Shown: piece by piece, positions 1 through 64,000 of the stretch | Numbering within the stretch: position 1 is the first letter of the stretch | Layout: each line of letters opens with the position of its first letter | DNA from: DASRDR01 sp963812945 [NCBI: uncultured Candidatus Rokubacteria bacterium] | GTDB taxonomy: Bacteria; Methylomirabilota; Methylomirabilia; Rokubacteriales | DNA: 64,000 bases | NCBI GenBank assembly: GCA_963812945.1 | Contig: CAWEXD010000008.1 | Coordinates: forward strand, 744,001-808,000 | Direction of reading: 5' to 3' | Notes under the pieces: generated by a model | What the model saw: the letters and a program-made list of their open reading frames with translations, nothing else | Database searches by the model: none | What the model was told of the DNA's origin: nothing | Position numbers and translations under genes: made by a program

Positions 1-44
1 ACATCGACGCGGTCCTCAAGCGCTGGCTGACCTTCCTCGGCTGA
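1..44 (+). CDS. C-terminal end of a truncated upstream gene, possibly the importer's solute-binding protein
   Basis: The window opens inside a reading frame that ends at a TGA at 42-44. The readable C-terminus is IDAVLKRWLTFLG. Such an end is common in spermidine/putrescine-type periplasmic binding proteins, and a permease gene of that importer class follows 87 bases later on the same strand. The identity is inferred from position only, because 13 residues are too few to recognise a family. Confidence 0.35.
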   Translation, partial: IDAVLKRWLTFLG

Positions 45-131
45 GCGCCCCTGTGAGCGAGCCGCCACCGGCGCTCCACCGGGAGCGGGGGGCGGGGATG
101 ATGGCGTGACGCTCGGCGCGGCTGACGGCGC

Positions 132-1019
132 GTGGAGGCCGGAACGGGCGGCATGAGGCCGGGGGTCTCCACTTGGCGGGCCCTCTGGCCCGTCCTGCCG
201 CTCCTCGGCTTCCTCCTCCTGGTCGTCGTCGAGCCGATCGCTCGCGTGCTTCTCTGGGGGCTCGCGCCGTCGATGGCGCCGACGGCGCCGACGATCGAGA
301 TTGGGACCCCGTGGCGCGAGCTCGTCGCCACGCCGCTCTACCGCGACGCGCTCCTCCGGACCTTCCGCCTGAGCCTCACGGTCACGCTCGCGTGTCTCGT
401 CCTCGGCTACCCGGTGGCCTACGTCCTCGCCCGCACCGGGGGCTGGCGCGGCCAGCTCCTCCTGGCCCTGGTCGTGGCGCCCTTCTGGATCAGCATCCTC
501 GCTCGGAGCTTCACGTGGATGGTCCTCCTCCAGCGCCAGGGCGTCGTCAACCGCATCCTGCTGGCCCTCGGTCTGGTGACGGAGCCCGTCCCGCTGATCT
601 ACAACGAGATCGGCGTCCACGTCGGGATGGTCCACGTCCTCTTGCCCTACATGATCCTGTCGCTCTACGGCGCCATGCGGGCGATCGACCCCGGTCTCTT
701 CCGCGCCGCCGCGGGGCTCGGCGCGACCGAATGGCAGGCCTTCCGGCGAGTCTGGTGGCCCCTGTCGCTGGCCGGCGTCGCCGCCGGGAGCCTCCTCCTC
801 TTCGTGGTGGCCCTAGGCTTCTTCGTCACGCCCGCGCTCCTCGGCGGCGGCAAGGTGACGACCCTCGCGATGCTGATCGAGGCCCACGTGAGCCAGGCGC
901 AGGACTGGCCGCTCGCCTCGGCGCTGGGTCTCGTGCTCTTGGTCGCCACGCTCCTCGCGCTCGTGCCGGCCCAGCGCGTGCTGCGGCTTGAGGCGCTGGT
1001 CGGAGCCGGGGGGCGCTGA
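132..1019 (+). CDS. ABC transporter permease, spermidine/putrescine type (PotB-like)
   Basis: Inner-membrane permease subunit of an ABC importer for polyamines or similar small organic cations. The protein has about six hydrophobic segments, beginning near residues 17-37 and 78-100. The cytoplasmic coupling (EAA) loop is at about residues 190-212 (RAAAGLGATEWQAF), where the ATPase docks. About 290 residues is normal for PotB. The start is uncertain: GTG at 132, or ATG at 153, which begins closer to the first membrane segment. The next gene starts one base after this stop, so the two are surely co-transcribed. The substrate is not readable from the permease. Confidence 0.85.
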   Translation: MEAGTGGMRPGVSTWRALWPVLPLLGFLLLVVVEPIARVLLWGLAPSMAPTAPTIEIGTPWRELVATPLYRDALLRTFRLSLTVTLACLVLGYPVAYVLARTGGWRGQLLLALVVAPFWISILARSFTWMVLLQRQGVVNRILLALGLVTEPVPLIYNEIGVHVGMVHVLLPYMILSLYGAMRAIDPGLFRAAAGLGATEWQAFRRVWWPLSLAGVAAGSLLLFVVALGFFVTPALLGGGKVTTLAMLIEAHVSQAQDWPLASALGLVLLVATLLALVPAQRVLRLEALVGAGGR

Positions 1020-1020
1020 C

Positions 1021-2976
1021 GTGGCGTTCCGTCTCCTGACGGGGAGCGCTGCCGGGCTCACGGTCGGCTTCCTGCTCCTGCCCATCCTGGCGCTGGTGCC
1101 GATGTCGCTCTCCCGCACGACCTGGCTTGCCTTCCCGCCCGACGCGCTGACGCTCGAGTGGTACGGGCGCGTACTCGGGGACCGCGAGTGGCGCGAAGCC
1201 GCGGGGACGAGCCTCGCGGTCGCCGCGCTGGCCGCGCTCCTCGCGGGCCTCCTCGGGACCCCGGCGGGCCTCGCCCTCGGCCGTGGCCGTGGGACACCGC
1301 GACTCCGTCGCGGCCTCCGGGGTGTGGTCCTCCTGCCGGTGATGGTGCCGGTCGTGCTGGTGGCGATCGCGCTCTACGCGGCCTTCGCCGCCGCCGGCCT
1401 CGGCGGGACGCTGGTCGCGCTGGTCCTTGCCCACACCGCCCTCGGGGTCCCGTACGTCGTGCTGAGCGTCGAGGCGGCGGCGCGGGGCCTCGACCCCAGG
1501 CTCGATCGCGCGGCGCGGGGTCTCGGGGCGACGGCGTGGCAGGCCCTCTGGCGCGTGACGCTGCCGCTCACGCGCCGGGGCCTCCTCGCGGGGATGCTCT
1601 TCGCGGCCATCGTCTCGTTCGACGAGGTGGTCGTCGCGCTCTTCGTCGGGGGCCCGACCACCACGACGCTCCCGCGGAAGATGTGGAGCACGATCACCCA
1701 GGACGAGTTCAACCCGCTCCTGACGGCGGTGGCGACGCTCCAGATGGTGGTGGCGCTGGGCCTGCTCGGCGTGGTCGCGTGGCTCGCCGCCATCGGGCGG
1801 CGCGGAGACGCCAGCGCGCCGAGTCCCGAGGCCGGCGAGGCGAAGGCGGTCGACGCGGACGCCGGCCCGCCCTCGTCGAGCGGCCTGCCGAAGCGGGTCG
1901 GGGCCCGCCTGGACCTCTCGGGCCTCACGAAGCGATTCGGCGCCGTGATGGCGGTCGACGAGCTTTCGCTCACGGTCGAGCCCGGCGAGCTCCTGACGCT
2001 CCTCGGCCCCTCGGGCTGCGGCAAGACGACCGCCCTGAACCTGATCGCCGGGTTCGAGGCGCCCGACGCCGGCGCGATCCGGATCGACGGGGTGGACGTG
2101 GCCGGGCTGCCGCCCCATCGTCGCGAGGTCGGCATGGTGTTCCAGGACTACGCGCTCTTTCCCCACCTGACGGTCCGCGAGAACGTGGCCTTCCCGCTTC
2201 GTGTGCGCGGGACCGTCCCGGTCGAGGTGGACGAGCGCGTGGAGGGGATGCTCGGGCTGGTGCGTTTGAGGGGGTACGGCGACCGGCTCCCGCGCCAGCT
2301 GTCGGGCGGCCAGCAGCAGCGCGTGGCGCTCGCCCGGGCGCTCGTCTACCGCCCGCGCGTCCTCCTGATGGACGAGCCGTTCGGGGCGCTCGACCGCGCG
2401 CTCCGCGAGACCATGCGCGCGGAGCTCCGCGAGCTCCAGCGGGCGCTCCGGATCACCGTGGTTCTGGTGACGCACGATCAGGACGAGGCGATGGACCTCT
2501 CCGACCGGGTCGCCGTCATGCGGGCGGGGCGTCTCCAGCAGGTGGCGCCGCCCCGCACGCTCTACGAGCGGCCGGTGAACGCGTTTGTCGCGGGCTTCGT
2601 CGGGGAGTCGAATCTCCTCGACGGCGTCGTCGTTTCCGTGGACGGAGAGGGTGCGATCGTCGAGACGGCCGGCGGGCGGCAGCTATCGGCCACGCGGGGC
2701 GATGTCCGGCCGGGCGACCGCGTGCTCGTGCTTCTCCGTCCCGATGCGGCGGAGCTTTCGGCGGAGGGCGTCGCGGACGCGGACGGCCTCGCGGGCGTCG
2801 TCGAGGAGGTGGCCGACCCGGGCCCGATCGTGCGCGGCCGCGTCCGCCTGGACGGCGGCGGGCGCGTGACGGTGACGCGGCCGCGGCACGCGCGTGGGCC
2901 CGCCCTCCGCCCGGGCGCGCGAGTCGGGCTGCGCTGGCCGCCCGAGGACGTGCGCCTCCTCGCCCCCGAGCCCTGA
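1021..2976 (+). CDS. ABC transporter permease-ATPase fusion (PotC-like plus PotA-like)
   Basis: One 651-residue protein carries both the second permease and the ATP-binding subunit of the importer. Residues about 1-255 are a PotC-type permease with an EAA loop (RAARGLGATAWQALW). A Pro/Ala/Ser-rich linker of about 40 residues follows. Residues about 300-651 are a PotA-type ATPase: Walker A GPSGCGKTT at 329-337, signature LSGGQQQR from 427, Walker B LLMDEP near 447, H-loop VTHDQDE, then a TOBE-like tail. GTG at 1021, one base after the previous stop, is preferred to an in-frame TTG at 988. No internal stop or frameshift separates the halves, so the fusion looks genuine. These subunits are usually separate proteins. 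Confidence 0.85.
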   Translation: MAFRLLTGSAAGLTVGFLLLPILALVPMSLSRTTWLAFPPDALTLEWYGRVLGDREWREAAGTSLAVAALAALLAGLLGTPAGLALGRGRGTPRLRRGLRGVVLLPVMVPVVLVAIALYAAFAAAGLGGTLVALVLAHTALGVPYVVLSVEAAARGLDPRLDRAARGLGATAWQALWRVTLPLTRRGLLAGMLFAAIVSFDEVVVALFVGGPTTTTLPRKMWSTITQDEFNPLLTAVATLQMVVALGLLGVVAWLAAIGRRGDASAPSPEAGEAKAVDADAGPPSSSGLPKRVGARLDLSGLTKRFGAVMAVDELSLTVEPGELLTLLGPSGCGKTTALNLIAGFEAPDAGAIRIDGVDVAGLPPHRREVGMVFQDYALFPHLTVRENVAFPLRVRGTVPVEVDERVEGMLGLVRLRGYGDRLPRQLSGGQQQRVALARALVYRPRVLLMDEPFGALDRALRETMRAELRELQRALRITVVLVTHDQDEAMDLSDRVAVMRAGRLQQVAPPRTLYERPVNAFVAGFVGESNLLDGVVVSVDGEGAIVETAGGRQLSATRGDVRPGDRVLVLLRPDAAELSAEGVADADGLAGVVEEVADPGPIVRGRVRLDGGGRVTVTRPRHARGPALRPGARVGLRWPPEDVRLLAPEP

Positions 2977-3091
2977 GCGCGGGCCCGACTCCGCTCGCTC
3001 GCCGTTCAAAGGGACGGTCGCCTCGCACGCGCGTCGCCGCGGCTGGCGCGTGGGACGCTCCTTGCCTTGACAGGCCCGTGACCGTTGTGTC

Positions 3092-4234
3092 ATGAGTGGC
3101 GCCACCGTGAAGATCCTCTACTGGACACAGCTCTTCCACCCCTACATCGGGGGCGTCGAGGTGCTGGGCGTCGAGTACGTCCGGGCGCTCCGGTCGCGCG
3201 GCCACGAGGTGGCGATCGTGACCTCGCACGGAAGCCTCGACCTTCCGGATGAGGACGTGATCGCGGGCGTGCCGGTGCATCGGTTTCGGCTCGCCGAAGC
3301 CCTCGAGCGCCGGGATCCGCGCGCCATCCTCGCCGCCGAGCGACGGCTCGGCGCGCTCAAGGGCGCATTCGCCCCGGACGTTGTGCATCTCCAGCTGACC
3401 GACGCGAGCGTTTTCTTCCACCTCCGGACCGCGGAGGCGCGCCCGGCGCGGACCGTCGTGGCGATCCGCGTGTCGTTGCCTGACGGCCGGCCGGCGGCCT
3501 CGAGCGTCCTCGGCCAGGCGCTGCGCGGGGCGGACTGGGTGACGGCCAACTCCAGCGCCGTGCTCGATCACGCCCGCCGCCTCATACCCGAGATCCGGGA
3601 GCGCTCGTCACTCATCTACAACGGGTTGCCCATGCCCTCGATCGCGCCGGCGCCCCTCCCGCTCGAGCCTCCGACGCTCCTCTGTCTCGGCCGGGTCGTC
3701 GACGACAAGGGGTTCGACCTGGCGATTCGCGCCCTCGCGGACATCCGCCGTCGCGTGCCGGCCACGCGCCTCGTCGTGGCAGGGGACGGGCCCGCGCGGG
3801 CTGCCCTTTCGGGTGAGGCGGCCGCGCTCGGTCTGGCCGATGCGGTCGAGTTTACCGGGTGGGTGCGGCCCGAGGGCGTCCCGTCGCTGCTGAACCGTGC
3901 CACCGTGGTCATCGTCCCGTCGCGCTGGCAGGAGGCCTTCGGGCTGGTCGCGCTCCAGGCTGCCCAGATGGCGCGGCCCGTCGTGGCCACGGACGTCGGC
4001 GGCCTGCCCGAGGTCGTCCTCGACGGATCGACGGGGCTGATCGTGCCTGCGGAGAGCCCGGCGGCGATCGCCGGGGCCGTCTCCGCACTGCTCGAAGACC
4101 CGGCGCGCGCCCGGGCGCTCGGGCTCGCCGCGCGCGCGCGAGCGGAGCGAACGTTCGGCTTCGGGCCCTTCGTGCGCGCCCACGAGCGCCTGTACGCCCG
4201 AGTCACGGGGAGACTCAGTCATGTCGCATCCTGA
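3092..4234 (+). CDS. Family 4 glycosyltransferase (GT-B fold)
   Basis: Predicted cytoplasmic retaining glycosyltransferase that moves a sugar from a nucleotide-sugar donor. The 380-residue protein begins with the GT4 acceptor-side motif (ILYWTQLFHPYIGGVEV, Gly-Gly loop). The donor-binding half carries LCLGRVVDDKGFDLAI near residue 195 and the E-x7-E segment EAFGLVALQAA near 282. It opens a seven-gene run and overlaps the next start by 14 bases, so translation is probably coupled. Its closest relative in the window is the GT4 gene at 6418, which shares the same opening motif and suggests local duplication. The acceptor and sugar are unknown. Confidence 0.85.
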   Translation: MSGATVKILYWTQLFHPYIGGVEVLGVEYVRALRSRGHEVAIVTSHGSLDLPDEDVIAGVPVHRFRLAEALERRDPRAILAAERRLGALKGAFAPDVVHLQLTDASVFFHLRTAEARPARTVVAIRVSLPDGRPAASSVLGQALRGADWVTANSSAVLDHARRLIPEIRERSSLIYNGLPMPSIAPAPLPLEPPTLLCLGRVVDDKGFDLAIRALADIRRRVPATRLVVAGDGPARAALSGEAAALGLADAVEFTGWVRPEGVPSLLNRATVVIVPSRWQEAFGLVALQAAQMARPVVATDVGGLPEVVLDGSTGLIVPAESPAAIAGAVSALLEDPARARALGLAARARAERTFGFGPFVRAHERLYARVTGRLSHVAS

Positions 4235-4658
4235 CCGCGTCCGTCCGAACGACGAGGAAGTGGCGTCGAGCGTGGTCGATGGGGAGGCGATCTTCATCAA
4301 CCTCTCGACGGGCGTCTACTACAGCCTCCGGGGGGCCGGCGCCGCGCTGTGGACGCTCCTCGCCGCGGGCCACTCCGTCGGGGTTGCGACCGAGCGGATC
4401 GCCTCGCTCGCCGGCGTGACGCCGGCCCAGGTCGCCGCCGATGGCGGCGCGCTGGTCGCGCGCCTGGTCGAGGAGCGCCTGGCGTTGCCCGTGGAGAGTG
4501 GCGCCTCCGAGCCCGCGGAGGTCCAGCTGGAAGCGCGATGGATCCTGCCCTACACGGCGCCCGCGCTGGAGACGTACAGTGACATGGCTGACCTGCTCGC
4601 CCTCGACCCTCCGATGCCCGGTCTCGGCACGATCCCCTGGGGCGACAGGGCGAGGTGA
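4221..4658 (+). CDS. PqqD-like protein (RRE-type fold), HprK-associated
   Basis: Small PqqD-related protein of 145 residues. The core at about 1-90 has the typical pattern of this fold: an early EVASSVVDGEAIFINLSTGVYYSL strand pair, GAGAALWTLL, then a winged-helix-like region ending VARLVEERL. In RiPP pathways such domains bind the leader peptide of a precursor. In some exopolysaccharide-linked loci they accompany an HprK-related protein, which is the case here. The C-terminal 50 residues form an unrecognised tail. The stop overlaps the next start as GTGA. No precursor peptide gene was found beside it, so its client is unknown. Confidence 0.75.
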   Translation: MSHPDRVRPNDEEVASSVVDGEAIFINLSTGVYYSLRGAGAALWTLLAAGHSVGVATERIASLAGVTPAQVAADGGALVARLVEERLALPVESGASEPAEVQLEARWILPYTAPALETYSDMADLLALDPPMPGLGTIPWGDRAR

Positions 4659-5692
4659 GGGGGCACGCGACCCTGGTTCTCGACGGGGGCCTCGGCGCCT
4701 CGGCCGCAACCGAGCCAGGGCATTCGGTCGAAACCGCGTACCGGGTGGCCGGCCTTGGCATCCGCATCGGCGTCGCCGGCCAGGCATTGGCCGCCGCGCT
4801 CCTCCCGGCGCTCGCCCATCTTCGAGTCGAGGATGACTTCCGAGCGCCGGATCTGAGCGTCTCGATCTGGGACGAGTCGGTGTCGAGCGCCGGCAGGCCC
4901 TGGCTTGGGCCGGACGATCGCGACGTCAGCCGTCCGCTCCTGGCGTCGCCGGACGGCCGGCGGTTCGTCCGCTCGGGCCCCGCCGGGGTCCTATGGCTGG
5001 ATCTCGACGCTTGCAGCCTGACGGGCTGGTTCGCCTCGGCGTCGGCCGTCCCTCCGACGGAGCGCGCCAAGCCGCTTGCTCGGCTCCTGGCCCCCTGGCT
5101 TCGTGACCACGGCCGCCAGATCGTGCACGCGGCGATGGTCGCCGACGGGGCTGCCGGCGTCCTGGTTGCCGGCCGTGGTGGAGCAGGGAAATCGACCGTG
5201 GCGCTTGCGGCGGGCCTCGCCGGCCTCGGCTACGTCGGGGACGACGTGGTGGTGCTGGAGGAGACCCGCAGCGCGGGCTTCGTCGGGCACAGCCTCTATG
5301 CGTCCTGCTTCATCGGGCGCTCGCACGTCGAGCGTTTCACGGCGCTCCCGTCCTCGGCGCGCGGTGTCCTGGATGCGGCGCGAGACAAGGTCGTGCTGCA
5401 GCTCGCGCACGTCCTGCCCGGCGGGGCCGTGCCGGCCGCGCCGGTGAGAGCGCTGCTCCTGCCGCGTGTCACGGCGGCGACCGCGGGCACGCTTCGCCCT
5501 GCGTCGGTGCCCGAGGCCCTCCGCGCCCTCGCGCCGAGCTCGCTCCTCGCGCACCCCGGTCAGGGCCAGGCCGAGCTCGACCGGCTGGAGCGTCTCGTCC
5601 GCGCGGTCCCCCGCTGGTGGCTCGACCTCGGCGGAGACGTGGGTGAGATCCCGGCCCTGGTCATGGGCGCGCTCGAGGAGGCAGGACGGTGA
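4655..5692 (+). CDS. HPr kinase-related P-loop protein
   Basis: Protein of 345 residues with a Walker A loop GRGGAGKST at residues 173-181 inside an HprK/P-type kinase-like C-terminal domain (VHAAMVADGAAGVLVAG before the loop, YVGDDVVVLEE after it). The N-terminal 150 residues are not recognisable. HprK-related proteins of this kind recur with PqqD-like and nucleotidyltransferase partners, as here, and are distinct from true PTS HPr kinase. In lasso-peptide loci a relative phosphorylates the peptide. Start is GTG overlapping the previous stop, and the end overlaps the next GTG, so it is translationally coupled on both sides. The substrate is unknown. Confidence 0.75.
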   Translation: MRGHATLVLDGGLGASAATEPGHSVETAYRVAGLGIRIGVAGQALAAALLPALAHLRVEDDFRAPDLSVSIWDESVSSAGRPWLGPDDRDVSRPLLASPDGRRFVRSGPAGVLWLDLDACSLTGWFASASAVPPTERAKPLARLLAPWLRDHGRQIVHAAMVADGAAGVLVAGRGGAGKSTVALAAGLAGLGYVGDDVVVLEETRSAGFVGHSLYASCFIGRSHVERFTALPSSARGVLDAARDKVVLQLAHVLPGGAVPAAPVRALLLPRVTAATAGTLRPASVPEALRALAPSSLLAHPGQGQAELDRLERLVRAVPRWWLDLGGDVGEIPALVMGALEEAGR

Positions 5693-6414
5693 CCACGCGG
5701 TCCCCGCTGGTCAGCTGCGTGATCCCGGTGCGGGACGGCGCACGGTTCCTCCGAGAGGCGATCGACAGCGCGCTCGGCCAGTCCCATCGACCCGTCGAGG
5801 TGATCGTCTCCGACGACGGGTCCCGTGACACGACACCCGACATCGCGCGCGGCTATGGTCCAGCGGTGGTCTATCTTTCCGGACCGGCGGCGGGCGCGCC
5901 CGCCGCGCGCAACCGCGGCCTCCGGGCCGCTCGCGGCGAGCTCATCGCGTTCCTCGACGCCGACGACCGCTGGCATCCCGGAAAGCTGACGCTCCAGGTC
6001 GCGCGCTTCGCCCGGGATCCCGCGCTGGCCCTGTGCCTCGCTCAGGTGCGGCCGCTCTGGGCGCCCGAGCTTGGCGAGACCCGGCTTCGTGTTGTGCGCG
6101 ATCGGCTGGTCGTCGTCGTCACCGCGTGCCTCCTGAGCACGGCCGTAGCTCGGAAAACGCTGTTCGACGCCATCGGGGTGTTCGACGTGACGCGCCCGCT
6201 GGGGGACGACACCGACTGGTTCCGTCGGGTCATCGACGCGGGCGTTCCCGTGGAGATCCTGCCGGACGTCCTCGTGGACCGGCGCGTGCACCCGGACAGC
6301 CTCACCCACGGTACGAACGTGTTCAGCCGCGAGCATCTGCTCACCCACGTGCGAGGGCTCGTGGAGGGGCGGCGCCGCGCCGGGGATCGCCGTAGCGGCG
6401 GCTGCCAGGCCTGA
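5689..6414 (+). CDS. Family 2 glycosyltransferase (GT-A fold)
   Basis: Predicted cytoplasmic glycosyltransferase, 241 residues. It has the GT2 N-terminus VIPVRDGARFLREAIDSAL, the nucleotide-binding VSDDGSRD segment and the metal-binding FLDADD at residues 88-93. A later GDDTDWFRR (E/DDxxW-type motif) marks the acceptor or catalytic region. There is no membrane segment, so it is a soluble enzyme rather than a polymer synthase. It starts with GTG overlapping the preceding stop. It is clearly paralogous to the GT2 gene at 7547 (same FLDADDRWHP motif), so the operon seems to have arisen partly by duplication. Confidence 0.85.
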   Translation: MTTRSPLVSCVIPVRDGARFLREAIDSALGQSHRPVEVIVSDDGSRDTTPDIARGYGPAVVYLSGPAAGAPAARNRGLRAARGELIAFLDADDRWHPGKLTLQVARFARDPALALCLAQVRPLWAPELGETRLRVVRDRLVVVVTACLLSTAVARKTLFDAIGVFDVTRPLGDDTDWFRRVIDAGVPVEILPDVLVDRRVHPDSLTHGTNVFSREHLLTHVRGLVEGRRRAGDRRSGGCQA

Positions 6415-6417
6415 CGA

Positions 6418-7533
6418 ATGCGCGTCCTGGTCTGGTCGCAATACTCCTGGCCCTATATCGGGGGAACCGAGATTCAGGCCATGCGTCTCTGGCCCGAGCT
6501 GCGGGCGAGAGACCACGAGGTGACCATCGTCTCGGGCCAGGCTCACGACGCCCAGGCGGGCACGGAGACCGTGGGCGGTGTCCCGGTCCACCGGCTGCCC
6601 CTCCGGGAGGCGCTCGCGGCGGGCGACGCCCGGCGCGTGGCCGCCCTGTGCCGGGACGTCGGGGCGCTCAGGCGGCGCGTGGCGCCCGACGTCGTCGTGG
6701 TCACGTCGCTCGGCCCCCTCGACCTCTTCCTCCACCAGAGCGCCCGGAGCCACCCGGCTCCACTCGTCGTCACCCCCCAGCAGGACATTCCCGCGCGGCT
6801 CCTCGGTCCGACAGCCCTTCCGGGCCGCACGCTCCGGGCGGCCGCGTGGGTCGTGTGCTGCTCGGCGTCCATTCGCGCAGATCTCTGCGCGGTGGTGCCG
6901 GAGCTGGGCGCGCGCAGCTCCGTCGTCTACCACGGCGTGCCGCTCCCGCCGGCCTCCGGCGCGCCGCCGCTCGCGCCGCCCCGGCTGCTCGGCATCGGGC
7001 GCCTGCTCCGGTTCAAGGGTTTCGACGTGGCTCTCCACGCGCTCCGCCGCGTGCGAGACCGCGTGCCGGAGGCGCGCCTCACGCTGGCCGGCGACGGCCC
7101 CGAGCGCCTCGCGCTGGAGGAGCTGGCGAGGCAGCTCGGCGTGAGGGACGCCGTGGACTTCGTCGGCTGGGTACATCCCGAGCAGGTCGCGGCGCTGATG
7201 GCGACGGCGACGCTCGTCCTGATGCCGTCGCGCTGGGAGGGACTCCCCCTGGTTGCCCTCGAGGCCCAGGCGGCCGGGCGTCCGGTCGTCGCGAGTCGCG
7301 TGGGCGGGCTTCCCGAGGGGGTGGCGGACGGCGAGACGGGACGGCTGGTGCCGCCGGATTCTCCGGCCGCCCTGGCGGACGCCGTGCTCGCGCTCCTGGC
7401 GACGCCGACGGCGCTCGCCCGCATGGCCCGGGCCGCACGCGACCGCGCCGTTCGCGTGTTCGGGGTGGCCCGCTGCGTGGACGACTACGAGGCGCTCTTG
7501 ACCGAGGTCTCGCGCCGGGCGACCGCCGCGTGA
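6418..7533 (+). CDS. Family 4 glycosyltransferase, paralogue of the 3092 gene
   Basis: GT-B glycosyltransferase of 371 residues. It shares with the gene at 3092 the opening VWSQYSWPYIGGTEIQ motif, the IGRLLRFKGFDVAL donor-site entry and the SRWEGLPLVALEAQAAG E-x7-E segment at about residues 270-290. It begins three bases after the preceding GT2 stop. The alternation GT4, GT2, GT4, GT2 suggests stepwise assembly of a short heteroglycan, but neither donor nor acceptor can be deduced. A soluble cytoplasmic enzyme is expected. Confidence 0.85.
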   Translation: MRVLVWSQYSWPYIGGTEIQAMRLWPELRARDHEVTIVSGQAHDAQAGTETVGGVPVHRLPLREALAAGDARRVAALCRDVGALRRRVAPDVVVVTSLGPLDLFLHQSARSHPAPLVVTPQQDIPARLLGPTALPGRTLRAAAWVVCCSASIRADLCAVVPELGARSSVVYHGVPLPPASGAPPLAPPRLLGIGRLLRFKGFDVALHALRRVRDRVPEARLTLAGDGPERLALEELARQLGVRDAVDFVGWVHPEQVAALMATATLVLMPSRWEGLPLVALEAQAAGRPVVASRVGGLPEGVADGETGRLVPPDSPAALADAVLALLATPTALARMARAARDRAVRVFGVARCVDDYEALLTEVSRRATAA

Positions 7534-7546
7534 GCGGGCCCACGTG

Positions 7547-8254
7547 ATGCAGGCCCCGCTCGTCAGCTGCATCGTCCCGGTCCACGACGCCGAGCGGTAT
7601 CTCGCCGAGGCGCTCGACAGCGTGCTCCGCCAGACGTACCTCGAGATCGATGTGATCGTGGCCGACGACGGCTCGACGGACGCGACCCGGGCCATCGCCG
7701 AGCGCCGCGGCCCCCGCGTGCGGTGGGTGAGCCAGCCGACGGCCGGCCCGGCGGCGACGCGAAACCTCGGCCTTCGGGCGAGCCGCGGCGAGCTCGTCGC
7801 CTTTCTCGACGCCGACGACCGCTGGCATCCCGAGAAGCTCGCCCGCCAGGTGGCGCGGCTCGCCGCTCGTCCGGAGATCGACGTGTCGCTGACTCACGTC
7901 CAGCTCTTCTGGGACGACCCCGAGTGCGAGGAGGCGCGCCGCTACCGTGGCCACCCCCGCGCGGGCGGCGTCCCCGGCTTCGCGACGACGACGCTGCTCG
8001 CCCGGCGGCGCGCGTTCGACGTCGTCGGGCTCCTCGACGCCGGCCTCTGGTTCGCCGACTCGGTCGACTGGTTTCTCCGCGCCAGGGAGCGAGGGCTCGT
8101 GCTCGAGGTCCTGCCCGAGGTGCTGGCGTACCACCGGATGCACGCGGGGAACCTCACCCGCCGGCGCGAGGGGGCGAGCCGCGAGGAGTTCCTCCGAGTC
8201 GTCCGGGCCGGCCTCGTCCGGCGGCGTGCCCTCCGCGGGCCGTCGCGGGGCTAG
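7547..8254 (+). CDS. Family 2 glycosyltransferase, paralogue of the 5689 gene
   Basis: Soluble GT2 enzyme of about 235 residues. It has CIVPVHDAERYLAEALDSVL at the N-terminus, VADDGSTDATR for nucleotide binding, FLDADDRWHPEKL as the metal-binding motif, and SVDWFLRARE near residue 172 in the catalytic region. Two adjacent starts exist, GTG at 7544 and ATG at 7547. The ATG is preferred. It follows the GT4 gene by about 13 bases and precedes the nucleotidyltransferase by three, so it belongs to the same operon. Confidence 0.85.
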   Translation: MQAPLVSCIVPVHDAERYLAEALDSVLRQTYLEIDVIVADDGSTDATRAIAERRGPRVRWVSQPTAGPAATRNLGLRASRGELVAFLDADDRWHPEKLARQVARLAARPEIDVSLTHVQLFWDDPECEEARRYRGHPRAGGVPGFATTTLLARRRAFDVVGLLDAGLWFADSVDWFLRARERGLVLEVLPEVLAYHRMHAGNLTRRREGASREEFLRVVRAGLVRRRALRGPSRG

Positions 8255-8257
8255 TGC

Positions 8258-9253
8258 GTGGAGGCGTCGCTCGCCGACCGCCTGGCCGCCATGCTCCCCA
8301 CTCCGACCGAGACGCTCCTCCTGCGGGGCGCGCTGCTCGGGCACGCTGACGCCTGGGAGGCCTGGGTCCGGGCGGTGGGCGATCCCGCGCGCGGGATCGG
8401 GGCGAACCGGGACGGAGTCCGGCGTCTGGCGCCGCTGCTCGCCCGGGGAATCGGCCGGCTCCCTGAATTTGGTCCCCCGGCCGCGCTGACTGCGCTCCGG
8501 GTGGCCGATCGGATGACGGAGAGCCGGAGCCGCACGTTCCGGGAGCTCGCCGGGTCAGCCCTGGCCGTGCTCCAGGGCGCCCGCGTGCCCTACGTCGTGC
8601 TGGGAGGCACTGCGCTCGCCGAGACGGTCTACCCCGTGCCGTCGCTCCGGCTCTGCCACGACGTCGATCTCCTGGTGCCCCGCTCGGCCTGGCGTGCCGC
8701 GACCCGGGCGCTGGCCCAACCGGGGTTCCAGCCCGTGGCCTGGTGGGCGCGCCCACGGTGGGAGGACGGGCGAGTGCTGGTCCACTCGTCGGGGCTGCCG
8801 ATCGTGCTTCACGAGCGCCTCTTGACGGCGCCGTTCGACCGACCGCCGATCGAGGAGACGGAAGTGCGGGAGGTGGCCGGGGTCGACTCGCCGGTGCTCG
8901 CGGCCGAGGCCGCGCTCGTGCGCGGGTCGTGCCATGCCGTCTCGACGCCCGCGTACCCGGGCGTGCAGTGGATGGCCGACGCCTGGCACCTGCTCAGGCG
9001 CTCTCTTTCGCTCGACTGGGATCGCCTGCTCGCCCAGGCGAGCGACGAGGCGCGGGCCGTGACCCTCGGCGGCGTGCTGCGCCGTCTCGTCCGGGACCTG
9101 GGCGCGGAGGTGCCAGACGAGGTCCTCCGGAAGCTCGAGCGCCCGCCGGCGTCTTCCTGCCGGGTGACGGTGCGGGGCGCGCCGCTCCCGTTGAGAGTGG
9201 CTCGCGGGATCATGGCTCGAGCCGCGGCGCTCCGCCGGCGCGCGTCGCGCTGA
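8258..9253 (+). CDS. Nucleotidyltransferase-fold protein (NTP_transf_5 type)
   Basis: Protein of 331 residues with the hallmark of the uncharacterised NTP_transf_5 family: YVVLGGTALAETVYP followed by LCHDVDLLVPRS at about residues 111-145, i.e. the GG...DhD nucleotidyltransferase active-site pattern. Members commonly sit beside PqqD-like, HprK-like and lasso-peptide or exopolysaccharide genes, which matches this operon. The N-terminal 100 residues and the helical C-terminal half are not individually recognised. GTG start three bases after the previous stop. It is the last gene of the run. The reaction, possibly nucleotidyl transfer to a small molecule or peptide, is unproven. Confidence 0.75.
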   Translation: MEASLADRLAAMLPTPTETLLLRGALLGHADAWEAWVRAVGDPARGIGANRDGVRRLAPLLARGIGRLPEFGPPAALTALRVADRMTESRSRTFRELAGSALAVLQGARVPYVVLGGTALAETVYPVPSLRLCHDVDLLVPRSAWRAATRALAQPGFQPVAWWARPRWEDGRVLVHSSGLPIVLHERLLTAPFDRPPIEETEVREVAGVDSPVLAAEAALVRGSCHAVSTPAYPGVQWMADAWHLLRRSLSLDWDRLLAQASDEARAVTLGGVLRRLVRDLGAEVPDEVLRKLERPPASSCRVTVRGAPLPLRVARGIMARAAALRRRASR

Positions 9254-9293
9254 CACGACACCGTCGGCGCCACGCCAAGTCGTGGGGTCGGGA

Positions 9294-9322
9294 TTGCGCC
9301 CCGGTACGTCGGTTGCTAGCGT
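9294..9322 (+). promoter_or_regulatory. Candidate promoter giving a leaderless transcript for the M48-like lipoprotein gene
   Basis: TTGCGC at 9294-9299 and TAGCGT at 9317-9322 are 17 bases apart, and the GTG start at 9329 lies 6 bases beyond the -10 box. Transcription would begin at or next to the start codon. There is no Shine-Dalgarno sequence. Prediction from spacing only. Confidence 0.4.
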
Positions 9323-9328
9323 GAGGCT

Positions 9329-10075
9329 GTGACTGTCCGGACACGGCCGCTCGTCCTCGGGGCCGCGCTGGCCGTCTTGACCGCCTGCGCCGCGGCGCCC
9401 GAGTCGGTCAAGCCGCGGGATCTCACCCCCGCCGAGCGGGACAGCCTCTCCCAGACTCTGGAGCCCATCCTCACCGCCGCCGGTCTCTGGCGCGGGCCGG
9501 CCGACGGGTGTGCCGCGGCGTTTGGTGTCGTAGAAGGGGAGCCGATCGTGATCCTCGTCACCCCGCATGCGCCGTGCCGGGTCAAGCTGGTCCTCACGCA
9601 GGGCGCGCTGACGAAGCTCGATCGCGAGACCCTCCGGGTCGTGCTGGCCCACGACCTCGCGCACATGCAGCTCGGGCATCCGGAGGCGCGCCAGCAGCGG
9701 GAGGAGGAGCGGAAGAAGACCGAGAAGCAGGTCGGCACGGCCACGGGCGCGGCGAAGAAGGCCGCGAGCTTCATCCCCGGCGTGGGCGGGCTCGTCGGGA
9801 AGGGGATCGGCACGGCCAGGAAGGCCGCGACCGCGGTGATGGAGGCGCACGGGAATCCCTACCTTCCGGAAGAAGAGCACGCGGCGGATGCGCTCACCAC
9901 GACCTACCTGAGCCAGGCCGAGCCGAGCGGGTGCGCCCTCGCGACGCTCCTCCGGGAGAGGCTCCGCAGCTCGTCGGAGGACGCCTGGACGCTCTGGGTC
10001 CACCAGCACCCGGTTTTCGCCGAGCGGGTCGCCGCCGTCGCCGCGCCGTGCCCCCACGTCGGGGTCAGACTTTGA
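9329..10075 (+). CDS. M48-like metallopeptidase-fold lipoprotein with altered active site
   Basis: Lipoprotein of 248 residues: hydrophobic signal peptide ending in the lipobox LTAC (Cys20). A zinc-protease helix VVLAHDLAHMQLGH lies at residues 105-117. The M48 consensus HExxH here reads HDLAH (108-112), so the catalytic Glu is Asp. The third-ligand motif ExxAD is kept (E183-HAAD187). A Gly/Ala/Lys-rich insert (about 134-170, GVGGLVGKGIGTARK) separates the two motifs. It is probably periplasmic, anchored to the membrane. An E to D change often cripples such enzymes, so activity is doubtful. The last residues and stop lie inside a palindromic repeat. Confidence 0.65.
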   Translation: MTVRTRPLVLGAALAVLTACAAAPESVKPRDLTPAERDSLSQTLEPILTAAGLWRGPADGCAAAFGVVEGEPIVILVTPHAPCRVKLVLTQGALTKLDRETLRVVLAHDLAHMQLGHPEARQQREEERKKTEKQVGTATGAAKKAASFIPGVGGLVGKGIGTARKAATAVMEAHGNPYLPEEEHAADALTTTYLSQAEPSGCALATLLRERLRSSSEDAWTLWVHQHPVFAERVAAVAAPCPHVGVRL

Positions 10076-10132
10076 CTTCGGGACAATTCCCGAAGGGCGG
10101 CCCAAACTGTCCGGAAGTCAAAGTCTGACCCC
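10061..10132. repeat. 72-bp palindromic repeat, copy 1
   Basis: Two 25-base arms (10061-10085 and 10108-10132) form an inverted repeat with one mismatch around a 22-base centre. Each arm begins or ends with GGGGTCAGACTTTGACTTC or its complement. The left arm supplies the stop codon of the lipoprotein gene, and the right arm abuts the GTG start of the next gene. Further copies occur at 16144 and 18290. No transposase is nearby, so it resembles a REP/MITE-like non-autonomous element. Confidence 0.85.
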
Positions 10133-11023
10133 GTGCCGATCGAGTGCCGGTTTCTCGCGTCCTCCGATGCATATGAGCGCACGGTGACCGCCTGGGTCGA
10201 CCGAGCCGAGGGCGCGTTCCTCGAGCTCCGCGCGCGCCTCTCGGACGGGCAAGTCGACCTCGAGGTTGGCCTCGTCGCCGAGCCGTCGCCGAGCTATCGG
10301 CTTTCTCGGGCGTGGGCGACGCCGCGGTCCGAGGCGACTCGACAGCTCTGCGGCTCCCTCCTGGAGGCGTACGAGGGCGTCGGGGCTCTTCGCGTCGTCG
10401 CCGGATTCCGCAGGGAGGTCGCGGGGCTCCTCGGCGGGCATCCGGCTGCTGACTACCTGCTCGACGCGACCCTCGAGGCCGCCCGCCTGTCGCGGCAGGT
10501 GACGCAGACCGACCTCCCCCTCGGGCCGCCCCTCGGCCCGGCGGAGTTCCACAGGCTCGACCTCGAGGCGTGGCCGGAGCTCGTCGACCTCTGCTTCACG
10601 TACCGGCGCGAGTCGGCCGCCCTCTTCACGGAACGCTCGGTGCGCACGCCGGCGATCACCGCGATGTACGCGTCGCCGCCCGGTCAGAAGCTCGTGTTCC
10701 ATCGCTACAAGCGGAGTCGGCTCGAGCGGGCAGGGGGCACGCTCTCCCTCTACCAGTCGATGTTCGACCAGGTGCACGGGTTCGAGCTCTGGTACGACGT
10801 GGACGGGCCGAGCCAGACAGTCGCGGATGCGAGGCTCATCACGCCCCGGTTGCCCTACATGGGGATTTGCGAGGAGCCCCAGCGGCGGGTCCGGGAGATG
10901 GTGGGCGTCACGCTCGACGCCGCGTGGCCCGCGGTCGTGCGCGCCAGGCTCGGTGGCCGCCAGGGCTGCTTCCAGCTGACGGACCTGACGAGCGACATCT
11001 TCCGTCTGCTGAACCCAACCTGA
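10133..11023 (+). CDS. Uncharacterised protein with two DUF2889-like segments
   Basis: Protein of 296 residues without signal peptide or membrane segment; function unknown. It shows two similar segments. One at about 60-125 contains ATPRSEATRQLCGSLLEAY, FRREVAGLLGGH and a following LLDAT. The other at about 240-296 contains RLPYMGICEEPQRRVREM, VRARLGGRQGC and FQLTDLTSD. The order (small residue, Cys, amphipathic helix, Arg-x-Leu-Gly-Gly, then a helix) recalls the DUF2889 family, which has no known activity. The assignment is tentative. The GTG start directly adjoins palindromic repeat copy 1, leaving no room for a ribosome-binding site outside the repeat. Confidence 0.6.
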   Translation: MPIECRFLASSDAYERTVTAWVDRAEGAFLELRARLSDGQVDLEVGLVAEPSPSYRLSRAWATPRSEATRQLCGSLLEAYEGVGALRVVAGFRREVAGLLGGHPAADYLLDATLEAARLSRQVTQTDLPLGPPLGPAEFHRLDLEAWPELVDLCFTYRRESAALFTERSVRTPAITAMYASPPGQKLVFHRYKRSRLERAGGTLSLYQSMFDQVHGFELWYDVDGPSQTVADARLITPRLPYMGICEEPQRRVREMVGVTLDAAWPAVVRARLGGRQGCFQLTDLTSDIFRLLNPT

Positions 11024-11042
11024 CACCCTGTCGACGGTCGGC

Positions 11043-12398
11043 TCAGGGGCTCGGCCGGGCCTCCGTCCCGAGGAGCGCCCTCACGGCCTGAAGCGCCGCG
11101 CGGTAGGCGCCCGGGTCAGGGCCGGAGGTCCCTCCCCGGACCACGCACGGGTCGTCGACGCTGAACGGCTGCCCCGTGTCCCGGTTCACGAGGTGACCCT
11201 CCGGGCGCTCTTCCCAGAAGCAGCGGCTGGCATTCTGCTCGCGGGGGTTGCGACGGGCCGTCCCGGCGCCCGGACGATCGAAGCCGTGGTGAGCCCCGGC
11301 GTACTCGGTGATCTGCGCGTCGGCGCCGGCTCGTCGGAGCCGCTCCACGTAGGCGCGACAGAGCTCGAGGGGGGCGAGGTCGTCGGCCGATCCGTGGAAG
11401 AGCCGGATCGGGCGGTCGCTCACCGTGAGGTCGCCCACGTACGTGTAGTAGCAGGGAGGGTAGAAGGCGATGTGGTGCGCGAACCGCGCGCCGGCCGGCC
11501 CGTACAGGCGCTGGAACCGCGTCAGCGCCGCGTACAGCGCGACGGCTCCGCCCTTGGAGAACCCCATGACGGCGATCCGCCCCGGGTCGATCCGGGGGTG
11601 CGTGGCCAGTAGCTCGAGGGCCCGGTAGGCATCGCCGACCATCGCCTGACTGCTGAGCTGCGCCTGGTCTTCCGCGGTGAACGTGATGCCACGGCCGGTG
11701 AAGCTGTCGAGGACGAACGTCGCGGCGCCGGCCTGGCGAAGCTCGTCGGCCCACCGGTCCTCGCGCGCGCCCACCCCGCCGGAGCCGTGAACGAGCACGA
11801 CCGCCGGGCTCCGCTCGACCCGCCCCGGGGGAAGCTCCAGGTCCCCCCAGATCAGGCTGGTGGTGGGCGGCGTGATCGCCTGGAGGAAGTTCGATGTCGT
11901 CGGCGTGGTGGTCCGGACGCCGATCCGGCCGATCGGCCCGGCCGCGAGCGTCGTGTGGAGCGCGGGGGGCGGACAGCCGTCCACGTAGCGCACCGACGTC
12001 GCGCTCGTGACTTCCCGCCCGTCGGCCAGCACGACGCGGAGCGTGTATCGGATCTCGCCCGGCGCCTTCCGCGGGGCGCCCCAGTGCAGGAGACGGCTCT
12101 CGAACCGGCCCTGGTCGGCGGTGGCGCGCTGGAGGTCGTCTCTGGTCGGGGTCAAGACGGAGCGGATTGGCTGCTCGCCGGGCCCGTCCCAGAGCCCCTG
12201 CACTTCGACGTCCTTCACGGCGGCCAGGCCGCCGGGAAGCCCCCGGTACCAGACCCCCCACCGGAACGTGTCCCGCAGGCACAGCTGGGGCGGATCGAAC
12301 CGGAACTGCTCGAGAGCGGGCTGCGCTTCCACGGCGAGCGGGGCGGCCAAGCAGGCGAGGCTCAGGATGCCGGTGAGAACAGGCCGTCGAGCCTTCAT
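11043..12398 (-). CDS. Secreted dienelactone hydrolase-family alpha/beta hydrolase
   Basis: Exported protein of 451 residues with an N-terminal signal peptide (LTGILSLACLAAPLAVEAQ). Residues about 25-160 form a beta-rich N-terminal domain of unknown role. The hydrolase domain follows: VLVHGSGGVGAREDRW (oxyanion region), nucleophile elbow GFSKGGA (Ser), an Asp region around FHGSADDLAPLELC, and the catalytic His in GAHHGFD. It probably hydrolyses an ester or lactone in the periplasm. It converges on the DUF2889-like gene with only 19 bases between the stops. An aggggg sequence ahead of the ATG may be the ribosome site. The substrate is unknown. Confidence 0.75.
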   Translation of the reverse strand: MKARRPVLTGILSLACLAAPLAVEAQPALEQFRFDPPQLCLRDTFRWGVWYRGLPGGLAAVKDVEVQGLWDGPGEQPIRSVLTPTRDDLQRATADQGRFESRLLHWGAPRKAPGEIRYTLRVVLADGREVTSATSVRYVDGCPPPALHTTLAAGPIGRIGVRTTTPTTSNFLQAITPPTTSLIWGDLELPPGRVERSPAVVLVHGSGGVGAREDRWADELRQAGAATFVLDSFTGRGITFTAEDQAQLSSQAMVGDAYRALELLATHPRIDPGRIAVMGFSKGGAVALYAALTRFQRLYGPAGARFAHHIAFYPPCYYTYVGDLTVSDRPIRLFHGSADDLAPLELCRAYVERLRRAGADAQITEYAGAHHGFDRPGAGTARRNPREQNASRCFWEERPEGHLVNRDTGQPFSVDDPCVVRGGTSGPDPGAYRAALQAVRALLGTEARPSP

Positions 12399-12510
12399 GT
12401 CAGCCCCCCTTCGGACCTGTTCGCGACCGACGTCGAATAGATCCGGACATCCATGCGCGGTGCGTCAGGCCGAACTGGGAACCCCGTGTCGAGCGGCGCC
12501 TGTCGCAGGC

Positions 12511-13260
12511 TCAGTCCGCGTAGGAGGGATCCTTCGCGTCCAGCAGCCGCTTCAGTTCCTCGAAGTGAGAGAAGGCCGCGTCCTTGTACTCCTCCCAGCC
12601 GCGGGCGGTGCGCTCGGCCACCTCGTCCGACATGACGTTGAGCGGCTGCCCGGTCGAGTAGGCCAGGACGAGCGTCTGGCAGGCGCGCTCGAGGTAGAAG
12701 AGGTCGTCGAAGGCCTCCGCGACCGTGGCGGCCACGACGAGGACGCCGTGGTTGCCCATCATCACGCGCCTCATGTTGCCCAGCACCTGCACGAGCCGCC
12801 GGCCTTCCTCCTCGTTGTCGGCGATGCCGCCGTAGCCGAGGTCGGTCGCGATGCGCTTGAAGTAGCGGGCCGTGTTCTGCTCGATCGGCGGGATGGCCGG
12901 ATCGGCCAGCGCGGCCACAGCCGTGGCGTAGGGCGGGTGGACGTGGAGGATGCACCGCGCGTGGGGGAGGGCTCCGTGGACGTGGCCGTGGATGCACCAC
13001 GCCGAGGCGTCCGGCGCGTCGGGCCGGCTCATGGTGAGGGGGTCGCCGGCATCGAGCAGAAGGAGCTCGCTCGCCTTGACGCGGGCGAAGTGCCGCCAGC
13101 GCGGGTTCATGAGGAAGCGCTTCCCGTCGGCCGACACCGCGAGGCTGAAGTGATTGGCCACTGCCTCGTGCCAGTCGAGCTCGGCCGCCAGCCGGAACGC
13201 GGCCGCGAGGTCGACGCGGAGCTGCCGCTCCATCGACTCGGCCATCCCGCTCTCCCGCAT
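12511..13260 (-). CDS. Class II aldolase/adducin-family protein
   Basis: Cytoplasmic zinc enzyme fold of 249 residues. The metal-binding His pair is visible in ILHVHPPYATAVAAL near residues 104-118, with a preceding HGHVHGALPHARC segment and GNHGVLVVAATVAEAF near 165-180, typical of fuculose-phosphate aldolase relatives. Members cleave or decarboxylate sugar phosphates or hydroxy acids; many annotated ones are uncharacterised. Starts at ATG 13260, or alternatively an in-frame ATG five codons later (MAESMERQ). It begins four bases after the stop of the 5'-nucleotidase-family gene, so the two are probably one operon. Confidence 0.8.
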   Translation of the reverse strand: MRESGMAESMERQLRVDLAAAFRLAAELDWHEAVANHFSLAVSADGKRFLMNPRWRHFARVKASELLLLDAGDPLTMSRPDAPDASAWCIHGHVHGALPHARCILHVHPPYATAVAALADPAIPPIEQNTARYFKRIATDLGYGGIADNEEEGRRLVQVLGNMRRVMMGNHGVLVVAATVAEAFDDLFYLERACQTLVLAYSTGQPLNVMSDEVAERTARGWEEYKDAAFSHFEELKRLLDAKDPSYAD

Positions 13261-13264
13261 GTCG

Positions 13265-15154
13265 CTAGCCCCCCACGCGGACGACTCGCGGCGTTCTGGG
13301 CGGATCGGGCAGGTCGACCCGCCGTCCGGGCTGGCGCGCGAAGTAGTCGATCAGGGTCTGCTGCTCCTTCTCGGTCACCGACACCTTCTTGGCTCCGGGT
13401 GCCTCGGACGCGGCCTTGAGGGCGACGTAGCCGTCGCCGCCGCCCATCAGGAACTCGTTGGTCGCCAGCGTGAAGCGGCGGGCGGGGTCGCCGACGAGGG
13501 CGAAGTTCTCGACGACGGTGTCCGTGGCCCCGCTGGCCCGCTGGACGCGCAGCGTCTTGACGCGCGAGGGCGTCGTGAGCGTGGGGCGGTCCGACAGGCC
13601 CGGCTTGCTCGGATCGAACTCGAGGTACGCGCCAGCCAGGTGAGGGAAGCGGCCGTCCGAGGCGGGGACGCGGCTCACGGCGTTCTCCATCGCCGCCAGC
13701 AGCCCGGCCGCCGTGATGTCCGAGATCGCGTGGGGATTGTCGAACGCGAGCGCGGTCGCGACCGTGAACCCGGTCGCCTGCGGGGCGGGGATGGAGCCGC
13801 GGATCCCGCCGCCGTTGGCGAGCGCGAGGTCGGTCTCCGGGACCTTGCTGCGCCCGAGCCAGAGCACGGAGTCGGCTATCAGGTCCCCGAGGTTGGTCTG
13901 CCGCGTCCGCACGTCGGCGCGCTCCCCATTCAACCGCGTCTGCGTCTCCCCGACCACGCGCAGGAGGCGCGAGATGAGCGGCGTACTCTGGAGGGCCTCG
14001 AAGCCGCGCTGGACCTCCGCCGGCGCCGCCGCCGGCCGCCCCGTCAGCTTCGCCACGTCGTCCACCCCCTGCTGGGTGGTCGCCACCGGCCCGCTCCGCG
14101 GATCGACCGACACCACGCGCCCCTGGGCGTCGAAGCCCACGATCAGGTTGCCGATGTAGCGATAGAGCTGGTCGCTGTTGAGGACCAGGACCGGGTGTCC
14201 GTCGCGGTCGGTCCGGCGGACGGGGTACTCCCCGAGAGGCTTGTCTCCGGGCCGCAGCCGGTTGAAGGGCCCGTTCGCCTCGGGACGGGCGATGAAACCG
14301 GTCGACCCGGCGGTGATGATGATGTCGATCCCGTGCATGTCCTTCGTGGACAGGGGGTCGGCGGTGAAGTCCTGGGCGTGGTCCACGAGGAGGATCTTGT
14401 CGATGCCCTTGGACTGTAGCAGCGTCACCTGCTCGAGCACCTGGCCGAGCGCGGGCACCAGCGGCTGGTTGTTGGCCGGGTTGCGGCCCCCGATGAAGTC
14501 GAGGCCGGGCGTGGTCTCGTTCGGGCGGAGGATGATGTTGAAGAAGTCGGCCGGCGCGCGGCCGATGAGGCCGATCTTCTGGCCGCCGACCTCGACGTAG
14601 GCGCTCCGGACGATGCGGCCCGCGTTCTCGACCACGCTGCCCCCGTCCTGTCCTATCCGGATGGGCGGCGTGCCGGGCTTCAGGCGCACCTTGCTGAAGT
14701 CGAGGTTCGCGGAGATGAAGGGGTACTTGGCCGCGGCCAGCATGCGGGCGAAGTCGTCGATGCCGCCGTCGACCTCGTGGTTCCCCATGCCGTTGGCCAC
14801 GAGGCCCATCGCGTTGAAGAACGCGATGTCGGCCATCCCGGGCGCGCCGAACGCGGGCACCTGCGCGGCCGCCTGATAGAAGGGCCCCGGCAGCGTGTGG
14901 TCGCCGGCCGTCACGTGGATCGAGTTCCGGCCGCCGGCGGGCGCCAGCGCCTTGAGCCCCGACGCCAGCGCCGCGTAATGGATGATCTTCGGCTCGAGCG
15001 TGATCGGGTCCACGAAGCCCGACTCGTTGTCGGAGCTGTGGAGCACCTGTAGTTCGAAGGCGGGGCGGTCCAGCGCCCGCTGAGAGCCGGAGCCGGCGCA
15101 GGCGGCCAGGAGGAGCGCGGTCAGCAGGATCAGGAATCGGCGGCCCCCGTTCAT
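13265..15154 (-). CDS. 5'-nucleotidase/UshA-family metallophosphoesterase lipoprotein
   Basis: Protein of 629 residues with a lipoprotein signal (LLTALLLAAC). The N-terminal metallophosphoesterase domain shows LQVLHSSDNESGF, TAGDHTLPG and NGMGNHEVDGG, i.e. the dinuclear-metal Asp, GD and GNHE motifs. The C-terminal nucleotide-binding domain shows LALANGGGIRGSI and LATNEFLMGGGDGY. The usual first motif Thr-Asn-Asp-x-His is altered to SSDNESG, and the later GSHSH metal motif reads ITAGSTGF, so the metal site or specificity may differ from UshA. A ggaggga precedes the ATG. Likely periplasmic nucleotide or phosphoester hydrolysis. Confidence 0.8.
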   Translation of the reverse strand: MNGGRRFLILLTALLLAACAGSGSQRALDRPAFELQVLHSSDNESGFVDPITLEPKIIHYAALASGLKALAPAGGRNSIHVTAGDHTLPGPFYQAAAQVPAFGAPGMADIAFFNAMGLVANGMGNHEVDGGIDDFARMLAAAKYPFISANLDFSKVRLKPGTPPIRIGQDGGSVVENAGRIVRSAYVEVGGQKIGLIGRAPADFFNIILRPNETTPGLDFIGGRNPANNQPLVPALGQVLEQVTLLQSKGIDKILLVDHAQDFTADPLSTKDMHGIDIIITAGSTGFIARPEANGPFNRLRPGDKPLGEYPVRRTDRDGHPVLVLNSDQLYRYIGNLIVGFDAQGRVVSVDPRSGPVATTQQGVDDVAKLTGRPAAAPAEVQRGFEALQSTPLISRLLRVVGETQTRLNGERADVRTRQTNLGDLIADSVLWLGRSKVPETDLALANGGGIRGSIPAPQATGFTVATALAFDNPHAISDITAAGLLAAMENAVSRVPASDGRFPHLAGAYLEFDPSKPGLSDRPTLTTPSRVKTLRVQRASGATDTVVENFALVGDPARRFTLATNEFLMGGGDGYVALKAASEAPGAKKVSVTEKEQQTLIDYFARQPGRRVDLPDPPRTPRVVRVGG

Positions 15155-15191
15155 CGTCGTGTCCCTCCGCGCGGGTGGTGGTCGCGCACGA

Positions 15192-16142
15192 TCACGATAG
15201 TGTGCGGAAACGGTCGGTGGCCTCGACGAGACGGTCGACGGTACCCGGCTCCATCGCCGAGTGCCCCGCGTCGGGGACCAAGTGGAAGGCGGCCTCCGGC
15301 CACTTCCGGTGGAGCTCCCAGGCCGAGACGGCCGGGCACACGACGTCGTAGCGCCCCTGGACGATGACGCCCGGGATGTGCCGGATCCGCTCGACGTCGT
15401 CCAGGAGCTGGTCCGGCTGGCGCAGGAACGACCCGTGGGCGAAGTAGTGGCACTCGATCCGCGCGAAGGCCTCCGCGAAGGTGTCGCCGCCGAACCGGGC
15501 GATCAGCTTCGGGTCGGGATGGAGCCGGCTCGTCGACCCCTCCCAGACGCTCCAGGCGCGCGCCGCCTGGGCGCGCACGTCCGGGTCCGGGCTCGTCAGC
15601 CGCCGGTAGTACGCGGCGACCAGATCGCCCCGCTCCGCCGCCGGGATGGGCTCGAGGAACGCCTCCCAGGCGTCCGGGAAGACGAAGCTCGCGCCTTCCT
15701 GGTAGAACCACCGGATCTCCTTCGGCCGGACCAGGAAGATGCCCCGGAGGATCAGCCCCCGGACACGCTCCGGATGTGTTTCCGCGTAGGCGAGCCCGAG
15801 CGTGCTGCCCCAGGATCCCCCGAACACGACCCAGCGGTCGATCCCGAGCTCCTCGCGGATCCGCTCCATGTCGGCCACGAGGTGCCAGGTCGTGTTCTCC
15901 TCCAGCGACGCGTAGGGCCGGCTCTTGCCCGCGCCCCGCTGGTCGGAGAGGACGATCCGGTACGCGGCCGGGTCGAAGAACTGGCGCTGGAACCCCTCCG
16001 TCCCGCCGCCCGGGCCGCCGTGGACGAAGAGGACCGGCTGCCCGTCCGGATTGCCGCTCTGCTCGTAGTAGATCTCGTGGAGCGGGGACACCTTGAGGTG
16101 CCCCTGCTGGTACGGCTCGATCGGGGGATACAGCTCGCGCAT
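15192..16142 (-). CDS. pip: Proline iminopeptidase
   Basis: Alpha/beta hydrolase of 316 residues that releases N-terminal proline from peptides. Diagnostic motifs are FVHGGPGGG (oxyanion hole), DQRGAGKS, the nucleophile elbow GGSWGSTLGLAYAETHP, RYDVVCPA (Asp) and PDAGHSAMEP (His). The early YEQSGNPDGQPV matches the family closely. The ATG at 16142 (MRELYPPIEPY) is the family-like start. The frame stays open for 25 more codons upstream, but these only translate palindromic repeat copy 2, whose edge lies one base before the ATG. Confidence 0.9.
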   Translation of the reverse strand: MRELYPPIEPYQQGHLKVSPLHEIYYEQSGNPDGQPVLFVHGGPGGGTEGFQRQFFDPAAYRIVLSDQRGAGKSRPYASLEENTTWHLVADMERIREELGIDRWVVFGGSWGSTLGLAYAETHPERVRGLILRGIFLVRPKEIRWFYQEGASFVFPDAWEAFLEPIPAAERGDLVAAYYRRLTSPDPDVRAQAARAWSVWEGSTSRLHPDPKLIARFGGDTFAEAFARIECHYFAHGSFLRQPDQLLDDVERIRHIPGVIVQGRYDVVCPAVSAWELHRKWPEAAFHLVPDAGHSAMEPGTVDRLVEATDRFRTLS

Positions 16143-16143
16143 C

Positions 16144-16215
16144 GGGGTCAGACTTTGACTTCCGGACACTTCGGGTTCGCGGGACCGAGTTGTCCCGAAG
16201 TCAAAGTCTGACCCC
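16144..16215. repeat. 72-bp palindromic repeat, copy 2
   Basis: Arms at 16144-16168 and 16191-16215 are 25 bases each, inverted with one mismatch, around a 22-base centre that differs from copy 1. The element fills the gap between two - strand genes: its left edge is one base from the proline iminopeptidase ATG, and its right edge is six bases from the aminotransferase stop. Confidence 0.85.
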
Positions 16216-16221
16216 ATCGGG

Positions 16222-17151
16222 CTACCGCTCCAGCCGCTTCAGGTACTGGGCGACGAAGTCGTAGTCGACCATGCGGCAGTACGCCTCGATGACGCGGCGG
16301 GTGACGGGGCCGGGGACCTGGCCGCCCCCGATCTCCACCCCGTTGAAGCTCCGGACCCCGCAGACGCAGAGGCTGGTGGACGTGAGGAAGGCCTCGTCGG
16401 CGTTGTAGGCGTCGTAGAGGTCGATGTCCCGCTCGTGGACGGTGTAGCCAAGCTCCCGCGCCAGCTCGATGGCCGCCTCCCGGCTGACGCCGGGGAGGAC
16501 GAACTGCTCGCGCGGCGTGTAGATCGCGCCGTCCCGGACGAGGAACACGTTGCTCCCGATCCCCTCGGCCAGGTTGCCGTTGACGTCCAGCAGGATGGCC
16601 CAGGCTTCGGGGTCGCGGGCCTTCGCCTCCAGGTCCCCCAGGACGACGTTCAGGTAGTTGTTCGTCTTGGTCCGCGCGCTCAAGCTGTCGGGCGGCGCCC
16701 GCCTCACGGACGGCACGACGACGCGGATGCCGTCCCGGTAGAGCGTCGCCCGCTCGCGGAGCGGGAGCGGCAGGCACTCGACGATCACCGTGGGGCCCGA
16801 CTGGCCGAAGGTCGCGCGATCCGAGGGATCGAGCCCCCGGCTCACGCGCTGGGTCACCCAGTAGTCGTCGTCCGGCTCGAGGAGGGGGAGGTTCTTCGCG
16901 AGGACCTCCTCGGTGATCCGCTTGAGCTCGTCGAGTCCGATGCCGGGATCGATGCGGAGGTAGCGGAGCGACCGGTAAAGGCGGTCGAGGTGCTCCTGGA
17001 GCCGGAAGATGCGATGCCCGAAGGTGCGTGTCGTGTCGAACACGGCGTCGCCGTACTTGAAGCCGCGGTCCCGGAACGGGACCCGCACGTCCCGCTCGGG
17101 GACGATCCGACCGTTGAAGTACGCGACCCGCTCGCCTGCCGCCTGCGCCAT
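16222..17151 (-). CDS. Class IV PLP aminotransferase (branched-chain or D-amino-acid type)
   Basis: Fold-type IV transaminase of about 309 residues. It opens with VAYFNGRIVPERDVRVPFRD and RGFKYGDAVFDTTR. The Schiff-base lysine lies in SARTKTNNYLNVV, followed by LLDVNGNLAEGIGSNVFLV, the typical PLP phosphate-binding stretch. It interconverts an amino acid and a 2-oxo acid; branched-chain versus D-amino acid specificity cannot be decided here. ATG at 17151 is chosen over the longer frame from 17187 because GGAGG sits about 6-10 bases upstream of it. A second, different branched-chain aminotransferase is at 52113. Confidence 0.85.
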   Translation of the reverse strand: MAQAAGERVAYFNGRIVPERDVRVPFRDRGFKYGDAVFDTTRTFGHRIFRLQEHLDRLYRSLRYLRIDPGIGLDELKRITEEVLAKNLPLLEPDDDYWVTQRVSRGLDPSDRATFGQSGPTVIVECLPLPLRERATLYRDGIRVVVPSVRRAPPDSLSARTKTNNYLNVVLGDLEAKARDPEAWAILLDVNGNLAEGIGSNVFLVRDGAIYTPREQFVLPGVSREAAIELARELGYTVHERDIDLYDAYNADEAFLTSTSLCVCGVRSFNGVEIGGGQVPGPVTRRVIEAYCRMVDYDFVAQYLKRLER

Positions 17152-17271
17152 CTCCGGTCCTCCAAGTTGTTGGCCATCGCTGGCCAATCGTTGACGTCTC
17201 GTGTTCGCCGTCGGGCGGGGCGGGGATCCGCCATCCGCCCGAAGCGAGGGTAGCGGAGGCGCGTCAGCCGG

Positions 17272-18288
17272 TCAACGCGGGGGGCGCCGCGGCGGGCGCG
17301 GCGCCCGTGACCCGGAGGGTCGCCGCTCCGGCGGCGCGGGGGCGCGGGGTGGCCTGGCGCCCGGGCGCCCCGGGCGGCCGACGACCGGGCGGGCGCCCGC
17401 GGGGGACGCGGCCGTCGTGGGCACGGTCCGGCGGGCGGCTGGTCGCCCCACCTCGGCGAACGTGTCCGGCGGCGCGCTCTCGAACTCGACCGGCCTCCCG
17501 GTGTCCGGATGGCGGAAGCCGAGCCGCGTGGCGTGGAGGCACAGGCGGCGGAGCGGATCGCGGCGCGCCCCGTGGCGGCCGTCGCCGACGACCGGGTGGC
17601 CGAGGTTGGCCAGCTGGACCCGGATCTGATGCCGCCGGCCCGTGCCGAGCCGGAGCCCGACGCGCGTCACGTCGGCGCGGCGCTCGAGCACGCGGTACCA
17701 GGTGATCGCCACCCGCGCCCGCCCCGCCCGCGGCGGCCGCCGGCCCGGATCGATGGGGCGGACGCGGAGCGAGCGCTCTTCGAGGAGCACGTCGCGGAGC
17801 GTGCCCTCGTCCGTCGAGACGACACCCTCGACGATCGCGACGTACCGGCGCTCGGCGTTGCCGGCCGCGAACTGGCCCTGGAGGCGACCCTTCGCTTCCG
17901 GGGTCTTCGCGACGACCAGGAGTCCCGAGGTCTCCCGGTCCAGTCGGTGGACGATGAAGGGCCGCTGGGGCGGCCGCGCGCCCCGGAGGTACGCCCACAC
18001 CAGGCGGTAGGCCGTGCGCTCGCGCTCGTGCTCCGTTCCGATCGTGAGGAGCCCGGGCGGCTTCTCGATCACGAGGAGCGCGTCGTCCTCGTGGACGAGG
18101 CGGAGGAGGGGCGAGAGGGCGGGCGGCGGCGCCGGGCCCAGCGCGACCCGGTCGGATGCCTCCACCGGCGTGCGCGGATCGCGGACGATCACGCCCGCCA
18201 CCCGCACCCGTCCGGCGACGAGCCAGGCACGCAGGCGCCGGCCGGAGGAGTCGGGGAACTCGGCGCGCAGACGATCGAGCAGCTTCAT
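17272..18288 (-). CDS. RluA-family pseudouridine synthase
   Basis: RNA-modifying enzyme of 338 residues. Residues 1-50 form an S4-like RNA-binding domain (RLRAWLVAGRVRVAGVIV). The catalytic motif HRLDRETSGLLVVAKT near residue 110 contains the essential Asp. Later blocks GTGRRHQIRVQLANLGHPVVGD and RLCLHATRLGFRHP are typical of the family. The last 60 residues are a low-complexity Arg/Pro/Ala tail not needed for the fold. The ATG at 18288 (MKLLDRL) is preferred; the nine codons upstream in frame only read through repeat copy 3. Confidence 0.85.
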   Translation of the reverse strand: MKLLDRLRAEFPDSSGRRLRAWLVAGRVRVAGVIVRDPRTPVEASDRVALGPAPPPALSPLLRLVHEDDALLVIEKPPGLLTIGTEHERERTAYRLVWAYLRGARPPQRPFIVHRLDRETSGLLVVAKTPEAKGRLQGQFAAGNAERRYVAIVEGVVSTDEGTLRDVLLEERSLRVRPIDPGRRPPRAGRARVAITWYRVLERRADVTRVGLRLGTGRRHQIRVQLANLGHPVVGDGRHGARRDPLRRLCLHATRLGFRHPDTGRPVEFESAPPDTFAEVGRPAARRTVPTTAASPAGARPVVGRPGRPGARPPRAPAPPERRPSGSRAPRPPRRPPR

Positions 18289-18289
18289 C

Positions 18290-18360
18290 GGGGTCAGACT
18301 TTGACTTCCGGACAATGCCTCGCTCGAACCGAAAATGTCCCGAAGTCAAAGTCTGACCCC
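18290..18360. repeat. 71-bp palindromic repeat, copy 3
   Basis: Arms at 18290-18314 and 18336-18360 are inverted repeats with one mismatch around a 21-base centre. The left edge is one base from the RluA-type ATG on the - strand. It lies between two divergent genes. Confidence 0.85.
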
Positions 18361-18387
18361 GATGGTATTCTCCGCCGCTCGACGAAC

Positions 18388-18412
18388 TGTTTGGAAGTCA
18401 AGGCCTGACCCC
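18388..18412. repeat. Degenerate solo arm of the palindromic repeat
   Basis: A 25-base stretch matches the right arm of the repeat family at 21 of 25 positions (reads GAAGTCAAGGCCTGACCCC at its 3' end). No partner arm is present other than those of copy 3, 27 bases away. It looks like the remnant of another insertion. Confidence 0.6.
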
Positions 18413-18417
18413 GAGGG

Positions 18418-18423
18418 TATCAT
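18418..18423 (+). promoter_or_regulatory. -10-like box for a possible leaderless start at 18431
   Basis: TATCAT lies 7 bases ahead of the ATG at 18431, directly after the degenerate repeat arm. No Shine-Dalgarno sequence is present. No convincing -35 was found. Confidence 0.3.
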
Positions 18424-18430
18424 CGCGCGG

Positions 18431-19747
18431 ATGGCCCAGGCCCGCCCGACCGAGCGGACGCCCTTCTTCGAGTTCCAGGCCCGGAACCGGCGCGCGACGT
18501 GGCGGCTCACGCTCGCCTACGTCCTGGTCGTGGGCGGGTGCGGGGTCGTGTCCGCGGTCGCCTTCGTCGCGTTTCTCTTCCTCGTCCTGTTCGCGCTCGT
18601 CTTCCTGCCGGCCGTCCTGTGCCTGGGGATCGGCGCGCTCGCGATGCTGAGCCCGCTGACGGCCCCCCTCACCGACCCGCTGTGGACGATCCCGTTCATC
18701 CCGCTCGACATCGTGGCGCGACTGCCGAAGCTCCTTCCCGGCGATGACGCGGAGTCGCTGTGGGCGCTCGGGCTCCTCCTCCCGCTCGCCTGCGGGCTGG
18801 CGGTGCGATCCGTGTGGCTCTCGGCGGGCGTGGGGCACACGCTCCTGGCGATGGGCGCGCGCCCGCCCGTCCCCGGCGACCTGGAGGAGCGTCAGCTCGG
18901 GAACGTGGTCCACGAGATGGCGATCGCCGCCGGCATCGCGCCGCCCGAGGTGCGGCTCCTCGACGGCGGCGCGGCGAACGCCGCGGTGGCCGGGGTCGAT
19001 GCGACCGGCAGCTACGTGATCGTCGGGCGGCGGCTCCTCGACGAGTTCGACCGCGACGAGACCCAGGGCATCCTCGGCCACCTGATCGGGTCCATCGGCA
19101 ACGGCGACCTCCGCGGGGCGGCCCAGATCCACTCGCTCCTCTACGTCCTGGAGCTCCTGATCGTCGTCGTGCTGGCGCCGTTCGCGCGCGCGCCTCGCCG
19201 GATCGCGTGGCAGTGGCTCACGTTCGCCCTCTGGGCGGCGGGCCGGGCGCCCGAGGCGCGCGCCGAGCGGGCGCGAGCCCTGATGGAGCTCCTCCGCGAC
19301 CACCGCCGCCGCTTCGCCCAGGGCGGGGACGATCCGGTCGCGGGACTCGGCGGCGACTACTTCGGCTGGGTCGGCCGCGTCCTCATCCGCATCTGCCCGC
19401 CGCTCCTCGCGCTCTACTTCCTCGGCCAGGCCGCCACGGGCTTCCTGCTCCTCTTCGCGAGCCTGCCCATCGGCCTCCTGTGGCGGAGCCGGCGCTACCT
19501 GGCGGACGCCACCGCGGTCGAGCTCACCCGGAACCCGACCGGGCTCTACCGGGGCCTCCGCCGCCTCGGGGAGGCCGGCGCGGCGACCCCGGGCGGCGGC
19601 GAGGTCGCGCACCTCTTCATCGTCGGGCCCGAGGGGGACCGGCCAGGCACGTTCGCGGAGCGCGAGGGCCTCCTGATGGGGATGCACCCCGCGCTCCGGC
19701 GCCGCCTGCGGCGCCTGGAGCGCATGGGCGCCAAAGTCGGGGTCTGA
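18431..19747 (+). CDS. Membrane protein of the M48/HtpX peptidase fold with the active site lost
   Basis: Integral membrane protein of 438 residues with two to three membrane spans at about 28-80, another near 112-132 and more near 235-250 and 330-350. The layout and flanking text match M48B (HtpX-like) peptidases. However, the zinc motif HEIGHxxNxD reads HLIGSIGNGD (from H217), so catalytic Glu and second His are gone. The third-ligand motif ExxAD reads RYLAD followed by ATAVELTRNP. It is therefore probably a non-catalytic pseudopeptidase or scaffold. The frame is intact and long, so it looks maintained. The earlier in-frame ATG at 18335 lies inside the repeat and is rejected. Confidence 0.7.
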   Translation: MAQARPTERTPFFEFQARNRRATWRLTLAYVLVVGGCGVVSAVAFVAFLFLVLFALVFLPAVLCLGIGALAMLSPLTAPLTDPLWTIPFIPLDIVARLPKLLPGDDAESLWALGLLLPLACGLAVRSVWLSAGVGHTLLAMGARPPVPGDLEERQLGNVVHEMAIAAGIAPPEVRLLDGGAANAAVAGVDATGSYVIVGRRLLDEFDRDETQGILGHLIGSIGNGDLRGAAQIHSLLYVLELLIVVVLAPFARAPRRIAWQWLTFALWAAGRAPEARAERARALMELLRDHRRRFAQGGDDPVAGLGGDYFGWVGRVLIRICPPLLALYFLGQAATGFLLLFASLPIGLLWRSRRYLADATAVELTRNPTGLYRGLRRLGEAGAATPGGGEVAHLFIVGPEGDRPGTFAEREGLLMGMHPALRRRLRRLERMGAKVGV

Positions 19748-19760
19748 CCCCGACTTTGGC
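19730..19760. terminator. Perfect 15-bp inverted repeat between convergent genes
   Basis: GCCAAAGTCGGGGTC at 19730-19744 is perfectly complementary to 19746-19760 with a single T between. It overlaps the stop codon of the pseudopeptidase gene. A related GGGTCTGACTCC sequence follows at 19781-19792, so this may be a rearranged relative of the palindromic repeat family. It lies between convergent genes and could terminate transcription, though it lacks a T-tract and a normal loop. Confidence 0.45.
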
Positions 19761-19777
19761 TTTCGGGGATATCAAAA

Positions 19778-20689
19778 TCAGGGTCTGACTCCGAACAGGC
19801 GGCGGCCGAGGCGGTCCTCCACGACGTGCGTGACCGCGGAGAAGTCCTTGCCGCCGGAGCCGCGGCGCGCGCCCTCCCGATAGGCCGCCAGCGTCTCGCG
19901 CAGGATGGGGAGCTTCGCGAGGAGGGCGCCCGCCATCTCCGTCGCGAGCGTGACGTCCTTCAGCATGAGGTCCAGGGTGAACGTCGGGTCGTAGTTGCCG
20001 TCGACGACGCGCGTGACGCGGCGGTCGAAGTAGGTCGAGTACGCCATGCCGCCGCCGTTCTTCACGACCTCGTAGTAGGTGCGGGGATCGACGCCGACCG
20101 TGTCGCAGAGGGCGAGCGATTCCGCCACCGCGACCGAGTTCACCGCCCCGAGCGCGTTGTGGAGGAGCTTGATCCGGTTGCCGGTGCCCGACGGGCCGAC
20201 GTACATCGTGAGCCGGCCCATCACGTCGAGCATCGGGCGGACCAGCGCCAGCTGGCTCTCGTCGCCGCCGACCATGAAGAAGATCTCGCCCGACTCGGCC
20301 TGGGGCGACGAGCCCAGCATGGGCGTGTCGAGGTGATGGATCCCGCGGGCCTGCGCGGCCGCGTGCACCTCGAGCGTGACGCCCGGGCTCACGGTCGAGC
20401 AGTCGCACGTGACGAGCCCCGGCCGGCCGCCGGCGAGAAGCCCGGCCGCCCCGACATACGTCTCGCGCACGATGGCGTCGTTCGGCAGGGCGGTGAAGAC
20501 CACGCCGGCGGCGGCCGCCACCTCACGCGGGGAGGGATGGGTCGTGACGCCCGCTACTCCCGCCGCGCGGCGCATCGCCTCCGGCAGGACGTCGTGGGCG
20601 TGGATCCGGTAGCCGGCGGCGGCCAGGTTTCGGGCCATCGGGAACCCCATCCGCCCGAGCCCGACGAATCCAACCTCTGGCTTGCTCAT
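19778..20689 (-). CDS. NAD(P)-dependent 3-hydroxyisobutyrate dehydrogenase-family oxidoreductase
   Basis: Beta-hydroxyacid dehydrogenase of 303 residues. The Rossmann motif GFVGLGRMGFPMARNLAAAG is at the N-terminus, the substrate loop LDTPMLGSSPQAESG near 117, and the catalytic Lys in GTGNRIKLLHNALG near 165. The helical C-terminal domain completes the fold. It oxidises a 3-hydroxy acid or reduces a semialdehyde; the exact substrate is open. The ATG at 20689 has aaggag ahead and starts the Rossmann fold directly, so it is chosen over the longer frame. The C-terminus runs to the palindromic region shared with the convergent neighbour. Confidence 0.85.
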   Translation of the reverse strand: MSKPEVGFVGLGRMGFPMARNLAAAGYRIHAHDVLPEAMRRAAGVAGVTTHPSPREVAAAAGVVFTALPNDAIVRETYVGAAGLLAGGRPGLVTCDCSTVSPGVTLEVHAAAQARGIHHLDTPMLGSSPQAESGEIFFMVGGDESQLALVRPMLDVMGRLTMYVGPSGTGNRIKLLHNALGAVNSVAVAESLALCDTVGVDPRTYYEVVKNGGGMAYSTYFDRRVTRVVDGNYDPTFTLDLMLKDVTLATEMAGALLAKLPILRETLAAYREGARRGSGGKDFSAVTHVVEDRLGRRLFGVRP

Positions 20690-20845
20690 GGGTCTCCTTG
20701 CGCGGCCACGTGGGACGCGGAGGGTCCCCAGTGGCGCCTGTTCGGTTGCGCGCTGGTCAGCCTCTCGCCCCACCGCGCCTCCTCCGTGTACAGCGTGATG
20801 AGGCAGGGATGCTCAGTCTTCACTTTAGGTGTGAGGTCCACACCG

Positions 20846-21712
20846 TCAGGGGAGGCGCTTCGCATCGTAGCGGGCCCGGGGGCGCACGATGGCCTCCTGG
20901 GCGGAGACCAGCGGCAACTCGTCGGCGTCCTCCGCCTCGGCCCGGGCCAGGATCTCGTCCAGCGCCGACACGGCGTGCTCGAGCGCCGCCCGGGCATCAC
21001 GCCGAGCGAGATAGTCGCCGAGGAACAGGGCGGCGAACGCGTCCCCCGTGCCCCAGACGCGAACCGTCCGGCGGGGGTGGCGGACCCACCAGCCCTCTTC
21101 GGCCGTGACCGCAAGGACCGCCAGCTCGCCGGGCGCCTCGGGCAGCGCGAGCCCCGTCGCGACGACCACGCGCGGCCGTGCCGTCTCGCGGCTCCCGCGA
21201 CCCAGGAGGGCGCGGGCGGCGACGCGCGCCTGGTCGAGGGTGGCGGGCGCCACGCCGGTGAGGAGCTCCAGCTCGAAGGGGTTTGGCGTCACGACGTCCG
21301 CCAGTGGCACGAGCTCGCCGCGGATGACCTCCGCGATCCCCGGCCGCACGTAGACCCCGCGCCCGATCTCGCCGATGACCGGGTCACAGCAGTAGAGCGC
21401 GTTCGGGTTCGCCGTGCGCACTCGCCGGACGGCGTCTGCCACCACGGGGCCCGTGGCCGCGTCGCCGAGGTAGCCGGACAGCACCGCGTCCGCGCGGCCC
21501 AGCACCCCGCGGGCGGCGAGGCCCTCGACCAGCTCGGCGACCTCGGCGGCCGGGACGACCCGCCCGCGGAAGCCGCCGTGCGCCGGGTGGTTCGAGAAGG
21601 CGACCGTGTCGATCGGCCAGACGTCGTGACCGAGGCGCTCCAGCGCGAAGACCGCCGCGCGATTCCCCACGCGGCCGTACGCCACGGTGGACTGGATCGA
21701 CAGGACGTTCAC
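20846..21712 (-). CDS. pdxY: Pyridoxamine kinase / pyridoxal kinase
   Basis: Ribokinase-fold vitamin B6 salvage kinase of 288 residues, the usual PdxY length. It starts VNVLSIQSTVAYGRVGNRAAVF, has FSNHPAHGGFRG, YCCDPVIGEIGRGVYV and TPNPFELELLTG, and the anion-hole/catalytic motif GTGDAFAALFLGDYL near residue 225. It phosphorylates pyridoxal, pyridoxamine or pyridoxine with ATP in the cytoplasm. The start is GTG at 21712. A much longer open frame continues upstream through the neighbouring gene and is not coding. It lies 44 bases downstream of the hydroxyacid dehydrogenase on the same strand. Confidence 0.9.
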   Translation of the reverse strand: MNVLSIQSTVAYGRVGNRAAVFALERLGHDVWPIDTVAFSNHPAHGGFRGRVVPAAEVAELVEGLAARGVLGRADAVLSGYLGDAATGPVVADAVRRVRTANPNALYCCDPVIGEIGRGVYVRPGIAEVIRGELVPLADVVTPNPFELELLTGVAPATLDQARVAARALLGRGSRETARPRVVVATGLALPEAPGELAVLAVTAEEGWWVRHPRRTVRVWGTGDAFAALFLGDYLARRDARAALEHAVSALDEILARAEAEDADELPLVSAQEAIVRPRARYDAKRLP

Positions 21713-21756
21713 GCGGGGACGCCGTCCGTCGCGCGCCGGGGAGGCCGCGGCGCCCG

Positions 21757-22710
21757 TCAGTACCCGCGCGCCCGGTCGACGACGTGCCGGAGGGGCTCGC
21801 CGTCGAGGAAGCGGCGGAGGTTGTCGACGAACAGCTGCGCTACCAGCTCGTCCCGGGTCGGATGGAGCCCGCCGAAGTGGGGGAGCACGGTGATGCCCGG
21901 CGTCGTCCAGAACGGGTGGTCGTCGGGCAGGGGCTCCGTGCGGAAGACGTCGAGGACGGCGCCCGCGATGACGCCCTGCTTGACCGCGTCGACGAGATCC
22001 GCGTCGACCACGAGCTCGCCGCGCCCGTAGTTGAGGAGCCACGCGGTCGGTCGCATCTCCCGGAGGCGGCGGGCGTTCATGAAGTCGCGCGTCGCCGGGG
22101 TCACGGGGAGGAGCAGGAGGACGAAGTCGGCCGTGCCCAGCACCTCGGCCGTCCCGTCGGGGGGAAAGACCCGGGTCACGTGAGGGACGGGCGCCGCCCC
22201 GCGCCGCGTGCCGATCACGGTCAGCTCGAGCGCCGCGGCCTTCCTCGCGACCTCCTGGCCGATCGCGCCGAGGCCGAGAATGCCGAGCGTCTTGCCGGCG
22301 AGCGGCTCCGAGACCCGCCGGGTCCACCGTCGCGCCCCCTGGTCGCGCAGTGCGGCCGCGAAGGGCTTCGTCACGTGGAAGAGCGCTCCCAGGATGTTCT
22401 CGGGCATCTGGACCCGGTGGGTCCCGCGCGCGCACGTCAGCGTGACCACGGGAGGGAGGCCGCGGTCGAGCCATCCCTCGACGCCGGCCGTGAGCGCCTG
22501 GACCCAGCGGAGGCGCGGCGCGGCGCCCAGGAGGTCGCGCGGGATCCGCCACGCCAGCGCGCCCTCCGCGCGGGCCCAGACGGCCGGATCGGGCGTCTCG
22601 CCGGTCTTGAGGGTCTGGAGCTCGACGCGGCTCGCGAGCCCGGCGCGCTCGACGGCCCGCACGTAGACCTCGGCGTCGTCGAGCCAGAGGAGGACGAGCG
22701 GCCGCGCCAC
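21757..22710 (-). CDS. D-2-hydroxyacid dehydrogenase
   Basis: NAD(P)-dependent dehydrogenase of 317 residues. The N-terminal catalytic half includes RLRWVQALTAGVEGWLDRGL. The nucleotide-binding domain has LAGKTLGILGLGAIGQEVARKA near residue 140. Active-site Arg is in LLNYGRGELVVDADL, Glu in LDVFRTEPLPDDHPFW, and His in VLPHFGGLHPTRDEL. It reduces 2-oxo acids or the reverse. It is the only one of three related genes in the window with an unbroken frame. GTG start; a TATCGT box ends 7 bases upstream, suggesting a leaderless transcript. Confidence 0.85.
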   Translation of the reverse strand: MARPLVLLWLDDAEVYVRAVERAGLASRVELQTLKTGETPDPAVWARAEGALAWRIPRDLLGAAPRLRWVQALTAGVEGWLDRGLPPVVTLTCARGTHRVQMPENILGALFHVTKPFAAALRDQGARRWTRRVSEPLAGKTLGILGLGAIGQEVARKAAALELTVIGTRRGAAPVPHVTRVFPPDGTAEVLGTADFVLLLLPVTPATRDFMNARRLREMRPTAWLLNYGRGELVVDADLVDAVKQGVIAGAVLDVFRTEPLPDDHPFWTTPGITVLPHFGGLHPTRDELVAQLFVDNLRRFLDGEPLRHVVDRARGY

Positions 22711-22717
22711 GGAGGGT

Positions 22718-22727
22718 ACGATACACT
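22718..22727. promoter_or_regulatory. Overlapping divergent -10-like boxes
   Basis: On the - strand TATCGT (22718-22723) lies 7 bases ahead of the dehydrogenase GTG. On the + strand TACACT (22722-22727) lies 55 bases ahead of the acetamidase ATG. The two boxes share two bases, so the divergent promoters would be mutually exclusive if both are used. Prediction from sequence only. Confidence 0.3.
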
Positions 22728-22782
22728 AGCGCCCGCGCGGCCGTCCCGCCGCCGCCGTCACACCCTCGCCGAGGAGGCTCGC

Positions 22783-23721
22783 ATGCCCGCGTCGCACCGG
22801 CTCGACGCCACCGTCGCGCATTACGAATGGAACAACGCGATCCCGCCACGCCTCGTCGCGGAGCCCGGCGACACCCTCGTGCTGGACACGCGCGACGCGG
22901 CGGACGGGTACTACACGGCGACGTCCACGAGCCGGGACACGGCGGCGCGCGGGCCGTTCAAGGGCCACCCCCTGACGGGCCCTGTCGCGATCAGTGGCGC
23001 GCGGCCGGGCGACGTGCTCGTCGTCGACATCCTGGACGTGCGGCCGTCGGAGGCGTTCGGCTGGACCCACATCCGGCCGGGGCGAGGGCTCCTGCCGGAG
23101 ACGGACTTCCCGGAGTCGTTCCTCGAGATCTGGGACGTGTCGGACGGCGCCTTCGCGCGGATGCGGGCCCGCTCGGGGACGCGCGTGTCGGTGCCGCAGG
23201 CCCCGTTCCCGGGCGTCATCGGGACGGCCCTCGACGAGCCGGGCAGCCACAGCACGATGCCGCCCAGGAAGAACGGCGGGAACATGGACGTGAAGCAGCT
23301 CACCGCCGGGACCACCGTCTATCTCCCGGTCTGGGTCGAGGGCGCGCTCCTCTCCGTCGGCGACGCCCACGCCGCCCAGGGCGACGGCGAGGTGTGCGTG
23401 AGCGCCGTCGAGATGTCGGCGCGCGTGACGCTGCGGGTCGGGCTCCGCCAGGGGCGCCCGCTCCGCGAGCCCCAGCTCCGGACCCCGGGCCAGCCGGCTC
23501 GCGGCGCGGAGTTCGCGACGACGGCGCACGGCCCCGACCTCTTCGCCGCCGCCCAGCAGGCCGTCCGCTACCTGATCGAGCACCTGGTGGCGGAGCGCGG
23601 GCTCACGCGCGAGGAGGCCTACGTGGTGGCGAGCGTCGCCGCCGACCTCCGGATCAGCGAGATCGTCGACGCGCCGAACTGGATCGTCTCGGCCTTCCTG
23701 CCGGAGGGGATCTTCGGATAG
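22783..23721 (+). CDS. Acetamidase/formamidase-family amidohydrolase
   Basis: Cytoplasmic amidase of 312 residues in the acetamidase/formamidase family, which hydrolyses short-chain amides to acid and ammonia. Recognisable blocks are the early HYEWNNAIPPRLVAEPGD, GPVAISGARPGDVLVVDIL, the PRKNGGNMDVKQLTAG loop and VYLPVWVEGALLSVGDAHAAQGDGEVC with its conserved acidic and His residues. The ATG at 22783 has GAGGAGG six bases upstream, and the long open frame before it is noncoding. It is transcribed divergently from the hydroxyacid dehydrogenase. Confidence 0.85.
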   Translation: MPASHRLDATVAHYEWNNAIPPRLVAEPGDTLVLDTRDAADGYYTATSTSRDTAARGPFKGHPLTGPVAISGARPGDVLVVDILDVRPSEAFGWTHIRPGRGLLPETDFPESFLEIWDVSDGAFARMRARSGTRVSVPQAPFPGVIGTALDEPGSHSTMPPRKNGGNMDVKQLTAGTTVYLPVWVEGALLSVGDAHAAQGDGEVCVSAVEMSARVTLRVGLRQGRPLREPQLRTPGQPARGAEFATTAHGPDLFAAAQQAVRYLIEHLVAERGLTREEAYVVASVAADLRISEIVDAPNWIVSAFLPEGIFG

Positions 23722-23733
23722 GGGAGCCCGTGG

Positions 23734-24000
23734 CTACGGCGCGACCCCCATGTCGCGGAGGCTCTTCCGGACGGTCTCGTCGGACGGATCGAGCTCGAGC
23801 GCCTTGCGGAAGTCGGCGATCGCCTGATCGCGCCGGCCCAGTCCCGCGAGTGCGGTGGCGCGGAGCTTGTACGCCACGCTCCTGTTCGGGTCGACGTGCT
23901 GCACCTGAGCGGCCGTGGCGGCGCGCTGGAGGGATGTCGCGACGCCGGGGGCAGGGAACGGTGTCCCTTCCGAGCGGGCGGGCCGGGCCGTCGTCGACAT
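23734..24000 (-). CDS. Small TPR-containing protein
   Basis: Protein of 88 residues. Residues about 35-80 hold one and a half tetratricopeptide motifs (YKLRATALAGLGRRDQAI then FRKALELDPSD), a protein-interaction fold. The N-terminal 30 residues are Ser/Pro/Ala-rich and unstructured. ATG at 24000 is chosen because GGGGAGG lies just upstream; the frame stays open further but covers the P450 promoter region. It stops 12 bases from the convergent acetamidase gene. Partner unknown. Confidence 0.6.
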   Translation of the reverse strand: MSTTARPARSEGTPFPAPGVATSLQRAATAAQVQHVDPNRSVAYKLRATALAGLGRRDQAIADFRKALELDPSDETVRKSLRDMGVAP

Positions 24001-24139
24001 GGAGCGCCTCCCCGGCCCGTCGGGAGCCGGCGCCCCGAAGATGGCCCGCCCGGATGGCGGCCGTGTCAACGCCAGGTGAATTTTCCGTGACGGCGGGCCT
24101 CCGACCGACGCGCTACACTCGGCGCGCCGGGCCACACGC

Positions 24140-25345
24140 ATGGACGCGCTGAACTTCTTCGACCCCGAGTTCCTCGCCGACCCGTATCCCGCGTACCACC
24201 GGCTCCGGGCCGAGGATCCCGTCCACCGCCATCCCCTCGGGTTCTACGTCCTGACCCGGTACGAGGACGTCGCCCTCGTGCTCCGCGATGCGCGCTTCGG
24301 CAAGGGCGGCTACCAGGCCCTCATCGAGGGCCGGTTCGGCGCCACGCCGGACGGGCCCCGGCTCGCCCTGTCGATGCTGTTCCGGGACCCGCCCGACCAC
24401 ACGCGTCTCCGTGCTCTGGTCAGCAAGGCCTTCACGCCTCGCGTCGTCGAGACGCTGCGCCCGCACGTCCAGGGAATCGTGGACCTGCTCCTCGCGCGCG
24501 CGACGGAGGCGGGCAGGATGGACGTGATCGAGGAGCTGGCCTACCCGTTGCCGGTCACGGTGATCTCCGAGCTCCTGGGCGTCCCGGTCGCCGATGGCGA
24601 CACGGTGAAGGGCTGGTCGCGCGACGTGGCCCGGGCGCTGGACGCCATCGTGCTCCCGGCGGCTCCCGAGCTGATCGAGCGCGGGCGCCGCGCGACGGCG
24701 GAGATGGCGGGCTACTTCCGCGCGCTCATCGCGGAGCGCCGACGCCGGCCGGGCGAGGACCTCCTGAGCGGGCTCGTCGAGGCGGAGGAGGCCGGGGACC
24801 GCCTGACCGAGGAGGAGCTCCTCGCGACCTGCATCCTTCTCTACGTCGCCGGCCACGAGACGACGGTGAATCTCATCGGCAACGGGCTCCTCGCGCTCCT
24901 CCGGCACCCGGCGGAATGGCGGCGGGTGCGGGACGACCCGGCACTCCTGCCCGGGGCGATCGAGGAGCTCCTTCGCTACGACGGACCCGTCCAGCGCGTG
25001 GGCCGGATCGCGGTCGGCGATACCGAGGTGGGCGGCGTGCCGATCCCGGCCGGAGCCCTCGTGATGAGCCTGCTCGGCGCCGCGAACCGCGACCCGGCGC
25101 AGTTCGCCGAGCCCGATCGGCTCGACGTGAGCCGCGACGAGCCGCGCCACCTCGCCTTCGGATCGGGGATCCACTACTGCCTGGGCGCGCCGCTCGCTCG
25201 GCTCGAGGCCCAGGTCGCGATCGGGACCCTCCTGCGCCGATTTCCGGCACTCGCCGCTGCCGCGGAGCGTCCGGTCTGGCGGCCGTCGAGCACGCTTCGG
25301 GGCCTCGAGAGCCTCCCGGTCGTCCTCGGGCCCCCCGGATCCTAG
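24140..25345 (+). CDS. Cytochrome P450
   Basis: Soluble bacterial class I P450 monooxygenase of 401 residues. I-helix oxygen-activation motif AGHETT is near residue 236, the K-helix ExxR in EELLRY lies near 275, and the heme-binding loop [15 protein letters not shown] with the axial Cys is near 340. It hydroxylates an organic substrate using electrons from a ferredoxin system, none of which is encoded nearby. A TACACT box lies at 24114-24119. There is no Shine-Dalgarno sequence before the ATG, so the 5' leader may be very short. The substrate cannot be read from sequence. Confidence 0.9.
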
Positions 25346-25478
25346 CCTCCGTGAGTCCCGACGCCGGGCGCGCCCGGGAAAGTCCCCTGAGGACGGGAAG
25401 ATCGCGCCCGTGCCGCCCGGGCCCGGTGCTCGAAGCGGGGCCCTGGAGGTCTGCCAGTCCGGCACGCCCCCTGCATGG

Positions 25479-25484
25479 GATAAT
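25479..25484 (+). promoter_or_regulatory. -10-like box giving a possible leaderless MoxR transcript
   Basis: GATAAT ends 6 bases before the ATG at 25491. There is no Shine-Dalgarno sequence in those six bases, and the -35 region is weak. The position would place the transcription start on the start codon. Confidence 0.35.
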
Positions 25485-25490
25485 CCGGCC

Positions 25491-26435
25491 ATGGCACACG
25501 CCCGGGACATTCACGCCCAGATCGGCCGCCTGGAGGCCAATCTGTCACGCGCCCTCGTCGGAAAGGCGGAGGTCGTGCGCTTGGCCGTCGTGGGCCTCCT
25601 GGCCCGGGGCCACCTGCTGATCGAGGACGTTCCCGGGGTGGGGAAGACCACGCTGGCCGCCGCCCTGGCGCGGTCGCTGGGCGTCTCGTTCCAGCGTATC
25701 CAGTTCACGTCGGACATGCTCCCGTCCGACGTCCTCGGGGTGGCCGTGTACGAGCCGGACAAGCACGAGTTCGTGTTCAAGCCCGGCCCCATCTTCACCA
25801 ACATCGTCCTCGCCGACGAGATCAACCGCACGACGCCCAAGACCCAGTCGAGCCTGCTCGAGGCGATGAACGAGGCGCAGGTGTCGCTCGATCACACGAC
25901 ACATCCCTTGCCGCGCCCGTTCATGGTCCTCGCGACCCAGAACCCGCGCGAGCACGCGGGGACGTTCCCGCTCCCGGAGTCCCAGCTGGACCGCTTCCTC
26001 CTCCGGATCCGGATCGGCTACCCGAGCGAGGCCGACGAGCGGACGATCTTGCGCGGCGCCGGCCTGCCGGTGACGGAGACGCTCGAGACGGTCCTGGACA
26101 CCGCGGACGTCGTCGAGCTCCAGGAGGCCGCCGCGGCGGTCCGGGCCGACGACTCGGTGCTCGACTACGTGCTGTCGATCGTGACCGCGACGCGGCGCTC
26201 CCGGCTCTTGTCGCTCGGCGTGAGCCCCCGTGGCTCCTTGGCGCTCCTCCGCGCCGCGCGGGCCCACGCGCTGGCGGACGGGCGGGACTACCTCGTGCCC
26301 GACGACGTCAAGCGCCTGGCGGTGCCCGCCCTCGCGCATCGCGTCCTCCTGGCCGGCGCCGCGGCCGACGGGGCAGGGACCGGGGCGGAGGCGGTGATCC
26401 GCACGATCGTGCAGGACGTCCCGGTCCCCCGCTGA
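25491..26435 (+). CDS. MoxR-family AAA+ ATPase
   Basis: Cytoplasmic AAA+ chaperone-like ATPase of 314 residues. Walker A is [11 protein letters not shown] near residue 46, Walker [22 protein letters not shown] near 107, and sensor-type [23 protein letters not shown] near 145, typical of MoxR. Members act with a DUF58 protein and a transglutaminase-like membrane protein, encoded next in the same order, in cofactor insertion or protein maturation. The ATG at 25491 begins the conserved helix directly; an 81-base longer frame is not needed. Confidence 0.9.
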
Positions 26436-26478
26436 CCGGCGGGCGCCTGGAGCGAGCTCCTGACCGCTCCATAGCTAC

Positions 26479-27588
26479 ATGATCCGGCTGGCGCGGAGCC
26501 TGGCGAGCTGGTGGTGGCGGCGGACGAAGGCCATCCGGCCGACCCGCGACGGCTGGTGGTGCGTGTTCGCGGCGGTGGGTCTCGGCGTCGCCGCGGTGAA
26601 CACGGGCAACAACCTGGCGTACCTCCTCTGCTCCATGCTTCTCGCCCTGATCATCGTCTCGGGCATGCTGTCCGACCTGACGATCCGGAAGCTCTGGGTT
26701 TCCGTCACCGTGCCCGACGCGATCCACGCGACCCAGCCCGCGCTCGTCACCATCGAGCTCGCCAACCGGAAGCGGCGGCTCGCGTCGTACTCGCTCGCGC
26801 TCGAGGCGCTCGATCGCCCGCCGCCTCCCCGTCGCGCTCTCTTCGCCCGGTGGCGGCCGCGACGGACCCTCGACGACTGGCTTCGCCTCTTCGGGCTGAA
26901 GGACCGCCGGGGTGTCGGGACGGCGCGCCGGCTCGCCTACGTCCCGCGGCTCCGCGCCGGGCACGAGCGCGTCGTGGGGTGGGAGGTGACGCTCCACGCG
27001 CGCGGGCGGCGCCGGCTGCCGCGGCTCCGTGCCACCACGGGCTTCCCCTTCGGGCTCTTCGTCAAGACGGGGCCGCCGCTTCTCTTCGACCAGGAAGTCC
27101 TGGTCTACCCGGCCGTGCACTCCGTCAGCCCCCGCGCCGTCGTCGACGTGGTCGGCGGCGAGTCGGCGGCGCGCCGGCGAGGGCGGGGGCACGATCTCTA
27201 CAACCTGCGCGTCTACCGGGCGGGCGACGAGCCGCACCTGATCCACTGGCCCACCTCTGCCAAGTCGGGCAACCTGATGGTCCGCGAGCTCGAGGAGGAC
27301 ACGGCCGAGGACACCCGGATCGTGCTCACCGGGACGGGGGCGGCCGATGGTGGGCATCTCGAGCGAGCGCTCTCGGAAGCGGCGTCGCTCGCCCTCCATC
27401 TTCTCCGCCGCGGCACCGGCGTGGAGCTGGCCGGCGCTGCGGGCTTCGTCCCGCTCGGTCAGGGCCGGGGCCAGGAGCGGCGCATCCTGACCGCGCTCGC
27501 CCTCTATGCGCCGCCGGGCCCGGGGGACGCGGAGACCGGCGCGAGCGGCGCCCTGCGCGAGATCCGCCTCGCGCTGGACCCGGCCTGA
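26479..27588 (+). CDS. DUF58-family membrane protein
   Basis: Protein of 369 residues with two adjacent membrane segments near residues 25-65 (GLGVAAVNTGNNLAYLLCSM and following) and a cytoplasmic or periplasmic DUF58 domain. The domain is recognised by GHDLYNLRVYRAGDEPHLIH followed by WPTSAKSGNLMVRELEED, the conserved Arg-Tyr-Gly-Asp-Ile-His-Trp pattern. It is the second gene of the MoxR-DUF58-TgpA operon, 43 bases after MoxR. Its stop overlaps the next ATG (TGATG). The molecular role of DUF58 is not established. Confidence 0.85.
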   Translation: MIRLARSLASWWWRRTKAIRPTRDGWWCVFAAVGLGVAAVNTGNNLAYLLCSMLLALIIVSGMLSDLTIRKLWVSVTVPDAIHATQPALVTIELANRKRRLASYSLALEALDRPPPPRRALFARWRPRRTLDDWLRLFGLKDRRGVGTARRLAYVPRLRAGHERVVGWEVTLHARGRRRLPRLRATTGFPFGLFVKTGPPLLFDQEVLVYPAVHSVSPRAVVDVVGGESAARRRGRGHDLYNLRVYRAGDEPHLIHWPTSAKSGNLMVRELEEDTAEDTRIVLTGTGAADGGHLERALSEAASLALHLLRRGTGVELAGAAGFVPLGQGRGQERRILTALALYAPPGPGDAETGASGALREIRLALDPA

Positions 27589-29645
27589 TGGCGACGCCGA
27601 TCGTTCTCCGAATCGCGCTGTACCTCCTCGTCGCGGACGGGGTGTTCGCGCTCTATCTGGCCGAGTTCATCGGCCCGCGCGGCGCGTTCCTGCTGGCGGG
27701 GCTGCTCGCGGCGACCTGGGTCGTTCAGTCCCGGCAGCGCCGGACGCTCGGCGCGCCCGACCGGTTCGGGGTTCTCCGGCTGCTCGTGCCGGTGGCGGCG
27801 CTCGCCTCGGTGATCGACGTCGCCTACCTGGCCCAGAACTCCCTCGACGCCCTGGTCCGGCTGCTCCTCTTCCTGGTGCTCTACAAGCTCGCCACGCTCC
27901 GGAGCGTGAAGGAGACGCGCACGATCGCCTTCCTGTCGTTCTTCATGCTCGTTGCCTCCTCGGGATCGGCGTTCGGCGTCGGGTTCCTGTTCGCGTTCGT
28001 CGGCTTCGTCGCGCTCCTGAGCTGGATCGCGCTCGTCCAGCACGTCGCGAGCGAGGCCGTGGCCGACCCGGGTCCCCTGGGCGAGCCGGTGCCCACGCGG
28101 TCCCTCGTCGGGCTGGCGAGCTTCGCGGCTGTCGGGATCTTCCTCGTCGCCGGCGGGCTCTTCTTCCTGCTGCCGCGAGTCGGGCTCGCCACCCTGCCGC
28201 TCCGCGCGCGGCTCGGGCAGATGATGACAGGATTCTCCGAACGAGTGGAGCTCGGGAAGTACGGGAGCATCCTCAACGACTCCAGCATCGTGATGCGCGT
28301 GCACCTGCCACAGGAGGTCGAGCCCGAGCGGCTCCCGAACCTGCGCTGGCGCGGCGCGGTGCTGGACACGTTCGACGGCAAGGCCTGGAGCGTCCGGCAC
28401 CCGCGCCACACCCGGCTCATCCGGGCCAGCGGGGGCACCTTCGACGTGGGTCTCCTGCGGGGCAGCGGCCAGGTCCTCCGTCAGGAGGTGTTCCTGGAGC
28501 CGATTGCCTCCGAGATCGTGTTCGCCGCGCCGCGCATCCTGCGCCTGACCATGGGCACCTCCTTCCTGGCCACGGACGACATGGGTGCGGTGTCCGTGTC
28601 CTCGGCGGGTGCCCGGCTCCGGTACACGGTCGAGTCCGAGCTCGAAGGGCCCGCGGTTCGCGGGATGGGCCCCGCCCGGCCCGTGCCGCCGCTCGACGTC
28701 CTTCAGCGGGAGCGATACCTCCAGCTCCCGGCCTTGCCGCCCGCGATTCCGGTCCTCGCGCGCCAGGTGACCGGGGGCAGCGTCGACCCGATCGAGATCG
28801 CGAGCCGCCTGGACGCGTTCCTGCGGGGGCAGTTCCGCTACACGCTCGACGTCGAGCGCGTGAGCGAGCTCGACCCGCTCCAGGAGTTCCTCCTCGTCCG
28901 CCGCGCCGGTCACTGCGAGTACTTTGCGGCGTCCATGGCGGTCATGCTGAGGAGCCTCGGCGTGCCCGCCCGGGTCGTCAACGGCTTCCAGCGCGGCGAG
29001 TGGAACCCCTACGGCCAGTACTACATCGTCCGGTACTCCGACGCGCACTCGTGGGTCGAGGCCTACCTTCCCGGCTCCGGGTGGGTGACCTTCGATCCGA
29101 CGCCCCGTGCAACGGTCAACGTGCTCGCGGGACGGAGGCCGATGCTGCTCTATCTCGACTCTCTCCGGCTCCAGTGGCACCGCTACGTGGTGAACTGGAG
29201 CCTCCGCGACCAGATCCGCGCGGTCCAGTCGGTGCAGCTCGGGCTCGCGAGCCTCCGCGGCTTCTCGGCGCGGCTCGACCCGGCGACGCGCGAGCAGCTC
29301 GGCCGCGCGGGGGTGCTGGCCGTCGTGCTGGCGCTTGGCATCGTCGGCGCCTGGGGCGCCTGGCGGTACCGTCATGGCGGCGCCTCCGCGGGCGGGAGCC
29401 GGCCGCCCGGGTTCTATCGCCGCGCCTTGCGGGCGGCGGCGCGGCGTGGCCTCCGGCCCGGCTCGGGGGAGACCGCGCGGGAGTTCAGCGGCCGCGTCGC
29501 CGGACTCGGGCCGGCGGCGGGGGAGGCCTTCGCGCGCGTGACGACGCTCTACGAGCGCGCACGCTTCGGCGGGGCTCCGCCGAGCCGCGCGGAGGGCGAG
29601 GCCGTCGACGCCTGCCTGGCCGCCCTCGGCCGCGCGCGCCGCTAG
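27588..29645 (+). CDS. TgpA-family transglutaminase-like membrane protein
   Basis: Protein of 685 residues. Residues about 1-200 carry some six membrane segments (DUF3488-type). A periplasmic transglutaminase-like core follows, with the Cys in GHCEYFAASMAVMLRSLG near 443, His in SDAHSWVEAYLPGSGW near 485 and Asp in FDPTPR, so the catalytic triad is complete. A further membrane segment lies near 570-590, then a C-terminal cytoplasmic DUF4129-like tail. It completes the MoxR-DUF58-TgpA operon. The start ATG overlaps the previous stop. The family is linked to cell-envelope protein or peptide modification. Confidence 0.9.
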   Translation: MATPIVLRIALYLLVADGVFALYLAEFIGPRGAFLLAGLLAATWVVQSRQRRTLGAPDRFGVLRLLVPVAALASVIDVAYLAQNSLDALVRLLLFLVLYKLATLRSVKETRTIAFLSFFMLVASSGSAFGVGFLFAFVGFVALLSWIALVQHVASEAVADPGPLGEPVPTRSLVGLASFAAVGIFLVAGGLFFLLPRVGLATLPLRARLGQMMTGFSERVELGKYGSILNDSSIVMRVHLPQEVEPERLPNLRWRGAVLDTFDGKAWSVRHPRHTRLIRASGGTFDVGLLRGSGQVLRQEVFLEPIASEIVFAAPRILRLTMGTSFLATDDMGAVSVSSAGARLRYTVESELEGPAVRGMGPARPVPPLDVLQRERYLQLPALPPAIPVLARQVTGGSVDPIEIASRLDAFLRGQFRYTLDVERVSELDPLQEFLLVRRAGHCEYFAASMAVMLRSLGVPARVVNGFQRGEWNPYGQYYIVRYSDAHSWVEAYLPGSGWVTFDPTPRATVNVLAGRRPMLLYLDSLRLQWHRYVVNWSLRDQIRAVQSVQLGLASLRGFSARLDPATREQLGRAGVLAVVLALGIVGAWGAWRYRHGGASAGGSRPPGFYRRALRAAARRGLRPGSGETAREFSGRVAGLGPAAGEAFARVTTLYERARFGGAPPSRAEGEAVDACLAALGRARR

Positions 29646-29692
29646 GCGCCGTCCGTCCGTTCTCTCGCGCCCCTCAGCGGTCCCGGATCGAG

Positions 29693-29698
29693 TAGAGT
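29693..29698 (+). promoter_or_regulatory. -10-like box ahead of the FAD oxidoreductase
   Basis: TAGAGT lies 8 bases before an in-frame GTG at 29707 and 2 bases before GTG 29701, with no Shine-Dalgarno sequence. If it is a real -10 box, the downstream GTG (29707) is the more likely leaderless start. Confidence 0.3.
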
Positions 29699-29700
29699 GA

Positions 29701-30930
29701 GTGCTCGTGACCTCTGTGCACGAGACCGCCGCGGCCGTCGTGGTGGGGAGCGGGGCATTCGGCGCCGCCACCGCCTGCCACCTCGCCCGGCGCGGCGTCG
29801 AGGTCGTCCTCGTCGACCAGCACGCGATCGGCTCGCAGACGTCCCCGCGCGCCGCCGGGCTCACGAGCCAGGCCGCCTCGCTTCCGGTGATGGCGCGTCT
29901 CCGGCGCGAGGCCTGCGAGGCGTTCGAGCGGTTCGAGGCGGAGACCGGGCGCCCGGCGGGGTTCCACCGGTCGGGGAGCCTCAAGGCCGCCTATACCGAG
30001 GCGGGGGAGTCGCGCCTTCGCGCGGACCTCGAGATCGCCCGCGGGCTCGGCATCGAGACCCGGGTCGTGTCGGCGGACGAGGCGCATCGCCTCGCCCCCC
30101 ACTTCGTCCCTGGCCCCGCGCGGGTCATCGGTCACGTGCCGAGCGACGGATGGCTGGATCCGGCGACGGTTGCGGTGGCCTTCGCCAGCAGCGCCGCTGA
30201 GCTCGGCGCGCGCCTCCGGCCGTTCACGCGGGTCACCGGGCTGATCCGGGACGGCGGGCGCGTGGCCGGCGTCAAGACGGCGGTCGGCGAGATCCGGGCG
30301 CCCGTGGTCGTCGACGCGGCCGGCGCGTGGACGGCATCCGTGGCGGCGGCCGCCGGGATCCGGCTCCCGCTGGTCACCGTTCGCCACCAGCTCTACATCA
30401 CGGAGCCCATCGCGGGCGTCCTGCCGCTTCAGCCCATCGTCCGGCTGATCGAGGCCAGCGTGTACGTCCGGTACTGCGACGGTGGCCTCATGTTCGGCGG
30501 CTACGAGGACGCGCCGCTGGTGGTCGATCCCGCGGGGCTCCCCGGAGGCTTCCAGGTGGCGCAGCTCGCCCTCGATCTCGGCGTGCTGCGGGCGCTGACG
30601 GCCGAGGTGGCGGCGCGTTTCCCGTCGCTCCGGGACGCCCGCATCGCGGTCCACCGGGGCGGATTGCCCACGATGACGCCCGACGGCAACCCGGTGCTGG
30701 GCCCGGTGCCGGGGCTCGCGGGACTCTACGTGGCGTCGGGCTGCTGCGTGGGCGGCCTCTCGCTCTCGCCCGCCTCGGGCCGCGCGCTCGCCGATCTGAT
30801 CGTGAGTGGCCGGAGCGACCCCGACCTCGCCCCCCTCTCCGTCGAGCGCTTCCGCGCGTGGACCGAGGGGGACCCGGCGGCCCTCGAGGCGGTCTGCGTC
30901 CAGCACTACAGCCGGAAATACATGAAGTAG
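29701..30930 (+). CDS. FAD-dependent D-amino-acid/sarcosine oxidase-type oxidoreductase
   Basis: DAO-family flavoenzyme of about 409 residues. The dinucleotide-binding motif is AAVVVGSGAFGAATACHLAR at residues 11-30, followed by VVLVDQHAIGSQTSPRAAG for the ribose contact. Later segments IRAPVVVDAAGAWTASVAAA and PDGNPVLGPVPGLAGLYVASG, with GGLSLSPASGRALADLI at the C-terminus, complete the FAD site. It oxidises an amine (glycine, sarcosine, proline or D-amino acid are all possible). The start is GTG at 29701 or 29707; neither has a ribosome site. No partner electron acceptor gene is adjacent. Confidence 0.85.
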   Translation: MLVTSVHETAAAVVVGSGAFGAATACHLARRGVEVVLVDQHAIGSQTSPRAAGLTSQAASLPVMARLRREACEAFERFEAETGRPAGFHRSGSLKAAYTEAGESRLRADLEIARGLGIETRVVSADEAHRLAPHFVPGPARVIGHVPSDGWLDPATVAVAFASSAAELGARLRPFTRVTGLIRDGGRVAGVKTAVGEIRAPVVVDAAGAWTASVAAAAGIRLPLVTVRHQLYITEPIAGVLPLQPIVRLIEASVYVRYCDGGLMFGGYEDAPLVVDPAGLPGGFQVAQLALDLGVLRALTAEVAARFPSLRDARIAVHRGGLPTMTPDGNPVLGPVPGLAGLYVASGCCVGGLSLSPASGRALADLIVSGRSDPDLAPLSVERFRAWTEGDPAALEAVCVQHYSRKYMK

Positions 30931-31063
30931 CGCCGGCTCGATCGCCACGCCCGGCCGCCGGGTGTCCGGTATGCTGGAGGTGTGGCGCTTCGCTTCCGGG
31001 AACGGCCGACCCCAACGGCTCCTGCCGAAGAAGGTAGCGCGCGAAGAGGAGGAAGAGGCGAGG

Positions 31064-31744
31064 ATGAGGGGCCGGTCGAGCGTCCCGGTCGTCGCGGTCG
31101 CGGGCATCCTCGTCGCCGCGCTTGCGCTGGCGGCGGACGTCGTCGGCGTCGAGGACTGGTCGAACGCCCCGCTCGGCCACAAGGGCGTTCCCCCCGACTG
31201 GGCCAAGCAAGGCTGGGGGGACCCCGCGTACGACTTCACGGTGGTCGAGGCGGACGGCCAGCGGGCGCTGCACATGAAGAGCGCGGCCGACAGCTCCAAC
31301 ATCAACAAGAACATCTCGGGAATGGTGCGCCTGGCGGAGACGCCGGTCCTCGAGTGGACCTGGAAGGTCGGGGCCCTGCCCAAGGGCGGCGACGCCCGGC
31401 GCGCGGAGACGGACGACGAGGCCGCCCAGCTCTACGTCGTCTGGCCCAGGTTCCCGCAGGCCCTGCGCTCGCAGATCATCGGGTACATCTGGGACTCGAC
31501 GGCGCCGGTCGGGACGATCTTCAAGAGCAAGAAGTCCGGGACGGTCACCTACGTGGTGGTTCGCTCGGGACCCAAGGACCTCGGGAAGTGGGTCAGCGAG
31601 CGCCGGAACGTCCGCGAGGACTTCAAGCGGATCTACGGCGAGGAGCCCGAGGATCCGGGCGCGGTGTCGATCGGCATCGACTCGGACGACGTGAAGGGCT
31701 CGGCCGAGTCGTACATGGGGCGGATCCAGTTCCGCAAGCCCTGA
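31064..31744 (+). CDS. Exported DUF3047-family protein
   Basis: Protein of 226 residues with an N-terminal hydrophobic signal (VPVVAVAGILVAALALA). It matches the DUF3047 pattern: DFTVVEADGQRALHMKSAAD early, LEWTWKVGALPKGGDARR in the middle, AAQLYVVWP, and VSIGIDSDDVKGSAESYMG at the end. The function is unknown; members are predicted periplasmic beta-rich proteins. ATG 31064 is preceded by GAAGAGGAGG and directly precedes the signal peptide. A TATGCT box at 30970-30975 could drive transcription with a leader of about 80 bases. Confidence 0.75.
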   Translation: MRGRSSVPVVAVAGILVAALALAADVVGVEDWSNAPLGHKGVPPDWAKQGWGDPAYDFTVVEADGQRALHMKSAADSSNINKNISGMVRLAETPVLEWTWKVGALPKGGDARRAETDDEAAQLYVVWPRFPQALRSQIIGYIWDSTAPVGTIFKSKKSGTVTYVVVRSGPKDLGKWVSERRNVREDFKRIYGEEPEDPGAVSIGIDSDDVKGSAESYMGRIQFRKP

Positions 31745-31755
31745 CCGGGGCGTGC

Positions 31756-31761
31756 TACCCT
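31756..31761 (+). promoter_or_regulatory. -10-like box ahead of a 13-codon leader frame
   Basis: TACCCT ends 6 bases before a GTG at 31768, the spacing seen at other putative leaderless starts in this window. The -35 region is weak. Confidence 0.3.
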
Positions 31762-31767
31762 CGGGCC

Positions 31768-31809
31768 GTGCTGCCGGACGACACCGCACCGGGTGAGCCT
31801 GTCTCATGA
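31768..31809 (+). CDS. Possible 13-residue leader peptide coupled to the next gene
   Basis: GTG 31768 opens the frame VLPDDTAPGEPVS and stops at TGA 31807-31809, which overlaps the ATG at 31806 (ATGA). With a -10-like box 6 bases upstream, it could be a leaderless mini-frame that delivers ribosomes to the following gene, which lacks its own Shine-Dalgarno sequence. The frame is also the tail of a longer noncoding open frame, so openness alone is not evidence. Confidence 0.25.
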   Translation: MLPDDTAPGEPVS

Positions 31810-32162
31810 GACGGGCGCTGTCGCGGCCCCGCTGCCCGCCGCGCCTGGCCGGCGTGGGCGTCGTGCTCGGTCTCCTCGCGTACCTGCTGCCCCTCTACGG
31901 GGTCGTCCCGGGACGGGGGCCGGCCGGCGCGACCGACCGGGCCCTCGGAATCGTCTTCGCGCGATACCGGCAGGCCGCGCTCGACGCGACGGCGGACGAG
32001 CGGCCGGTGCCGCGGCCGTTCGCGCTGGCGCTGTCCCCGGTCTCGCCGCCCGCGGTCACGGCGCCCGAGCCCGCCTCCTCCGCGGCGGCCGGAGCCGCCC
32101 GGAGCGATCTCGTCTCGCGCCCACCGTCCCCCGGCGGTCCCCGGAGCCCCCCGGTCCTCTAG
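31806..32162 (+). CDS. Small putative membrane-anchored protein, unrecognised
   Basis: Frame of 118 residues. A positively charged N-terminus (MRRALSRPRCPPR) precedes one hydrophobic segment (AGVGVVLGLLAYLLPLYGVV, residues about 15-34). A 40-residue mixed region and a Pro/Ala/Ser-rich tail follow. The topology suggests an inner-membrane anchor with a periplasmic tail. No family is recognised. It lies between DUF3047 and UPF0182 on the same strand. Support is limited to the credible membrane segment and the ATGA overlap with the leader frame; it may be spurious. Confidence 0.4.
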   Translation: MRRALSRPRCPPRLAGVGVVLGLLAYLLPLYGVVPGRGPAGATDRALGIVFARYRQAALDATADERPVPRPFALALSPVSPPAVTAPEPASSAAAGAARSDLVSRPPSPGGPRSPPVL

Positions 32163-32277
32163 CGTCCGTGCGCCGCCCGGCGACGGCCGGGTGTTTGATC
32201 CGCGGAGGCGTTCCGCAGTCGAGCCGTCGAGATCGGGGCGATTCGGGTCGTCCCGTCCGAGAGGACGAAAGGGGAGC

Positions 32278-35004
32278 ATGGGAAGGCTAGGCGTGGTCGC
32301 CGTGATGGCGGTCCTGTTCGTCGTGCTGCCGTTCGGCCGGCAGGCAGTGGAGCTTTACACCGACTGGCTGTGGTTCCACGAGGTCGGCTTTCCCGGGGTC
32401 TTCGGGACCATCCTGTCGACGAAGGCGCTCCTGGGCCTGGTGGCGGGCGCGGTGGCGTTCCTGGTGCTGTACGGCAACGTGCTGGCGACCCGCCGGGGGC
32501 TCGGGCCGCGCCTCGTCGATCTCGACGGCGAGGAGAACCTGCCGCAGCTTCCCAGCTGGTCCCTGGTCGAGCCGTTCTACCGGCGGTTCCGCCTGCCTGC
32601 CTGTCTCGTGATCGCGTTCATGCTGAGCGGCAACGGGACGGCGCTCTGGGAGACGGTGATCCGATACCGGAACGCGGGGACCTTCGGCGTGACCGAGCCC
32701 CTGTTCGGCCGCGACGTCGGGTTCTACGTCTTCACGTACCCGCTTCTCGTCGGCGTGTTTCACTTCCTGACGCTGGTCCTGTCGGTGACCCTGGCCGCCG
32801 TCGCCGCCGTCTACGTGCTGTCGCGCGGGATCCGGCTGATGCCCACCGGCCTGGTCATGGACCCGTGGGCGAAGGGGCATCTGCTCGCGCTCGCGGCCGC
32901 GTTCCTCGTCGTGAAGGCGTGGGGGTACTCGCTGGACGCGTTCGGCCTCCTGTTCTCCGGCGGCGGCGCGTCCTTCGGGGCGAGCTACGCGGACGTCAAC
33001 GCGACGCTCCCGGCGCTCTACGCCATGATCGGCCTGGCCGGCCTCGCGGCCGTTCTGCTCCTCTTCCAGATGTCGCGGCCCGGCTTCCTCTTCGCCTTGA
33101 TCGGGATCGGGCTCTGGCTGGGAGGGGGGCTCCTCGGCCTGACCGCGTACCCCTCCCTCGTCCAGCGGCTTCGCGTGGCGCCCAACGAGATCGTGGCCGA
33201 GCGCCCCTACATCGAGCGGTCGATCGCGGCCACCAACCGGGCCTACGGGCTCGACCGGATCCAGTCGCACCCGTTCCCGGCCGAGGAGAACCTCAGCGCC
33301 GCGGTCCTGCGCAAGAACGACACCACCATCAAGAACATCCGCCTCTGGGAGCACCGCCCCGCGCTCGATTCCTACGGCCAGCTCCAGGAGATCCGCCCGT
33401 ACTACAAGTTCGTGGACGTGGACAACGACCGGTATCAGCTGGACGGAGAGTCCCGGCAGGTGATGCTGTCCGTCCGCGAGCTGTCACACGCCCACCTGCC
33501 GAGCCGCATCTGGATCAACGAGCACCTCGTGTACACGCACGGGTACGGCGCGGTCGTGGGGCCCGTCAATCGCGTGACCCGCGAGGGGCTGCCGGAGTTC
33601 TTCGTCAAGGACATCCCGCCCGCCGTCACCGGCTCGCTCAAGATCACGCGGCCGGAGGTCTACTACGGCGAGGTCGCGAACGCGTACGTGCTCGTCAAGA
33701 TGCGCGCGCCGGAGCTCAACTACCCCCAGGGTGACCAGAACGTGTACACGACGTACGCGGGCACCGGCGGGGTGTCCATCGGCTCCCTGTGGCGCCGTCT
33801 CGCGTTCGCGGCCCGCTTCGCCGAGTTCAAGATGCTCCTGTCCGACGACTTCACCCCCGAGAGCCGGATCCTCTACCACCGGCAGGTCGCCGAGCGGGTG
33901 CAGAAGATCGCGCCCTTCCTCCGCGTGGACCGAGACCCATACCCCGTCATCACCGACGCCGGGCGGATCGTCTGGCTCGTGGACACCTACACCACGACCG
34001 ACTACTTCCCGTACTCGCATCGAACCGCGGGCCTCGGGAACTACATCCGCAACCCGGTCAAGGCGACCGTGGACGCCCATGACGGGACGGTGGCATTGTA
34101 CTTGGTCGAGCCCGACGAGCCGCTGATCGCCGCCTATGCGCGCGCGTTCCCCGGTCTCTTCCAGCCGTTCTCGGCGATGCCCGAGGACCTGCGCGCCCAC
34201 ACCCGCTATCCGCAGGATCTCTTCAGCATCCAGGCCCGCATGTACGCCCAGTTCCACATGCTCGATCCCCAGGTCTTCTACAACAAGGAGGACCTGTGGA
34301 CGGTGCCCGTGCGGAAGGCGGAGGGCCGGGACACGGAGATGGAGCCCTACTACACGATCATGCGGCTCCCCGGCGAGAAGCGCGAGGAGTTCATCCTGCT
34401 GCTGCCGTTCACGCCCGTGCGGCGCGACAACATGATCGCCTGGCTGGCTGCGCGCTCGGACCCGCCCCACTACGGCAAGCTCGTCCTCTACGAGTTTCCC
34501 AAGGGCAAGCTGGTGTTCGGCCCCCGCCAGGTCGAGGCGCGAATCGATCAGGACGCGTTCATCTCCCAGCAGCTGTCGCTCTGGGGCCAGGCGGGTTCCC
34601 AGGTGATCCGGGGGGGCCTCCTCGCGATCCCCATCGAGGAGTCGCTCCTCTACGTCCAGCCGCTCTACCTGGCGGCGGAGCGCGGCCGCCTGCCGGAGCT
34701 CAAGCGCGTGATCGTGGCCTACGGGAACCGCATCGCGATGGACGAGACGCTGGAGGCCTCGCTCCAGCAGCTCTTCGGCGCGGGTGGCCCGGCGGTGGCG
34801 AGAGGCGCGCCCGCGGCCGGCCAGCCCGCCGCGGCCGGGGCGCCGGCGGCGGGCGGTCTGCCCCCGCGGCTGGCGGCCGAGGCGCTCGAGCACTTCACGC
34901 GGGCGCGCGAGCGGTTCGGCCGGGGCGACTTCACGGGCTTCGCGGATGATCTCAAGAAGCTGGAGGAGACACTCCGGCGACTGCAGACGGAGGGCCGGCG
35001 CTAG
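32278..35004 (+). CDS. UPF0182-family large membrane protein
   Basis: Protein of 908 residues. The N-terminal third holds about seven membrane segments, the first directly at the start (VVAVMAVLFVVLPFG) followed by the family motif ELYTDWLWFHEVGF. The large C-terminal two thirds are extracytoplasmic, with conserved blocks ERPYIERSIAATNRAYGLD, RPYYKFVDVDNDRYQ, RLAFAARFAEFKMLLSDD and YYTIMRLPGEKREEFILLLP. An Ala/Gly/Pro linker near residues 840-860 leads to a short charged tail. UPF0182 function is unknown. GGGGA precedes the ATG. It is a single gene, not clearly in an operon with its neighbours. Confidence 0.9.
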   Translation: MGRLGVVAVMAVLFVVLPFGRQAVELYTDWLWFHEVGFPGVFGTILSTKALLGLVAGAVAFLVLYGNVLATRRGLGPRLVDLDGEENLPQLPSWSLVEPFYRRFRLPACLVIAFMLSGNGTALWETVIRYRNAGTFGVTEPLFGRDVGFYVFTYPLLVGVFHFLTLVLSVTLAAVAAVYVLSRGIRLMPTGLVMDPWAKGHLLALAAAFLVVKAWGYSLDAFGLLFSGGGASFGASYADVNATLPALYAMIGLAGLAAVLLLFQMSRPGFLFALIGIGLWLGGGLLGLTAYPSLVQRLRVAPNEIVAERPYIERSIAATNRAYGLDRIQSHPFPAEENLSAAVLRKNDTTIKNIRLWEHRPALDSYGQLQEIRPYYKFVDVDNDRYQLDGESRQVMLSVRELSHAHLPSRIWINEHLVYTHGYGAVVGPVNRVTREGLPEFFVKDIPPAVTGSLKITRPEVYYGEVANAYVLVKMRAPELNYPQGDQNVYTTYAGTGGVSIGSLWRRLAFAARFAEFKMLLSDDFTPESRILYHRQVAERVQKIAPFLRVDRDPYPVITDAGRIVWLVDTYTTTDYFPYSHRTAGLGNYIRNPVKATVDAHDGTVALYLVEPDEPLIAAYARAFPGLFQPFSAMPEDLRAHTRYPQDLFSIQARMYAQFHMLDPQVFYNKEDLWTVPVRKAEGRDTEMEPYYTIMRLPGEKREEFILLLPFTPVRRDNMIAWLAARSDPPHYGKLVLYEFPKGKLVFGPRQVEARIDQDAFISQQLSLWGQAGSQVIRGGLLAIPIEESLLYVQPLYLAAERGRLPELKRVIVAYGNRIAMDETLEASLQQLFGAGGPAVARGAPAAGQPAAAGAPAAGGLPPRLAAEALEHFTRARERFGRGDFTGFADDLKKLEETLRRLQTEGRR

Positions 35005-35050
35005 CACCGAGCGCTGGACCCGGTCGACGCGCGCGGGGCTGGCGCGGTCC

Positions 35051-35080
35051 TTGCCGGTCCGTCCCGGTGCGCGCTACACT
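35051..35080 (+). promoter_or_regulatory. Candidate promoter of the sugar importer
   Basis: TTGCCG at 35051-35056 and TACACT at 35075-35080 are 18 bases apart, about 62 bases upstream of the binding-protein ATG, which has its own GGGAGG. Prediction from consensus only. Confidence 0.4.
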
Positions 35081-35142
35081 CGGGCGACGGTCGCGCTCGC
35101 GGTGGGACACGGCGTGAATCGCATGTCACGGGAGGACGCGAG

Positions 35143-36144
35143 ATGAAACGGACGATGCTCCTGCTCTCCGGCGTTGCGGTGGTCGCGCTCGCCCTCGGCG
35201 GCTCGGCCGTGGCCCAGCAGAAGAAGACCCTGGCGGTCGTCGTCAAGGGCCTGGACAACCCGTTCTTCACGGTGCTCGGCAACGGATGCGAGCAGTGGAA
35301 CAAGGAGAATCCGAAGTCCGAGTACAAGTGCGTCTACACCGGTCCCGCGTCGAGCGCGGACGAGGCCGGGGAGGTCCGGATGGTCGAGGACCTCATCAAC
35401 TCGGGGGCCGCCGGCATCGCGATCTCGCCGTCGAACGCGCCCGCGATGGCCAACATGCTGAAGGCGAAGAAGCCGACGATGCCGATCATGACGATCGACG
35501 CCGACCTCGCTCAGACGGACCGGGCGCTGCGCAAGACGTACCTCGGGACGAACAACTACGACATGGGCGTCCTGATGGCGAAGCACCTGAAGGGGCTCAA
35601 GCCCAAGGGCGGGACCGTGTGCCTCCAGCTGGGGAACGTCGCGGCCGACAACATCAACGCGCGGGCCCAGGGGTTCCGCGACACCATCTCCGGCAAGAAG
35701 GGCATCGAGCGCCTGAAGGGCGAGGGGGGCTGGACGGAGATCAACGGCTGTCCGCTCTTCACGAACGACCAGATCGATCTCGCCAACCAGCAGATGGCGG
35801 ACACCTTCATCGCGAACCCCAACCTCGACGCCTTCATCCTCGTCGGCGGATGGGCCCAGTTCGGCCCGCAGGCGTACGCGCAGGTGACCAACCAGGTGAT
35901 GGGCAAGCTGAAGGAGAAGAAGCTGGTCATCGTGGCGGGCGACACCCTGCCTCCCCAGATGGATGCGCTGAAGGCCGGCCGGAGCCACGCGCAGATCGGC
36001 CAGCGCCCCTTCGAGATGGGCCATCGCGCGCCCGGGGTGCTGATCGACCTGATCAACAAGAAGCCGGTCAAGGACCCGCTCTACACGGGTCTCGACGAGT
36101 GCACCCCGCAGAACCTCGGTAAGTGCCCGGCGACGGCGAAGTAG
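35143..36144 (+). CDS. Sugar ABC transporter periplasmic binding protein (RbsB-like)
   Basis: Periplasmic binding protein of 333 residues. The Sec signal is MKRTMLLLSGVAVVALALGG ending SAVA-QQ. The mature part is a type I binding fold: VVVKGLDNPFFTVLGNGCEQ opening, SGAAGIAISPSNAPAM, DNINARAQGFRDTI and LDAFILVGGWAQFGPQAY. It delivers a sugar or sugar-like ligand to the permease encoded downstream. GGGAGG precedes the ATG. Gene order binding protein, ATPase, permease is that of ribose/fructose-type importers. The ligand cannot be assigned. Confidence 0.85.
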   Translation: MKRTMLLLSGVAVVALALGGSAVAQQKKTLAVVVKGLDNPFFTVLGNGCEQWNKENPKSEYKCVYTGPASSADEAGEVRMVEDLINSGAAGIAISPSNAPAMANMLKAKKPTMPIMTIDADLAQTDRALRKTYLGTNNYDMGVLMAKHLKGLKPKGGTVCLQLGNVAADNINARAQGFRDTISGKKGIERLKGEGGWTEINGCPLFTNDQIDLANQQMADTFIANPNLDAFILVGGWAQFGPQAYAQVTNQVMGKLKEKKLVIVAGDTLPPQMDALKAGRSHAQIGQRPFEMGHRAPGVLIDLINKKPVKDPLYTGLDECTPQNLGKCPATAK

Positions 36145-36164
36145 CCCGCCGCCGCATGTCCAGC

Positions 36165-36190
36165 AAAGGGGCGCCTCCGGGCGCCCCTTT
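36165..36190 (+). terminator. Hairpin between binding protein and ATPase genes
   Basis: An 11-bp perfect stem (AAAGGGGCGCC / GGCGCCCCTTT) with a TCCG loop, followed by a short T-containing tail. It sits 20 bases after the binding-protein stop and 24 bases before the ATPase ATG. Such a hairpin is typical for partial termination or 3' end protection, so that the binding protein is made in excess over the membrane complex. Confidence 0.7.
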
Positions 36191-36214
36191 CGTTCCCGGC
36201 AGTCCGGCGATCCC

Positions 36215-37003
36215 ATGGTGAGCCCGCCGCCCGACGCGGACAGTCCCGGAGGCCAGGGACCGACGGCGCTCCTCCGGCTGACCGGGGTCTCGAAGCACTT
36301 CGGTGCGATCCAGGCGTTGATCGATGTCTCGCTGACCTTGCGTGGCGGCGAGGTCGTCGGGCTCATGGGCGACAACGGCGCCGGCAAGTCCACGCTCGTC
36401 AAGATCGTGGCCGGGAACTACCCGCCGAGCGGGGGGGCGATCGAGATAGAGGGCCGGCGGGTCGCCTTCCACAAGCCGGCCGACGCCCGGGCGGAAGGCA
36501 TCGAGATCGTCTACCAGGACCTGGCGCTCTGCGACAATCTCACGGCCGCGGCGAACGTGTACCTCGGCCGGGAGCTCACGACCGGGTTCGGCCCGTTCCG
36601 GGTCCTGGACTACCGGGCCATGTACCAGCGGGCGGGGGAGCTGTTCGCCGAGCTGAAATCGGAGACGCGGCCGCGGGACCTGGTCCGGCACATGTCGGGC
36701 GGCCAGCGCCAGGCGGTCGCCATCGCCCGGACGCGGCTCTCGGAACCGAAGATCGTGCTGATGGACGAGCCGACGGCCGCCATCAGCGTGCGTCAGGTTG
36801 CCGAGGTGCTGAATCTCATTCGACGGCTTCGCGACCACAGCATCGCCGTCGTGCTGATCAGCCATCGGATGCCGGACGTGTTCGCGGTCTCCGACCGGAT
36901 CGTCGTGCTGCGCCGCGGCGAGAAGGTGGCGGACAAGGCGATCTCGTCCAGCTCGCCGGAGGAAGTCACGGGCCTCATCACCGGCGCCATCGAGTCCGCC
37001 TGA
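36215..37003 (+). CDS. Sugar ABC transporter ATPase, single-domain type
   Basis: ATP-binding subunit of 262 residues. Walker A GDNGAGKSTLVKI lies near residue 51, Q-loop VYQDLALCDN near 104, signature MSGGQRQAVAIAR near 158, Walker B KIVLMDEPTAAIS near 178, and H-loop LISHRMPD near 212. Ribose-type importers usually have a two-domain ATPase of about 500 residues; this protein has one domain, like FrcA-type fructose importers, so it must act as a dimer. It is followed by the permease gene after 37 bases. Confidence 0.85.
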   Translation: MVSPPPDADSPGGQGPTALLRLTGVSKHFGAIQALIDVSLTLRGGEVVGLMGDNGAGKSTLVKIVAGNYPPSGGAIEIEGRRVAFHKPADARAEGIEIVYQDLALCDNLTAAANVYLGRELTTGFGPFRVLDYRAMYQRAGELFAELKSETRPRDLVRHMSGGQRQAVAIARTRLSEPKIVLMDEPTAAISVRQVAEVLNLIRRLRDHSIAVVLISHRMPDVFAVSDRIVVLRRGEKVADKAISSSSPEEVTGLITGAIESA

Positions 37004-37040
37004 CCGCCCGGCCGTCGACGGACAGGCGAGGCAGCGCGAC

Positions 37041-38066
37041 ATGGCCACGACCCTCGAGGAGTCGATCCGGAAGCAGACGCACGACTCGCCGGTGAGCTGG
37101 CTCGTCAGCCGCCAGACGTTCTGGGTGTCCTGCGCGGCCGTGCTCGCCTTCGTCGGCCTCTCCCTGGCCAGCGACGTGTTCGCCACGCAGCAGAACCTCT
37201 TCAACGTCACCCGCAACTTCGCGTTCGTCGGGATCATCGCGCTCGGCATGACCGCCGTCATCATCACCGGGGGCATCGACCTGTCGGTCGGGGCGGTGCT
37301 GGCGCTCTCGGGCATGGTGATCGGCATGTCGATGAACGTCGGCATGCCGTTCTGGGCGGCGGTGCCGCTGTCGCTCGGCACCGCGCTCCTCGTGGGCGGG
37401 TTCAACGGGGTGATGATCGCGTACGTCGGGATGCCGCCCTTCGTAGTGACGCTGGGCATGCTGTCCATCGCGCGGAGCCTCGCGATGGTGCTATCGAACA
37501 ACCGGATGGTCTACGAGTTCGGCCCGGACCAGGCGAAGCTCCTGACGCTCGGCGGCGGATTCATCGACGTCGCGCTTCCGTTCCGGGACCCGATCCAGGT
37601 GCCGAACCCGGTCCTGTTCCTGATCGCGATGGGGCTCATCACTGGCGCCGCGCTCCGGTGGACCCGGTGGGGCCGGCACCTCTTCGCCATCGGGGGCAAC
37701 GAGACGGCGGCGAACCTGACCGGCGTGCCGGTCCGCCTCGTGAAGGTGAGCGTCTACATGTTCTGCGGCTTCTGCGCGGGGATCGCGGGCATCCTCGAGG
37801 TGGGATGGCTCGGCACGATCACCACGAGCCTCGGCCAGGGCATGGAGCTGTCGGTCATCGCGGCCTCGGTCATCGGTGGCGCGAATCTCATGGGCGGGGT
37901 CGGTACCGCGTTCGGCGCGATCGTCGGCGCCGCGCTGCTCGAGGTGATCCGGAACAGCCTGATCCTCCTCGGGATCAGCGCGTTCTGGCAGGGCACCTTC
38001 GTCGGGACCTTCATCATCGTCGCGGTGCTCTTCGATCGCCTGCGGGCGCGGAGTGCCAGCGACTGA
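37041..38066 (+). CDS. Sugar ABC transporter permease (RbsC-like)
   Basis: Inner-membrane permease of 341 residues with about eight to ten membrane segments. Family motifs include MTAVIITGGIDLSVGAVLAL, PFVVTLGMLSIARSLAMVLS, FAIGGNETAANLTGVPV (coupling loop) and VIGGANLMGGVGTAFGAIVG near the end. It forms the translocation channel with the ATPase and receives ligand from the binding protein at 35143. Third and last gene of the importer operon. Confidence 0.9.
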   Translation: MATTLEESIRKQTHDSPVSWLVSRQTFWVSCAAVLAFVGLSLASDVFATQQNLFNVTRNFAFVGIIALGMTAVIITGGIDLSVGAVLALSGMVIGMSMNVGMPFWAAVPLSLGTALLVGGFNGVMIAYVGMPPFVVTLGMLSIARSLAMVLSNNRMVYEFGPDQAKLLTLGGGFIDVALPFRDPIQVPNPVLFLIAMGLITGAALRWTRWGRHLFAIGGNETAANLTGVPVRLVKVSVYMFCGFCAGIAGILEVGWLGTITTSLGQGMELSVIAASVIGGANLMGGVGTAFGAIVGAALLEVIRNSLILLGISAFWQGTFVGTFIIVAVLFDRLRARSASD

Positions 38067-38104
38067 CGGCGGAGGCGGGAGGGCGCTACCCGGTGAGGCC
38101 CGCC

Positions 38105-38404
38105 TCAGGGGTGCTCGCGGATGTCCGTGATCCGCTGATCGCGCTCGCGGACGTACCGATCCCGATCCCGCGTGAGCTGCTCGTTGAGCGTCTGGACCTC
38201 CTCGTGGGTCGTCGCCTTGCGGACGGCGTCCCTGTGGAGGATCTCGCGCTCGGCGACCTTGGCGTCGTAGACGCGGCGCGCCTCCGCGATCGCCGCCTTC
38301 TGCTCGTCTGTGAGCGGGCGCTCGACGCGGCCGCCCTCCTGGTCCTTCTGGCGGAGGCGCTCCATCGCGAGCTCGTAGGCCGTCTTCGGGGCATCGTTCG
38401 TCAT
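38105..38404 (-). CDS. Small charged coiled-coil protein, uncharacterised
   Basis: Protein of 99 residues, highly charged and nearly all helical: an N-terminal ELAMERLRQKDQEGG stretch, then TDEQKAAIAEARRVYDAKVAERE and a final LNEQLTRDRDRYVRERDQ. No membrane segment or signal. The pattern suggests a soluble coiled coil; function unknown. A gaggt motif precedes the ATG. It lies 76 bases downstream of the peptide importer permease on the same strand, and could be the tail of that operon or independent. Confidence 0.65.
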   Translation of the reverse strand: MTNDAPKTAYELAMERLRQKDQEGGRVERPLTDEQKAAIAEARRVYDAKVAEREILHRDAVRKATTHEEVQTLNEQLTRDRDRYVRERDQRITDIREHP

Positions 38405-38480
38405 GGTGGTGACCTCATTGTCCGGCGCCGCGGAGGCGCGTGGCTGGATGCCTGGGCCGGGGCCAGCGCCGCGGCCGCGC

Positions 38481-39416
38481 TCAGACGTTGCGCAGGGTCG
38501 GATCCAGGTAGTCGCGGAGCCAGTCCCCCAGCAGGTTGATGGTGAGCACGGTGAGCATGAGCGCGGTGCCAGGGAAGATGCCCATCCACCACGCCACCGC
38601 CAGGTAGTCGCGCGCGTCCGTCAGCATGCTGCCCCAGCTCGGGAGCGTCGGCTGGACGCCCAGCCCCAGGAAGGTGAGGCTGGCCTCGACGACGATGTTG
38701 TTGGCCACCGTGGCGGTCGCGAGGACGATGATCGGAGTCAGGACGTTCGGCACGACGTGGCGGAGGACGATGGTCGGCTGACCGGCGCCGATGGCCCGCA
38801 CGGCCTCGACGTATTCGCGCGTCTTGATCGAGAGGACCTGGGCGCGGACCACCCGGGCAAAGCTGGCCCACCCGGCGATGCCGAGTATCAGGATGACGTT
38901 GAGCAGCCCCGCTCCGACCGCCGCGACGACGGCGAGCGCCAGCAGCAGGAACGGGAAGGCGAGCTGGATGTCGGCCAGGCGCATCAGTCCGGTTCCCAGC
39001 CGGCCCTCGAAGTAGCCGGCCACCAGGCCGACCGCGGACCCGAGCAGCGCCGAGATCAGGACGGTCCCGAGCCCGACCATCAGCGAGATGCGCGCCCCGT
39101 ACACGAGCCGGGTGTAGACGTCGCGGCCGAGCTGATCGGTCCCCAGGAGGTGCTCCGGGGTCCCGGCCGCCTGCCAGGCCGGCGGCCGGAGGCGCTTCGC
39201 GGGCTCGCCGTAGGTCGGATCCCGATCGGTGATCCAGGGCGCGCTCAGCGCGGCGAGGGTCACCGCGAGGAGGAACGCCACGTTGAACAGGCCGCTTCCG
39301 CGCCGGAGGGTCCGCCAGAGGCGCTGGCGGTACCAGGGGAGGAGAGCCGCCGCCTCGCCCGGCGCCCGCGCGAGGGGCACGGGGGACGGACCGGCTCCGG
39401 GAACCGCCTGGCTCAT
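38481..39416 (-). CDS. Peptide-type ABC transporter permease (OppC/DppC-like)
   Basis: Permease of 311 residues. The N-terminal OppC segment GLFNVAFLLAVTLAALSAPW is followed by HLLGTDQLGRDVYTRLVYGA, the family hallmark. The core domain ends with EASLTFLGLGVQPTLPSWG and a helix before the C-terminus DPTLRNV. The coupling loop is EYVEAVRAIGAGQPTIVLRH. It pairs with the OppB-like protein upstream, whose stop it overlaps by four bases (ATGA). No ATPase gene of this importer is present within the window. Confidence 0.9.
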   Translation of the reverse strand: MSQAVPGAGPSPVPLARAPGEAAALLPWYRQRLWRTLRRGSGLFNVAFLLAVTLAALSAPWITDRDPTYGEPAKRLRPPAWQAAGTPEHLLGTDQLGRDVYTRLVYGARISLMVGLGTVLISALLGSAVGLVAGYFEGRLGTGLMRLADIQLAFPFLLLALAVVAAVGAGLLNVILILGIAGWASFARVVRAQVLSIKTREYVEAVRAIGAGQPTIVLRHVVPNVLTPIIVLATATVANNIVVEASLTFLGLGVQPTLPSWGSMLTDARDYLAVAWWMGIFPGTALMLTVLTINLLGDWLRDYLDPTLRNV

Positions 39417-40429
39417 GCGAGCTTCACCCGCGGGTCGAGCCACGCGTAGCTCAGATCCACCAGGAGGTTGAGCCCGACGAACACCAGCGTGATGAACAGG
39501 ACCGCCGACGAGACGGTGGGGAAGTCGCGAAACGTGACGGACTCCACGATCAGGCGCCCGATCCCCGGCCAGCCGAAGATGGACTCGGTGATCACCGCCC
39601 CGCCGAACAGGTTCGCGACGTCGAGAGCCCACGCGGTCACCACGGGCATCATCGCGTTCTTCAGGACGTGCTTCGCCAGGACGATGCGTTCCGGCACCCC
39701 TTTGGCCCGCGCAGTGCGGACGTAGTCCTGGGACAGGCACTCCAGCACGCTCGAGCGGACGAGGCGGGTGTTGCGGCCGAGCGACTGGGCACCCAGCGTG
39801 ATCGCGGGCAGGACCACGTTCTCCCAGCTGCCGTATCCCATCGCCGGCAGGATGCCCAAGTACACGGCGAACACCAGGATGAGCAGCAGACCGAGCCAGA
39901 AGTTGGGGATCGACTGGTTCAGGACCGCGAACGTCCGGACGGCCTGGTCGGCCCACGAGTAGGGGCGGATCGCCGACACCGTGCCGAGGATCAGGGACAG
40001 CACGGTCGAGTAGGCGGCCGCCGCGAGCATCAGCTGGAGCGTGAAGGGGAATCGCTCGAGAACGATCGGCATCGCCGGCTGGCCCAGGAATCGGAGGGAA
40101 TCGCCGAAGTCGCCGCGGATCGCGCCGCCGAGGGGCCGCATTTTCGCCTGGATGGCGCCCGCCCCGGAGATTTCCACGCCGACGGTCTGGCCGACCTGGG
40201 CCGGCGTCGAGAAGAGGTCGCCGACGAAGAAGCGAAAGAGCTGGACCGGCCACGGCTGGTCGAGGCCGTAGCGCTGCCGGATCGCCCGCATGGTGTCCTC
40301 CGACGCCCCGGGCGGCATCAACATGGCGGCGGGGTCGCCGGTGAGGTTGATGATGATGAACACCACGAACAGGACGCCCACGACGACGAAGATCGACTGG
40401 ACGAGGCGGGCGAAGACGTAGCGGGTCAC
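39413..40429 (-). CDS. Peptide-type ABC transporter permease (OppB/DppB-like)
   Basis: Permease of 338 residues beginning MTRYVFARLVQSIFVVVGVLF, the standard OppB/DppB N-terminus. The core has LSLILGTVSAIRPYSWADQA, the coupling loop DYVRTARAKGVPERIVLAKH and the end FGWPGIGRLIVESVTFRDFP and VDLSYAWLDPRVKLA. GTG start. It follows the binding-protein gene by about 100 bases and is translationally coupled to the OppC-like gene. Confidence 0.9.
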   Translation of the reverse strand: MTRYVFARLVQSIFVVVGVLFVVFIIINLTGDPAAMLMPPGASEDTMRAIRQRYGLDQPWPVQLFRFFVGDLFSTPAQVGQTVGVEISGAGAIQAKMRPLGGAIRGDFGDSLRFLGQPAMPIVLERFPFTLQLMLAAAAYSTVLSLILGTVSAIRPYSWADQAVRTFAVLNQSIPNFWLGLLLILVFAVYLGILPAMGYGSWENVVLPAITLGAQSLGRNTRLVRSSVLECLSQDYVRTARAKGVPERIVLAKHVLKNAMMPVVTAWALDVANLFGGAVITESIFGWPGIGRLIVESVTFRDFPTVSSAVLFITLVFVGLNLLVDLSYAWLDPRVKLA

Positions 40430-40529
40430 GAGTCCGAGCTCGATGCCTGAGGCGGTGCCGGCGTCGAACGTCCGGCCGGGGGAAGGCCCCCGGCCGGCAA
40501 GGGTTCGTCGGGGTGCGGACCCCGCAGCC

Positions 40530-42146
40530 TCACGCGCTTCGGGGCTTCATCTCCTTGGCCCAGATCATCTCGTCGGGCCGAGGCTTCCAGTTGACCCGGT
40601 TGCTGACGCCGTACATGTCGACGACCTGCATCCCGGGAATCGAGAAGGGGTTCTCCCAGAACATCTTCTGGACCTGCGAATAGATGGTCTTGCGCCGCGC
40701 CTCGTCCAGAGTTCCTCGCGCCTCGTCGATGAGCTTGTCGAGCGCCGGGTCGTTCGGGTAGTCCGGCGTCGGCGTGGACTTCGTGCGCCACAGGGGACCC
40801 AGGTCGATGTCCGCGTCGAACATCCAGTTGCCCCAGCTGTTGAAGATGATCCCGTCGAGCTTCCCGGCGTTCGCCTGGGAGTAGTAGCTTCCGGCCTCGT
40901 AGAGGCGCGGGATCACGCGGAGGTACTCGGCGCCGACCTTGTTGAGCTCGCCGATGATGCCCTCGCCCATGTCCTTGTCCTTGGTGTAGCGACCCTGGAT
41001 GAAGTGGAAGTTCACCGAGACGGGCAGCGACAGCCCGGATTCCTTCAAGAGCTTCCGCGCCCGGTCCAGATCGTGGGGATAGAAGGGAAGCGCTGGGTCG
41101 TAGCCAAAGTGGTACTTGCCGATGACGGTCGAGATCCGCTCGCCCAGGCCGCTATACACGGTGCGGAGCAGCTCCCCGACGTTCGCGGAGAAGTTGATCG
41201 CCTGGCGCAGCTTGATGTTGTTGGTGGGCGGCACGCTGGCATTCATCCGCCACCACCCGAAGCGGTTGCTGCTGACGTGCTCCACGCGGGCCCGGCCCGA
41301 CCGGTTGACGATGTCCCCCTGCTCGGCGGGGACGGCGACCGTGACGTCGGCCTGCCCGGACATGAGCGCGGAGACCCGCGTCGAGGCCTCCGGCACCGTG
41401 CGGATGATGACCTTCTCGAAGGCCGGCGGGCCGCCCCAGTACTGCTGGTTGGCCTCCATCACCAGGTCGCCGTCCTTCACCCAGCTCACCAGCCGGTAGG
41501 GCCCGGTCCCGTTCGCGTTGTTCTGGAGGAAGACGGTCGGGTGCTCGCTGTAGAACTTCGGGGACACGATGCGCATCCCGAAGCCGTTGAACCGGTTGAG
41601 AATGATGGGGTCGGGGACCTTGGTGAGCACGTTGACGGTGTACCGGTCCACCGGCTCGGCCTTGTTCACCGTGTCGTAGGCGTGCCAGGCCACGGTCGGC
41701 GGCAGGAAGCTCTTGTCCACGCGCCCCAGCAGCCGGTCGACGCTGAACTTCACCGCCTCGGCGTCGAAGGGCTCGCCGTTGTGGAACTTCACGTTCTCGC
41801 GCAGCTTGAACTGGAAGGTCGTGTCGTTGATCCGCTTCCACGACACGGCCAGCATCGGCCGCCAGCCCTTGTACGGATCGATCGGGTTGCTCATGTCGAC
41901 GAGGTTCTCGAACATGTTGCCGAGCGGGCTCTCGTCGTAGGTGTTGATGTGGTTCTGGGCGTCCATCGTGACCCGCGGCACGCCGTACAGGATGACCAGC
42001 GGCTGCTTCGACTGGGCGCCGGCGCGGCGGATCAGGAACGGCCCCGACGCCATCCCCGCGGCGGCGCCGGCGGCCACCCGGATGAAGCCCCGGCGGGCGA
42101 TGTTGATCGTCTGGAGCTTGGACTGGAAGTCGGTCCTGTCGCTCAT
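40530..42146 (-). CDS. Peptide/nickel-type ABC transporter substrate-binding protein
   Basis: Exported SBP family 5 protein of 538 residues. The N-terminus has a Tat-like signal with the twin Arg in ARRGFIRVAAGAAAG and a cleavage-like RRAGA. The mature part shows the family pattern: VSWKRINDTTFQFKLRENVK, FHNGEPFDAEAVKFSVDRL, NGTGPYRLVSW and RQAINFSANVGELL. It captures a peptide or other organic ligand for the OppB/OppC-like permease downstream. The ATG at 42146 has GGAGG just upstream. A TACCCT -10-like box lies near 42165 on the - strand. Confidence 0.88.
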   Translation of the reverse strand: MSDRTDFQSKLQTINIARRGFIRVAAGAAAGMASGPFLIRRAGAQSKQPLVILYGVPRVTMDAQNHINTYDESPLGNMFENLVDMSNPIDPYKGWRPMLAVSWKRINDTTFQFKLRENVKFHNGEPFDAEAVKFSVDRLLGRVDKSFLPPTVAWHAYDTVNKAEPVDRYTVNVLTKVPDPIILNRFNGFGMRIVSPKFYSEHPTVFLQNNANGTGPYRLVSWVKDGDLVMEANQQYWGGPPAFEKVIIRTVPEASTRVSALMSGQADVTVAVPAEQGDIVNRSGRARVEHVSSNRFGWWRMNASVPPTNNIKLRQAINFSANVGELLRTVYSGLGERISTVIGKYHFGYDPALPFYPHDLDRARKLLKESGLSLPVSVNFHFIQGRYTKDKDMGEGIIGELNKVGAEYLRVIPRLYEAGSYYSQANAGKLDGIIFNSWGNWMFDADIDLGPLWRTKSTPTPDYPNDPALDKLIDEARGTLDEARRKTIYSQVQKMFWENPFSIPGMQVVDMYGVSNRVNWKPRPDEMIWAKEMKPRSA

Positions 42147-42358
42147 GGAGGCCTCCGATCGGCTAGAGGGTAGGTCGGAGCGAGTCGTCCGGATCGCGAT
42201 GACGCGTGGCACTGTGGCGGAGCGGCACCGGCCCCGCCCACCGCTGGGCCCAGGAGTGGACGGAAGGGACTGCACGGTGCGCGCAGTCTAGGGTTGGCCC
42301 TCGGAGGTTGTCAATACGTTCTGCCCGCTCGGGCACGGCTCGACCAGGCATCGCGAGG

Positions 42359-42913
42359 TCAGCGGCGGCCAATGGTCAGCGCGAAGGTCAGATCGAGTCG
42401 GGCCGTGTAGTCCGTTTCCTGGGTGAGCGCCCATCCCCCCTTCCCGCTGTACGCGGTCAGCAGGTCCTGCTGGGTCTCGTGGTCGGTGATGATCACCCAT
42501 CGGGTGTCCGGCGGGTAGAGCGGGAACCGGTCCAGGCTGTGCCAGGTCCCGGGCGCGAGCGCGTACCCCTTCGTCCCGTCGAGGAGGAAGGCGCGGACCT
42601 CGCCGGGATCGGGGATCCGGGATCGATCGGACGACGGCGGGGCCACGGCGAGCACGGCGGGGGATCCGCCGAGCGGGAGGAACGTCTGGGTCAGCTCGAA
42701 GTGGCGCTCGAGCTTCGAGAACCTGAGCCCCTGGTACTGGGTGCGCAACACCATCACGAGCGGCCGCCCCGAGTGGAAGTCGACCGCCCAGCCCTCGGTG
42801 CCGCTCTCGGTCCGGAAGTCGGGCGCCCGCGCCTTGGCGGAGACGATCTCGCCGAAAGGCGCGAACGCCTCCTCGGTCAGGGTCTCGACCTCGAGCTCGT
42901 GGATGGTCCGCAT
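42359..42913 (-). CDS. allA: Ureidoglycolate lyase
   Basis: Protein of 184 residues of the ureidoglycolate lyase (AllA) family, which splits ureidoglycolate into glyoxylate and urea in allantoin breakdown. Family features are the N-terminal EEAFAPFGEIVSA, FRTESGTEGWAVDFHSGRPL and the cupin core with LERHFELTQTFLPLGGSPA and TWHSLDRFPLYPP. GGAGGG precedes the ATG, and TACCCT occurs upstream at 42966-42971. No other allantoin pathway gene is adjacent. The neighbouring importer could supply a ureide, but that is a guess. Confidence 0.8.
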   Translation of the reverse strand: MRTIHELEVETLTEEAFAPFGEIVSAKARAPDFRTESGTEGWAVDFHSGRPLVMVLRTQYQGLRFSKLERHFELTQTFLPLGGSPAVLAVAPPSSDRSRIPDPGEVRAFLLDGTKGYALAPGTWHSLDRFPLYPPDTRWVIITDHETQQDLLTAYSGKGGWALTQETDYTARLDLTFALTIGRR

Positions 42914-43019
42914 CGCCCGACCCTCCGCTCACGACCAGTGCTGCGCCGACACCACGGTTGCAGAGAGGGTAGGCCGGACGCGGGGGCCGGCGCAACCCGC
43001 CCGCTCCCGGCGCGCGGCC

Positions 43020-43990
43020 CTACACGACCACGTTCTGGGGGCGCCCCTCGAGGAATGCGATCACGTTGTCGACCACGCCGGCGTTGAGGAGGTCCATCCC
43101 CTCCGGCGTCTGGTCGGCGTTGTGCGGGGTCAGGACCACCTGATCGCAGGCCAGCAGGGGATGCCCCGGCGGAAGCGGCTCGGCGTCGAACACGTCGAGC
43201 GCCGCGCTGCCCGAGCCGCCCCGCGTGGAGGGCCGACGACCAGCGCGTCGGTGTCCACGATCGGCCCCCGGGCCGTGTTGACCAGGATGGCGCCGGGCTT
43301 CATGAGCGCGAGCTCGCGCGCGCCCAGGAGGCCGCGGCTCTCGGGCGTGAGCCGGACGTGGATCGACACGACGTCCGCCGCCCGCAGGAGCTCGTCGAGC
43401 GGGACGTAGCGGACGCCGAACGCCGCCGCCCGTGCTGGCGTGGGGTTGAACGTCCAGGCGAGGACATCCATCCCGATCGCGCGCGCCAGGCCGGCCATCG
43501 CCCCGCCGATCGCGCCGGTCCCGACCAGCCCCAGGGTCTTTCCGCGGAGGTAGACGTTGTCCATGCGAGTCCAGCGACCCGCCTTGAGCTCGGCCGTCTG
43601 GAAGTGGGCGCGCTTGGCCGCCGCGAGCATCAGGCCGAACGCGTGCTCGGCGACGATGGGCGCGGTCTTGCCCGGGATGTTGCACACCACGATGCCCCGC
43701 TCGCGCGCCGCGGCGAGGTCGAACGAGTCCGTCCCGATGCCGCAGACGGTGGCCATGCGCAGGCGGGGCAGGGCCAGGATCGCCTCCCGGGGCCACTTGA
43801 TCGCGCCCCGCGTGTTCACGAGGCAGACCGCGTCGCGCGCCCGCGCGATCTTTTCGTCGGGCGTGGCGGGGCGGTCGGTGTAGAGCCGCACCTCCCCGTA
43901 CCGGCGGAGGCGGTCGAGGTGAGGGGAGCCCTGGATCTGCGCGGGATCGTCCCCGGGGATGACGATGACGACGTCGGGCCGAGCGCTCAC
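43020..43990 (-). pseudogene. D-2-hydroxyacid dehydrogenase interrupted by frameshifts
   Basis: A full-length hydroxyacid dehydrogenase is spread over two frames. The first covers the N-terminal two thirds: RMATVCGIGTDSFDLAAARE, the NAD motif TLGLVGTGAIGGAMAGLARA and the active-site Arg in NTARGPIVDTDALV. The remainder (SAALDVFDAEPLPPGHPLLA with Glu, LTPHNADQTPEG with His) lies in another frame. Between them a third frame encodes the expected SALHAGRLG, so two extra single bases, near 43237 and 43209, explain the break. GTG 43990 with GGAGG upstream is the start. It is either a recent pseudogene or an assembly error. Confidence 0.75.
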
Positions 43991-44111
43991 GAGGGCCTCC
44001 GATCGCGAGTGACCTGCGCCCGCCGCTCGGATCGCCGGCGGGCTGTGCCGGCAGTATCGCACGATGAGCGTCCGGCGCGGGGGCCGCCTGCCGGTTCCGG
44101 AGGGCTCGTGC

Positions 44112-44117
44112 TACGCT
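44112..44117 (+). promoter_or_regulatory. -10-like box for the amidohydrolase operon
   Basis: TACGCT lies 8 bases before the GTG at 44126; CTGCCG at 44088-44093 is a weak -35 at 18-base spacing. No Shine-Dalgarno sequence precedes the start, so a leaderless mRNA is possible. Confidence 0.35.
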
Positions 44118-44125
44118 TGGTCCTC

Positions 44126-44971
44126 GTGACTCATGCAGTGATCGATTCGCACCTCCACGTGTGGGACCAGACGGCGGCAGGGCTCGACCCCGGGCCGATG
44201 AAGGTCGGCTACAGCGCGCAGGCTTCGGCGTCCGTCGAGCTCTTCATGGACTACATGGACGAGGCCGGTGTCGACCGGGCCGTGTTCGTGCAGCCGTGGT
44301 TCTACCACTGGGACAACGCCTACATGGCCCGGTGCCTCCGCCGCTTCCCGGACCGGTTCCGCGGCGTGTGCGTGATCGATCCGCGCGGCCCGGATGCGCC
44401 GGCGGCGCTCCGACGCTGGCGGGCCGAGGGCGTGACCGGGATCCGGCTCCGGCCGCTCCGGGAAGGCGAGCACCCCGGTTCCGGGCCGTGGCTCGGGACG
44501 GACGAAACGCTCCCCCTCTGGGAGGCGATCGCCGAGACAGGCACGATCGCCTGCGTGATGCACGCCGGCGCGGACCTGGCCCGGCTGTCGCCGCTCCTGG
44601 CGCGCTTCCCGTCGCTCCGGGTCGTGGTCGACCACATCAACAACCCGGTCCCGGCGGCCGGGCTCGGGCAGCCGGCGTTCCAGGCGCTCCTGGCCCTCGC
44701 CCGCCACCCGCAGGTCCACGTGAAGCTCTCGGGCTTCCACCACTGGTGCCCGGAGCGCTATCCGTATCGCGACGGGCTCCCGTTCGCCGAGGCGACCGTG
44801 CGCGCCTTCGGCGCGGAGCGCTGCATGTGGGGGTCCGACTTCCCGCACGTCCTGGCCGGCTGCGGCTACGTCCGGAGCCGGCACCTGCTTGCCCGCGAGG
44901 CGACGTTCCTGTCGAAGGACGAGCTGGATCTTGTCATGGGCGGGACCGCCGAGCGGCTCTGGTTCGGCTGA
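44126..44971 (+). CDS. Amidohydrolase-2 family metal-dependent hydrolase or decarboxylase
   Basis: TIM-barrel metalloenzyme of about 281 residues. The metal-binding HxH is in VIDSHLHVWD near residue 9. Further motifs are YMDEAGVDRAVFVQPW, CVMHAGADL, VKLSGFHHW and the catalytic Asp in MWGSDFPHVLAG. The family contains lactonases and aromatic decarboxylases such as aminocarboxymuconate-semialdehyde decarboxylase. GTG at 44126 is chosen; GTG 44108 is an alternative. It heads a five-gene operon with a RidA protein 39 bases downstream. The substrate is unknown. Confidence 0.85.
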   Translation: MTHAVIDSHLHVWDQTAAGLDPGPMKVGYSAQASASVELFMDYMDEAGVDRAVFVQPWFYHWDNAYMARCLRRFPDRFRGVCVIDPRGPDAPAALRRWRAEGVTGIRLRPLREGEHPGSGPWLGTDETLPLWEAIAETGTIACVMHAGADLARLSPLLARFPSLRVVVDHINNPVPAAGLGQPAFQALLALARHPQVHVKLSGFHHWCPERYPYRDGLPFAEATVRAFGAERCMWGSDFPHVLAGCGYVRSRHLLAREATFLSKDELDLVMGGTAERLWFG

Positions 44972-45010
44972 GCACACACTGCACCCATACACTTCAGGGA
45001 GGAGCTACCG

Positions 45011-45358
45011 ATGAGCATCGCGCGCTACAAGGTCGGACCCCGGATCGCCGCCGCTGCCAAGCACGGGGACACCATCTACGTGGCCGGCACCGTCGCCGAC
45101 GACACGAACCTGGACGCCAAGGGGCAGACGGTGCAGATCCTGCGGAAGATCGACGAGGCACTGGCGCACTTCGGCAGTAGCAAGTCGAAGATCGTGTGGG
45201 CGAACGTGTGGGTGTCGGACATCCGGCACTACGACGGCATGAACGCGGCGTGGGACGCGTGGCTCGACAAGGCGAACGCGCCCGCCCGCGCCACCGTGGA
45301 ATCGCGGCTGGCGACGCCGGGGTACCTCGTCGAGATCGCCGTCGTCGCGGGCGCCTGA
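45011..45358 (+). CDS. RidA/YjgF-family deaminase
   Basis: Small trimeric-fold protein of 115 residues. It has AAAKHGDTIYVAGTVADDTN, QTVQILRKIDEALAHFG and the end APARATVESRLATPGYLVEI with the Arg and Glu that bind the carboxylate in RidA. Members hydrolyse reactive enamines or imines released by PLP enzymes, and some are 2-aminomuconate deaminases. GGGAGGAG precedes the ATG. It lies immediately before a PLP aminotransferase gene (22 bases), consistent with handling its imine products. Confidence 0.88.
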   Translation: MSIARYKVGPRIAAAAKHGDTIYVAGTVADDTNLDAKGQTVQILRKIDEALAHFGSSKSKIVWANVWVSDIRHYDGMNAAWDAWLDKANAPARATVESRLATPGYLVEIAVVAGA

Positions 45359-45380
45359 CCCGGACGGCCGGGAGAGCCCG

Positions 45381-46562
45381 ATGGGGAGCGCGACCGACCG
45401 GGTGAGCGCCCGGGCCCGAGCGGTGCCCGTCTCGCTCATCCGCCGCATGTTCGACCTGACGCCCCGCGTGCCGGGCGCGGTCAGCCTGGCAGTGGGCGAG
45501 CCGGGCTTCCCGACGCCGCCGCACATCGTGGAGGCTGCCACCAAGGCGCTCCGCGACGGCTACACGAAGTACTCGCCCAACCCCGGCTACCTCGACCTCC
45601 GGGAGGCGATCGCGGAAAGGACCGACCGCGTCCACGGCTACCGGGTCGATCCCGCCCGCGAGGTCTTCGTGACGGTGGGCGCGATGCAGGCCCTGGCGCT
45701 CACGTTCATGGTCGGGATCGACCCGGGCGACGAGGTGCTCGTCACCGACCCCAGCTACACGAACTTCGAGGGAACCATCACGCTGGCCGGGGGCCGCACG
45801 GTCTTCGTCCCGACGGACCCCGAGCGCGGCTACCTGCCGCACGTCGAGGACGTGGCGGCCGCGATCACGCCCAAGACTCGCGCGATCCTCGTCAACAGCC
45901 CGGCGAACCCGACGGGCGCGGTGTACCCGCGCGACCTCCTGCACGCCATCGCCGAGCTCGCCGTCCGCCACGACCTCCTGCTGATCTCCGACGAGACGTA
46001 CGCGGCGCTGACGTACGGCGACATCCGGACGGTCAGCCCGGCGTCGTTCCCGGGCCTCCGGGACCGCACGATCTCCATCTACTCTTTCTCGAAGGAGTAC
46101 GCGATGACGGGCTGGCGCATCGGATACCTGACGGGGCCCGCCCCGATGCTCGAGGTCATGGCGCCGGTCCAGGAGGCCATGGCCTCGTGCGTCAACTCGG
46201 CGACGCAGCGGGCGGCGCTCGCCGCGCTCCGCGGGCCGCAGGACTGCGTCGAGACGATGCGACAGGCCTACCAGCGGCGGCGGGACCTGGTCGTCGAGCG
46301 GCTCAGCCGGGTCCCCGGCGTGCGGTGCCCCCGCCCGGACGGCGCCTTCTACGCGTTCCCCGACGTACGCCAGGTCACCCGCGACACGACGAGCCTGGCG
46401 GAGCGGCTCCTCTTCGACCACCGGGTGGTCGTCTCCCCGGGCGAGGCGTTCGGCCCGCGGTCGGGCGGCTTTCTCCGGCTGTCCTACGCGTGCTCGGACG
46501 AGGACCTGGCCGAGGGCCTGACGCGGCTCGAGACGGGACTCGCCGCCGCGCGGCGAGGCTGA
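45381..46562 (+). CDS. Class I/II PLP-dependent aminotransferase
   Basis: Fold-type I aminotransferase of 393 residues. Characteristic parts are AVSLAVGEPGFPTPPHIVEA, YTKYSPNPGYLDLREAIA, VTVGAMQALALTFM, ILVNSPANPTGAVYP, LLISDETYAALTY and the Schiff-base lysine in YSFSKEYAMTGWRIGYL near residue 238, with the carboxylate-binding Arg in GFLRLSYACSDEDL. It transfers an amino group between an amino acid and a 2-oxo acid; specificity is open. It sits in the RidA-containing catabolic operon, 15 bases before the crotonase gene. Confidence 0.9.
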   Translation: MGSATDRVSARARAVPVSLIRRMFDLTPRVPGAVSLAVGEPGFPTPPHIVEAATKALRDGYTKYSPNPGYLDLREAIAERTDRVHGYRVDPAREVFVTVGAMQALALTFMVGIDPGDEVLVTDPSYTNFEGTITLAGGRTVFVPTDPERGYLPHVEDVAAAITPKTRAILVNSPANPTGAVYPRDLLHAIAELAVRHDLLLISDETYAALTYGDIRTVSPASFPGLRDRTISIYSFSKEYAMTGWRIGYLTGPAPMLEVMAPVQEAMASCVNSATQRAALAALRGPQDCVETMRQAYQRRRDLVVERLSRVPGVRCPRPDGAFYAFPDVRQVTRDTTSLAERLLFDHRVVVSPGEAFGPRSGGFLRLSYACSDEDLAEGLTRLETGLAAARRG

Positions 46563-46577
46563 CGCGGCGGGTCGCGC

Positions 46578-47354
46578 GTGACGGCGGGCACCGGGGGTGA
46601 GGCCGCGCCGTACCGGCTCGAGTGGCGAGACGGGCTCGCGCTGGTCCGGCTCACCTGCGGGAAGGCCAACGCGCTCAACCCGGGGAGCCTGGCGGCGATC
46701 GAGAGGGCCCTCGACGAGGCGGCCGGCGGCGGCGCGCGCGGCCTCGTCCTCACGGGCTACGAGCGCTTCTTCTCGGCCGGTCTCGATCTCGTCACGCTGT
46801 ACGGGGTCGAGCGCGCCGCCATGGACCAGTTCATGGCGCGGTTCGACGCGGTGATGCTGCGGGTTTTTGCGTTTCCCCGTCCCGTGGTGGCCGCCGTCGG
46901 GGGCCACGCCGTGGCGGGGGGCGGGATCCTCGCGCTGGCCTGCGACGCGCGGGTGATGGGGGCGACCGCCGGGCGGTTCGGGCTGAACGAGATCCGGCTC
47001 GGCGTGCCGTTCCCCGCCTCGGCGCTCGAGATCGCCCGCCACGCCGTCCCGGCGGGGTCCGTGGAGCGGGTCCTTTACGAGGGGGAGCTCCACGAGCCGC
47101 GGGACGCTCGGGCGCTCGGCCTCGCCACGGACGTCGTGGACGGCGACGTCGTGGAGGCCGCGCACCGCGCGTGCACCCGGCTGACGGAAGCGCCGACGGG
47201 CGCCTTCGCGGCCATCAAGGCGGCGCTCAAGGCGCCGGCCCTGGAGCGGGCGCAGGCCACGCTCGGGCCTCTGCGGCGCGCGTTCGTGGATGCCTGGTAC
47301 GCGCCGGACGGCCGGCGCCTCATCGGGGAGGCCCGAGCCCGATTGGGAGGCTGA
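46578..47354 (+). CDS. Enoyl-CoA hydratase/isomerase-family protein
   Basis: Crotonase-fold protein of 258 residues. Oxyanion-hole segments are ARGLVLTGYERFFSAGLDL and AAVGGHAVAGGGILALACDA, and GRFGLNEIRLGVPFP contains a Glu at the position of a catalytic residue in hydratases. It probably hydrates, isomerises or hydrolyses an acyl-CoA. GTG start. Fourth gene of the operon, five bases before the hydratase-like gene. Confidence 0.85.
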   Translation: MTAGTGGEAAPYRLEWRDGLALVRLTCGKANALNPGSLAAIERALDEAAGGGARGLVLTGYERFFSAGLDLVTLYGVERAAMDQFMARFDAVMLRVFAFPRPVVAAVGGHAVAGGGILALACDARVMGATAGRFGLNEIRLGVPFPASALEIARHAVPAGSVERVLYEGELHEPRDARALGLATDVVDGDVVEAAHRACTRLTEAPTGAFAAIKAALKAPALERAQATLGPLRRAFVDAWYAPDGRRLIGEARARLGG

Positions 47355-47359
47355 CCAGC

Positions 47360-48124
47360 ATGGACATCGAGGCGATCACGGAGTCGATCTGGGCGCACAC
47401 CATGCGGCGGAGCTACTTCCCCGCGGAGTGGAAGGGACGGCTGACGGTCGACCAGGCTTATCGCGTGCAGCTCGGGTTGCTCGATCGCTGGATGGCGCGA
47501 GGGGAGCGGCTGGCGGGGTGGAAGGTCGGGCTCACGGCCCCGGTGATCCAGAGGCAGTTCGGGATGCACGAGCCGGTCATGGGGTTCCTGTTCGAGAGCG
47601 GCCACCGCGACACCGGGGTTCGGTTCCAGCATGGCGAGCTGATCGAGCCCGGCTTCGAGAACGAGCTCTGCCTGACCGTGGGGGTACCACTCCAGGGGCC
47701 CGGTGTCACGCCCGCCGAGGCGCGTGCCGCCATCACAGCCGTCCAGCCGGCGTTCGAGATCATCGAGGGGCGAGGCGATTTCCGGGCCGACGTCTCGCTA
47801 GGGATCACCGACGACGAACAACAGAAGGCCTTCGTCACCGGCCTGTCCATGTCCCTGCCGCCGGGGTGGGAGCCAGCCCAGACAACGGTGGAGGTCCTCA
47901 TCAACGGCCGGCGGGTCGACCACGCTATCGGCAGCGAGGAGACGGGTCATCCGGTCCGCGCGGTGGCCTGGCTTGCCAACAAGCTTGCGGAGTTCGGACG
48001 GCGGCTCGAGCCCGGCCATCGGATCATGTCGGGCTCCTTCACCAAGCAGTACCCGATCGCGCGCGGCGACTGGATCGAGACGCGGTTCACGCCGTTCGGG
48101 GCCGTCCAGGCGACGTTCGACTAG
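47360..48124 (+). CDS. 2-keto-4-pentenoate hydratase/decarboxylase-like protein (FAH superfamily)
   Basis: Protein of 254 residues like MhpD/4-oxalocrotonate decarboxylase. Conserved parts are GWKVGLTAPVIQRQFGMHEP, LIEPGFENELCLTVG with metal-binding Glu residues, AVQPAFEIIEGRGDF, VRAVAWLANKLAEFGRRLEPG and the C-terminal IMSGSFTKQYPIARGDWIET. Relatives hydrate 2-hydroxypenta-2,4-dienoate or decarboxylate oxalocrotonate in meta-cleavage routes. ATG 47360 is used; a long open frame upstream is in the crotonase gene. Last gene of the operon. Confidence 0.85.
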   Translation: MDIEAITESIWAHTMRRSYFPAEWKGRLTVDQAYRVQLGLLDRWMARGERLAGWKVGLTAPVIQRQFGMHEPVMGFLFESGHRDTGVRFQHGELIEPGFENELCLTVGVPLQGPGVTPAEARAAITAVQPAFEIIEGRGDFRADVSLGITDDEQQKAFVTGLSMSLPPGWEPAQTTVEVLINGRRVDHAIGSEETGHPVRAVAWLANKLAEFGRRLEPGHRIMSGSFTKQYPIARGDWIETRFTPFGAVQATFD

Positions 48125-48190
48125 CCCCCGGTCAGAGTCGGACGCCGCCGGCTCGGGCGTCCGTCCGCTCGGACCCATGCCGAGCCGCCA

Positions 48191-49167
48191 TCAGGGGACC
48201 GATCCGATCAGGTTCAAGGGGGGCTCGCCCTCCGAGACGCGGCGGATGTTCTCCGCGATGAGGCTTGCGCGCGCCTCGAGCATCCCCTCGGTCCAGCCCG
48301 ACACGTGCGGGGTCATGAGCACGTTCGGCAGCTCGTGGAACGGGTGCCGGGCGGGCAGGGTGGCTCCGGGGCCGGCGGGGTACTGGTACCAGACATCCAA
48401 GGCGGCGGCCGCGATCGTGCCCTCGGTGAGCGCGCGGTAGAGCGCCTCCTCGTCGACGATCTCGGCTCGCGCCACGTTGACGAGGACGGTGGACGGCTTC
48501 ATCAGTGAGAGCTCACGCTGGCCGAGCAGGCCGCGGGACTCCGGAGTCAGCGGGAGCGTGATCACCAGGTAGTCGGCCCGCCGGAGGATCTCGTCCAGAG
48601 CGTCAGGTCCGCCGAGGAAGTCCGGCGCGACGGCGGCGGCCTGGGTCGAGCCGCGCCGGATGGCCCAGACGGCCATCTCGAACGCCCGGGCCCGCCGGGC
48701 CACGGCCTGTCCGATCCGCCCGTACCCGAGAATGCCGACCGTCTTGCCGGAGAGCTCGGGCCACGGTGGAGGCGTCGAGCCCGCGGCCCACTGGCTCTCC
48801 CACTCCCCGCGCCGCAGGCGAGCGTCGAGGCGCAGGAAGCTGCGGCTCACCGCGAGCATTGCTCCGATCACGTACTCCGCGAGCCCACCTCGTGGCCGTG
48901 GACGTTGGCCAGCCAGGCGCCGGCCGGGAGCGCCGAGCGGTCGATCCGGTCGAGCCCGGCGCCCGGCACCTGCACGAGCTTGAGCCGTCGGGCCGCGGCG
49001 CCCATCTCGCGCGTGAACGCGAGCGTGACCAGAACGTCCACGTCGGCCAGGACCGAGGCGACCCCGGTCTCGCCGTCCATGACGACGTCGCAGGGGACTT
49101 GGAGATGGGCTCGCACCCGCTCCTCGAGCCGGGCGGCGAACGTTCCGGCAAAGGCGACGCGAAGCAT
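48191..49167 (-). pseudogene. D-2-hydroxyacid dehydrogenase with a frameshift
   Basis: The N-terminal part starts at ATG 49167 (MLRVAFAGTFAARLEERV, with gaaggga upstream), runs through LKLVQVPGAGLDRIDRSALP and ends out of frame after NVHGHEVG. The remainder continues in another frame: GLAEYVIGAMLAVSR, NAD motif TVGILGYGRIGQAVARRARA, active-site Arg in LVNVARAEIVDEEAL and His in MTPHVSGWTEGM. One missing base near 48883-48886 restores HEVGLAEYV and a protein of about 325 residues. All catalytic parts are otherwise intact, so a recent mutation or an assembly error is likely. Confidence 0.75.
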
Positions 49168-49210
49168 TGCGGTTCCCTTCTCGTGGTCGTGTCGGAGGTG
49201 AGGACCTCTT

Positions 49211-49254
49211 CACCATGCGGGCAATGGTGGCCCGGCTCAATTACCTGGCAGGTA
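49211..49254. promoter_or_regulatory. Two adjacent palindromes in a divergent intergenic region
   Basis: CACCAT (49211-49216) pairs with ATGGTG (49224-49229) across 7 bases, and TACCTGGCAGGTA (49242-49254) is a perfect 13-base palindrome. Both lie between the frameshifted dehydrogenase (-) and the ATP-grasp gene (+). They could be operators for a dimeric repressor, which is not encoded nearby. The rest of the 49168-49475 gap is noticeably more A+T-rich than the coding DNA. Confidence 0.35.
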
Positions 49255-49398
49255 GGGGGCGTGGCAGCTGACGCACCAGGCGAGAGGCCAGGAGACGCGC
49301 TGGGCTCGAGCCTGCAGGCTCCTCCGCGCATCGATGTGGACAAGCGATTGAAAATATTGACTGATCGTCTCGGATCCGCCCGGTGGAGCTACTCGGCG

Positions 49399-49428
49399 TT
49401 GACACGGGTGCCGGCCCAGCCGTATGGT
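49399..49428 (+). promoter_or_regulatory. Candidate sigma-70-type promoter of the ATP-grasp gene
   Basis: TTGACA at 49399-49404 is a perfect -35, with TATGGT at 49423-49428 as -10 at 18-base spacing, about 45 bases before the ATG. It is one of the best -35 matches in the window. Confidence 0.5.
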
Positions 49429-49475
49429 AATACTCTAATCCCGATCGACAAATGACCATGATAAAGGAGCAAATG

Positions 49476-50465
49476 ATGGCGAGGGGGCTGAGCGGACCCA
49501 TCGGGATCCTGGACGAGCACCCGGAGTGGTCGCGCCGGCTCCTCGACGAGCTCGACCGGCGCGGGCTCCCGTGGGAGAAGATCGACCACTCGAGCCACGC
49601 TTTCGACCCGCGGGACCGGCGCGCCCGCCACGCGGTCATCGTCAACCGCACGAGCCCGTCCTCCCACACACGCGGCCATCGAGGCGTGCTGTTCTACGCG
49701 GAGGCCTTGCTGTCTCACTACGAGTCCCTCGGGATCCCGGTCGTGAATCCTGTCGCCGCGTATCGCTTCGAGAAGTCCAAGGCGCTCCAGCTCGGGCTCT
49801 TCGAGCGCGTGGGCGCCCGCTATCCCCGCAGCCTGGTCGTGAACCACCCGATCCGCGCGCTGGCCGCGCTCGACACGCTGCGGCTGCCGGTGGTCGTGAA
49901 GCCGAACGTGGGCGGGTCGGGGGCGGGTATCGTGCGGGTGGACTCGAAGGCGGAGCTCGAGTCGGCGCTCGCCCGCCTCGATCTCGGCCCGGACGGCACG
50001 GCGCTGGTCCAGGAGTATGTGGAGTCCACGGAGGGTGCGATCGTCCGGATCGAGGTCCTGGGCGGCGAGTACCTGTACGCGATCCGCATCGTGCGCGATC
50101 CCGGTGCCGGGTTCAATCTCTGCCCGGCCGACATCTGCCAGGTGCCCGGCGGCGCGGCCGCGGCGAGCGCTGACCTCGGGGCGGGCCCGGTGAGCGCGCC
50201 GGCGGGTCTCACGGTCACCCGGTTCGACCCGCCGGCGGAGGCGATCGAGACCGTGATCCGGCTGGCGCGCGCGGCGTCCATCGACGTCGGCGGCGTGGAG
50301 TATCTGGTCGGGAAGGCCGATCGGCGGATCTACTACTACGACGTCAACGCGACGTCGAACTTCGTCGCGAACGCGGAGGCGGTCGTCGGCTTCGACCCGA
50401 CGGCGCGGTTCGCTGACTACATCGTCCGCCGGGCGCTCGAGCGCCGGGAGCCGGTCGCGGCCTAG
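49476..50465 (+). CDS. ATP-grasp (RimK-like) ligase
   Basis: ATP-grasp enzyme of about 329 residues, a family that joins a carboxylate to an amine using ATP. Recognisable parts are the SLGIPVVNPVAAYRFEKSKA linker, LPVVVKPNVGGSGAGIVRVD (ATP-binding Lys and Gly-rich loop, near residue 142), LVQEYVESTEGAIVRIEVLG and the Mg-binding end YYYDVNATSNFVANAEAVVG (Asp/Asn). ATG 49476 is chosen because GGAG lies 6 bases upstream; ATG 49473 and 49452 are alternatives. It is transcribed alone, converging on a gamma-glutamyltransferase. Substrates are unknown. Confidence 0.8.
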   Translation: MARGLSGPIGILDEHPEWSRRLLDELDRRGLPWEKIDHSSHAFDPRDRRARHAVIVNRTSPSSHTRGHRGVLFYAEALLSHYESLGIPVVNPVAAYRFEKSKALQLGLFERVGARYPRSLVVNHPIRALAALDTLRLPVVVKPNVGGSGAGIVRVDSKAELESALARLDLGPDGTALVQEYVESTEGAIVRIEVLGGEYLYAIRIVRDPGAGFNLCPADICQVPGGAAAASADLGAGPVSAPAGLTVTRFDPPAEAIETVIRLARAASIDVGGVEYLVGKADRRIYYYDVNATSNFVANAEAVVGFDPTARFADYIVRRALERREPVAA

Positions 50466-52081
50466 TAGGCGAGGGCCCAGCCGTCGCGGCGTGGGTCGGA
50501 GCCGGCCATCAAGAGGCCGGTTCCCGCGTCGCGGCGGATGATCTCCACCGAGCACGGCCCGTCGAGGTCGCCCAGGTCGACGACCGGGTGCCCCCGGGCG
50601 GCCAGCTCCGGGCGGACCTCCTCCGGGAAGCGCGCCTCCAGGTTGAGCGCGTCCGGGCAGTCGTGCGGCCAGTTCGCGTCCTGACCGGGCTGGGTGCTCG
50701 ACCACCGGGGCATCTCGGCCGCCTGCTGGGGGTCGTAGCCGAGGTCGAGCATCGCCGTCAGGACCTGCAGGTTCACCTGCACCTGGTAGTCGCCGCCCGG
50801 CGTGCCGAGAACGGCCCAGAGCTCCCCGCCTTTGAACACCATGGCCGGGTTCATCGTGTGACGGACCCGCTTGCCCGGCGCGAGGCGGTTCGGATGGTCC
50901 GGCTCGAGGTGCCACGGGCCCATGCGGTTGTTCAGGAGGATGCCCGTGTCGCCGGCCGTCACGCCGGAGCCGAAGGCGCTGTTGATGCTCTGGATGCCGG
51001 ACACCGCGTTGCCCTCGCCGTCCACCACGCAGAAGTAGGTGGTGTCTCCGGCCACCGTGGCGGCGGCCACCCGCGCGGGCGCCGCCCGCTTCGGGTCGAT
51101 CTCCGCCGCCCGGCGGGCGAGGTAGGCGGGCGAGAGGAGCTCGGCGAGCGGCGCCTCCACGAAGCGCGGGTCGCCGCTCCAGCGCTCGCGGTCGGCGAAG
51201 GCGAGCTTCTTCGCCTCGACCAGCGTGTGGACGAGGTCGGCGGAGAGCGCGCCCATGGCGGCGAGGTCGAAGTGCTCGACGATGCCGAGCTCCTGCAGGA
51301 GCACCCAGCCCATGGAGTTCGGCGGGGCTTCCCGGACCGTGTACCCGCGGTAGTCGAGCGCGATCGGCGCCTCGGCGTCGGCTCGGAAGGCCGCGAGATC
51401 CTCCGCGGTGAGGAGCGCCCCCGCCTCGCGGCACCCCGCTGCCAGCCGCCGCGCCAGCCCGCCCCGGTAGAACGCGTCCGCGCCCTCCCCGGCGAGCTCT
51501 TCGAGGGTCCGGGCCAGGGCCGGCTGGTCGATCGGCGTGCCGACCCGCGGGGCCTGCCCGTCGCGGAGGAACACGGCGCGGCTCCGAGGGTCGGCTCCGA
51601 GGGACGCGACCTGCTCGCCGGCGAAGTGGCGGTAGGCGCGCGTGACGCCGAACCCGTCCCGCGCGTAGTGGAGGGCGGTCTCGAGGAGCGACCCCCAGGG
51701 CCGCCGGCCGAAGCGGGCGTGCATCGCGCCCCAGGCCCCGACCGAGCCCGGCACCGAGACGGCGAGGGGTCCCGACAGCGGGATGCCGCCCGCATAGCGT
51801 TCGGGGGTGGCCGCCCGCGGCGCGGGGCCGGTCCCGTTGAAGACCAGTGCCTCGCCGGTCCGGCGGACGTGCACGTGGTAGAACCCGTCGCCGCCGAGCC
51901 CGGACATGAACGGCTCGACGACCGACAGCGTGGCCGCCACCGCGACCGCGGCGTCGACGGCGTTGCCGCCCGCCTGGAGCGCGAGGAGCCCGGCCTGGGT
52001 GGCGAGGGGGTGGTTCGAGGCGACGGCGCCCCGCCGCCCCATGATCAGCGGGCGATACGACCGCGGGCCTTCGTAGGCCAT
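50462..52081 (-). CDS. ggt: Gamma-glutamyltransferase
   Basis: Ntn-hydrolase-type gamma-glutamyltranspeptidase of 539 residues. It has ASNHPLATQAGLLALQAGGN, AVDAAVAVAATLSVVEPFMSGLGGDGF, and the autocleavage site with nucleophile Thr in GDTTYFCVVDGEGNAVS near residue 345, followed by FGSGVTAGDTGILLNNRM. It hydrolyses or transfers gamma-glutamyl groups, for instance from glutathione. No clear signal peptide is present, unlike E. coli Ggt, so it may be cytoplasmic. The gene overlaps the end of the ATP-grasp gene tail to tail by four bases. Confidence 0.88.
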   Translation of the reverse strand: MAYEGPRSYRPLIMGRRGAVASNHPLATQAGLLALQAGGNAVDAAVAVAATLSVVEPFMSGLGGDGFYHVHVRRTGEALVFNGTGPAPRAATPERYAGGIPLSGPLAVSVPGSVGAWGAMHARFGRRPWGSLLETALHYARDGFGVTRAYRHFAGEQVASLGADPRSRAVFLRDGQAPRVGTPIDQPALARTLEELAGEGADAFYRGGLARRLAAGCREAGALLTAEDLAAFRADAEAPIALDYRGYTVREAPPNSMGWVLLQELGIVEHFDLAAMGALSADLVHTLVEAKKLAFADRERWSGDPRFVEAPLAELLSPAYLARRAAEIDPKRAAPARVAAATVAGDTTYFCVVDGEGNAVSGIQSINSAFGSGVTAGDTGILLNNRMGPWHLEPDHPNRLAPGKRVRHTMNPAMVFKGGELWAVLGTPGGDYQVQVNLQVLTAMLDLGYDPQQAAEMPRWSSTQPGQDANWPHDCPDALNLEARFPEEVRPELAARGHPVVDLGDLDGPCSVEIIRRDAGTGLLMAGSDPRRDGWALAY

Positions 52082-52112
52082 CAGCCTCTCCGGGGTCGGC
52101 GGCCGAGAGACC

Positions 52113-53183
52113 CTAGACCGGCACGGTCCAGCCGCGGGCGTCGGGCACGCGCGCGTACTGGATGTCCACGATCGCGTCGTAGAGCTTCTGCGTCAGCTCG
52201 CCGGTCCGCCCGGTGCCGATGACGAGGCGCTCGCCCTTGTAGGCGAGCTCGCCGACGGGGGAGATCACGGCGGCGGTCCCCGTGCCCCACACCTCGCGCA
52301 GCGTCCCGTCGTGCGCGGCGCGCACCACCTCGGCGATGTCGATCGGGCGCTCGGAGACGCGGACGCCCCACTCGCGGAGGAGCGTCAGCACGGAGTCGCG
52401 CGTGACGCCGGGCAGGATCGTGCCGGTCGAGAGCGGCGGGGTGAGGACCTCGTCGCCGATCCGCATCATGATGTTCATGGTCCCGACCTCGTCGATGTAC
52501 TTCCGGTGGGCGCCGTCGAGCCAGAGCACCTGCGTGAACCCGGCGTGGTGCGCCTCCTCGGAGGCCGCCAGGCTGGCCGCGTAGTTGCCCCCGGTCTTCG
52601 CCCCGCCGATGCCGCCTTCCACGGCGCGCACGTACTTGTCCTCGACGCGGATCTTGACCGGGTTCATGCCTTCCTTGTAGTACGCGCCGACGGGAGACAG
52701 GATCACGAAGTAGAGGTACTGCTTCGCCGGGCGGACTCCGAGGAACGGCTCGCTGGCGACGATCGTCGGCCGGATGTAGAGCGCCGTGCCGACGCTCGAG
52801 GGCACCCAGTCCTGCTCGAGGCGCACCAGGTCGACCAGCGACTGGAGGCCGAGCTCCGGGTCCATGTCCGGGATGCAGAGGCGGCGGGCCGACATGTTCA
52901 TCCGCTCGACGTGCTTCTGGGGCCGGAAGAGCCGGACCCGGCCGTCCTTGCCACGGAACGCCTTCAGCCCGTCGAAGATCGCCTGCGCGTAGTGGAGCAC
53001 GGCGGCGGCCGGGTCCAGGCTGAGGGGCCCGTAGGGCTCGATCCGCGGATCGTACCAGCCCTTCTCCTCCTGGAAGTCGGCGATGAACATGTGGTCCGTG
53101 AAGACGGTGCCGAACCCGAGCTCCTGGTCCTTCGGCTTCGGCTTCTTGTGGGTCGCGCGGGTGATCCGGATGGGGTGACTCAT
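52113..53183 (-). CDS. ilvE: Branched-chain amino acid aminotransferase
   Basis: Fold-type IV transaminase of about 356 residues, of the longer BCAT type. It contains LGFGTVFTDHMFIADFQEEK, VLHYAQAIFDGLKAFRGKDG, RLCIPDMDPELGL, the Schiff-base Lys in GGIGGAKTGGNYAASL near residue 195 and VGTMNIMMRIGDEVLTPPL. It interconverts leucine, isoleucine or valine with their 2-oxo acids. ATG 53183 with gagga five bases upstream is preferred to the frame from 53201. It is divergent from a TPP-dependent enzyme gene. Confidence 0.9.
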   Translation of the reverse strand: MSHPIRITRATHKKPKPKDQELGFGTVFTDHMFIADFQEEKGWYDPRIEPYGPLSLDPAAAVLHYAQAIFDGLKAFRGKDGRVRLFRPQKHVERMNMSARRLCIPDMDPELGLQSLVDLVRLEQDWVPSSVGTALYIRPTIVASEPFLGVRPAKQYLYFVILSPVGAYYKEGMNPVKIRVEDKYVRAVEGGIGGAKTGGNYAASLAASEEAHHAGFTQVLWLDGAHRKYIDEVGTMNIMMRIGDEVLTPPLSTGTILPGVTRDSVLTLLREWGVRVSERPIDIAEVVRAAHDGTLREVWGTGTAAVISPVGELAYKGERLVIGTGRTGELTQKLYDAIVDIQYARVPDARGWTVPV

Positions 53184-53323
53184 GGTCGTCCTCGCTGGCA
53201 CCTCGCTCGGCGGTGTATCGATCCCGCAACCCGGGCTCGATGCGTCAGTCTAGCACGATCGCTACCGTCTCTGGCGTCGCTGGCGCCGCCGGCGGCGCGG
53301 GCTTCGGGGCCGCAGCGGCGTGC

Positions 53324-53329
53324 TATCAT
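53324..53329 (+). promoter_or_regulatory. -10-like box ahead of a 35-codon leader frame
   Basis: TATCAT ends 6 bases before GTG 53336. On the opposite strand a TAGACT near 53245 could serve the divergent aminotransferase. No good -35 was found. Confidence 0.3.
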
Positions 53330-53335
53330 CCGCGC

Positions 53336-53443
53336 GTGCCAGGGTCATCTCCGTCCCGAACGAGTCGGGCGCGCGGCGGGTCTGTTCGCCTCGCGGTCCT
53401 CGGAACCGCCACCGTCCCCCGCTGTCCAGGAGGCCATCCATGA
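53336..53443 (+). CDS. Possible 35-residue leader peptide coupled to the TPP enzyme gene
   Basis: GTG 53336 opens a 35-codon frame (starting VPGSSPSRTSRARGG and ending ATVPRCPGGHP) whose TGA overlaps the ATG of the TPP enzyme gene (ATGA at 53440). A -10-like box sits 6 bases upstream. The main gene has its own AGGAGG, so coupling would be regulatory rather than essential. There is no run of Val, Leu or Ile codons as in ilv attenuators. The frame is also open further upstream, so it may be accidental. Confidence 0.25.
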   Translation: MPGSSPSRTSRARGGSVRLAVLGTATVPRCPGGHP

Positions 53444-55074
53444 AGGGCGCTGCCGCCGTCGCCGAGATTCTCAAGCGTGAGGGAGTCGAGTTCCTGATCG
53501 GCTACCCCGTCAACACCGTCATCGAGGCCTCGGCGCAGGCCGACATCCGGACGATCATCGTCCGCCAGGAGCGCACGGGCATCCACATGGCCGACGCCGT
53601 GAGCCGGGTGACCTCGGGCGACCGGATCGGCGTGTTCACGATGCAGCACGGCCCCGGCGTCGAGAACTCGTTCGGCGGCGTCGCCCAGGCCTACGGCGAC
53701 TCGGTCCCCATCGTGATCATCCCCGGCGGCTACCCCCGCCGCCTCACCAACGTGCCGCCCAACTTCAACGCCTTCCTGAACTACCAGCACGTGACGAAGT
53801 CGGCGGAGCAGGTGATCATGGCCGACGCGATTCCGGACGCGATGCGCCGGGCCTTCACGCAGGTCCGGAACGGCCGTCCGCGCCCCGTGCTGGTCGAGAT
53901 CCCCGTGGACCTCATGACCGAGGAGGTGCCCGAGCCGCTCGATTACGTGCCCGCCCTCCGGACGCGGGTGGCGCCCGACCCGGTCGCCGTCAGCGAGGTC
54001 GCGCGGATCCTGGTTGCCGCCGAGCGACCGGTGATCTACGCAGGCCAGGGCGTCCACTACGCCAAGGCGTGGGAAGGCCTCCGGGCGCTCGCCGAGCTCC
54101 TGGAGTGCCCGGTCACCACGAGCCTCGAGGGCAAGAGCGCGTTCCCGGAGACCCACCCCCTGTCGCTCGGCTCGGGCGGTCGCTCGGTCCCGAAGGCCGT
54201 CCGCCAGTTCCTGGACGACGCCGACGTGATCTTCGGCGTCGGCTGCAGCTTCTCCACGACGAACTACGGCGTGAAGATGCCGAGGGGCAAGCGGATCATC
54301 CACTCGACGCTCGATACGGCGGACCTGTCGAAGGACGTGCGGGCCGATCACGCCCTGATCGGCGACGCCGGTCTCGTGATCGACGCCCTCCTCGTGGAGA
54401 TCAAGGACCGTCTCCACGGCAAGGCCCGGGGCCGCTCGGGCTCCGTGACCGAGCGCATCCGCGAGACGAAGTCCGCGTGGCTCGCCCAGTGGATGCCGCG
54501 ACTGACCCAGGCGACGAAGCCCCTGTCGCCGTACCGCGTGATCTGGGACCTGCTCCACACGGTGGACGTCTCCCGGACGATCATCACGCACGACGCGGGG
54601 AGCCCGCGGGACCAGCTCTCGCCCTTCTGGGAGTGCGTGACGCCGCTCTCCTACATCGGCTGGGGCAAGACGACCCAGCTCGGCTACGGCCTCGGGCTCG
54701 CCATGGGCGCGAAGCTCGCCCATCCCGACCGGCTCTGCGTGAACGTCTGGGGGGATGCGGCGATCGGCTTCACCGGGATGGACTTCGAGACCGCGGTGCG
54801 CGAGCGGATCCCCATCATGTCGGTCCTGCTGAACAACTTCTCGATGGCGATCGAGCTGAAGATCATGAAGACCGCGACCGAGAAGTACCGGAGCACGGAC
54901 ATCTCCGGGCACTACGCCGACATGGCGAAGGCCTTCGGCGGATACGGCGAGCGCGTGTCGGATCCGTCGGAGATCGTGCCGGCGATCCGCCGCGCGATGC
55001 GCAAGACGGAGGAGGGCGTGCCCGCGCTGCTCGAGTTCATCACGGAGAAGGCCGAGGACTTCTCCATCCACTAG
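53440..55074 (+). CDS. Thiamine pyrophosphate-dependent enzyme, acetolactate synthase-like
   Basis: TPP enzyme of 544 residues with the three-domain layout of acetolactate synthase relatives. N-terminal pyrimidine domain has the activating Glu in IIVRQERTGIHMADAVSR near residue 48. The central domain has RPVIYAGQGVHYAKAWEGL. The C-terminal TPP domain has WGDAAIGFTGMDFETAVRE then VLLNN, the Mg/TPP motif with GDA in place of GDG. It may be a decarboxylase or carboligase; it is not clearly IlvB, as no regulatory subunit is adjacent. ATG 53440 follows AGGAGG. Confidence 0.85.
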   Translation: MKGAAAVAEILKREGVEFLIGYPVNTVIEASAQADIRTIIVRQERTGIHMADAVSRVTSGDRIGVFTMQHGPGVENSFGGVAQAYGDSVPIVIIPGGYPRRLTNVPPNFNAFLNYQHVTKSAEQVIMADAIPDAMRRAFTQVRNGRPRPVLVEIPVDLMTEEVPEPLDYVPALRTRVAPDPVAVSEVARILVAAERPVIYAGQGVHYAKAWEGLRALAELLECPVTTSLEGKSAFPETHPLSLGSGGRSVPKAVRQFLDDADVIFGVGCSFSTTNYGVKMPRGKRIIHSTLDTADLSKDVRADHALIGDAGLVIDALLVEIKDRLHGKARGRSGSVTERIRETKSAWLAQWMPRLTQATKPLSPYRVIWDLLHTVDVSRTIITHDAGSPRDQLSPFWECVTPLSYIGWGKTTQLGYGLGLAMGAKLAHPDRLCVNVWGDAAIGFTGMDFETAVRERIPIMSVLLNNFSMAIELKIMKTATEKYRSTDISGHYADMAKAFGGYGERVSDPSEIVPAIRRAMRKTEEGVPALLEFITEKAEDFSIH

Positions 55075-55092
55075 GCGCGGCGCCGCGCGCTC

Positions 55093-55944
55093 GTGGCGGG
55101 AGGCGGGGGTCTCGGGGCGGTGGCGCTCGGCCTCGCGTCGGCGGCGAGCTGGGGCGGCGGGGACTTCGCCGGCGGGCTCGCGAGCCGGCGGGCGAGCGCG
55201 TCGGGCGTGGTCATCGCGTCGCAAGGGGTCGGCATCGCGCTGCTCGTCCTCCTGGCGGCCGCCACTGGCGAGGGGATGCCCGCTCCGGGCCAGCTCGGGT
55301 GGGCGGCCCTCGCCGGTGCCAACGGCGCCCTGGGGCTCTACGCCCTCTACACCGCGCTGGCATCCGGGCGGATGGCGATCGCGGCGCCGGTGTCGGGCGT
55401 CGTGGCGGCGGTCGTGCCCGTCCTCGTCGGCGCCGCCGTCGAGGGGCCGCCCGGCGCGCTCCGGCTCGTGGGTTTCGGCCTCGCGCTGGTCGGCGTGTGG
55501 CTTCTCGCGGCGCACGCCGGGGGTGTTCGGGCGGCAGGCTCGCGGGAGCTCCTCCTGCCGGTGCTCGCCGGGGTGAGCTTCGGGCTGTTCCTGGTCTTCA
55601 TCGACCGGGCGGCGACGACGGGCGTCCTGTGGCCGCTCACGCTCGCGCGTGCGACGTCGATGGCCGTCCTCACGGCGATCGGCGGCGTGACCGGAACGCT
55701 CCGGCTCCCCGGGCGGGCCGCGATCGGGCTCACCACCCTGGCCGGCGTCCTCGACACCGGCGGGAACGCGTTCTTCGCGCTCGCCGCCCAGGCCGGGCGG
55801 TTGGACGTCGCCGGCGTGCTGTCGTCCCTCTACCCGGCCTCCACCGTCGCCCTGGCTTGCCTGCTGCTCGGGGAGCGTCTGACCCTCCGTCAGACGGTGG
55901 GCGCCACCGCGACCCTCGCCGCCATCGCCTGCGTGGCCGCATGA
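55093..55944 (+). CDS. EamA/DMT-family transporter
   Basis: Inner-membrane drug/metabolite-type exporter of 283 residues with about ten membrane helices in two EamA repeats of five. Typical parts are ASWGGGDFAGGLASRRASA, ALYTALASGRMAIAAPVSGV near residue 85 and the second-half VAGVLSSLYPASTVALACLL followed by LLGERLTLRQ. GTG start 18 bases after the TPP enzyme stop suggests co-transcription. It may export a product of the preceding enzymes. The substrate is unknown. Confidence 0.85.
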   Translation: MAGGGGLGAVALGLASAASWGGGDFAGGLASRRASASGVVIASQGVGIALLVLLAAATGEGMPAPGQLGWAALAGANGALGLYALYTALASGRMAIAAPVSGVVAAVVPVLVGAAVEGPPGALRLVGFGLALVGVWLLAAHAGGVRAAGSRELLLPVLAGVSFGLFLVFIDRAATTGVLWPLTLARATSMAVLTAIGGVTGTLRLPGRAAIGLTTLAGVLDTGGNAFFALAAQAGRLDVAGVLSSLYPASTVALACLLLGERLTLRQTVGATATLAAIACVAA

Positions 55945-56020
55945 GTCCACAGGCCGCCACAGGCCGAAGGCCGTCCCATCGAGACCGTCCGATCAACTCG
56001 CGCGAAGCCTGGGTGGCCCA

Positions 56021-56908
56021 GTGAGCGAGGCCACCGTGGTCGCGGTCGTCGGCGCGCCGTACGACGGCGCGGCGACGCTCGGCTGGCCGGGCGCGCGCTA
56101 CGCGCCCGACGAGGTGCGGCGGCATCTCGGCTGGATGCGGATGCGCGTGCAGGACGACCACATCTACTGGGTGGACGAGGACCGCGTGGTGCCGTGGCGG
56201 GCGGAGCAGCTCGTGGACGCCGGCGACGCGCTCGTCGTGCCGCACGACCTCACGGCGACGCTCGCCGCCGTGCGGGCCAAGACCCGGGACGAGGCCGCGG
56301 CCGGCCGGATCCCCGCGGTGATCGGCGGGGACGACTCGATCCTCTTCCCGGCGGTGGCGGGCGTGCACGACGCCGTGACCGGGAGCCTCGCCATCGTGCA
56401 CCTGGACGCCCACCTGGATCTCCTCGACGAGTCGCCCGCCCAGGGGCGCTACAGCCAGTCGAGCGGGATGCGCCGCGCCCTCGAGCTCCCGCGCGTCGAG
56501 CCGCGTCTCTCGGTCCAGGTGGGGACGCGGAGCTTCAACTTCCCCAGCTCGAAGCGCTTCATCGACGAGGTGGGGCTGACGGAGCTGCCCGCGAAGCTCG
56601 TCGCCCGCCACGGGCTCGACTGGACGCTCGCGCGGATCCGGGAGGTCGTCGCCGGCGCGGACCACGTGTTCCTCAGCGTGGACCTCGACGTCCTCGACCC
56701 GGCCCACGCGCCCGGCGTGGGCTGGCACGAGCCGGGCGGGCTCACGAGCCGGGAGCTCCTCGACCTGGTCGTCGCGCTGGCGCCGTCCGTCCGCGGCTTC
56801 GCGCTGAACGAGCTCAACCCGATGACGGACGCGCGGGCGCAGTCGAGCATCCTCGCCGCGAACCTGGTCTTCCAGTTCGCGGTGGCCGCCGCGCAGCGAC
56901 CCGGCTAG
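56021..56908 (+). CDS. Ureohydrolase (arginase/agmatinase)-family protein with altered metal ligand
   Basis: Protein of 295 residues of the arginase/agmatinase fold. Metal motifs LDAHLDLLDE (D129, H131, D133) and SVDLDVLDPAHAPGVGW are intact. The first ligand motif GGDHS reads GGDDS, so His is Asp at residue 105. Such enzymes hydrolyse guanidino compounds to urea with two Mn ions; loss of this His may change the metal site or reaction. GTG start 76 bases after the transporter gene. It ends overlapping, tail to tail, the small coiled-coil gene by four bases. Confidence 0.8.
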   Translation: MSEATVVAVVGAPYDGAATLGWPGARYAPDEVRRHLGWMRMRVQDDHIYWVDEDRVVPWRAEQLVDAGDALVVPHDLTATLAAVRAKTRDEAAAGRIPAVIGGDDSILFPAVAGVHDAVTGSLAIVHLDAHLDLLDESPAQGRYSQSSGMRRALELPRVEPRLSVQVGTRSFNFPSSKRFIDEVGLTELPAKLVARHGLDWTLARIREVVAGADHVFLSVDLDVLDPAHAPGVGWHEPGGLTSRELLDLVVALAPSVRGFALNELNPMTDARAQSSILAANLVFQFAVAAAQRPG

Positions 56909-57228
56909 TCCTGGAGGCGGGCCTCGACCGCGTCGAGGCGCGCCTGGAGGTCCGCGATCTGACGCCTCAGCTGATCGACGCTCTGCCCGATCGCTTCGCG
57001 CTGGGCCTGCTCGCTGCCGGCCAGGGTCTCGACGCGCCGGAGCGTCTGGACGATCGCGAAGTACTCGGCCTCGAGGCGCTCGAGGCGTCGGTAGAGCTCG
57101 TCGAAGTGGCCGAGGATCTCCCGGAACTGCTCCTCGGACCGGCGCTCCAGCGCGGTGAACCGCTGGTCGATCTCCGCGAACTGCGTGCCGAGGAACTCGA
57201 CCAGCCGGCGATACTCGCTGTCCGTCAT
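56905..57228 (-). CDS. Small coiled-coil protein
   Basis: Protein of 107 residues, almost wholly heptad-patterned helix: FAEIDQRFTALERRSEEQF, FDELYRRLERLEAEYFAIV and LRRQIADLQARLDAVEARL. No membrane segment or signal. GGAGGA precedes the ATG, and TATGGT upstream could be a -10 box. Function unknown. The following 57229-57480 stretch holds no recognisable gene. Confidence 0.65.
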   Translation of the reverse strand: MTDSEYRRLVEFLGTQFAEIDQRFTALERRSEEQFREILGHFDELYRRLERLEAEYFAIVQTLRRVETLAGSEQAQREAIGQSVDQLRRQIADLQARLDAVEARLQD

Positions 57229-57480
57229 CCGAGTCCTCCCGGGCGCCAGGGAGCCCTACCATAGCACCACTCGAAGACGTGCAAGACGGCTGCCCGTGTC
57301 GGCCCTCTGGAAGCCCCGGAGAATTTCAGCCGACCTGACCGCCTCGCCTGGGGCAGCTGCTGCCGTTGCGGAACAGGGTGTAGGCGAACGGAGACATGGC
57401 GCGGCTGCGAGGGGCCCATCAGGGTCGGCGGGCTTCGGGTGTCGCCGGGATGGACGGTGAGCACCCGGCCGGGGGTGACC

Positions 57481-58473
57481 TCAGCCGACCAACTGGTACG
57501 CGCGCTCGATGTTGGCGAGGACGAGGGTCCGCCAGGGGCGGTAGGTGCCGCCCTCGCGCGTCAGTGCGGCCTCGTACTTCGGGGCGAGCGCGTCCCGCAC
57601 GCGCTCCTTCGTCTCGTCGAGGGTCGCGCCCGCCCAGAGCTCCTTCCGGACCGCCTCGACCAGATCCTCGACGTAGCTGCGGAAGGTGCGGAGCCAGTCG
57701 CGGCCCGCGACCTGACCATGGCCGAGGATCATCTGGTCGAAGTCGAGCTGCTCCAGCCGGCGGAGGGTGCCCGGCCAGTCCTGCGGGTAGCCGTCGCCCA
57801 TGAAGGGGGTCCAGCCGATCACGGCGTCCCCGGTCACCACGACTCGCTCCTTGGGAAGATAGACGAACACGTCGCCCTCGGTGTGCGCCCGCCCGAGGTG
57901 GAGCAGATGGATCTCGCGGTCCCGCTGGATGATCCGCATGGCGCGCTCGAAGGCCATCGTGGGGAGGGCGGGCCGGAGGGCGCGGATCTCGGCGAGATAC
58001 TGCTCGGCCTGGCGGAGGCTCGAGCCGAGCTCGGCCCGCTGGTCGGCGCTCGTGGCGGCGGCGAGCTGCGCCCGCAGCCCGTCGATCTCCGCGGGCATCT
58101 GGCGGACGTGGTCCTGGATGCGCCGGAGGCTCTTCTGCGCCATGGCCTCGCGGGTGATGTCGTTCGTGATCACCTCGACGTGGCCGTAGGCGGACGGGTA
58201 GGCCTCGTTGCCCTGCCAGTGGTCCCAGTGGAAGTGAGTGTTGACCACGTATCGCACCGGCTTCGGCGTGATGCCCCGCAGGCGCTCGAGGACGACCCGC
58301 GCTGCGGACGGCTTCGAGTGGGAGTCGACCACGAGGACGCCGTCGTCCGTCTCGATGAGCGCCGTGTTGCAGTTGACCTTGTACGCGCGCGCGGCCACGG
58401 CGACGTGGACGCCGTCCGTCACCTTCTGAACGTCGAAGAGGGTGTCGTCGCCGCCCGAGCAGCCGTCGATCAT
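57481..58473 (-). CDS. MBL-fold metallohydrolase
   Basis: Metallo-beta-lactamase-fold hydrolase of 330 residues. The zinc-binding motif is NTHFHWDHWQGNEAYP near residue 80, later ligands are in HLGRAHTEGDVFVYLP and VVVTGDAVIG, and ILGHGQVAGRDW contains the last His. A helical region with SADQRAELGSSLRQAEQYL is inserted between them. The ATG at 58473 follows GGAGG. It is probably a cytoplasmic hydrolase or sulfur-compound enzyme; no substrate can be named. No signal peptide is visible. Confidence 0.85.
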   Translation of the reverse strand: MIDGCSGGDDTLFDVQKVTDGVHVAVAARAYKVNCNTALIETDDGVLVVDSHSKPSAARVVLERLRGITPKPVRYVVNTHFHWDHWQGNEAYPSAYGHVEVITNDITREAMAQKSLRRIQDHVRQMPAEIDGLRAQLAAATSADQRAELGSSLRQAEQYLAEIRALRPALPTMAFERAMRIIQRDREIHLLHLGRAHTEGDVFVYLPKERVVVTGDAVIGWTPFMGDGYPQDWPGTLRRLEQLDFDQMILGHGQVAGRDWLRTFRSYVEDLVEAVRKELWAGATLDETKERVRDALAPKYEAALTREGGTYRPWRTLVLANIERAYQLVG

Positions 58474-58553
58474 GCTGAGACCTCCGCGAGGACGGGTGAG
58501 GGTCGAGGCGGCGGCGCGGGCAGGCTTGCCACCGGGCCGGGCGCCGCGCCCAG

Positions 58554-58559
58554 TATAAT
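58554..58559 (+). promoter_or_regulatory. Perfect -10 box ahead of the potassium channel gene
   Basis: TATAAT lies 26 bases before the ATG at 58586, which has GGGAGG at 58565-58570. A TTGCCA at 58526 is too far (22 bases) to be an ideal -35. Confidence 0.4.
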
Positions 58560-58585
58560 CGCGCGGGAGGCGCGAACGGCTCGGC

Positions 58586-59611
58586 ATGGAGACCCCCGGC
58601 CTGGGCTCGCTGAAGACCCGTCTCGTCCTGCCGCTTTCGCTGGTCGTCGGCGTGGTGATCGTCGGCACGCTGGGCTACCGCTGGCTCTGGCGCGGGATCG
58701 GGGGCACCTGGCTGGACGCGCTCTTCATGACCGTGACGACGATCACCACCATCGGGTACGGCGAGGTGAAGCCGCTCGACGGGGCGGGGCGGATCTTCAC
58801 CATGGGGGTCGCCGTGGCCGGGATCGGCGCCTTCTTCTACACGTTCAGCGTGGTGCTCGACCATCTGGTGGCAACGGGTGTCGCAGATCCCCGGGGGAGG
58901 CGCAGGATGGAACGGCGCATCGCGGAGCTGGAAGGGCACGTGATCGTGGCGGGGCTCGGGCGCGTGGGCCGGCAGGCTGCGGCGGAGCTGGCCGGGGCCG
59001 GGACCTCGTTCGTCACCCTCGATTCCGGCCCGGCGGCGGCGCGGTTCGCCGAGGAGCGCGGCTACCTGCTCGTGGCGGGCGACGCCACGGAGGACCCGGT
59101 GCTGGAGCGCGCCGGGGTCCGGCGGGCCCGCGGGCTCATCGCGACCACCGCCAACGACGCCACCAACATGTACATCGTCCTGTCGGCGCGGGTGCTGAAC
59201 CCGGCGCTCCGCATCGTGGCGCGCGCCGCCGACGAGGCCAGCGTGCCGAAACTCCTCCGGGCCGGCGCCGACCGGGCCATCAGCCCCTACGCGATCGGCG
59301 GGCACCGGCTGGCGCATCTGATCCTGAGCCCCGCGGTCGTCGACTTCTTCGAGACCGCGCTGAAGCGCGGTCAGGAGGCGCTCGCGATCGAGGATCTCGC
59401 CCTGCCGCCGGCGAGCGCGGCGGTGAGCCGGACCCTCGAGGCGCTCGCGGTCCGCCAGGCCACCGGGGCCTCCGTCCTCGCGGTGCTGCGCGAGGGGGCG
59501 CCGATCACGAACCCGCCGCCGGATCTCATACTGGAGACGGGCGATCGGCTCCTCGCGCTCGGGACGAGCGACCAGCTCGAGCGGCTCGAGAAGCTGATCG
59601 CGTCGGGATAG
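58586..59611 (+). CDS. Two-TM potassium channel with RCK (TrkA-N) domain
   Basis: Inner-membrane K+ channel of 341 residues. Membrane segments lie at about 11-28 and 68-90, with the pore helix and selectivity filter TVTTITTIGYGEVKPLDG near residues 47-64 (filter TIGYGE, a G-E variant of GYGD). The cytoplasmic RCK domain starts EGHVIVAGLGRVGRQAAAEL near 115 with a nucleotide-binding Gly motif, followed by a TrkA-C-like domain (about 255-341). It probably conducts K+ under ligand control. Confidence 0.9.
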   Translation: METPGLGSLKTRLVLPLSLVVGVVIVGTLGYRWLWRGIGGTWLDALFMTVTTITTIGYGEVKPLDGAGRIFTMGVAVAGIGAFFYTFSVVLDHLVATGVADPRGRRRMERRIAELEGHVIVAGLGRVGRQAAAELAGAGTSFVTLDSGPAAARFAEERGYLLVAGDATEDPVLERAGVRRARGLIATTANDATNMYIVLSARVLNPALRIVARAADEASVPKLLRAGADRAISPYAIGGHRLAHLILSPAVVDFFETALKRGQEALAIEDLALPPASAAVSRTLEALAVRQATGASVLAVLREGAPITNPPPDLILETGDRLLALGTSDQLERLEKLIASG

Positions 59612-59664
59612 AACGAGCCGGGGGCCGGCAGGCCCGCGGCGAGCCACCGAGAGGAGGGCTGCTG

Positions 59665-60657
59665 ATGGAGTACCGTGCGCTGGGACAGACCGGGCTCCGC
59701 GTGTCCGCGCTGGGGTTCGGCTGCGGCAACGTCGGGGGCCTCATGGTGCGGGGCACCCCGGCCGACCGGGAGCGGGCCGTGGCACGAGCGCTCGAGCTCG
59801 GCGTGAACTTCTTCGACACCGCGCCGGCCTACGGCGACGGCGTGTCGGAGGAGCATCTCGGGCAGGTGCTCCAGGCGCTCAAGCCCGAGTGCCTGGTCGC
59901 GACGAAGGTCCGTCTGGGCCCGGAGGGGCTTGCGGACCCCGCGGCGGCCGTCACGCGCTCGCTCGAGACGAGCCTCCGGCGGCTCCGGCGCGATCGGGTC
60001 GACCTCCTCCAGCTCCACGACCCGGTCCGCGCGACCCGCGGGGCGGGGGAGCCCGGGGCGGCCGAGGTCCTCGAGCGGATCCTCCCGGCGTTCGAGGCGC
60101 TGCGGCGTGCCGGCAAGGTCGGCTTCGTGGGGATGACGGCGATCGGCGACACGCCGGCCGTCCACCGCGTCCTCGGCTCGGGCCAGGTCAGCTCGGCGCA
60201 GGTGTGCTTCAACCTCCTGAACCCGAGCGCCGGCTTCGCCGTCCCGCCGGGGTTTCCGGCCCAGGACTTCGACCGGCTTCTCACCCTGACCCGCGCGCAC
60301 GGGGTCGGGGTGATCGTGATCCGTGTGCTGGCGGGCGGGGCACTGTCGGGTGAGCTCGCGCGGCACCCGATCGCGGTGCCGTCGGTCGACCCGATCTCGA
60401 CGGGCCCGGACTACGCCACGGATGTCGGACGGGCTCGCGCCCTGCGAAGGCTCGTGGAGGAGGGCCACGTCCAGAGCCTGGTCGAGGCGGCCCTCCGGTT
60501 CCCCCTGGGCTCGGAGGCGGTGTCGACCGTCCTCCTGGGCTACTCGACCCTCGAGCACCTCGAGGCGGCGGCCGCCGCCGTGGCGAAGGGGCCGCTGCCG
60601 CCGTCGGCCTTCGCGCGCCTGGCGGCCTCCTGGGCGGAGATGGCGCGGTCCCGCTGA
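59665..60657 (+). CDS. Aldo/keto reductase
   Basis: TIM-barrel NADPH oxidoreductase of 330 residues. The catalytic tetrad is visible: Asp and Tyr in NFFDTAPAYGDGVSEEHLG near residues 49-54, Lys in CLVATKVRLG, and His in LLQLHDPV. The FNLLNPS and VLLGYSTLEHLEAA stretches are typical of the cofactor side. It reduces an aldehyde or ketone. GAGGAGGG precedes the ATG; a very long open frame upstream is antisense-like and rejected. It follows the channel gene by 53 bases. Confidence 0.88.
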   Translation: MEYRALGQTGLRVSALGFGCGNVGGLMVRGTPADRERAVARALELGVNFFDTAPAYGDGVSEEHLGQVLQALKPECLVATKVRLGPEGLADPAAAVTRSLETSLRRLRRDRVDLLQLHDPVRATRGAGEPGAAEVLERILPAFEALRRAGKVGFVGMTAIGDTPAVHRVLGSGQVSSAQVCFNLLNPSAGFAVPPGFPAQDFDRLLTLTRAHGVGVIVIRVLAGGALSGELARHPIAVPSVDPISTGPDYATDVGRARALRRLVEEGHVQSLVEAALRFPLGSEAVSTVLLGYSTLEHLEAAAAAVAKGPLPPSAFARLAASWAEMARSR

Positions 60658-60674
60658 CCACCCACGGCTGACTG

Positions 60675-60724
60675 CCGCGCCCACCGCGCCCACCGCGCCC
60701 ACCGCGCCCACCGCGCCCACCGCG
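60675..60724. repeat. Tandem repeat of a 9-bp unit (CCGCGCCCA)
   Basis: Five perfect copies of CCGCGCCCA run from 60675 to 60719, followed by a partial copy. They lie between the aldo/keto reductase stop and the promoter of the methyltransferase gene. The period is a multiple of three but the region is outside the accepted genes, so it is likely a slippage-prone noncoding microsatellite. Confidence 0.9.
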
Positions 60725-60725
60725 A

Positions 60726-60755
60726 TTGACGGCCGGCACCCGGCCCGCCTACTCT
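60726..60755 (+). promoter_or_regulatory. Candidate promoter for a leaderless methyltransferase gene
   Basis: TTGACG at 60726-60731 and TACTCT at 60750-60755 are 18 bases apart, and GTG 60762 lies 6 bases further. The TTG of the -35 box is also the first possible start of the frame, which is why this start is rejected in favour of GTG 60762. Confidence 0.5.
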
Positions 60756-60761
60756 CGCCCC

Positions 60762-61799
60762 GTGGAGCCAAGGCCTGCCGAGTCGCACGCGGGCGTGCCC
60801 GCCACGGGGCGAGACGACGGGATCACGGCCGTCTCGTCGGTGGCCTACGGCTTCATGGGCTCCCAGGCGCTGTTCGCCGCGCTCGAGCTCGGGCTCTTCA
60901 CGGAGCTCCACGCCGGGCCAGGCGACCTCGTGGCGCTCGCCCGGCGCCTCGGAGCCGAACCCCGTCCGCTCCGCGCCCTTCTCGAGGCGTGCGTGGCCAC
61001 GGAGCTCCTGCAGCGTGACGGGGACCGCTATCGCAACAGCCCCGGCGCCGATCGCTACCTGGTTCGCCACGCTCGCGGCTACGTCGGGGACTACTATCTG
61101 CGGCAGATCGCCACGACCCTCTATCCCCAGGTCCCGGCCGCCCGCGCGGTCGTCGGGGGCCGGCCCGGCGGGACCTACGCGGCCTTCCTCGACGACCCCG
61201 CCCGCGTCGAGGAGTTCATCCGCGGCCAGCACGCGGGATCGTCGGGCCCCGCGTACCTCTTCGCCAAGACCCACGACCTGGCGCCCTACACGTGCCTCCT
61301 CGACCTCGGCGGCGGCTCCGGCGCGTTCTCGATCGAGGCGGTACGCCGGCATGCGCTGTCGGCGATCGTCGTGGACCATCCTTCGGTAGTTGCCGTGGCG
61401 CGACAGATCATCGCGGAGGCGGGCCTCGCCGAGCGGATCCGTTGCGTCGCTGGCGACGTCGTCACCGGGCCCTGGCCGGCGGGGGCGGACCTGATCCTCC
61501 TGTCGTACGTGGTCAGCTCCTACGGCCCGGCCATTCTCCGGGATCTGCTCGCCCGAGCCCGAGCCTATCTGCCGGCCGGGGGCGGGCTCGTCATCCACGA
61601 CTTCGCCCTCTACGGGGATCGGCCCGGCCCGCGCAACGCGGCGCTCTGGTTCTTCGCGAATCTCGCCGTGTCGACGACGACGCATCCCCATACGGTCGGC
61701 GAGATCACGCGGGCCATGTCGGACGCGGGCTTCGTGGACGTGGCGGCGCGGCCTCACATTCCGGACATCACGTTCGCGTTCACCGGCCGGCGCGCCTAG
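60762..61799 (+). CDS. SAM-dependent O-methyltransferase-like protein
   Basis: Methyltransferase of about 345 residues with the plant/bacterial O-methyltransferase layout. An N-terminal dimerisation winged-helix is at about 30-110 (ALFAALELGLFTEL, then LVALARRLG and LRALLEACVAT). The SAM-binding motif LLDLGGGSGAFSIEAV lies near 178, followed by IVVDHPSVVAVARQI (acidic/His loop), and LLARARAYLPAGGGLVIHD in the C-terminal sheet. The substrate is unknown. The start is GTG 60762, supported by a promoter ending 6 bases upstream. Confidence 0.85.
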   Translation: MEPRPAESHAGVPATGRDDGITAVSSVAYGFMGSQALFAALELGLFTELHAGPGDLVALARRLGAEPRPLRALLEACVATELLQRDGDRYRNSPGADRYLVRHARGYVGDYYLRQIATTLYPQVPAARAVVGGRPGGTYAAFLDDPARVEEFIRGQHAGSSGPAYLFAKTHDLAPYTCLLDLGGGSGAFSIEAVRRHALSAIVVDHPSVVAVARQIIAEAGLAERIRCVAGDVVTGPWPAGADLILLSYVVSSYGPAILRDLLARARAYLPAGGGLVIHDFALYGDRPGPRNAALWFFANLAVSTTTHPHTVGEITRAMSDAGFVDVAARPHIPDITFAFTGRRA

Positions 61800-61805
61800 C
61801 GACCC

Positions 61806-62183
61806 ATGGGCGACGCCCTGCGACGGATGGTCAGCCTGGCGGTGATCCTGTGTGCGCTGGCCGGTTTCAGAACTGGCCCGACCGACGCCAGGATTCTCTT
61901 CACGATCGGTACCGATGTGCCGCGCAGGGTACAAGCATTTGCCTGGCAAGTGATCGAGACGCGCTGCAACTTCCATCAGTACGAACTGGAGCAGCGTTCG
62001 TTCTGGGCCTACGACGCCCGAGCAAGGAGAGTCGACGCCGCCGTCGTCTATTCGATCAAGGTCCTTTCAGACGTGCCCTGGCGGAAGTGGGAACCGCCAG
62101 CCTCCATCGAGATGACGGTCCTGGACGATGGGGCCATGCGGCTGACAGGCCTGAAGTCCTCGTTCATCACCTGCGCGCTCTAG
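61806..62183 (+). CDS. Small exported protein, unrecognised, A+T-richer than its neighbours
   Basis: Frame of 125 residues. A hydrophobic N-terminus (MVSLAVILCALAGF) may be a signal peptide. The rest reads as a small beta-rich domain (VDAAVVYSIKVLSDV, ASIEMTVLDDGAMRL). No family is recognised. Its codon use includes AGA, TCA and GTA, which are rare around it, and its G+C is clearly lower, suggesting transfer or weak selection. It overlaps the convergent gene by 17 bases at the 3' ends. Confidence 0.5.
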   Translation: MGDALRRMVSLAVILCALAGFRTGPTDARILFTIGTDVPRRVQAFAWQVIETRCNFHQYELEQRSFWAYDARARRVDAAVVYSIKVLSDVPWRKWEPPASIEMTVLDDGAMRLTGLKSSFITCAL

Positions 62184-62952
62184 AAGACTGCTTCCCGACC
62201 CCGAGCCAGGCCTGCGCGAGCCAGACGAACCCGATCGCGACGGCGAGGAGACCGATCCAGGCGAACGGGCGGAGCCGCTCGGGGAGGTCGCCCACGAGGA
62301 CGCCGGCCAGCGGGATGCCGAGCGCCAGGAGGCCCAGCAGCACCACGATCGCGTAGCCGCGCCGGAAGACGGTGAGCTCGGCGCCGGCCGTCGCCTGCTC
62401 GCCGCCCTCGGCGGCCGGATCCGCGGCCTCGGGCTGGCCCCGGAGGCGTTCCGCCGAGAGCACGATCGGGACGGGGCCCGCGAGATAGTACACGCGATAC
62501 TCGGCCCCCGGGTGAAACGGCTCGAGCTGCTCCACGCTCGGCAGGCGCAGCACCGTCGGGCCGATCCGGATGCGGCAGTCATCGACGGTCTCGGACACGA
62601 TCTCGGCCGGGCCGTGCGCCACCGGGATCTGCCGGGCGCCCGCCGCGCGCAGGTGACCCCGGCTCAGGACGAATCCGATCAGGATCACCGCCCCCGCGAC
62701 GGCCGCGGCCACGCCGACGCCGCTCCACGTCCCGCCGGGCGTCTCCAGGCGCCGGTTGAGGAAGGCGACGAAGCCCACGGTCCCCAGCATGACGACCGCG
62801 AACACCGCGAGCGAGAGCCGCATGCCCGTCCGGCCGGCGCGGAGGCGCGCTTCCTGCCGCGGGGAGAGTCGGTTCGCGCGGTTGGCGGCGAGGTCGGAGG
62901 CCTCGAAGCCGAATGCCTCCCGGAGAGCCCGATCGCCGCTGTCCACCGTCAC
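62167..62952 (-). CDS. Uncharacterised membrane protein
   Basis: Protein of 261 residues with four predicted membrane segments: two near residues 45-66 and 78-98 (LAVFAVVMLGTVGFVAFL, VAAAVAGAVILIGFVL) and two near 202-222 and 230-250 (IVVLLGLLALGIPLAGVLV and following). Between them is a soluble beta-rich loop (VDDCRIRIGPTVLRLPSV, then PGAEYRVYYLAG), and an RxARRxxR-type basic end. A GTG start is used. No family is recognised; location is the inner membrane. Confidence 0.6.
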   Translation of the reverse strand: MTVDSGDRALREAFGFEASDLAANRANRLSPRQEARLRAGRTGMRLSLAVFAVVMLGTVGFVAFLNRRLETPGGTWSGVGVAAAVAGAVILIGFVLSRGHLRAAGARQIPVAHGPAEIVSETVDDCRIRIGPTVLRLPSVEQLEPFHPGAEYRVYYLAGPVPIVLSAERLRGQPEAADPAAEGGEQATAGAELTVFRRGYAIVVLLGLLALGIPLAGVLVGDLPERLRPFAWIGLLAVAIGFVWLAQAWLGVGKQSSRARR

Positions 62953-62998
62953 CCGGTGAGGACGATCCGGCCGATCGGCTGAGGGCGCACCGGCGGCG

Positions 62999-64000
62999 TC
63001 AGTCCCCGGCGTAGAGGCGGCCGAAGTACTCGCGCACCATGCGCTCGGCGGAGAAGCGCGCCGTGGCCATCTCGATCGACGCTCGCATCATCGCCCGCCA
63101 CCGGGGACGATCCGCGTAGGCGGGCAGCACCTCGGCCTCCAGCACCTGGAGGAGCGCGGTGTGATCGCGCGCATCGTGCTCCTCCGGACGGTCGCCCTCG
63201 GTCCCGTCGCCGATCGCCCACCCGGTCACCCCGTGCTCGCACCCCTCGGGCCACCAGCCGTCGAGCGTCGAGCAGTGCAGGACCCCGTTGAGCGCGGCCT
63301 TCATGCCCGACGTGCCGCTGGCCTCGAGCGGCCGGCGCGGGGTGTTCAGCCACACGTCGGCCCCGCGCGTGAGGAGGCGGCCGAGCCCCATGTCGTAGTT
63401 CTCGAGGAACACCGCCGAGTCCGGCCACTGCCGGATCGTCCGCACCAGGCGCGTCACCATGGCCTTGCCCGCGCGGTCGGCCGGGTGCGCCTTCCCGGCG
63501 AAGACGAGCTGGAGCTGCTTGCCCTTGAGGAGGCGCCCGATCCGCTCGACGTCACGGAGCACGAGGTCCGGGCGCTTGTACGTCGCCGCGCGCCGCGCCA
63601 CCACGACGGTCGGGACGTCGGCGGCCAGCCGCACGCCCGTGCGCAGCTCGATCTCCGCCACGAGGTCGGCTTTCAGGGCGTGGCGAAGGGCGTCGAGCGC
63701 GTCATCGCTCGCGAGGGCGCCGGGGACGCGCGGGTCCTGCCAGGTCGGCACGTGCACGCCGTTCGTGACGTCGATGATCGGCGCCGCGTCGCGCACGTCG
63801 GCCCACATGGTCCGGGCCGTCCGGGTGTGGAGCTCCGACACCGCGTTGGCCCGGCGCGCCAGCCGGAGGCCGGCGGCCGTCATGTTGAAGGGGTCCCCGC
63901 CGAGCTGCCGCAGCTCGGCGGCGACCAGCTCGCATCCCGCCCCGAGGCGCAGGATGTCGCCGAGCGAGTGGATCTCGTTCCCGGCCGGCACGGGGGTGTG
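62999..64000 (-). CDS. glgP: Alpha-glucan (glycogen/maltodextrin) phosphorylase, C-terminal part
   Basis: PLP-dependent phosphorylase that releases glucose 1-phosphate from glucans; only the C-terminal part lies in the window, its N-terminus being beyond 64000. Readable motifs are HTPVPAGNEIHS at the window edge, RRAATYKRPDLVLRD, ENYDMGLGRLLTRGADVWLN and the PLP-binding Lys in EASGTSGMKAALNGVLHC, followed by STLDGWWPEG. The match is to the shorter (DUF3417-type) alpha-glucan phosphorylases. The GTG at 63991 is internal (HTPV motif), so it is not the start. Confidence 0.88.
   Translation of the reverse strand, partial: HTPVPAGNEIHSLGDILRLGAGCELVAAELRQLGGDPFNMTAAGLRLARRANAVSELHTRTARTMWADVRDAAPIIDVTNGVHVPTWQDPRVPGALASDDALDALRHALKADLVAEIELRTGVRLAADVPTVVVARRAATYKRPDLVLRDVERIGRLLKGKQLQLVFAGKAHPADRAGKAMVTRLVRTIRQWPDSAVFLENYDMGLGRLLTRGADVWLNTPRRPLEASGTSGMKAALNGVLHCSTLDGWWPEGCEHGVTGWAIGDGTEGDRPEEHDARDHTALLQVLEAEVLPAYADRPRWRAMMRASIEMATARFSAERMVREYFGRLYAGD

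What the first reader, a model, noticed from the sequence alone, without database searches (positions are those of the whole stretch)
3092..9253. Seven-gene glycosyltransferase operon with PqqD, HprK-related and NTP_transf_5 proteins but no precursor peptide
Seen: GT4, PqqD-like, HprK-like P-loop protein, GT2, GT4, GT2 and NTP_transf_5-type gene, mostly separated by 0-13 bases or overlapping. Known: PqqD-like, HprK-related and NTP_transf_5 genes co-occur in lasso-peptide tailoring loci and in exopolysaccharide-linked clusters (HprK-related system), whose function is not settled. Inference: this run could make a glycosylated, phosphorylated or nucleotidylated product, with the PqqD-like protein as carrier or recognition domain. 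No precursor, asparagine-synthase-like cyclase, peptidase, flippase or polymerase was seen from 3.1 to 9.3 kb. The nearby short gap (2977-3091) showed no credible small gene.
Basis: partly seen in the sequence, partly recalled or inferred. Interest (0 to 1): 0.7.

Follow-up and report, generated by a model that had tools for sequence, protein, structure and literature searches.

The report
Peptide-binding protein carrying its own leader
A seven-gene sugar-transfer operon contains a peptide-binding protein that carries, fused to its own end, the kind of leader peptide such proteins normally grab from a separate molecule, followed by a short stretch that is strongly conserved in relatives from many bacterial phyla.

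Summary
The seven genes are there as described. The key correction concerns 'no precursor'. The last ~35 codons of the PqqD-like gene encode a conserved tail: a lasso-type leader motif (YxxPxL, aa 111-116), then a payload (DMxDLLxLDP...W). A scan of 84,980 species genomes for the payload's DNA pattern gave 113 stretches; 112 are tails of this kind, with a PqqD/RRE domain in the same frame in 109, cut off in two, not found in one. Sampling by the HprK-like kinase instead found the tail at 30 of 32 strong loci. AlphaFold docks the leader back on its own RRE domain (pLDDT 97). The residue that grips the leader tyrosine in a solved complex (position 74) covaries with that tyrosine: D74 goes with Y111 in 27 of 28, other residues in 14 of 82; further sequences agree (3/3 against 2/26). 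Kinase, NTP_transf_5 and glycosyltransferases recur; no lasso cyclase was seen in the run. The closest published systems, paeninodin/pseudomycoidin tailoring and LPPs, use separate precursors. What is modified is unproven: the tail has no conserved Ser/Thr.

The parts
3092..4234 (+). GT4-family glycosyltransferase (first gene of the run)
   Evidence: Pfam Glycos_transf_1 1.2e-39; a GT4 lies upstream of the PqqD+tail gene in L034, L097, L069, L022 and others
4221..4658 (+). PqqD-like RRE protein with fused leader-like tail (145 aa)
   Evidence: PqqD Pfam hit; AlphaFold model mean pLDDT 90.8; closest folds are TbiB1/TfuB1 lasso RREs solved with leader peptides
4233..4490 (+). RRE (winged-helix) domain, aa 5-90; D74 (4440-4442) is the leader-tyrosine gripping position
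   Evidence: VIA-align Z 12.1 to 5v1u (rmsd 1.4, 84 aligned) and 5v1v (2.3, 88), 11.4 to 6jx3 (1.8, 85), model residues 5-93; D74 aligns with LppB D70 and PbaB1 Q79 (alignment, numbering from PMC13381572)
4491..4547 (+). variable Ala/Pro-rich linker, aa 91-109
   Evidence: the stretch aa 89-110 is 16-28 residues long (median 22) in 125 aligned proteins with P114; composition A 17%, P 15%
4551..4568 (+). leader-like motif YTAPAL, aa 111-116 (YxxPxL)
   Evidence: P114 in 105 of 110, F/Y/W at 111 in 103 of 110, neither fixed by the scan pattern; block 111-120 mean pLDDT 97, strand 117-119 directly after L116; 111 covaries with 74
4575..4640 (+). conserved payload YSDMADLLALDPPMPGLGTIPW, aa 119-140
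   Evidence: in 29 relatives reached through the kinase and kept for RRE and tail profile hits: D121 29, D129 29, P130 28, W140 28 of 29
4655..5692 (+). HprK/PEPCK-fold P-loop kinase-like protein; Walker A at 5171-5194
   Evidence: AlphaFold pLDDT 92, Foldseek to PEPCK (1.8e-09) and HprK (about 1e-06); H158, K179, S/T180, D196, D197 conserved, region aligned with L. casei HprK
5689..6414 (+). GT2-family glycosyltransferase
   Evidence: Pfam 3.7e-28
6418..7533 (+). GT4-family glycosyltransferase
   Evidence: Pfam 4.1e-40
7544..8254 (+). GT2-family glycosyltransferase
   Evidence: Pfam 4.8e-32
8258..9253 (+). NTP_transf_5 nucleotidyltransferase-fold protein
   Evidence: Pfam 4.4e-26; G117 31/33, D135 27/33, D137 30/33, D241 33/33 in relatives

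Best explanation
This is a phosphate/sugar tailoring cassette related to paeninodin/pseudomycoidin tailoring and to LPPs, in which the RiPP recognition element and its leader peptide are one polypeptide. Well supported by computation: the YxxPxL segment of the tail folds back across a flexible linker and fills the leader groove of its own PqqD/RRE domain, so that the conserved payload (DMxDLLxLDP...W) is permanently presented. Inferred: the payload is handed to the HprK-like kinase, the NTP_transf_5 protein and the glycosyltransferases encoded beside it, either as the acceptor on which phosphate-linked sugar is built (slightly preferred) or as the docking handle that gathers these enzymes. Not shown: any chemistry, the modified residue, the product, and whether the peptide is ever released.
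For: Tail: 113 pattern stretches; 111 have a stop 19-43 residues after the motif start, L095 runs off its contig; RRE domain in the same frame in 109 of 112. Sampling by kinase, not by motif: 30 of 32 strong loci (E <= 1e-45) have the tail; the 2 misses are a 5.3-kb contig and a contig that begins 381 bases before the kinase match. AlphaFold: leader block pLDDT 97, strand at the three residues after L116, as in the PbaB1 complex, where the three residues after the motif Leu extend the sheet (PMC13381572 section 8, 84). Fold: best matches are lasso RREs solved with leaders. Covariation: D74 with Y111 27/28 against 14/82, p 2e-14; in tails of the DPIH type 9/10 against 13/81, p 5e-6, the best of 86 domain positions; independent pairs 7 for, 0 against, 6 tied (RRE tree) and 6, 0, 3 (kinase tree); later sequences 3/3 against 2/26, p 0.0027. 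Position 74 aligns with the Asp that holds the leader Tyr in LppB. Linker 16-28 residues. Partners: HprK 77, NTP_transf_5 58, any GT 92 of 112. Literature: in pseudomycoidin the HprK homologue phosphorylates and the nucleotidyltransferase puts hexose on that phosphate (PMC8498205 passages).
Against: The payload has no conserved Ser or Thr: 21 of 112 tails have none after 'DM', in 20 of them with the stop seen, so a phospho-Ser acceptor in the tail is doubtful. It is conserved where LPP precursors have highly variable C termini. L035 has the tail in an uncut 99-residue frame with no RRE domain found in the three forward frames, so fusion is not without exception (or the assembly is faulty). In 9 of 29 later relatives the leader Pro is lost while the payload stays. 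Six of 112 loci show none of kinase, NTP_transf_5 or GT. Docking is predicted, not measured; no coordinates were available, so contacts were not inspected. Tail type segregates as strongly with a GT2 control as with the kinase, so no specific payload-kinase co-evolution is shown. D74-Y111 ranked fifth among domain-tail pairs by mutual information, and I tested it after seeing that ranking. No leader peptidase was recognised.
Confidence: 0.6

Rival explanations
1. Adaptor model: the cis-bound tail is never modified. It turns the RRE protein into a fixed scaffold whose conserved payload docks the kinase, NTP_transf_5 and glycosyltransferases that act on a separate glycan or lipid-linked sugar.
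For: Payload conserved across phyla, and better than the leader in the later 29 relatives; no conserved hydroxyl residue; glycosyltransferase-rich loci. In LppA the part after the RRE motif makes no obvious contact with LppB and is suggested to meet the modifying enzymes (PMC13381572 section 8).
Against: Kinase plus nucleotidyltransferase is the pair that acts on the peptide itself in pseudomycoidin; no co-evolution specific to an enzyme was seen.
Confidence: 0.33
2. Plug model: the cis leader is a displaceable lid that keeps the RRE closed until a separate, unrecognised precursor competes it out.
For: The groove is predicted occupied in cis; lasso and LPP RREs bind separate precursors.
Against: No recurring separate small ORF with [YW]xxPx[LIVFA]: 16 matches left in 113 loci after dropping those under longer ORFs, none alike by eye (a Phe variant was not searched). 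A lid would not need a conserved 20-residue payload after the leader.
Confidence: 0.1
3. Ordinary polysaccharide glycosyltransferase operon with a vestigial PqqD-like protein and an incidental P-loop protein.
For: Four of seven genes are common GT2/GT4 enzymes.
Against: Conservation of tail, kinase active-site columns and NTase columns across phyla and recurrent co-occurrence.
Confidence: 0.05

Closest known systems
Linear polyphosphorylated peptides (LPPs; LppA/B/K/S/D/N), Paenibacillus, PMC13381572 (sections 6, 7, 8, 12 read)
   Same: Discrete lasso-type RRE, HprK-like kinase, NTP transferase, no macrolactam cyclase, [Y/W]xxPx[L..] leader, set among glycosyltransferases; an MsbA-type transporter also occurs in 29 of our 112 loci, not in the window run
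   Different: LPP precursors are separate genes with variable C-termini, cut by an SpI-like peptidase. Here the leader is fused to the RRE, the payload is conserved, and no peptidase was recognised. The paper calls LPPs restricted to Bacillota
Paeninodin and pseudomycoidin lasso peptide tailoring (PMC8498205, passages read)
   Same: HPr kinase homologue plus nucleotidyltransferase plus PqqD-type B1 protein
   Different: No Asn-synthase-like cyclase, B2 peptidase or separate precursor in the window run; neither enzyme among the 25 families listed for 96 of 285 unlabelled neighbour ORFs
TbiB1 / TfuB1 (lasso B1 RREs; 5V1U, 5V1V, 6JX3)
   Same: Same fold (Z 11.4-12.1) and the same Asp at the tyrosine-gripping position
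   Different: Leader supplied in trans; the window protein has a C-terminal tail beyond the aligned domain
NCBI HPr-rel-A system (TIGR04352 kinase, TIGR04353 PqqD_rel_X)
   Same: Kinase plus PqqD-type pair by name
   Different: Window kinase 23.2 bits against a cut-off of 200; 56 of 59 kinases hit TIGR04352, best E 2.5e-14; 5 of 103 PqqD rows hit TIGR04353, best E 3.4e-06, the window's not

Membership tests
Lasso peptide cluster | RRE (B1) of lasso type | tested here: met
   Z 12.1, rmsd 1.4, 84 aligned to TbiB1; profile hit E 6.6e-20 to TbiB1
Lasso peptide cluster | Asn-synthase-like macrolactam cyclase (C) and B2 peptidase in the cluster | tested here: not met
   None among the seven genes of the run or the three flanking genes scanned; not among the 25 families listed for 96 neighbour ORFs in relatives (rarer families not listed)
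Lasso peptide cluster | Separate precursor peptide gene | tested here: not met
   No credible small ORF with the motif in window 1-12000, none recurring in 113 loci
LPP RiPP family | RRE + HprK-like kinase + NTP transferase | tested here: met
LPP RiPP family | Separate LppA precursor with YxxPxVLxHQxIxFETxxS | tested here: not met
   Leader is fused and continues as DMxDLLxLDP
LPP RiPP family | SpI-type signal peptidase (LppS) in the cluster | tested here: not met
   No such gene in 3092-9253
LPP RiPP family | Kinase phosphorylates a core Ser | not testable with these tools
   21 of 112 tails have no Ser/Thr after 'DM'; chemistry untested
PTS HPr(Ser) kinase | Full-length HprK/P (TIGR00679 cut-off 240 bits) | tested here: not met
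   22.1 bits
HprK/PEPCK-fold kinases | P-loop, His and Asp-Asp active-site columns | tested here: met
   H158 60/61, K179 60/60, S/T180 60/60, D196 58/61, D197 60/61; region aligned to 1jb1
HPr-rel-A system (TIGR04352/TIGR04353) | Window proteins score above curated cut-offs | tested here: not met
   Kinase 23.2 bits against 200; PqqD-like protein no TIGR04353 hit at E 0.001

The most novel reading that the evidence does not exclude
Probability: 0.3. Interest if true: 0.88.

Novelty: new variant of a known kind. Interest (0 to 1): 0.68.

Why it matters
RREs are known as docks for separate leader peptides. A family spread over many phyla in which the leader is built into the dock, with matching changes at the tyrosine-gripping residue, gives a ready-made RRE-leader pair and may explain why some 'HprK + PqqD + NTP_transf_5' loci among glycosyltransferases seem to lack a precursor. 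It makes the open question of what HprK-like kinases and NTP_transf_5 proteins do in such loci directly testable by mass spectrometry on one small protein. The payload motif can be used to find and name these clusters.

Tried and rejected
Kinase protein as query in genome contigs and viral contigs: no relative. PqqD-like and kinase proteins against plasmids: no match. The tail against plasmids gave Rhizobium hits H1-H4 at E 1-4; reading one of them, L001, showed the match on the strand opposite a 223-aa ORF, so I took it as chance. The payload pattern gave 0 hits in viral contigs. One pattern hit, L010, is not of this family: the motif lies inside a 510-residue frame. Tail against PDB sequences: one match at E 0.9, taken as chance. 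Payload-enzyme co-evolution: tail type segregates equally with a GT2 control, so it shows only that the cassette travels together. Rfam: nothing in the window.

Weaker kinase relatives (E 9e-31 to 3e-36, 12 loci): tail in 5, an RRE without tail in 5, neither in 2. So the tail marks the subfamily, not every HprK-like/RRE pair. Corrected on checking: L035, first counted as cut, is not cut; no RRE domain was found there in the three forward frames.

No lasso cyclase or B2 peptidase was searched for by structure or by a dedicated profile.
Full report
Observation. The seven genes are at the stated places on the plus strand, overlapping or nearly touching. The P-loop protein is not an ordinary HPr kinase.

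The missed feature. The PqqD-like protein is 145 aa, but the PqqD match ends at residue 87. The remaining tail reads ...YTAPALETYSDMADLLALDPPMPGLGTIPW.... I recognised YxxPxL as the lasso leader motif (recalled, later confirmed in PMC13381572) and recalled, without a source, a related motif in database PqqD proteins. I turned the second half of the tail into a DNA pattern that leaves the YxxPxL part free, and scanned 84,980 species genomes. 113 stretches matched. One, L010, is unrelated. Of the other 112, 111 have a stop 19-43 residues after the motif start and L095 runs off its contig. An RRE domain is seen in the same frame in 109; L055 and L060 are cut upstream by the fetched stretch; L035 is an uncut 99-residue frame in which no RRE domain was found in the three forward frames. 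The pattern fixes some residues, so only the rest count as evidence: P114 in 105 of 110, F/Y/W at 111 in 103 of 110, L116 in 90 of 110, W140 in 101 of 103. Record titles, which for metagenome bins can be wrong, name Acidobacteria, Gemmatimonadetes, Chloroflexi, Planctomycetes, Nitrospirota, Verrucomicrobia, Bacteroidetes, Actinomycetota, a Phormidesmis-like cyanobacterium, proteobacterial classes and others. Two tail types exist: DPIH-type (92 of 112) and DPP-type (20 of 112; the window's).

Sampling without the motif. An alignment of 59 kinases (the window's and 58 from these loci; A2) was searched in genomes drawn from the phyla of six centre genomes: 9 of 149, 4 of 148, 7 of 249, 8 of 251, 6 of 349 and 13 of 244 genomes had a match at E 1e-30 (these totals include the centre genomes). 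Setting aside loci already known in the centre genomes, 32 loci have E of 1e-45 or better; 30 carry the tail, 29 of them seen fused to an RRE domain (in L155 that part is cut by the fetched end). In some it lies several kb from the kinase, as in L215. The two without are on a 5.3-kb contig (L209) and on a contig that begins 381 bases before the kinase match (L213). Five of the 30 repeat loci of the pattern set. Of 12 weaker kinase loci, 5 carry the tail, all in 1.7-1.9 Mb genomes drawn from the phylum of the Phormidesmis-like genome; that these are picocyanobacteria is my inference from size. This gave 29 distinct proteins outside the pattern set, kept because they hit both an RRE and a tail profile at 1e-4 (so the next figures are conditional on that): D121 and D129 in 29, P130 and W140 in 28, H133 in 27, the leader's P114 in 20. 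The payload is thus kept better than the leader.

Does the tail sit in its own groove? AlphaFold of the window protein with a 103-row alignment gives mean pLDDT 90.8; block 111-120 averages 97, with a strand at 117-119, a helix 122-128 in a block averaging 75, and a C-terminus near 64. The best structural matches of the domain are TbiB1 and TfuB1, lasso RREs solved with leader peptides (Z 12.1, 12.1, 11.4; rmsd 1.4, 2.3, 1.8; model residues 5-93). In the published PbaB1 complex the three residues after the motif leucine extend the RRE sheet (PMC13381572, section 8 read); the model's strand is the three residues after L116. In LppB the leader tyrosine is hydrogen-bonded by D70. Aligning the A1 profile with the LppB chain (9x8z) puts that Asp at window position 74, checked by the Phe four residues on; TbiB1 and TfuB1 have Asp there, PbaB1 Gln. 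Across 110 sequences D74 goes with Y111 in 27 of 28, any other residue with Y111 in 14 of 82 (p 2e-14); within DPIH-type tails 9 of 10 against 13 of 81 (p 5e-6), the best of 86 domain positions, the next at 1.6e-3. I looked at this pair after a mutual-information ranking in which it was fifth; three of the four above it pair S17 with columns that separate the two tail types, the other is E85-T118. On trees, independent pairs are 7 for, 0 against, 6 tied (RRE tree) and 6, 0, 3 (kinase tree). In the 29 further proteins the result repeats: 3 of 3 against 2 of 26 (one gap at 74 counted as not Asp), p 0.0027; limited to the 20 with P114, 3 of 3 against 2 of 17, p 0.009. The linker is A/P-rich and 16-28 residues long in 125 proteins. 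I take cis docking as likely (about 0.85, judgement).

Partners. Within at most 8 kb, 77 of 112 loci have the kinase, 58 NTP_transf_5, 92 a glycosyltransferase, 29 an MsbA-type ABC transporter, 36 the first three together and 6 none of those three; many loci are cut by contig or stretch ends, and only 11 have 3.5 kb on both sides (9 with GT, 9 kinase, 6 NTP_transf_5, 4 ABC). The kinase model has the PEPCK/HprK fold, with H158, K179, S/T180, D196 and D197 conserved and the region aligned with L. casei HprK. NTP_transf_5 keeps G117, D135 and D137 in most relatives. Lasso work gives these two a role: the HprK homologue phosphorylates the C-terminal Ser and the nucleotidyltransferase adds hexose to the phosphate (PMC8498205, passages); in LPPs the kinase puts several phosphates on a core Ser, and deleting the NTP transferase changed nothing in the heterologous host (PMC13381572, section 7).

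Mechanism. I favour a self-presenting RRE: the leader in cis, the payload offered to the kinase, NTP_transf_5 and glycosyltransferases. Whether the payload is acceptor or docking handle is open. Against acceptor: 21 of 112 tails have no Ser/Thr after 'DM' (20 with the stop seen). For acceptor: the pair's known chemistry on peptides. Tail type segregates with the kinase, NTP_transf_5 and RRE, but equally with a GT2 control, so it shows joint inheritance only.

Novelty. The motif strings were found in no paper of the held library apart from one unrelated chance hit, and searches for RRE-precursor fusions and for HprK/PqqD/polysaccharide combinations listed nothing that describes this by title or abstract start. 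RRE-Finder mentions RRE-glycosyltransferase fusions and clusters without probable precursors, and the word kinase does not occur in its main text (PMC7470986, passages). The B1 paper PMC5067487 was seen in passages. The window's two proteins reach no NCBIfam cut-off; for their relatives only E-values were listed, the best 2.5e-14 for a kinase model and 3e-19 for a lasso PqqD model. I rate it a new variant of a known kind.

Noticed in passing
window 988-2976: One ORF reads as a spermidine/putrescine-type permease fused to its ATPase (BPD_transp_1 + ABC_tran + TOBE_2), directly upstream of the operon.
   Followed up: no
L201, L202, L204, L205, L206 (wider: L222, L223, L225): 1.7-1.9 Mb genomes from the phylum of a Phormidesmis-like cyanobacterium carry kinase, RRE+tail and, where the wider stretch was read, NTP_transf_5 and GTs; payload ADPIHE(V/I)K..xGW with further residues after it, and mostly no YxxPxL.
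   Followed up: partly
L191, L192, L193: Version in the phylum of Rhodoplanes with a degenerate leader motif but intact VDPIHEVEEPLGWP payload.
   Followed up: partly
L034, L060, L103 (one genome, G001): Three separate RRE+tail loci in one genome.
   Followed up: no
L035, motif near base 1763 of the reoriented locus: Payload and leader motif in an uncut 99-residue frame without a recognisable RRE domain: a possible free-standing tail or an assembly fault.
   Followed up: partly
window 9329-10075 and 18335-19747: Two M48-type peptidase genes, one immediately downstream of the operon; a possible but untested releasing protease.
   Followed up: no
L216, L217, L218, L221: RRE proteins without tail in the neighbourhood of weaker HprK relatives; in L218 a bacterial sugar transferase and an ABC exporter are close by.
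   Followed up: partly
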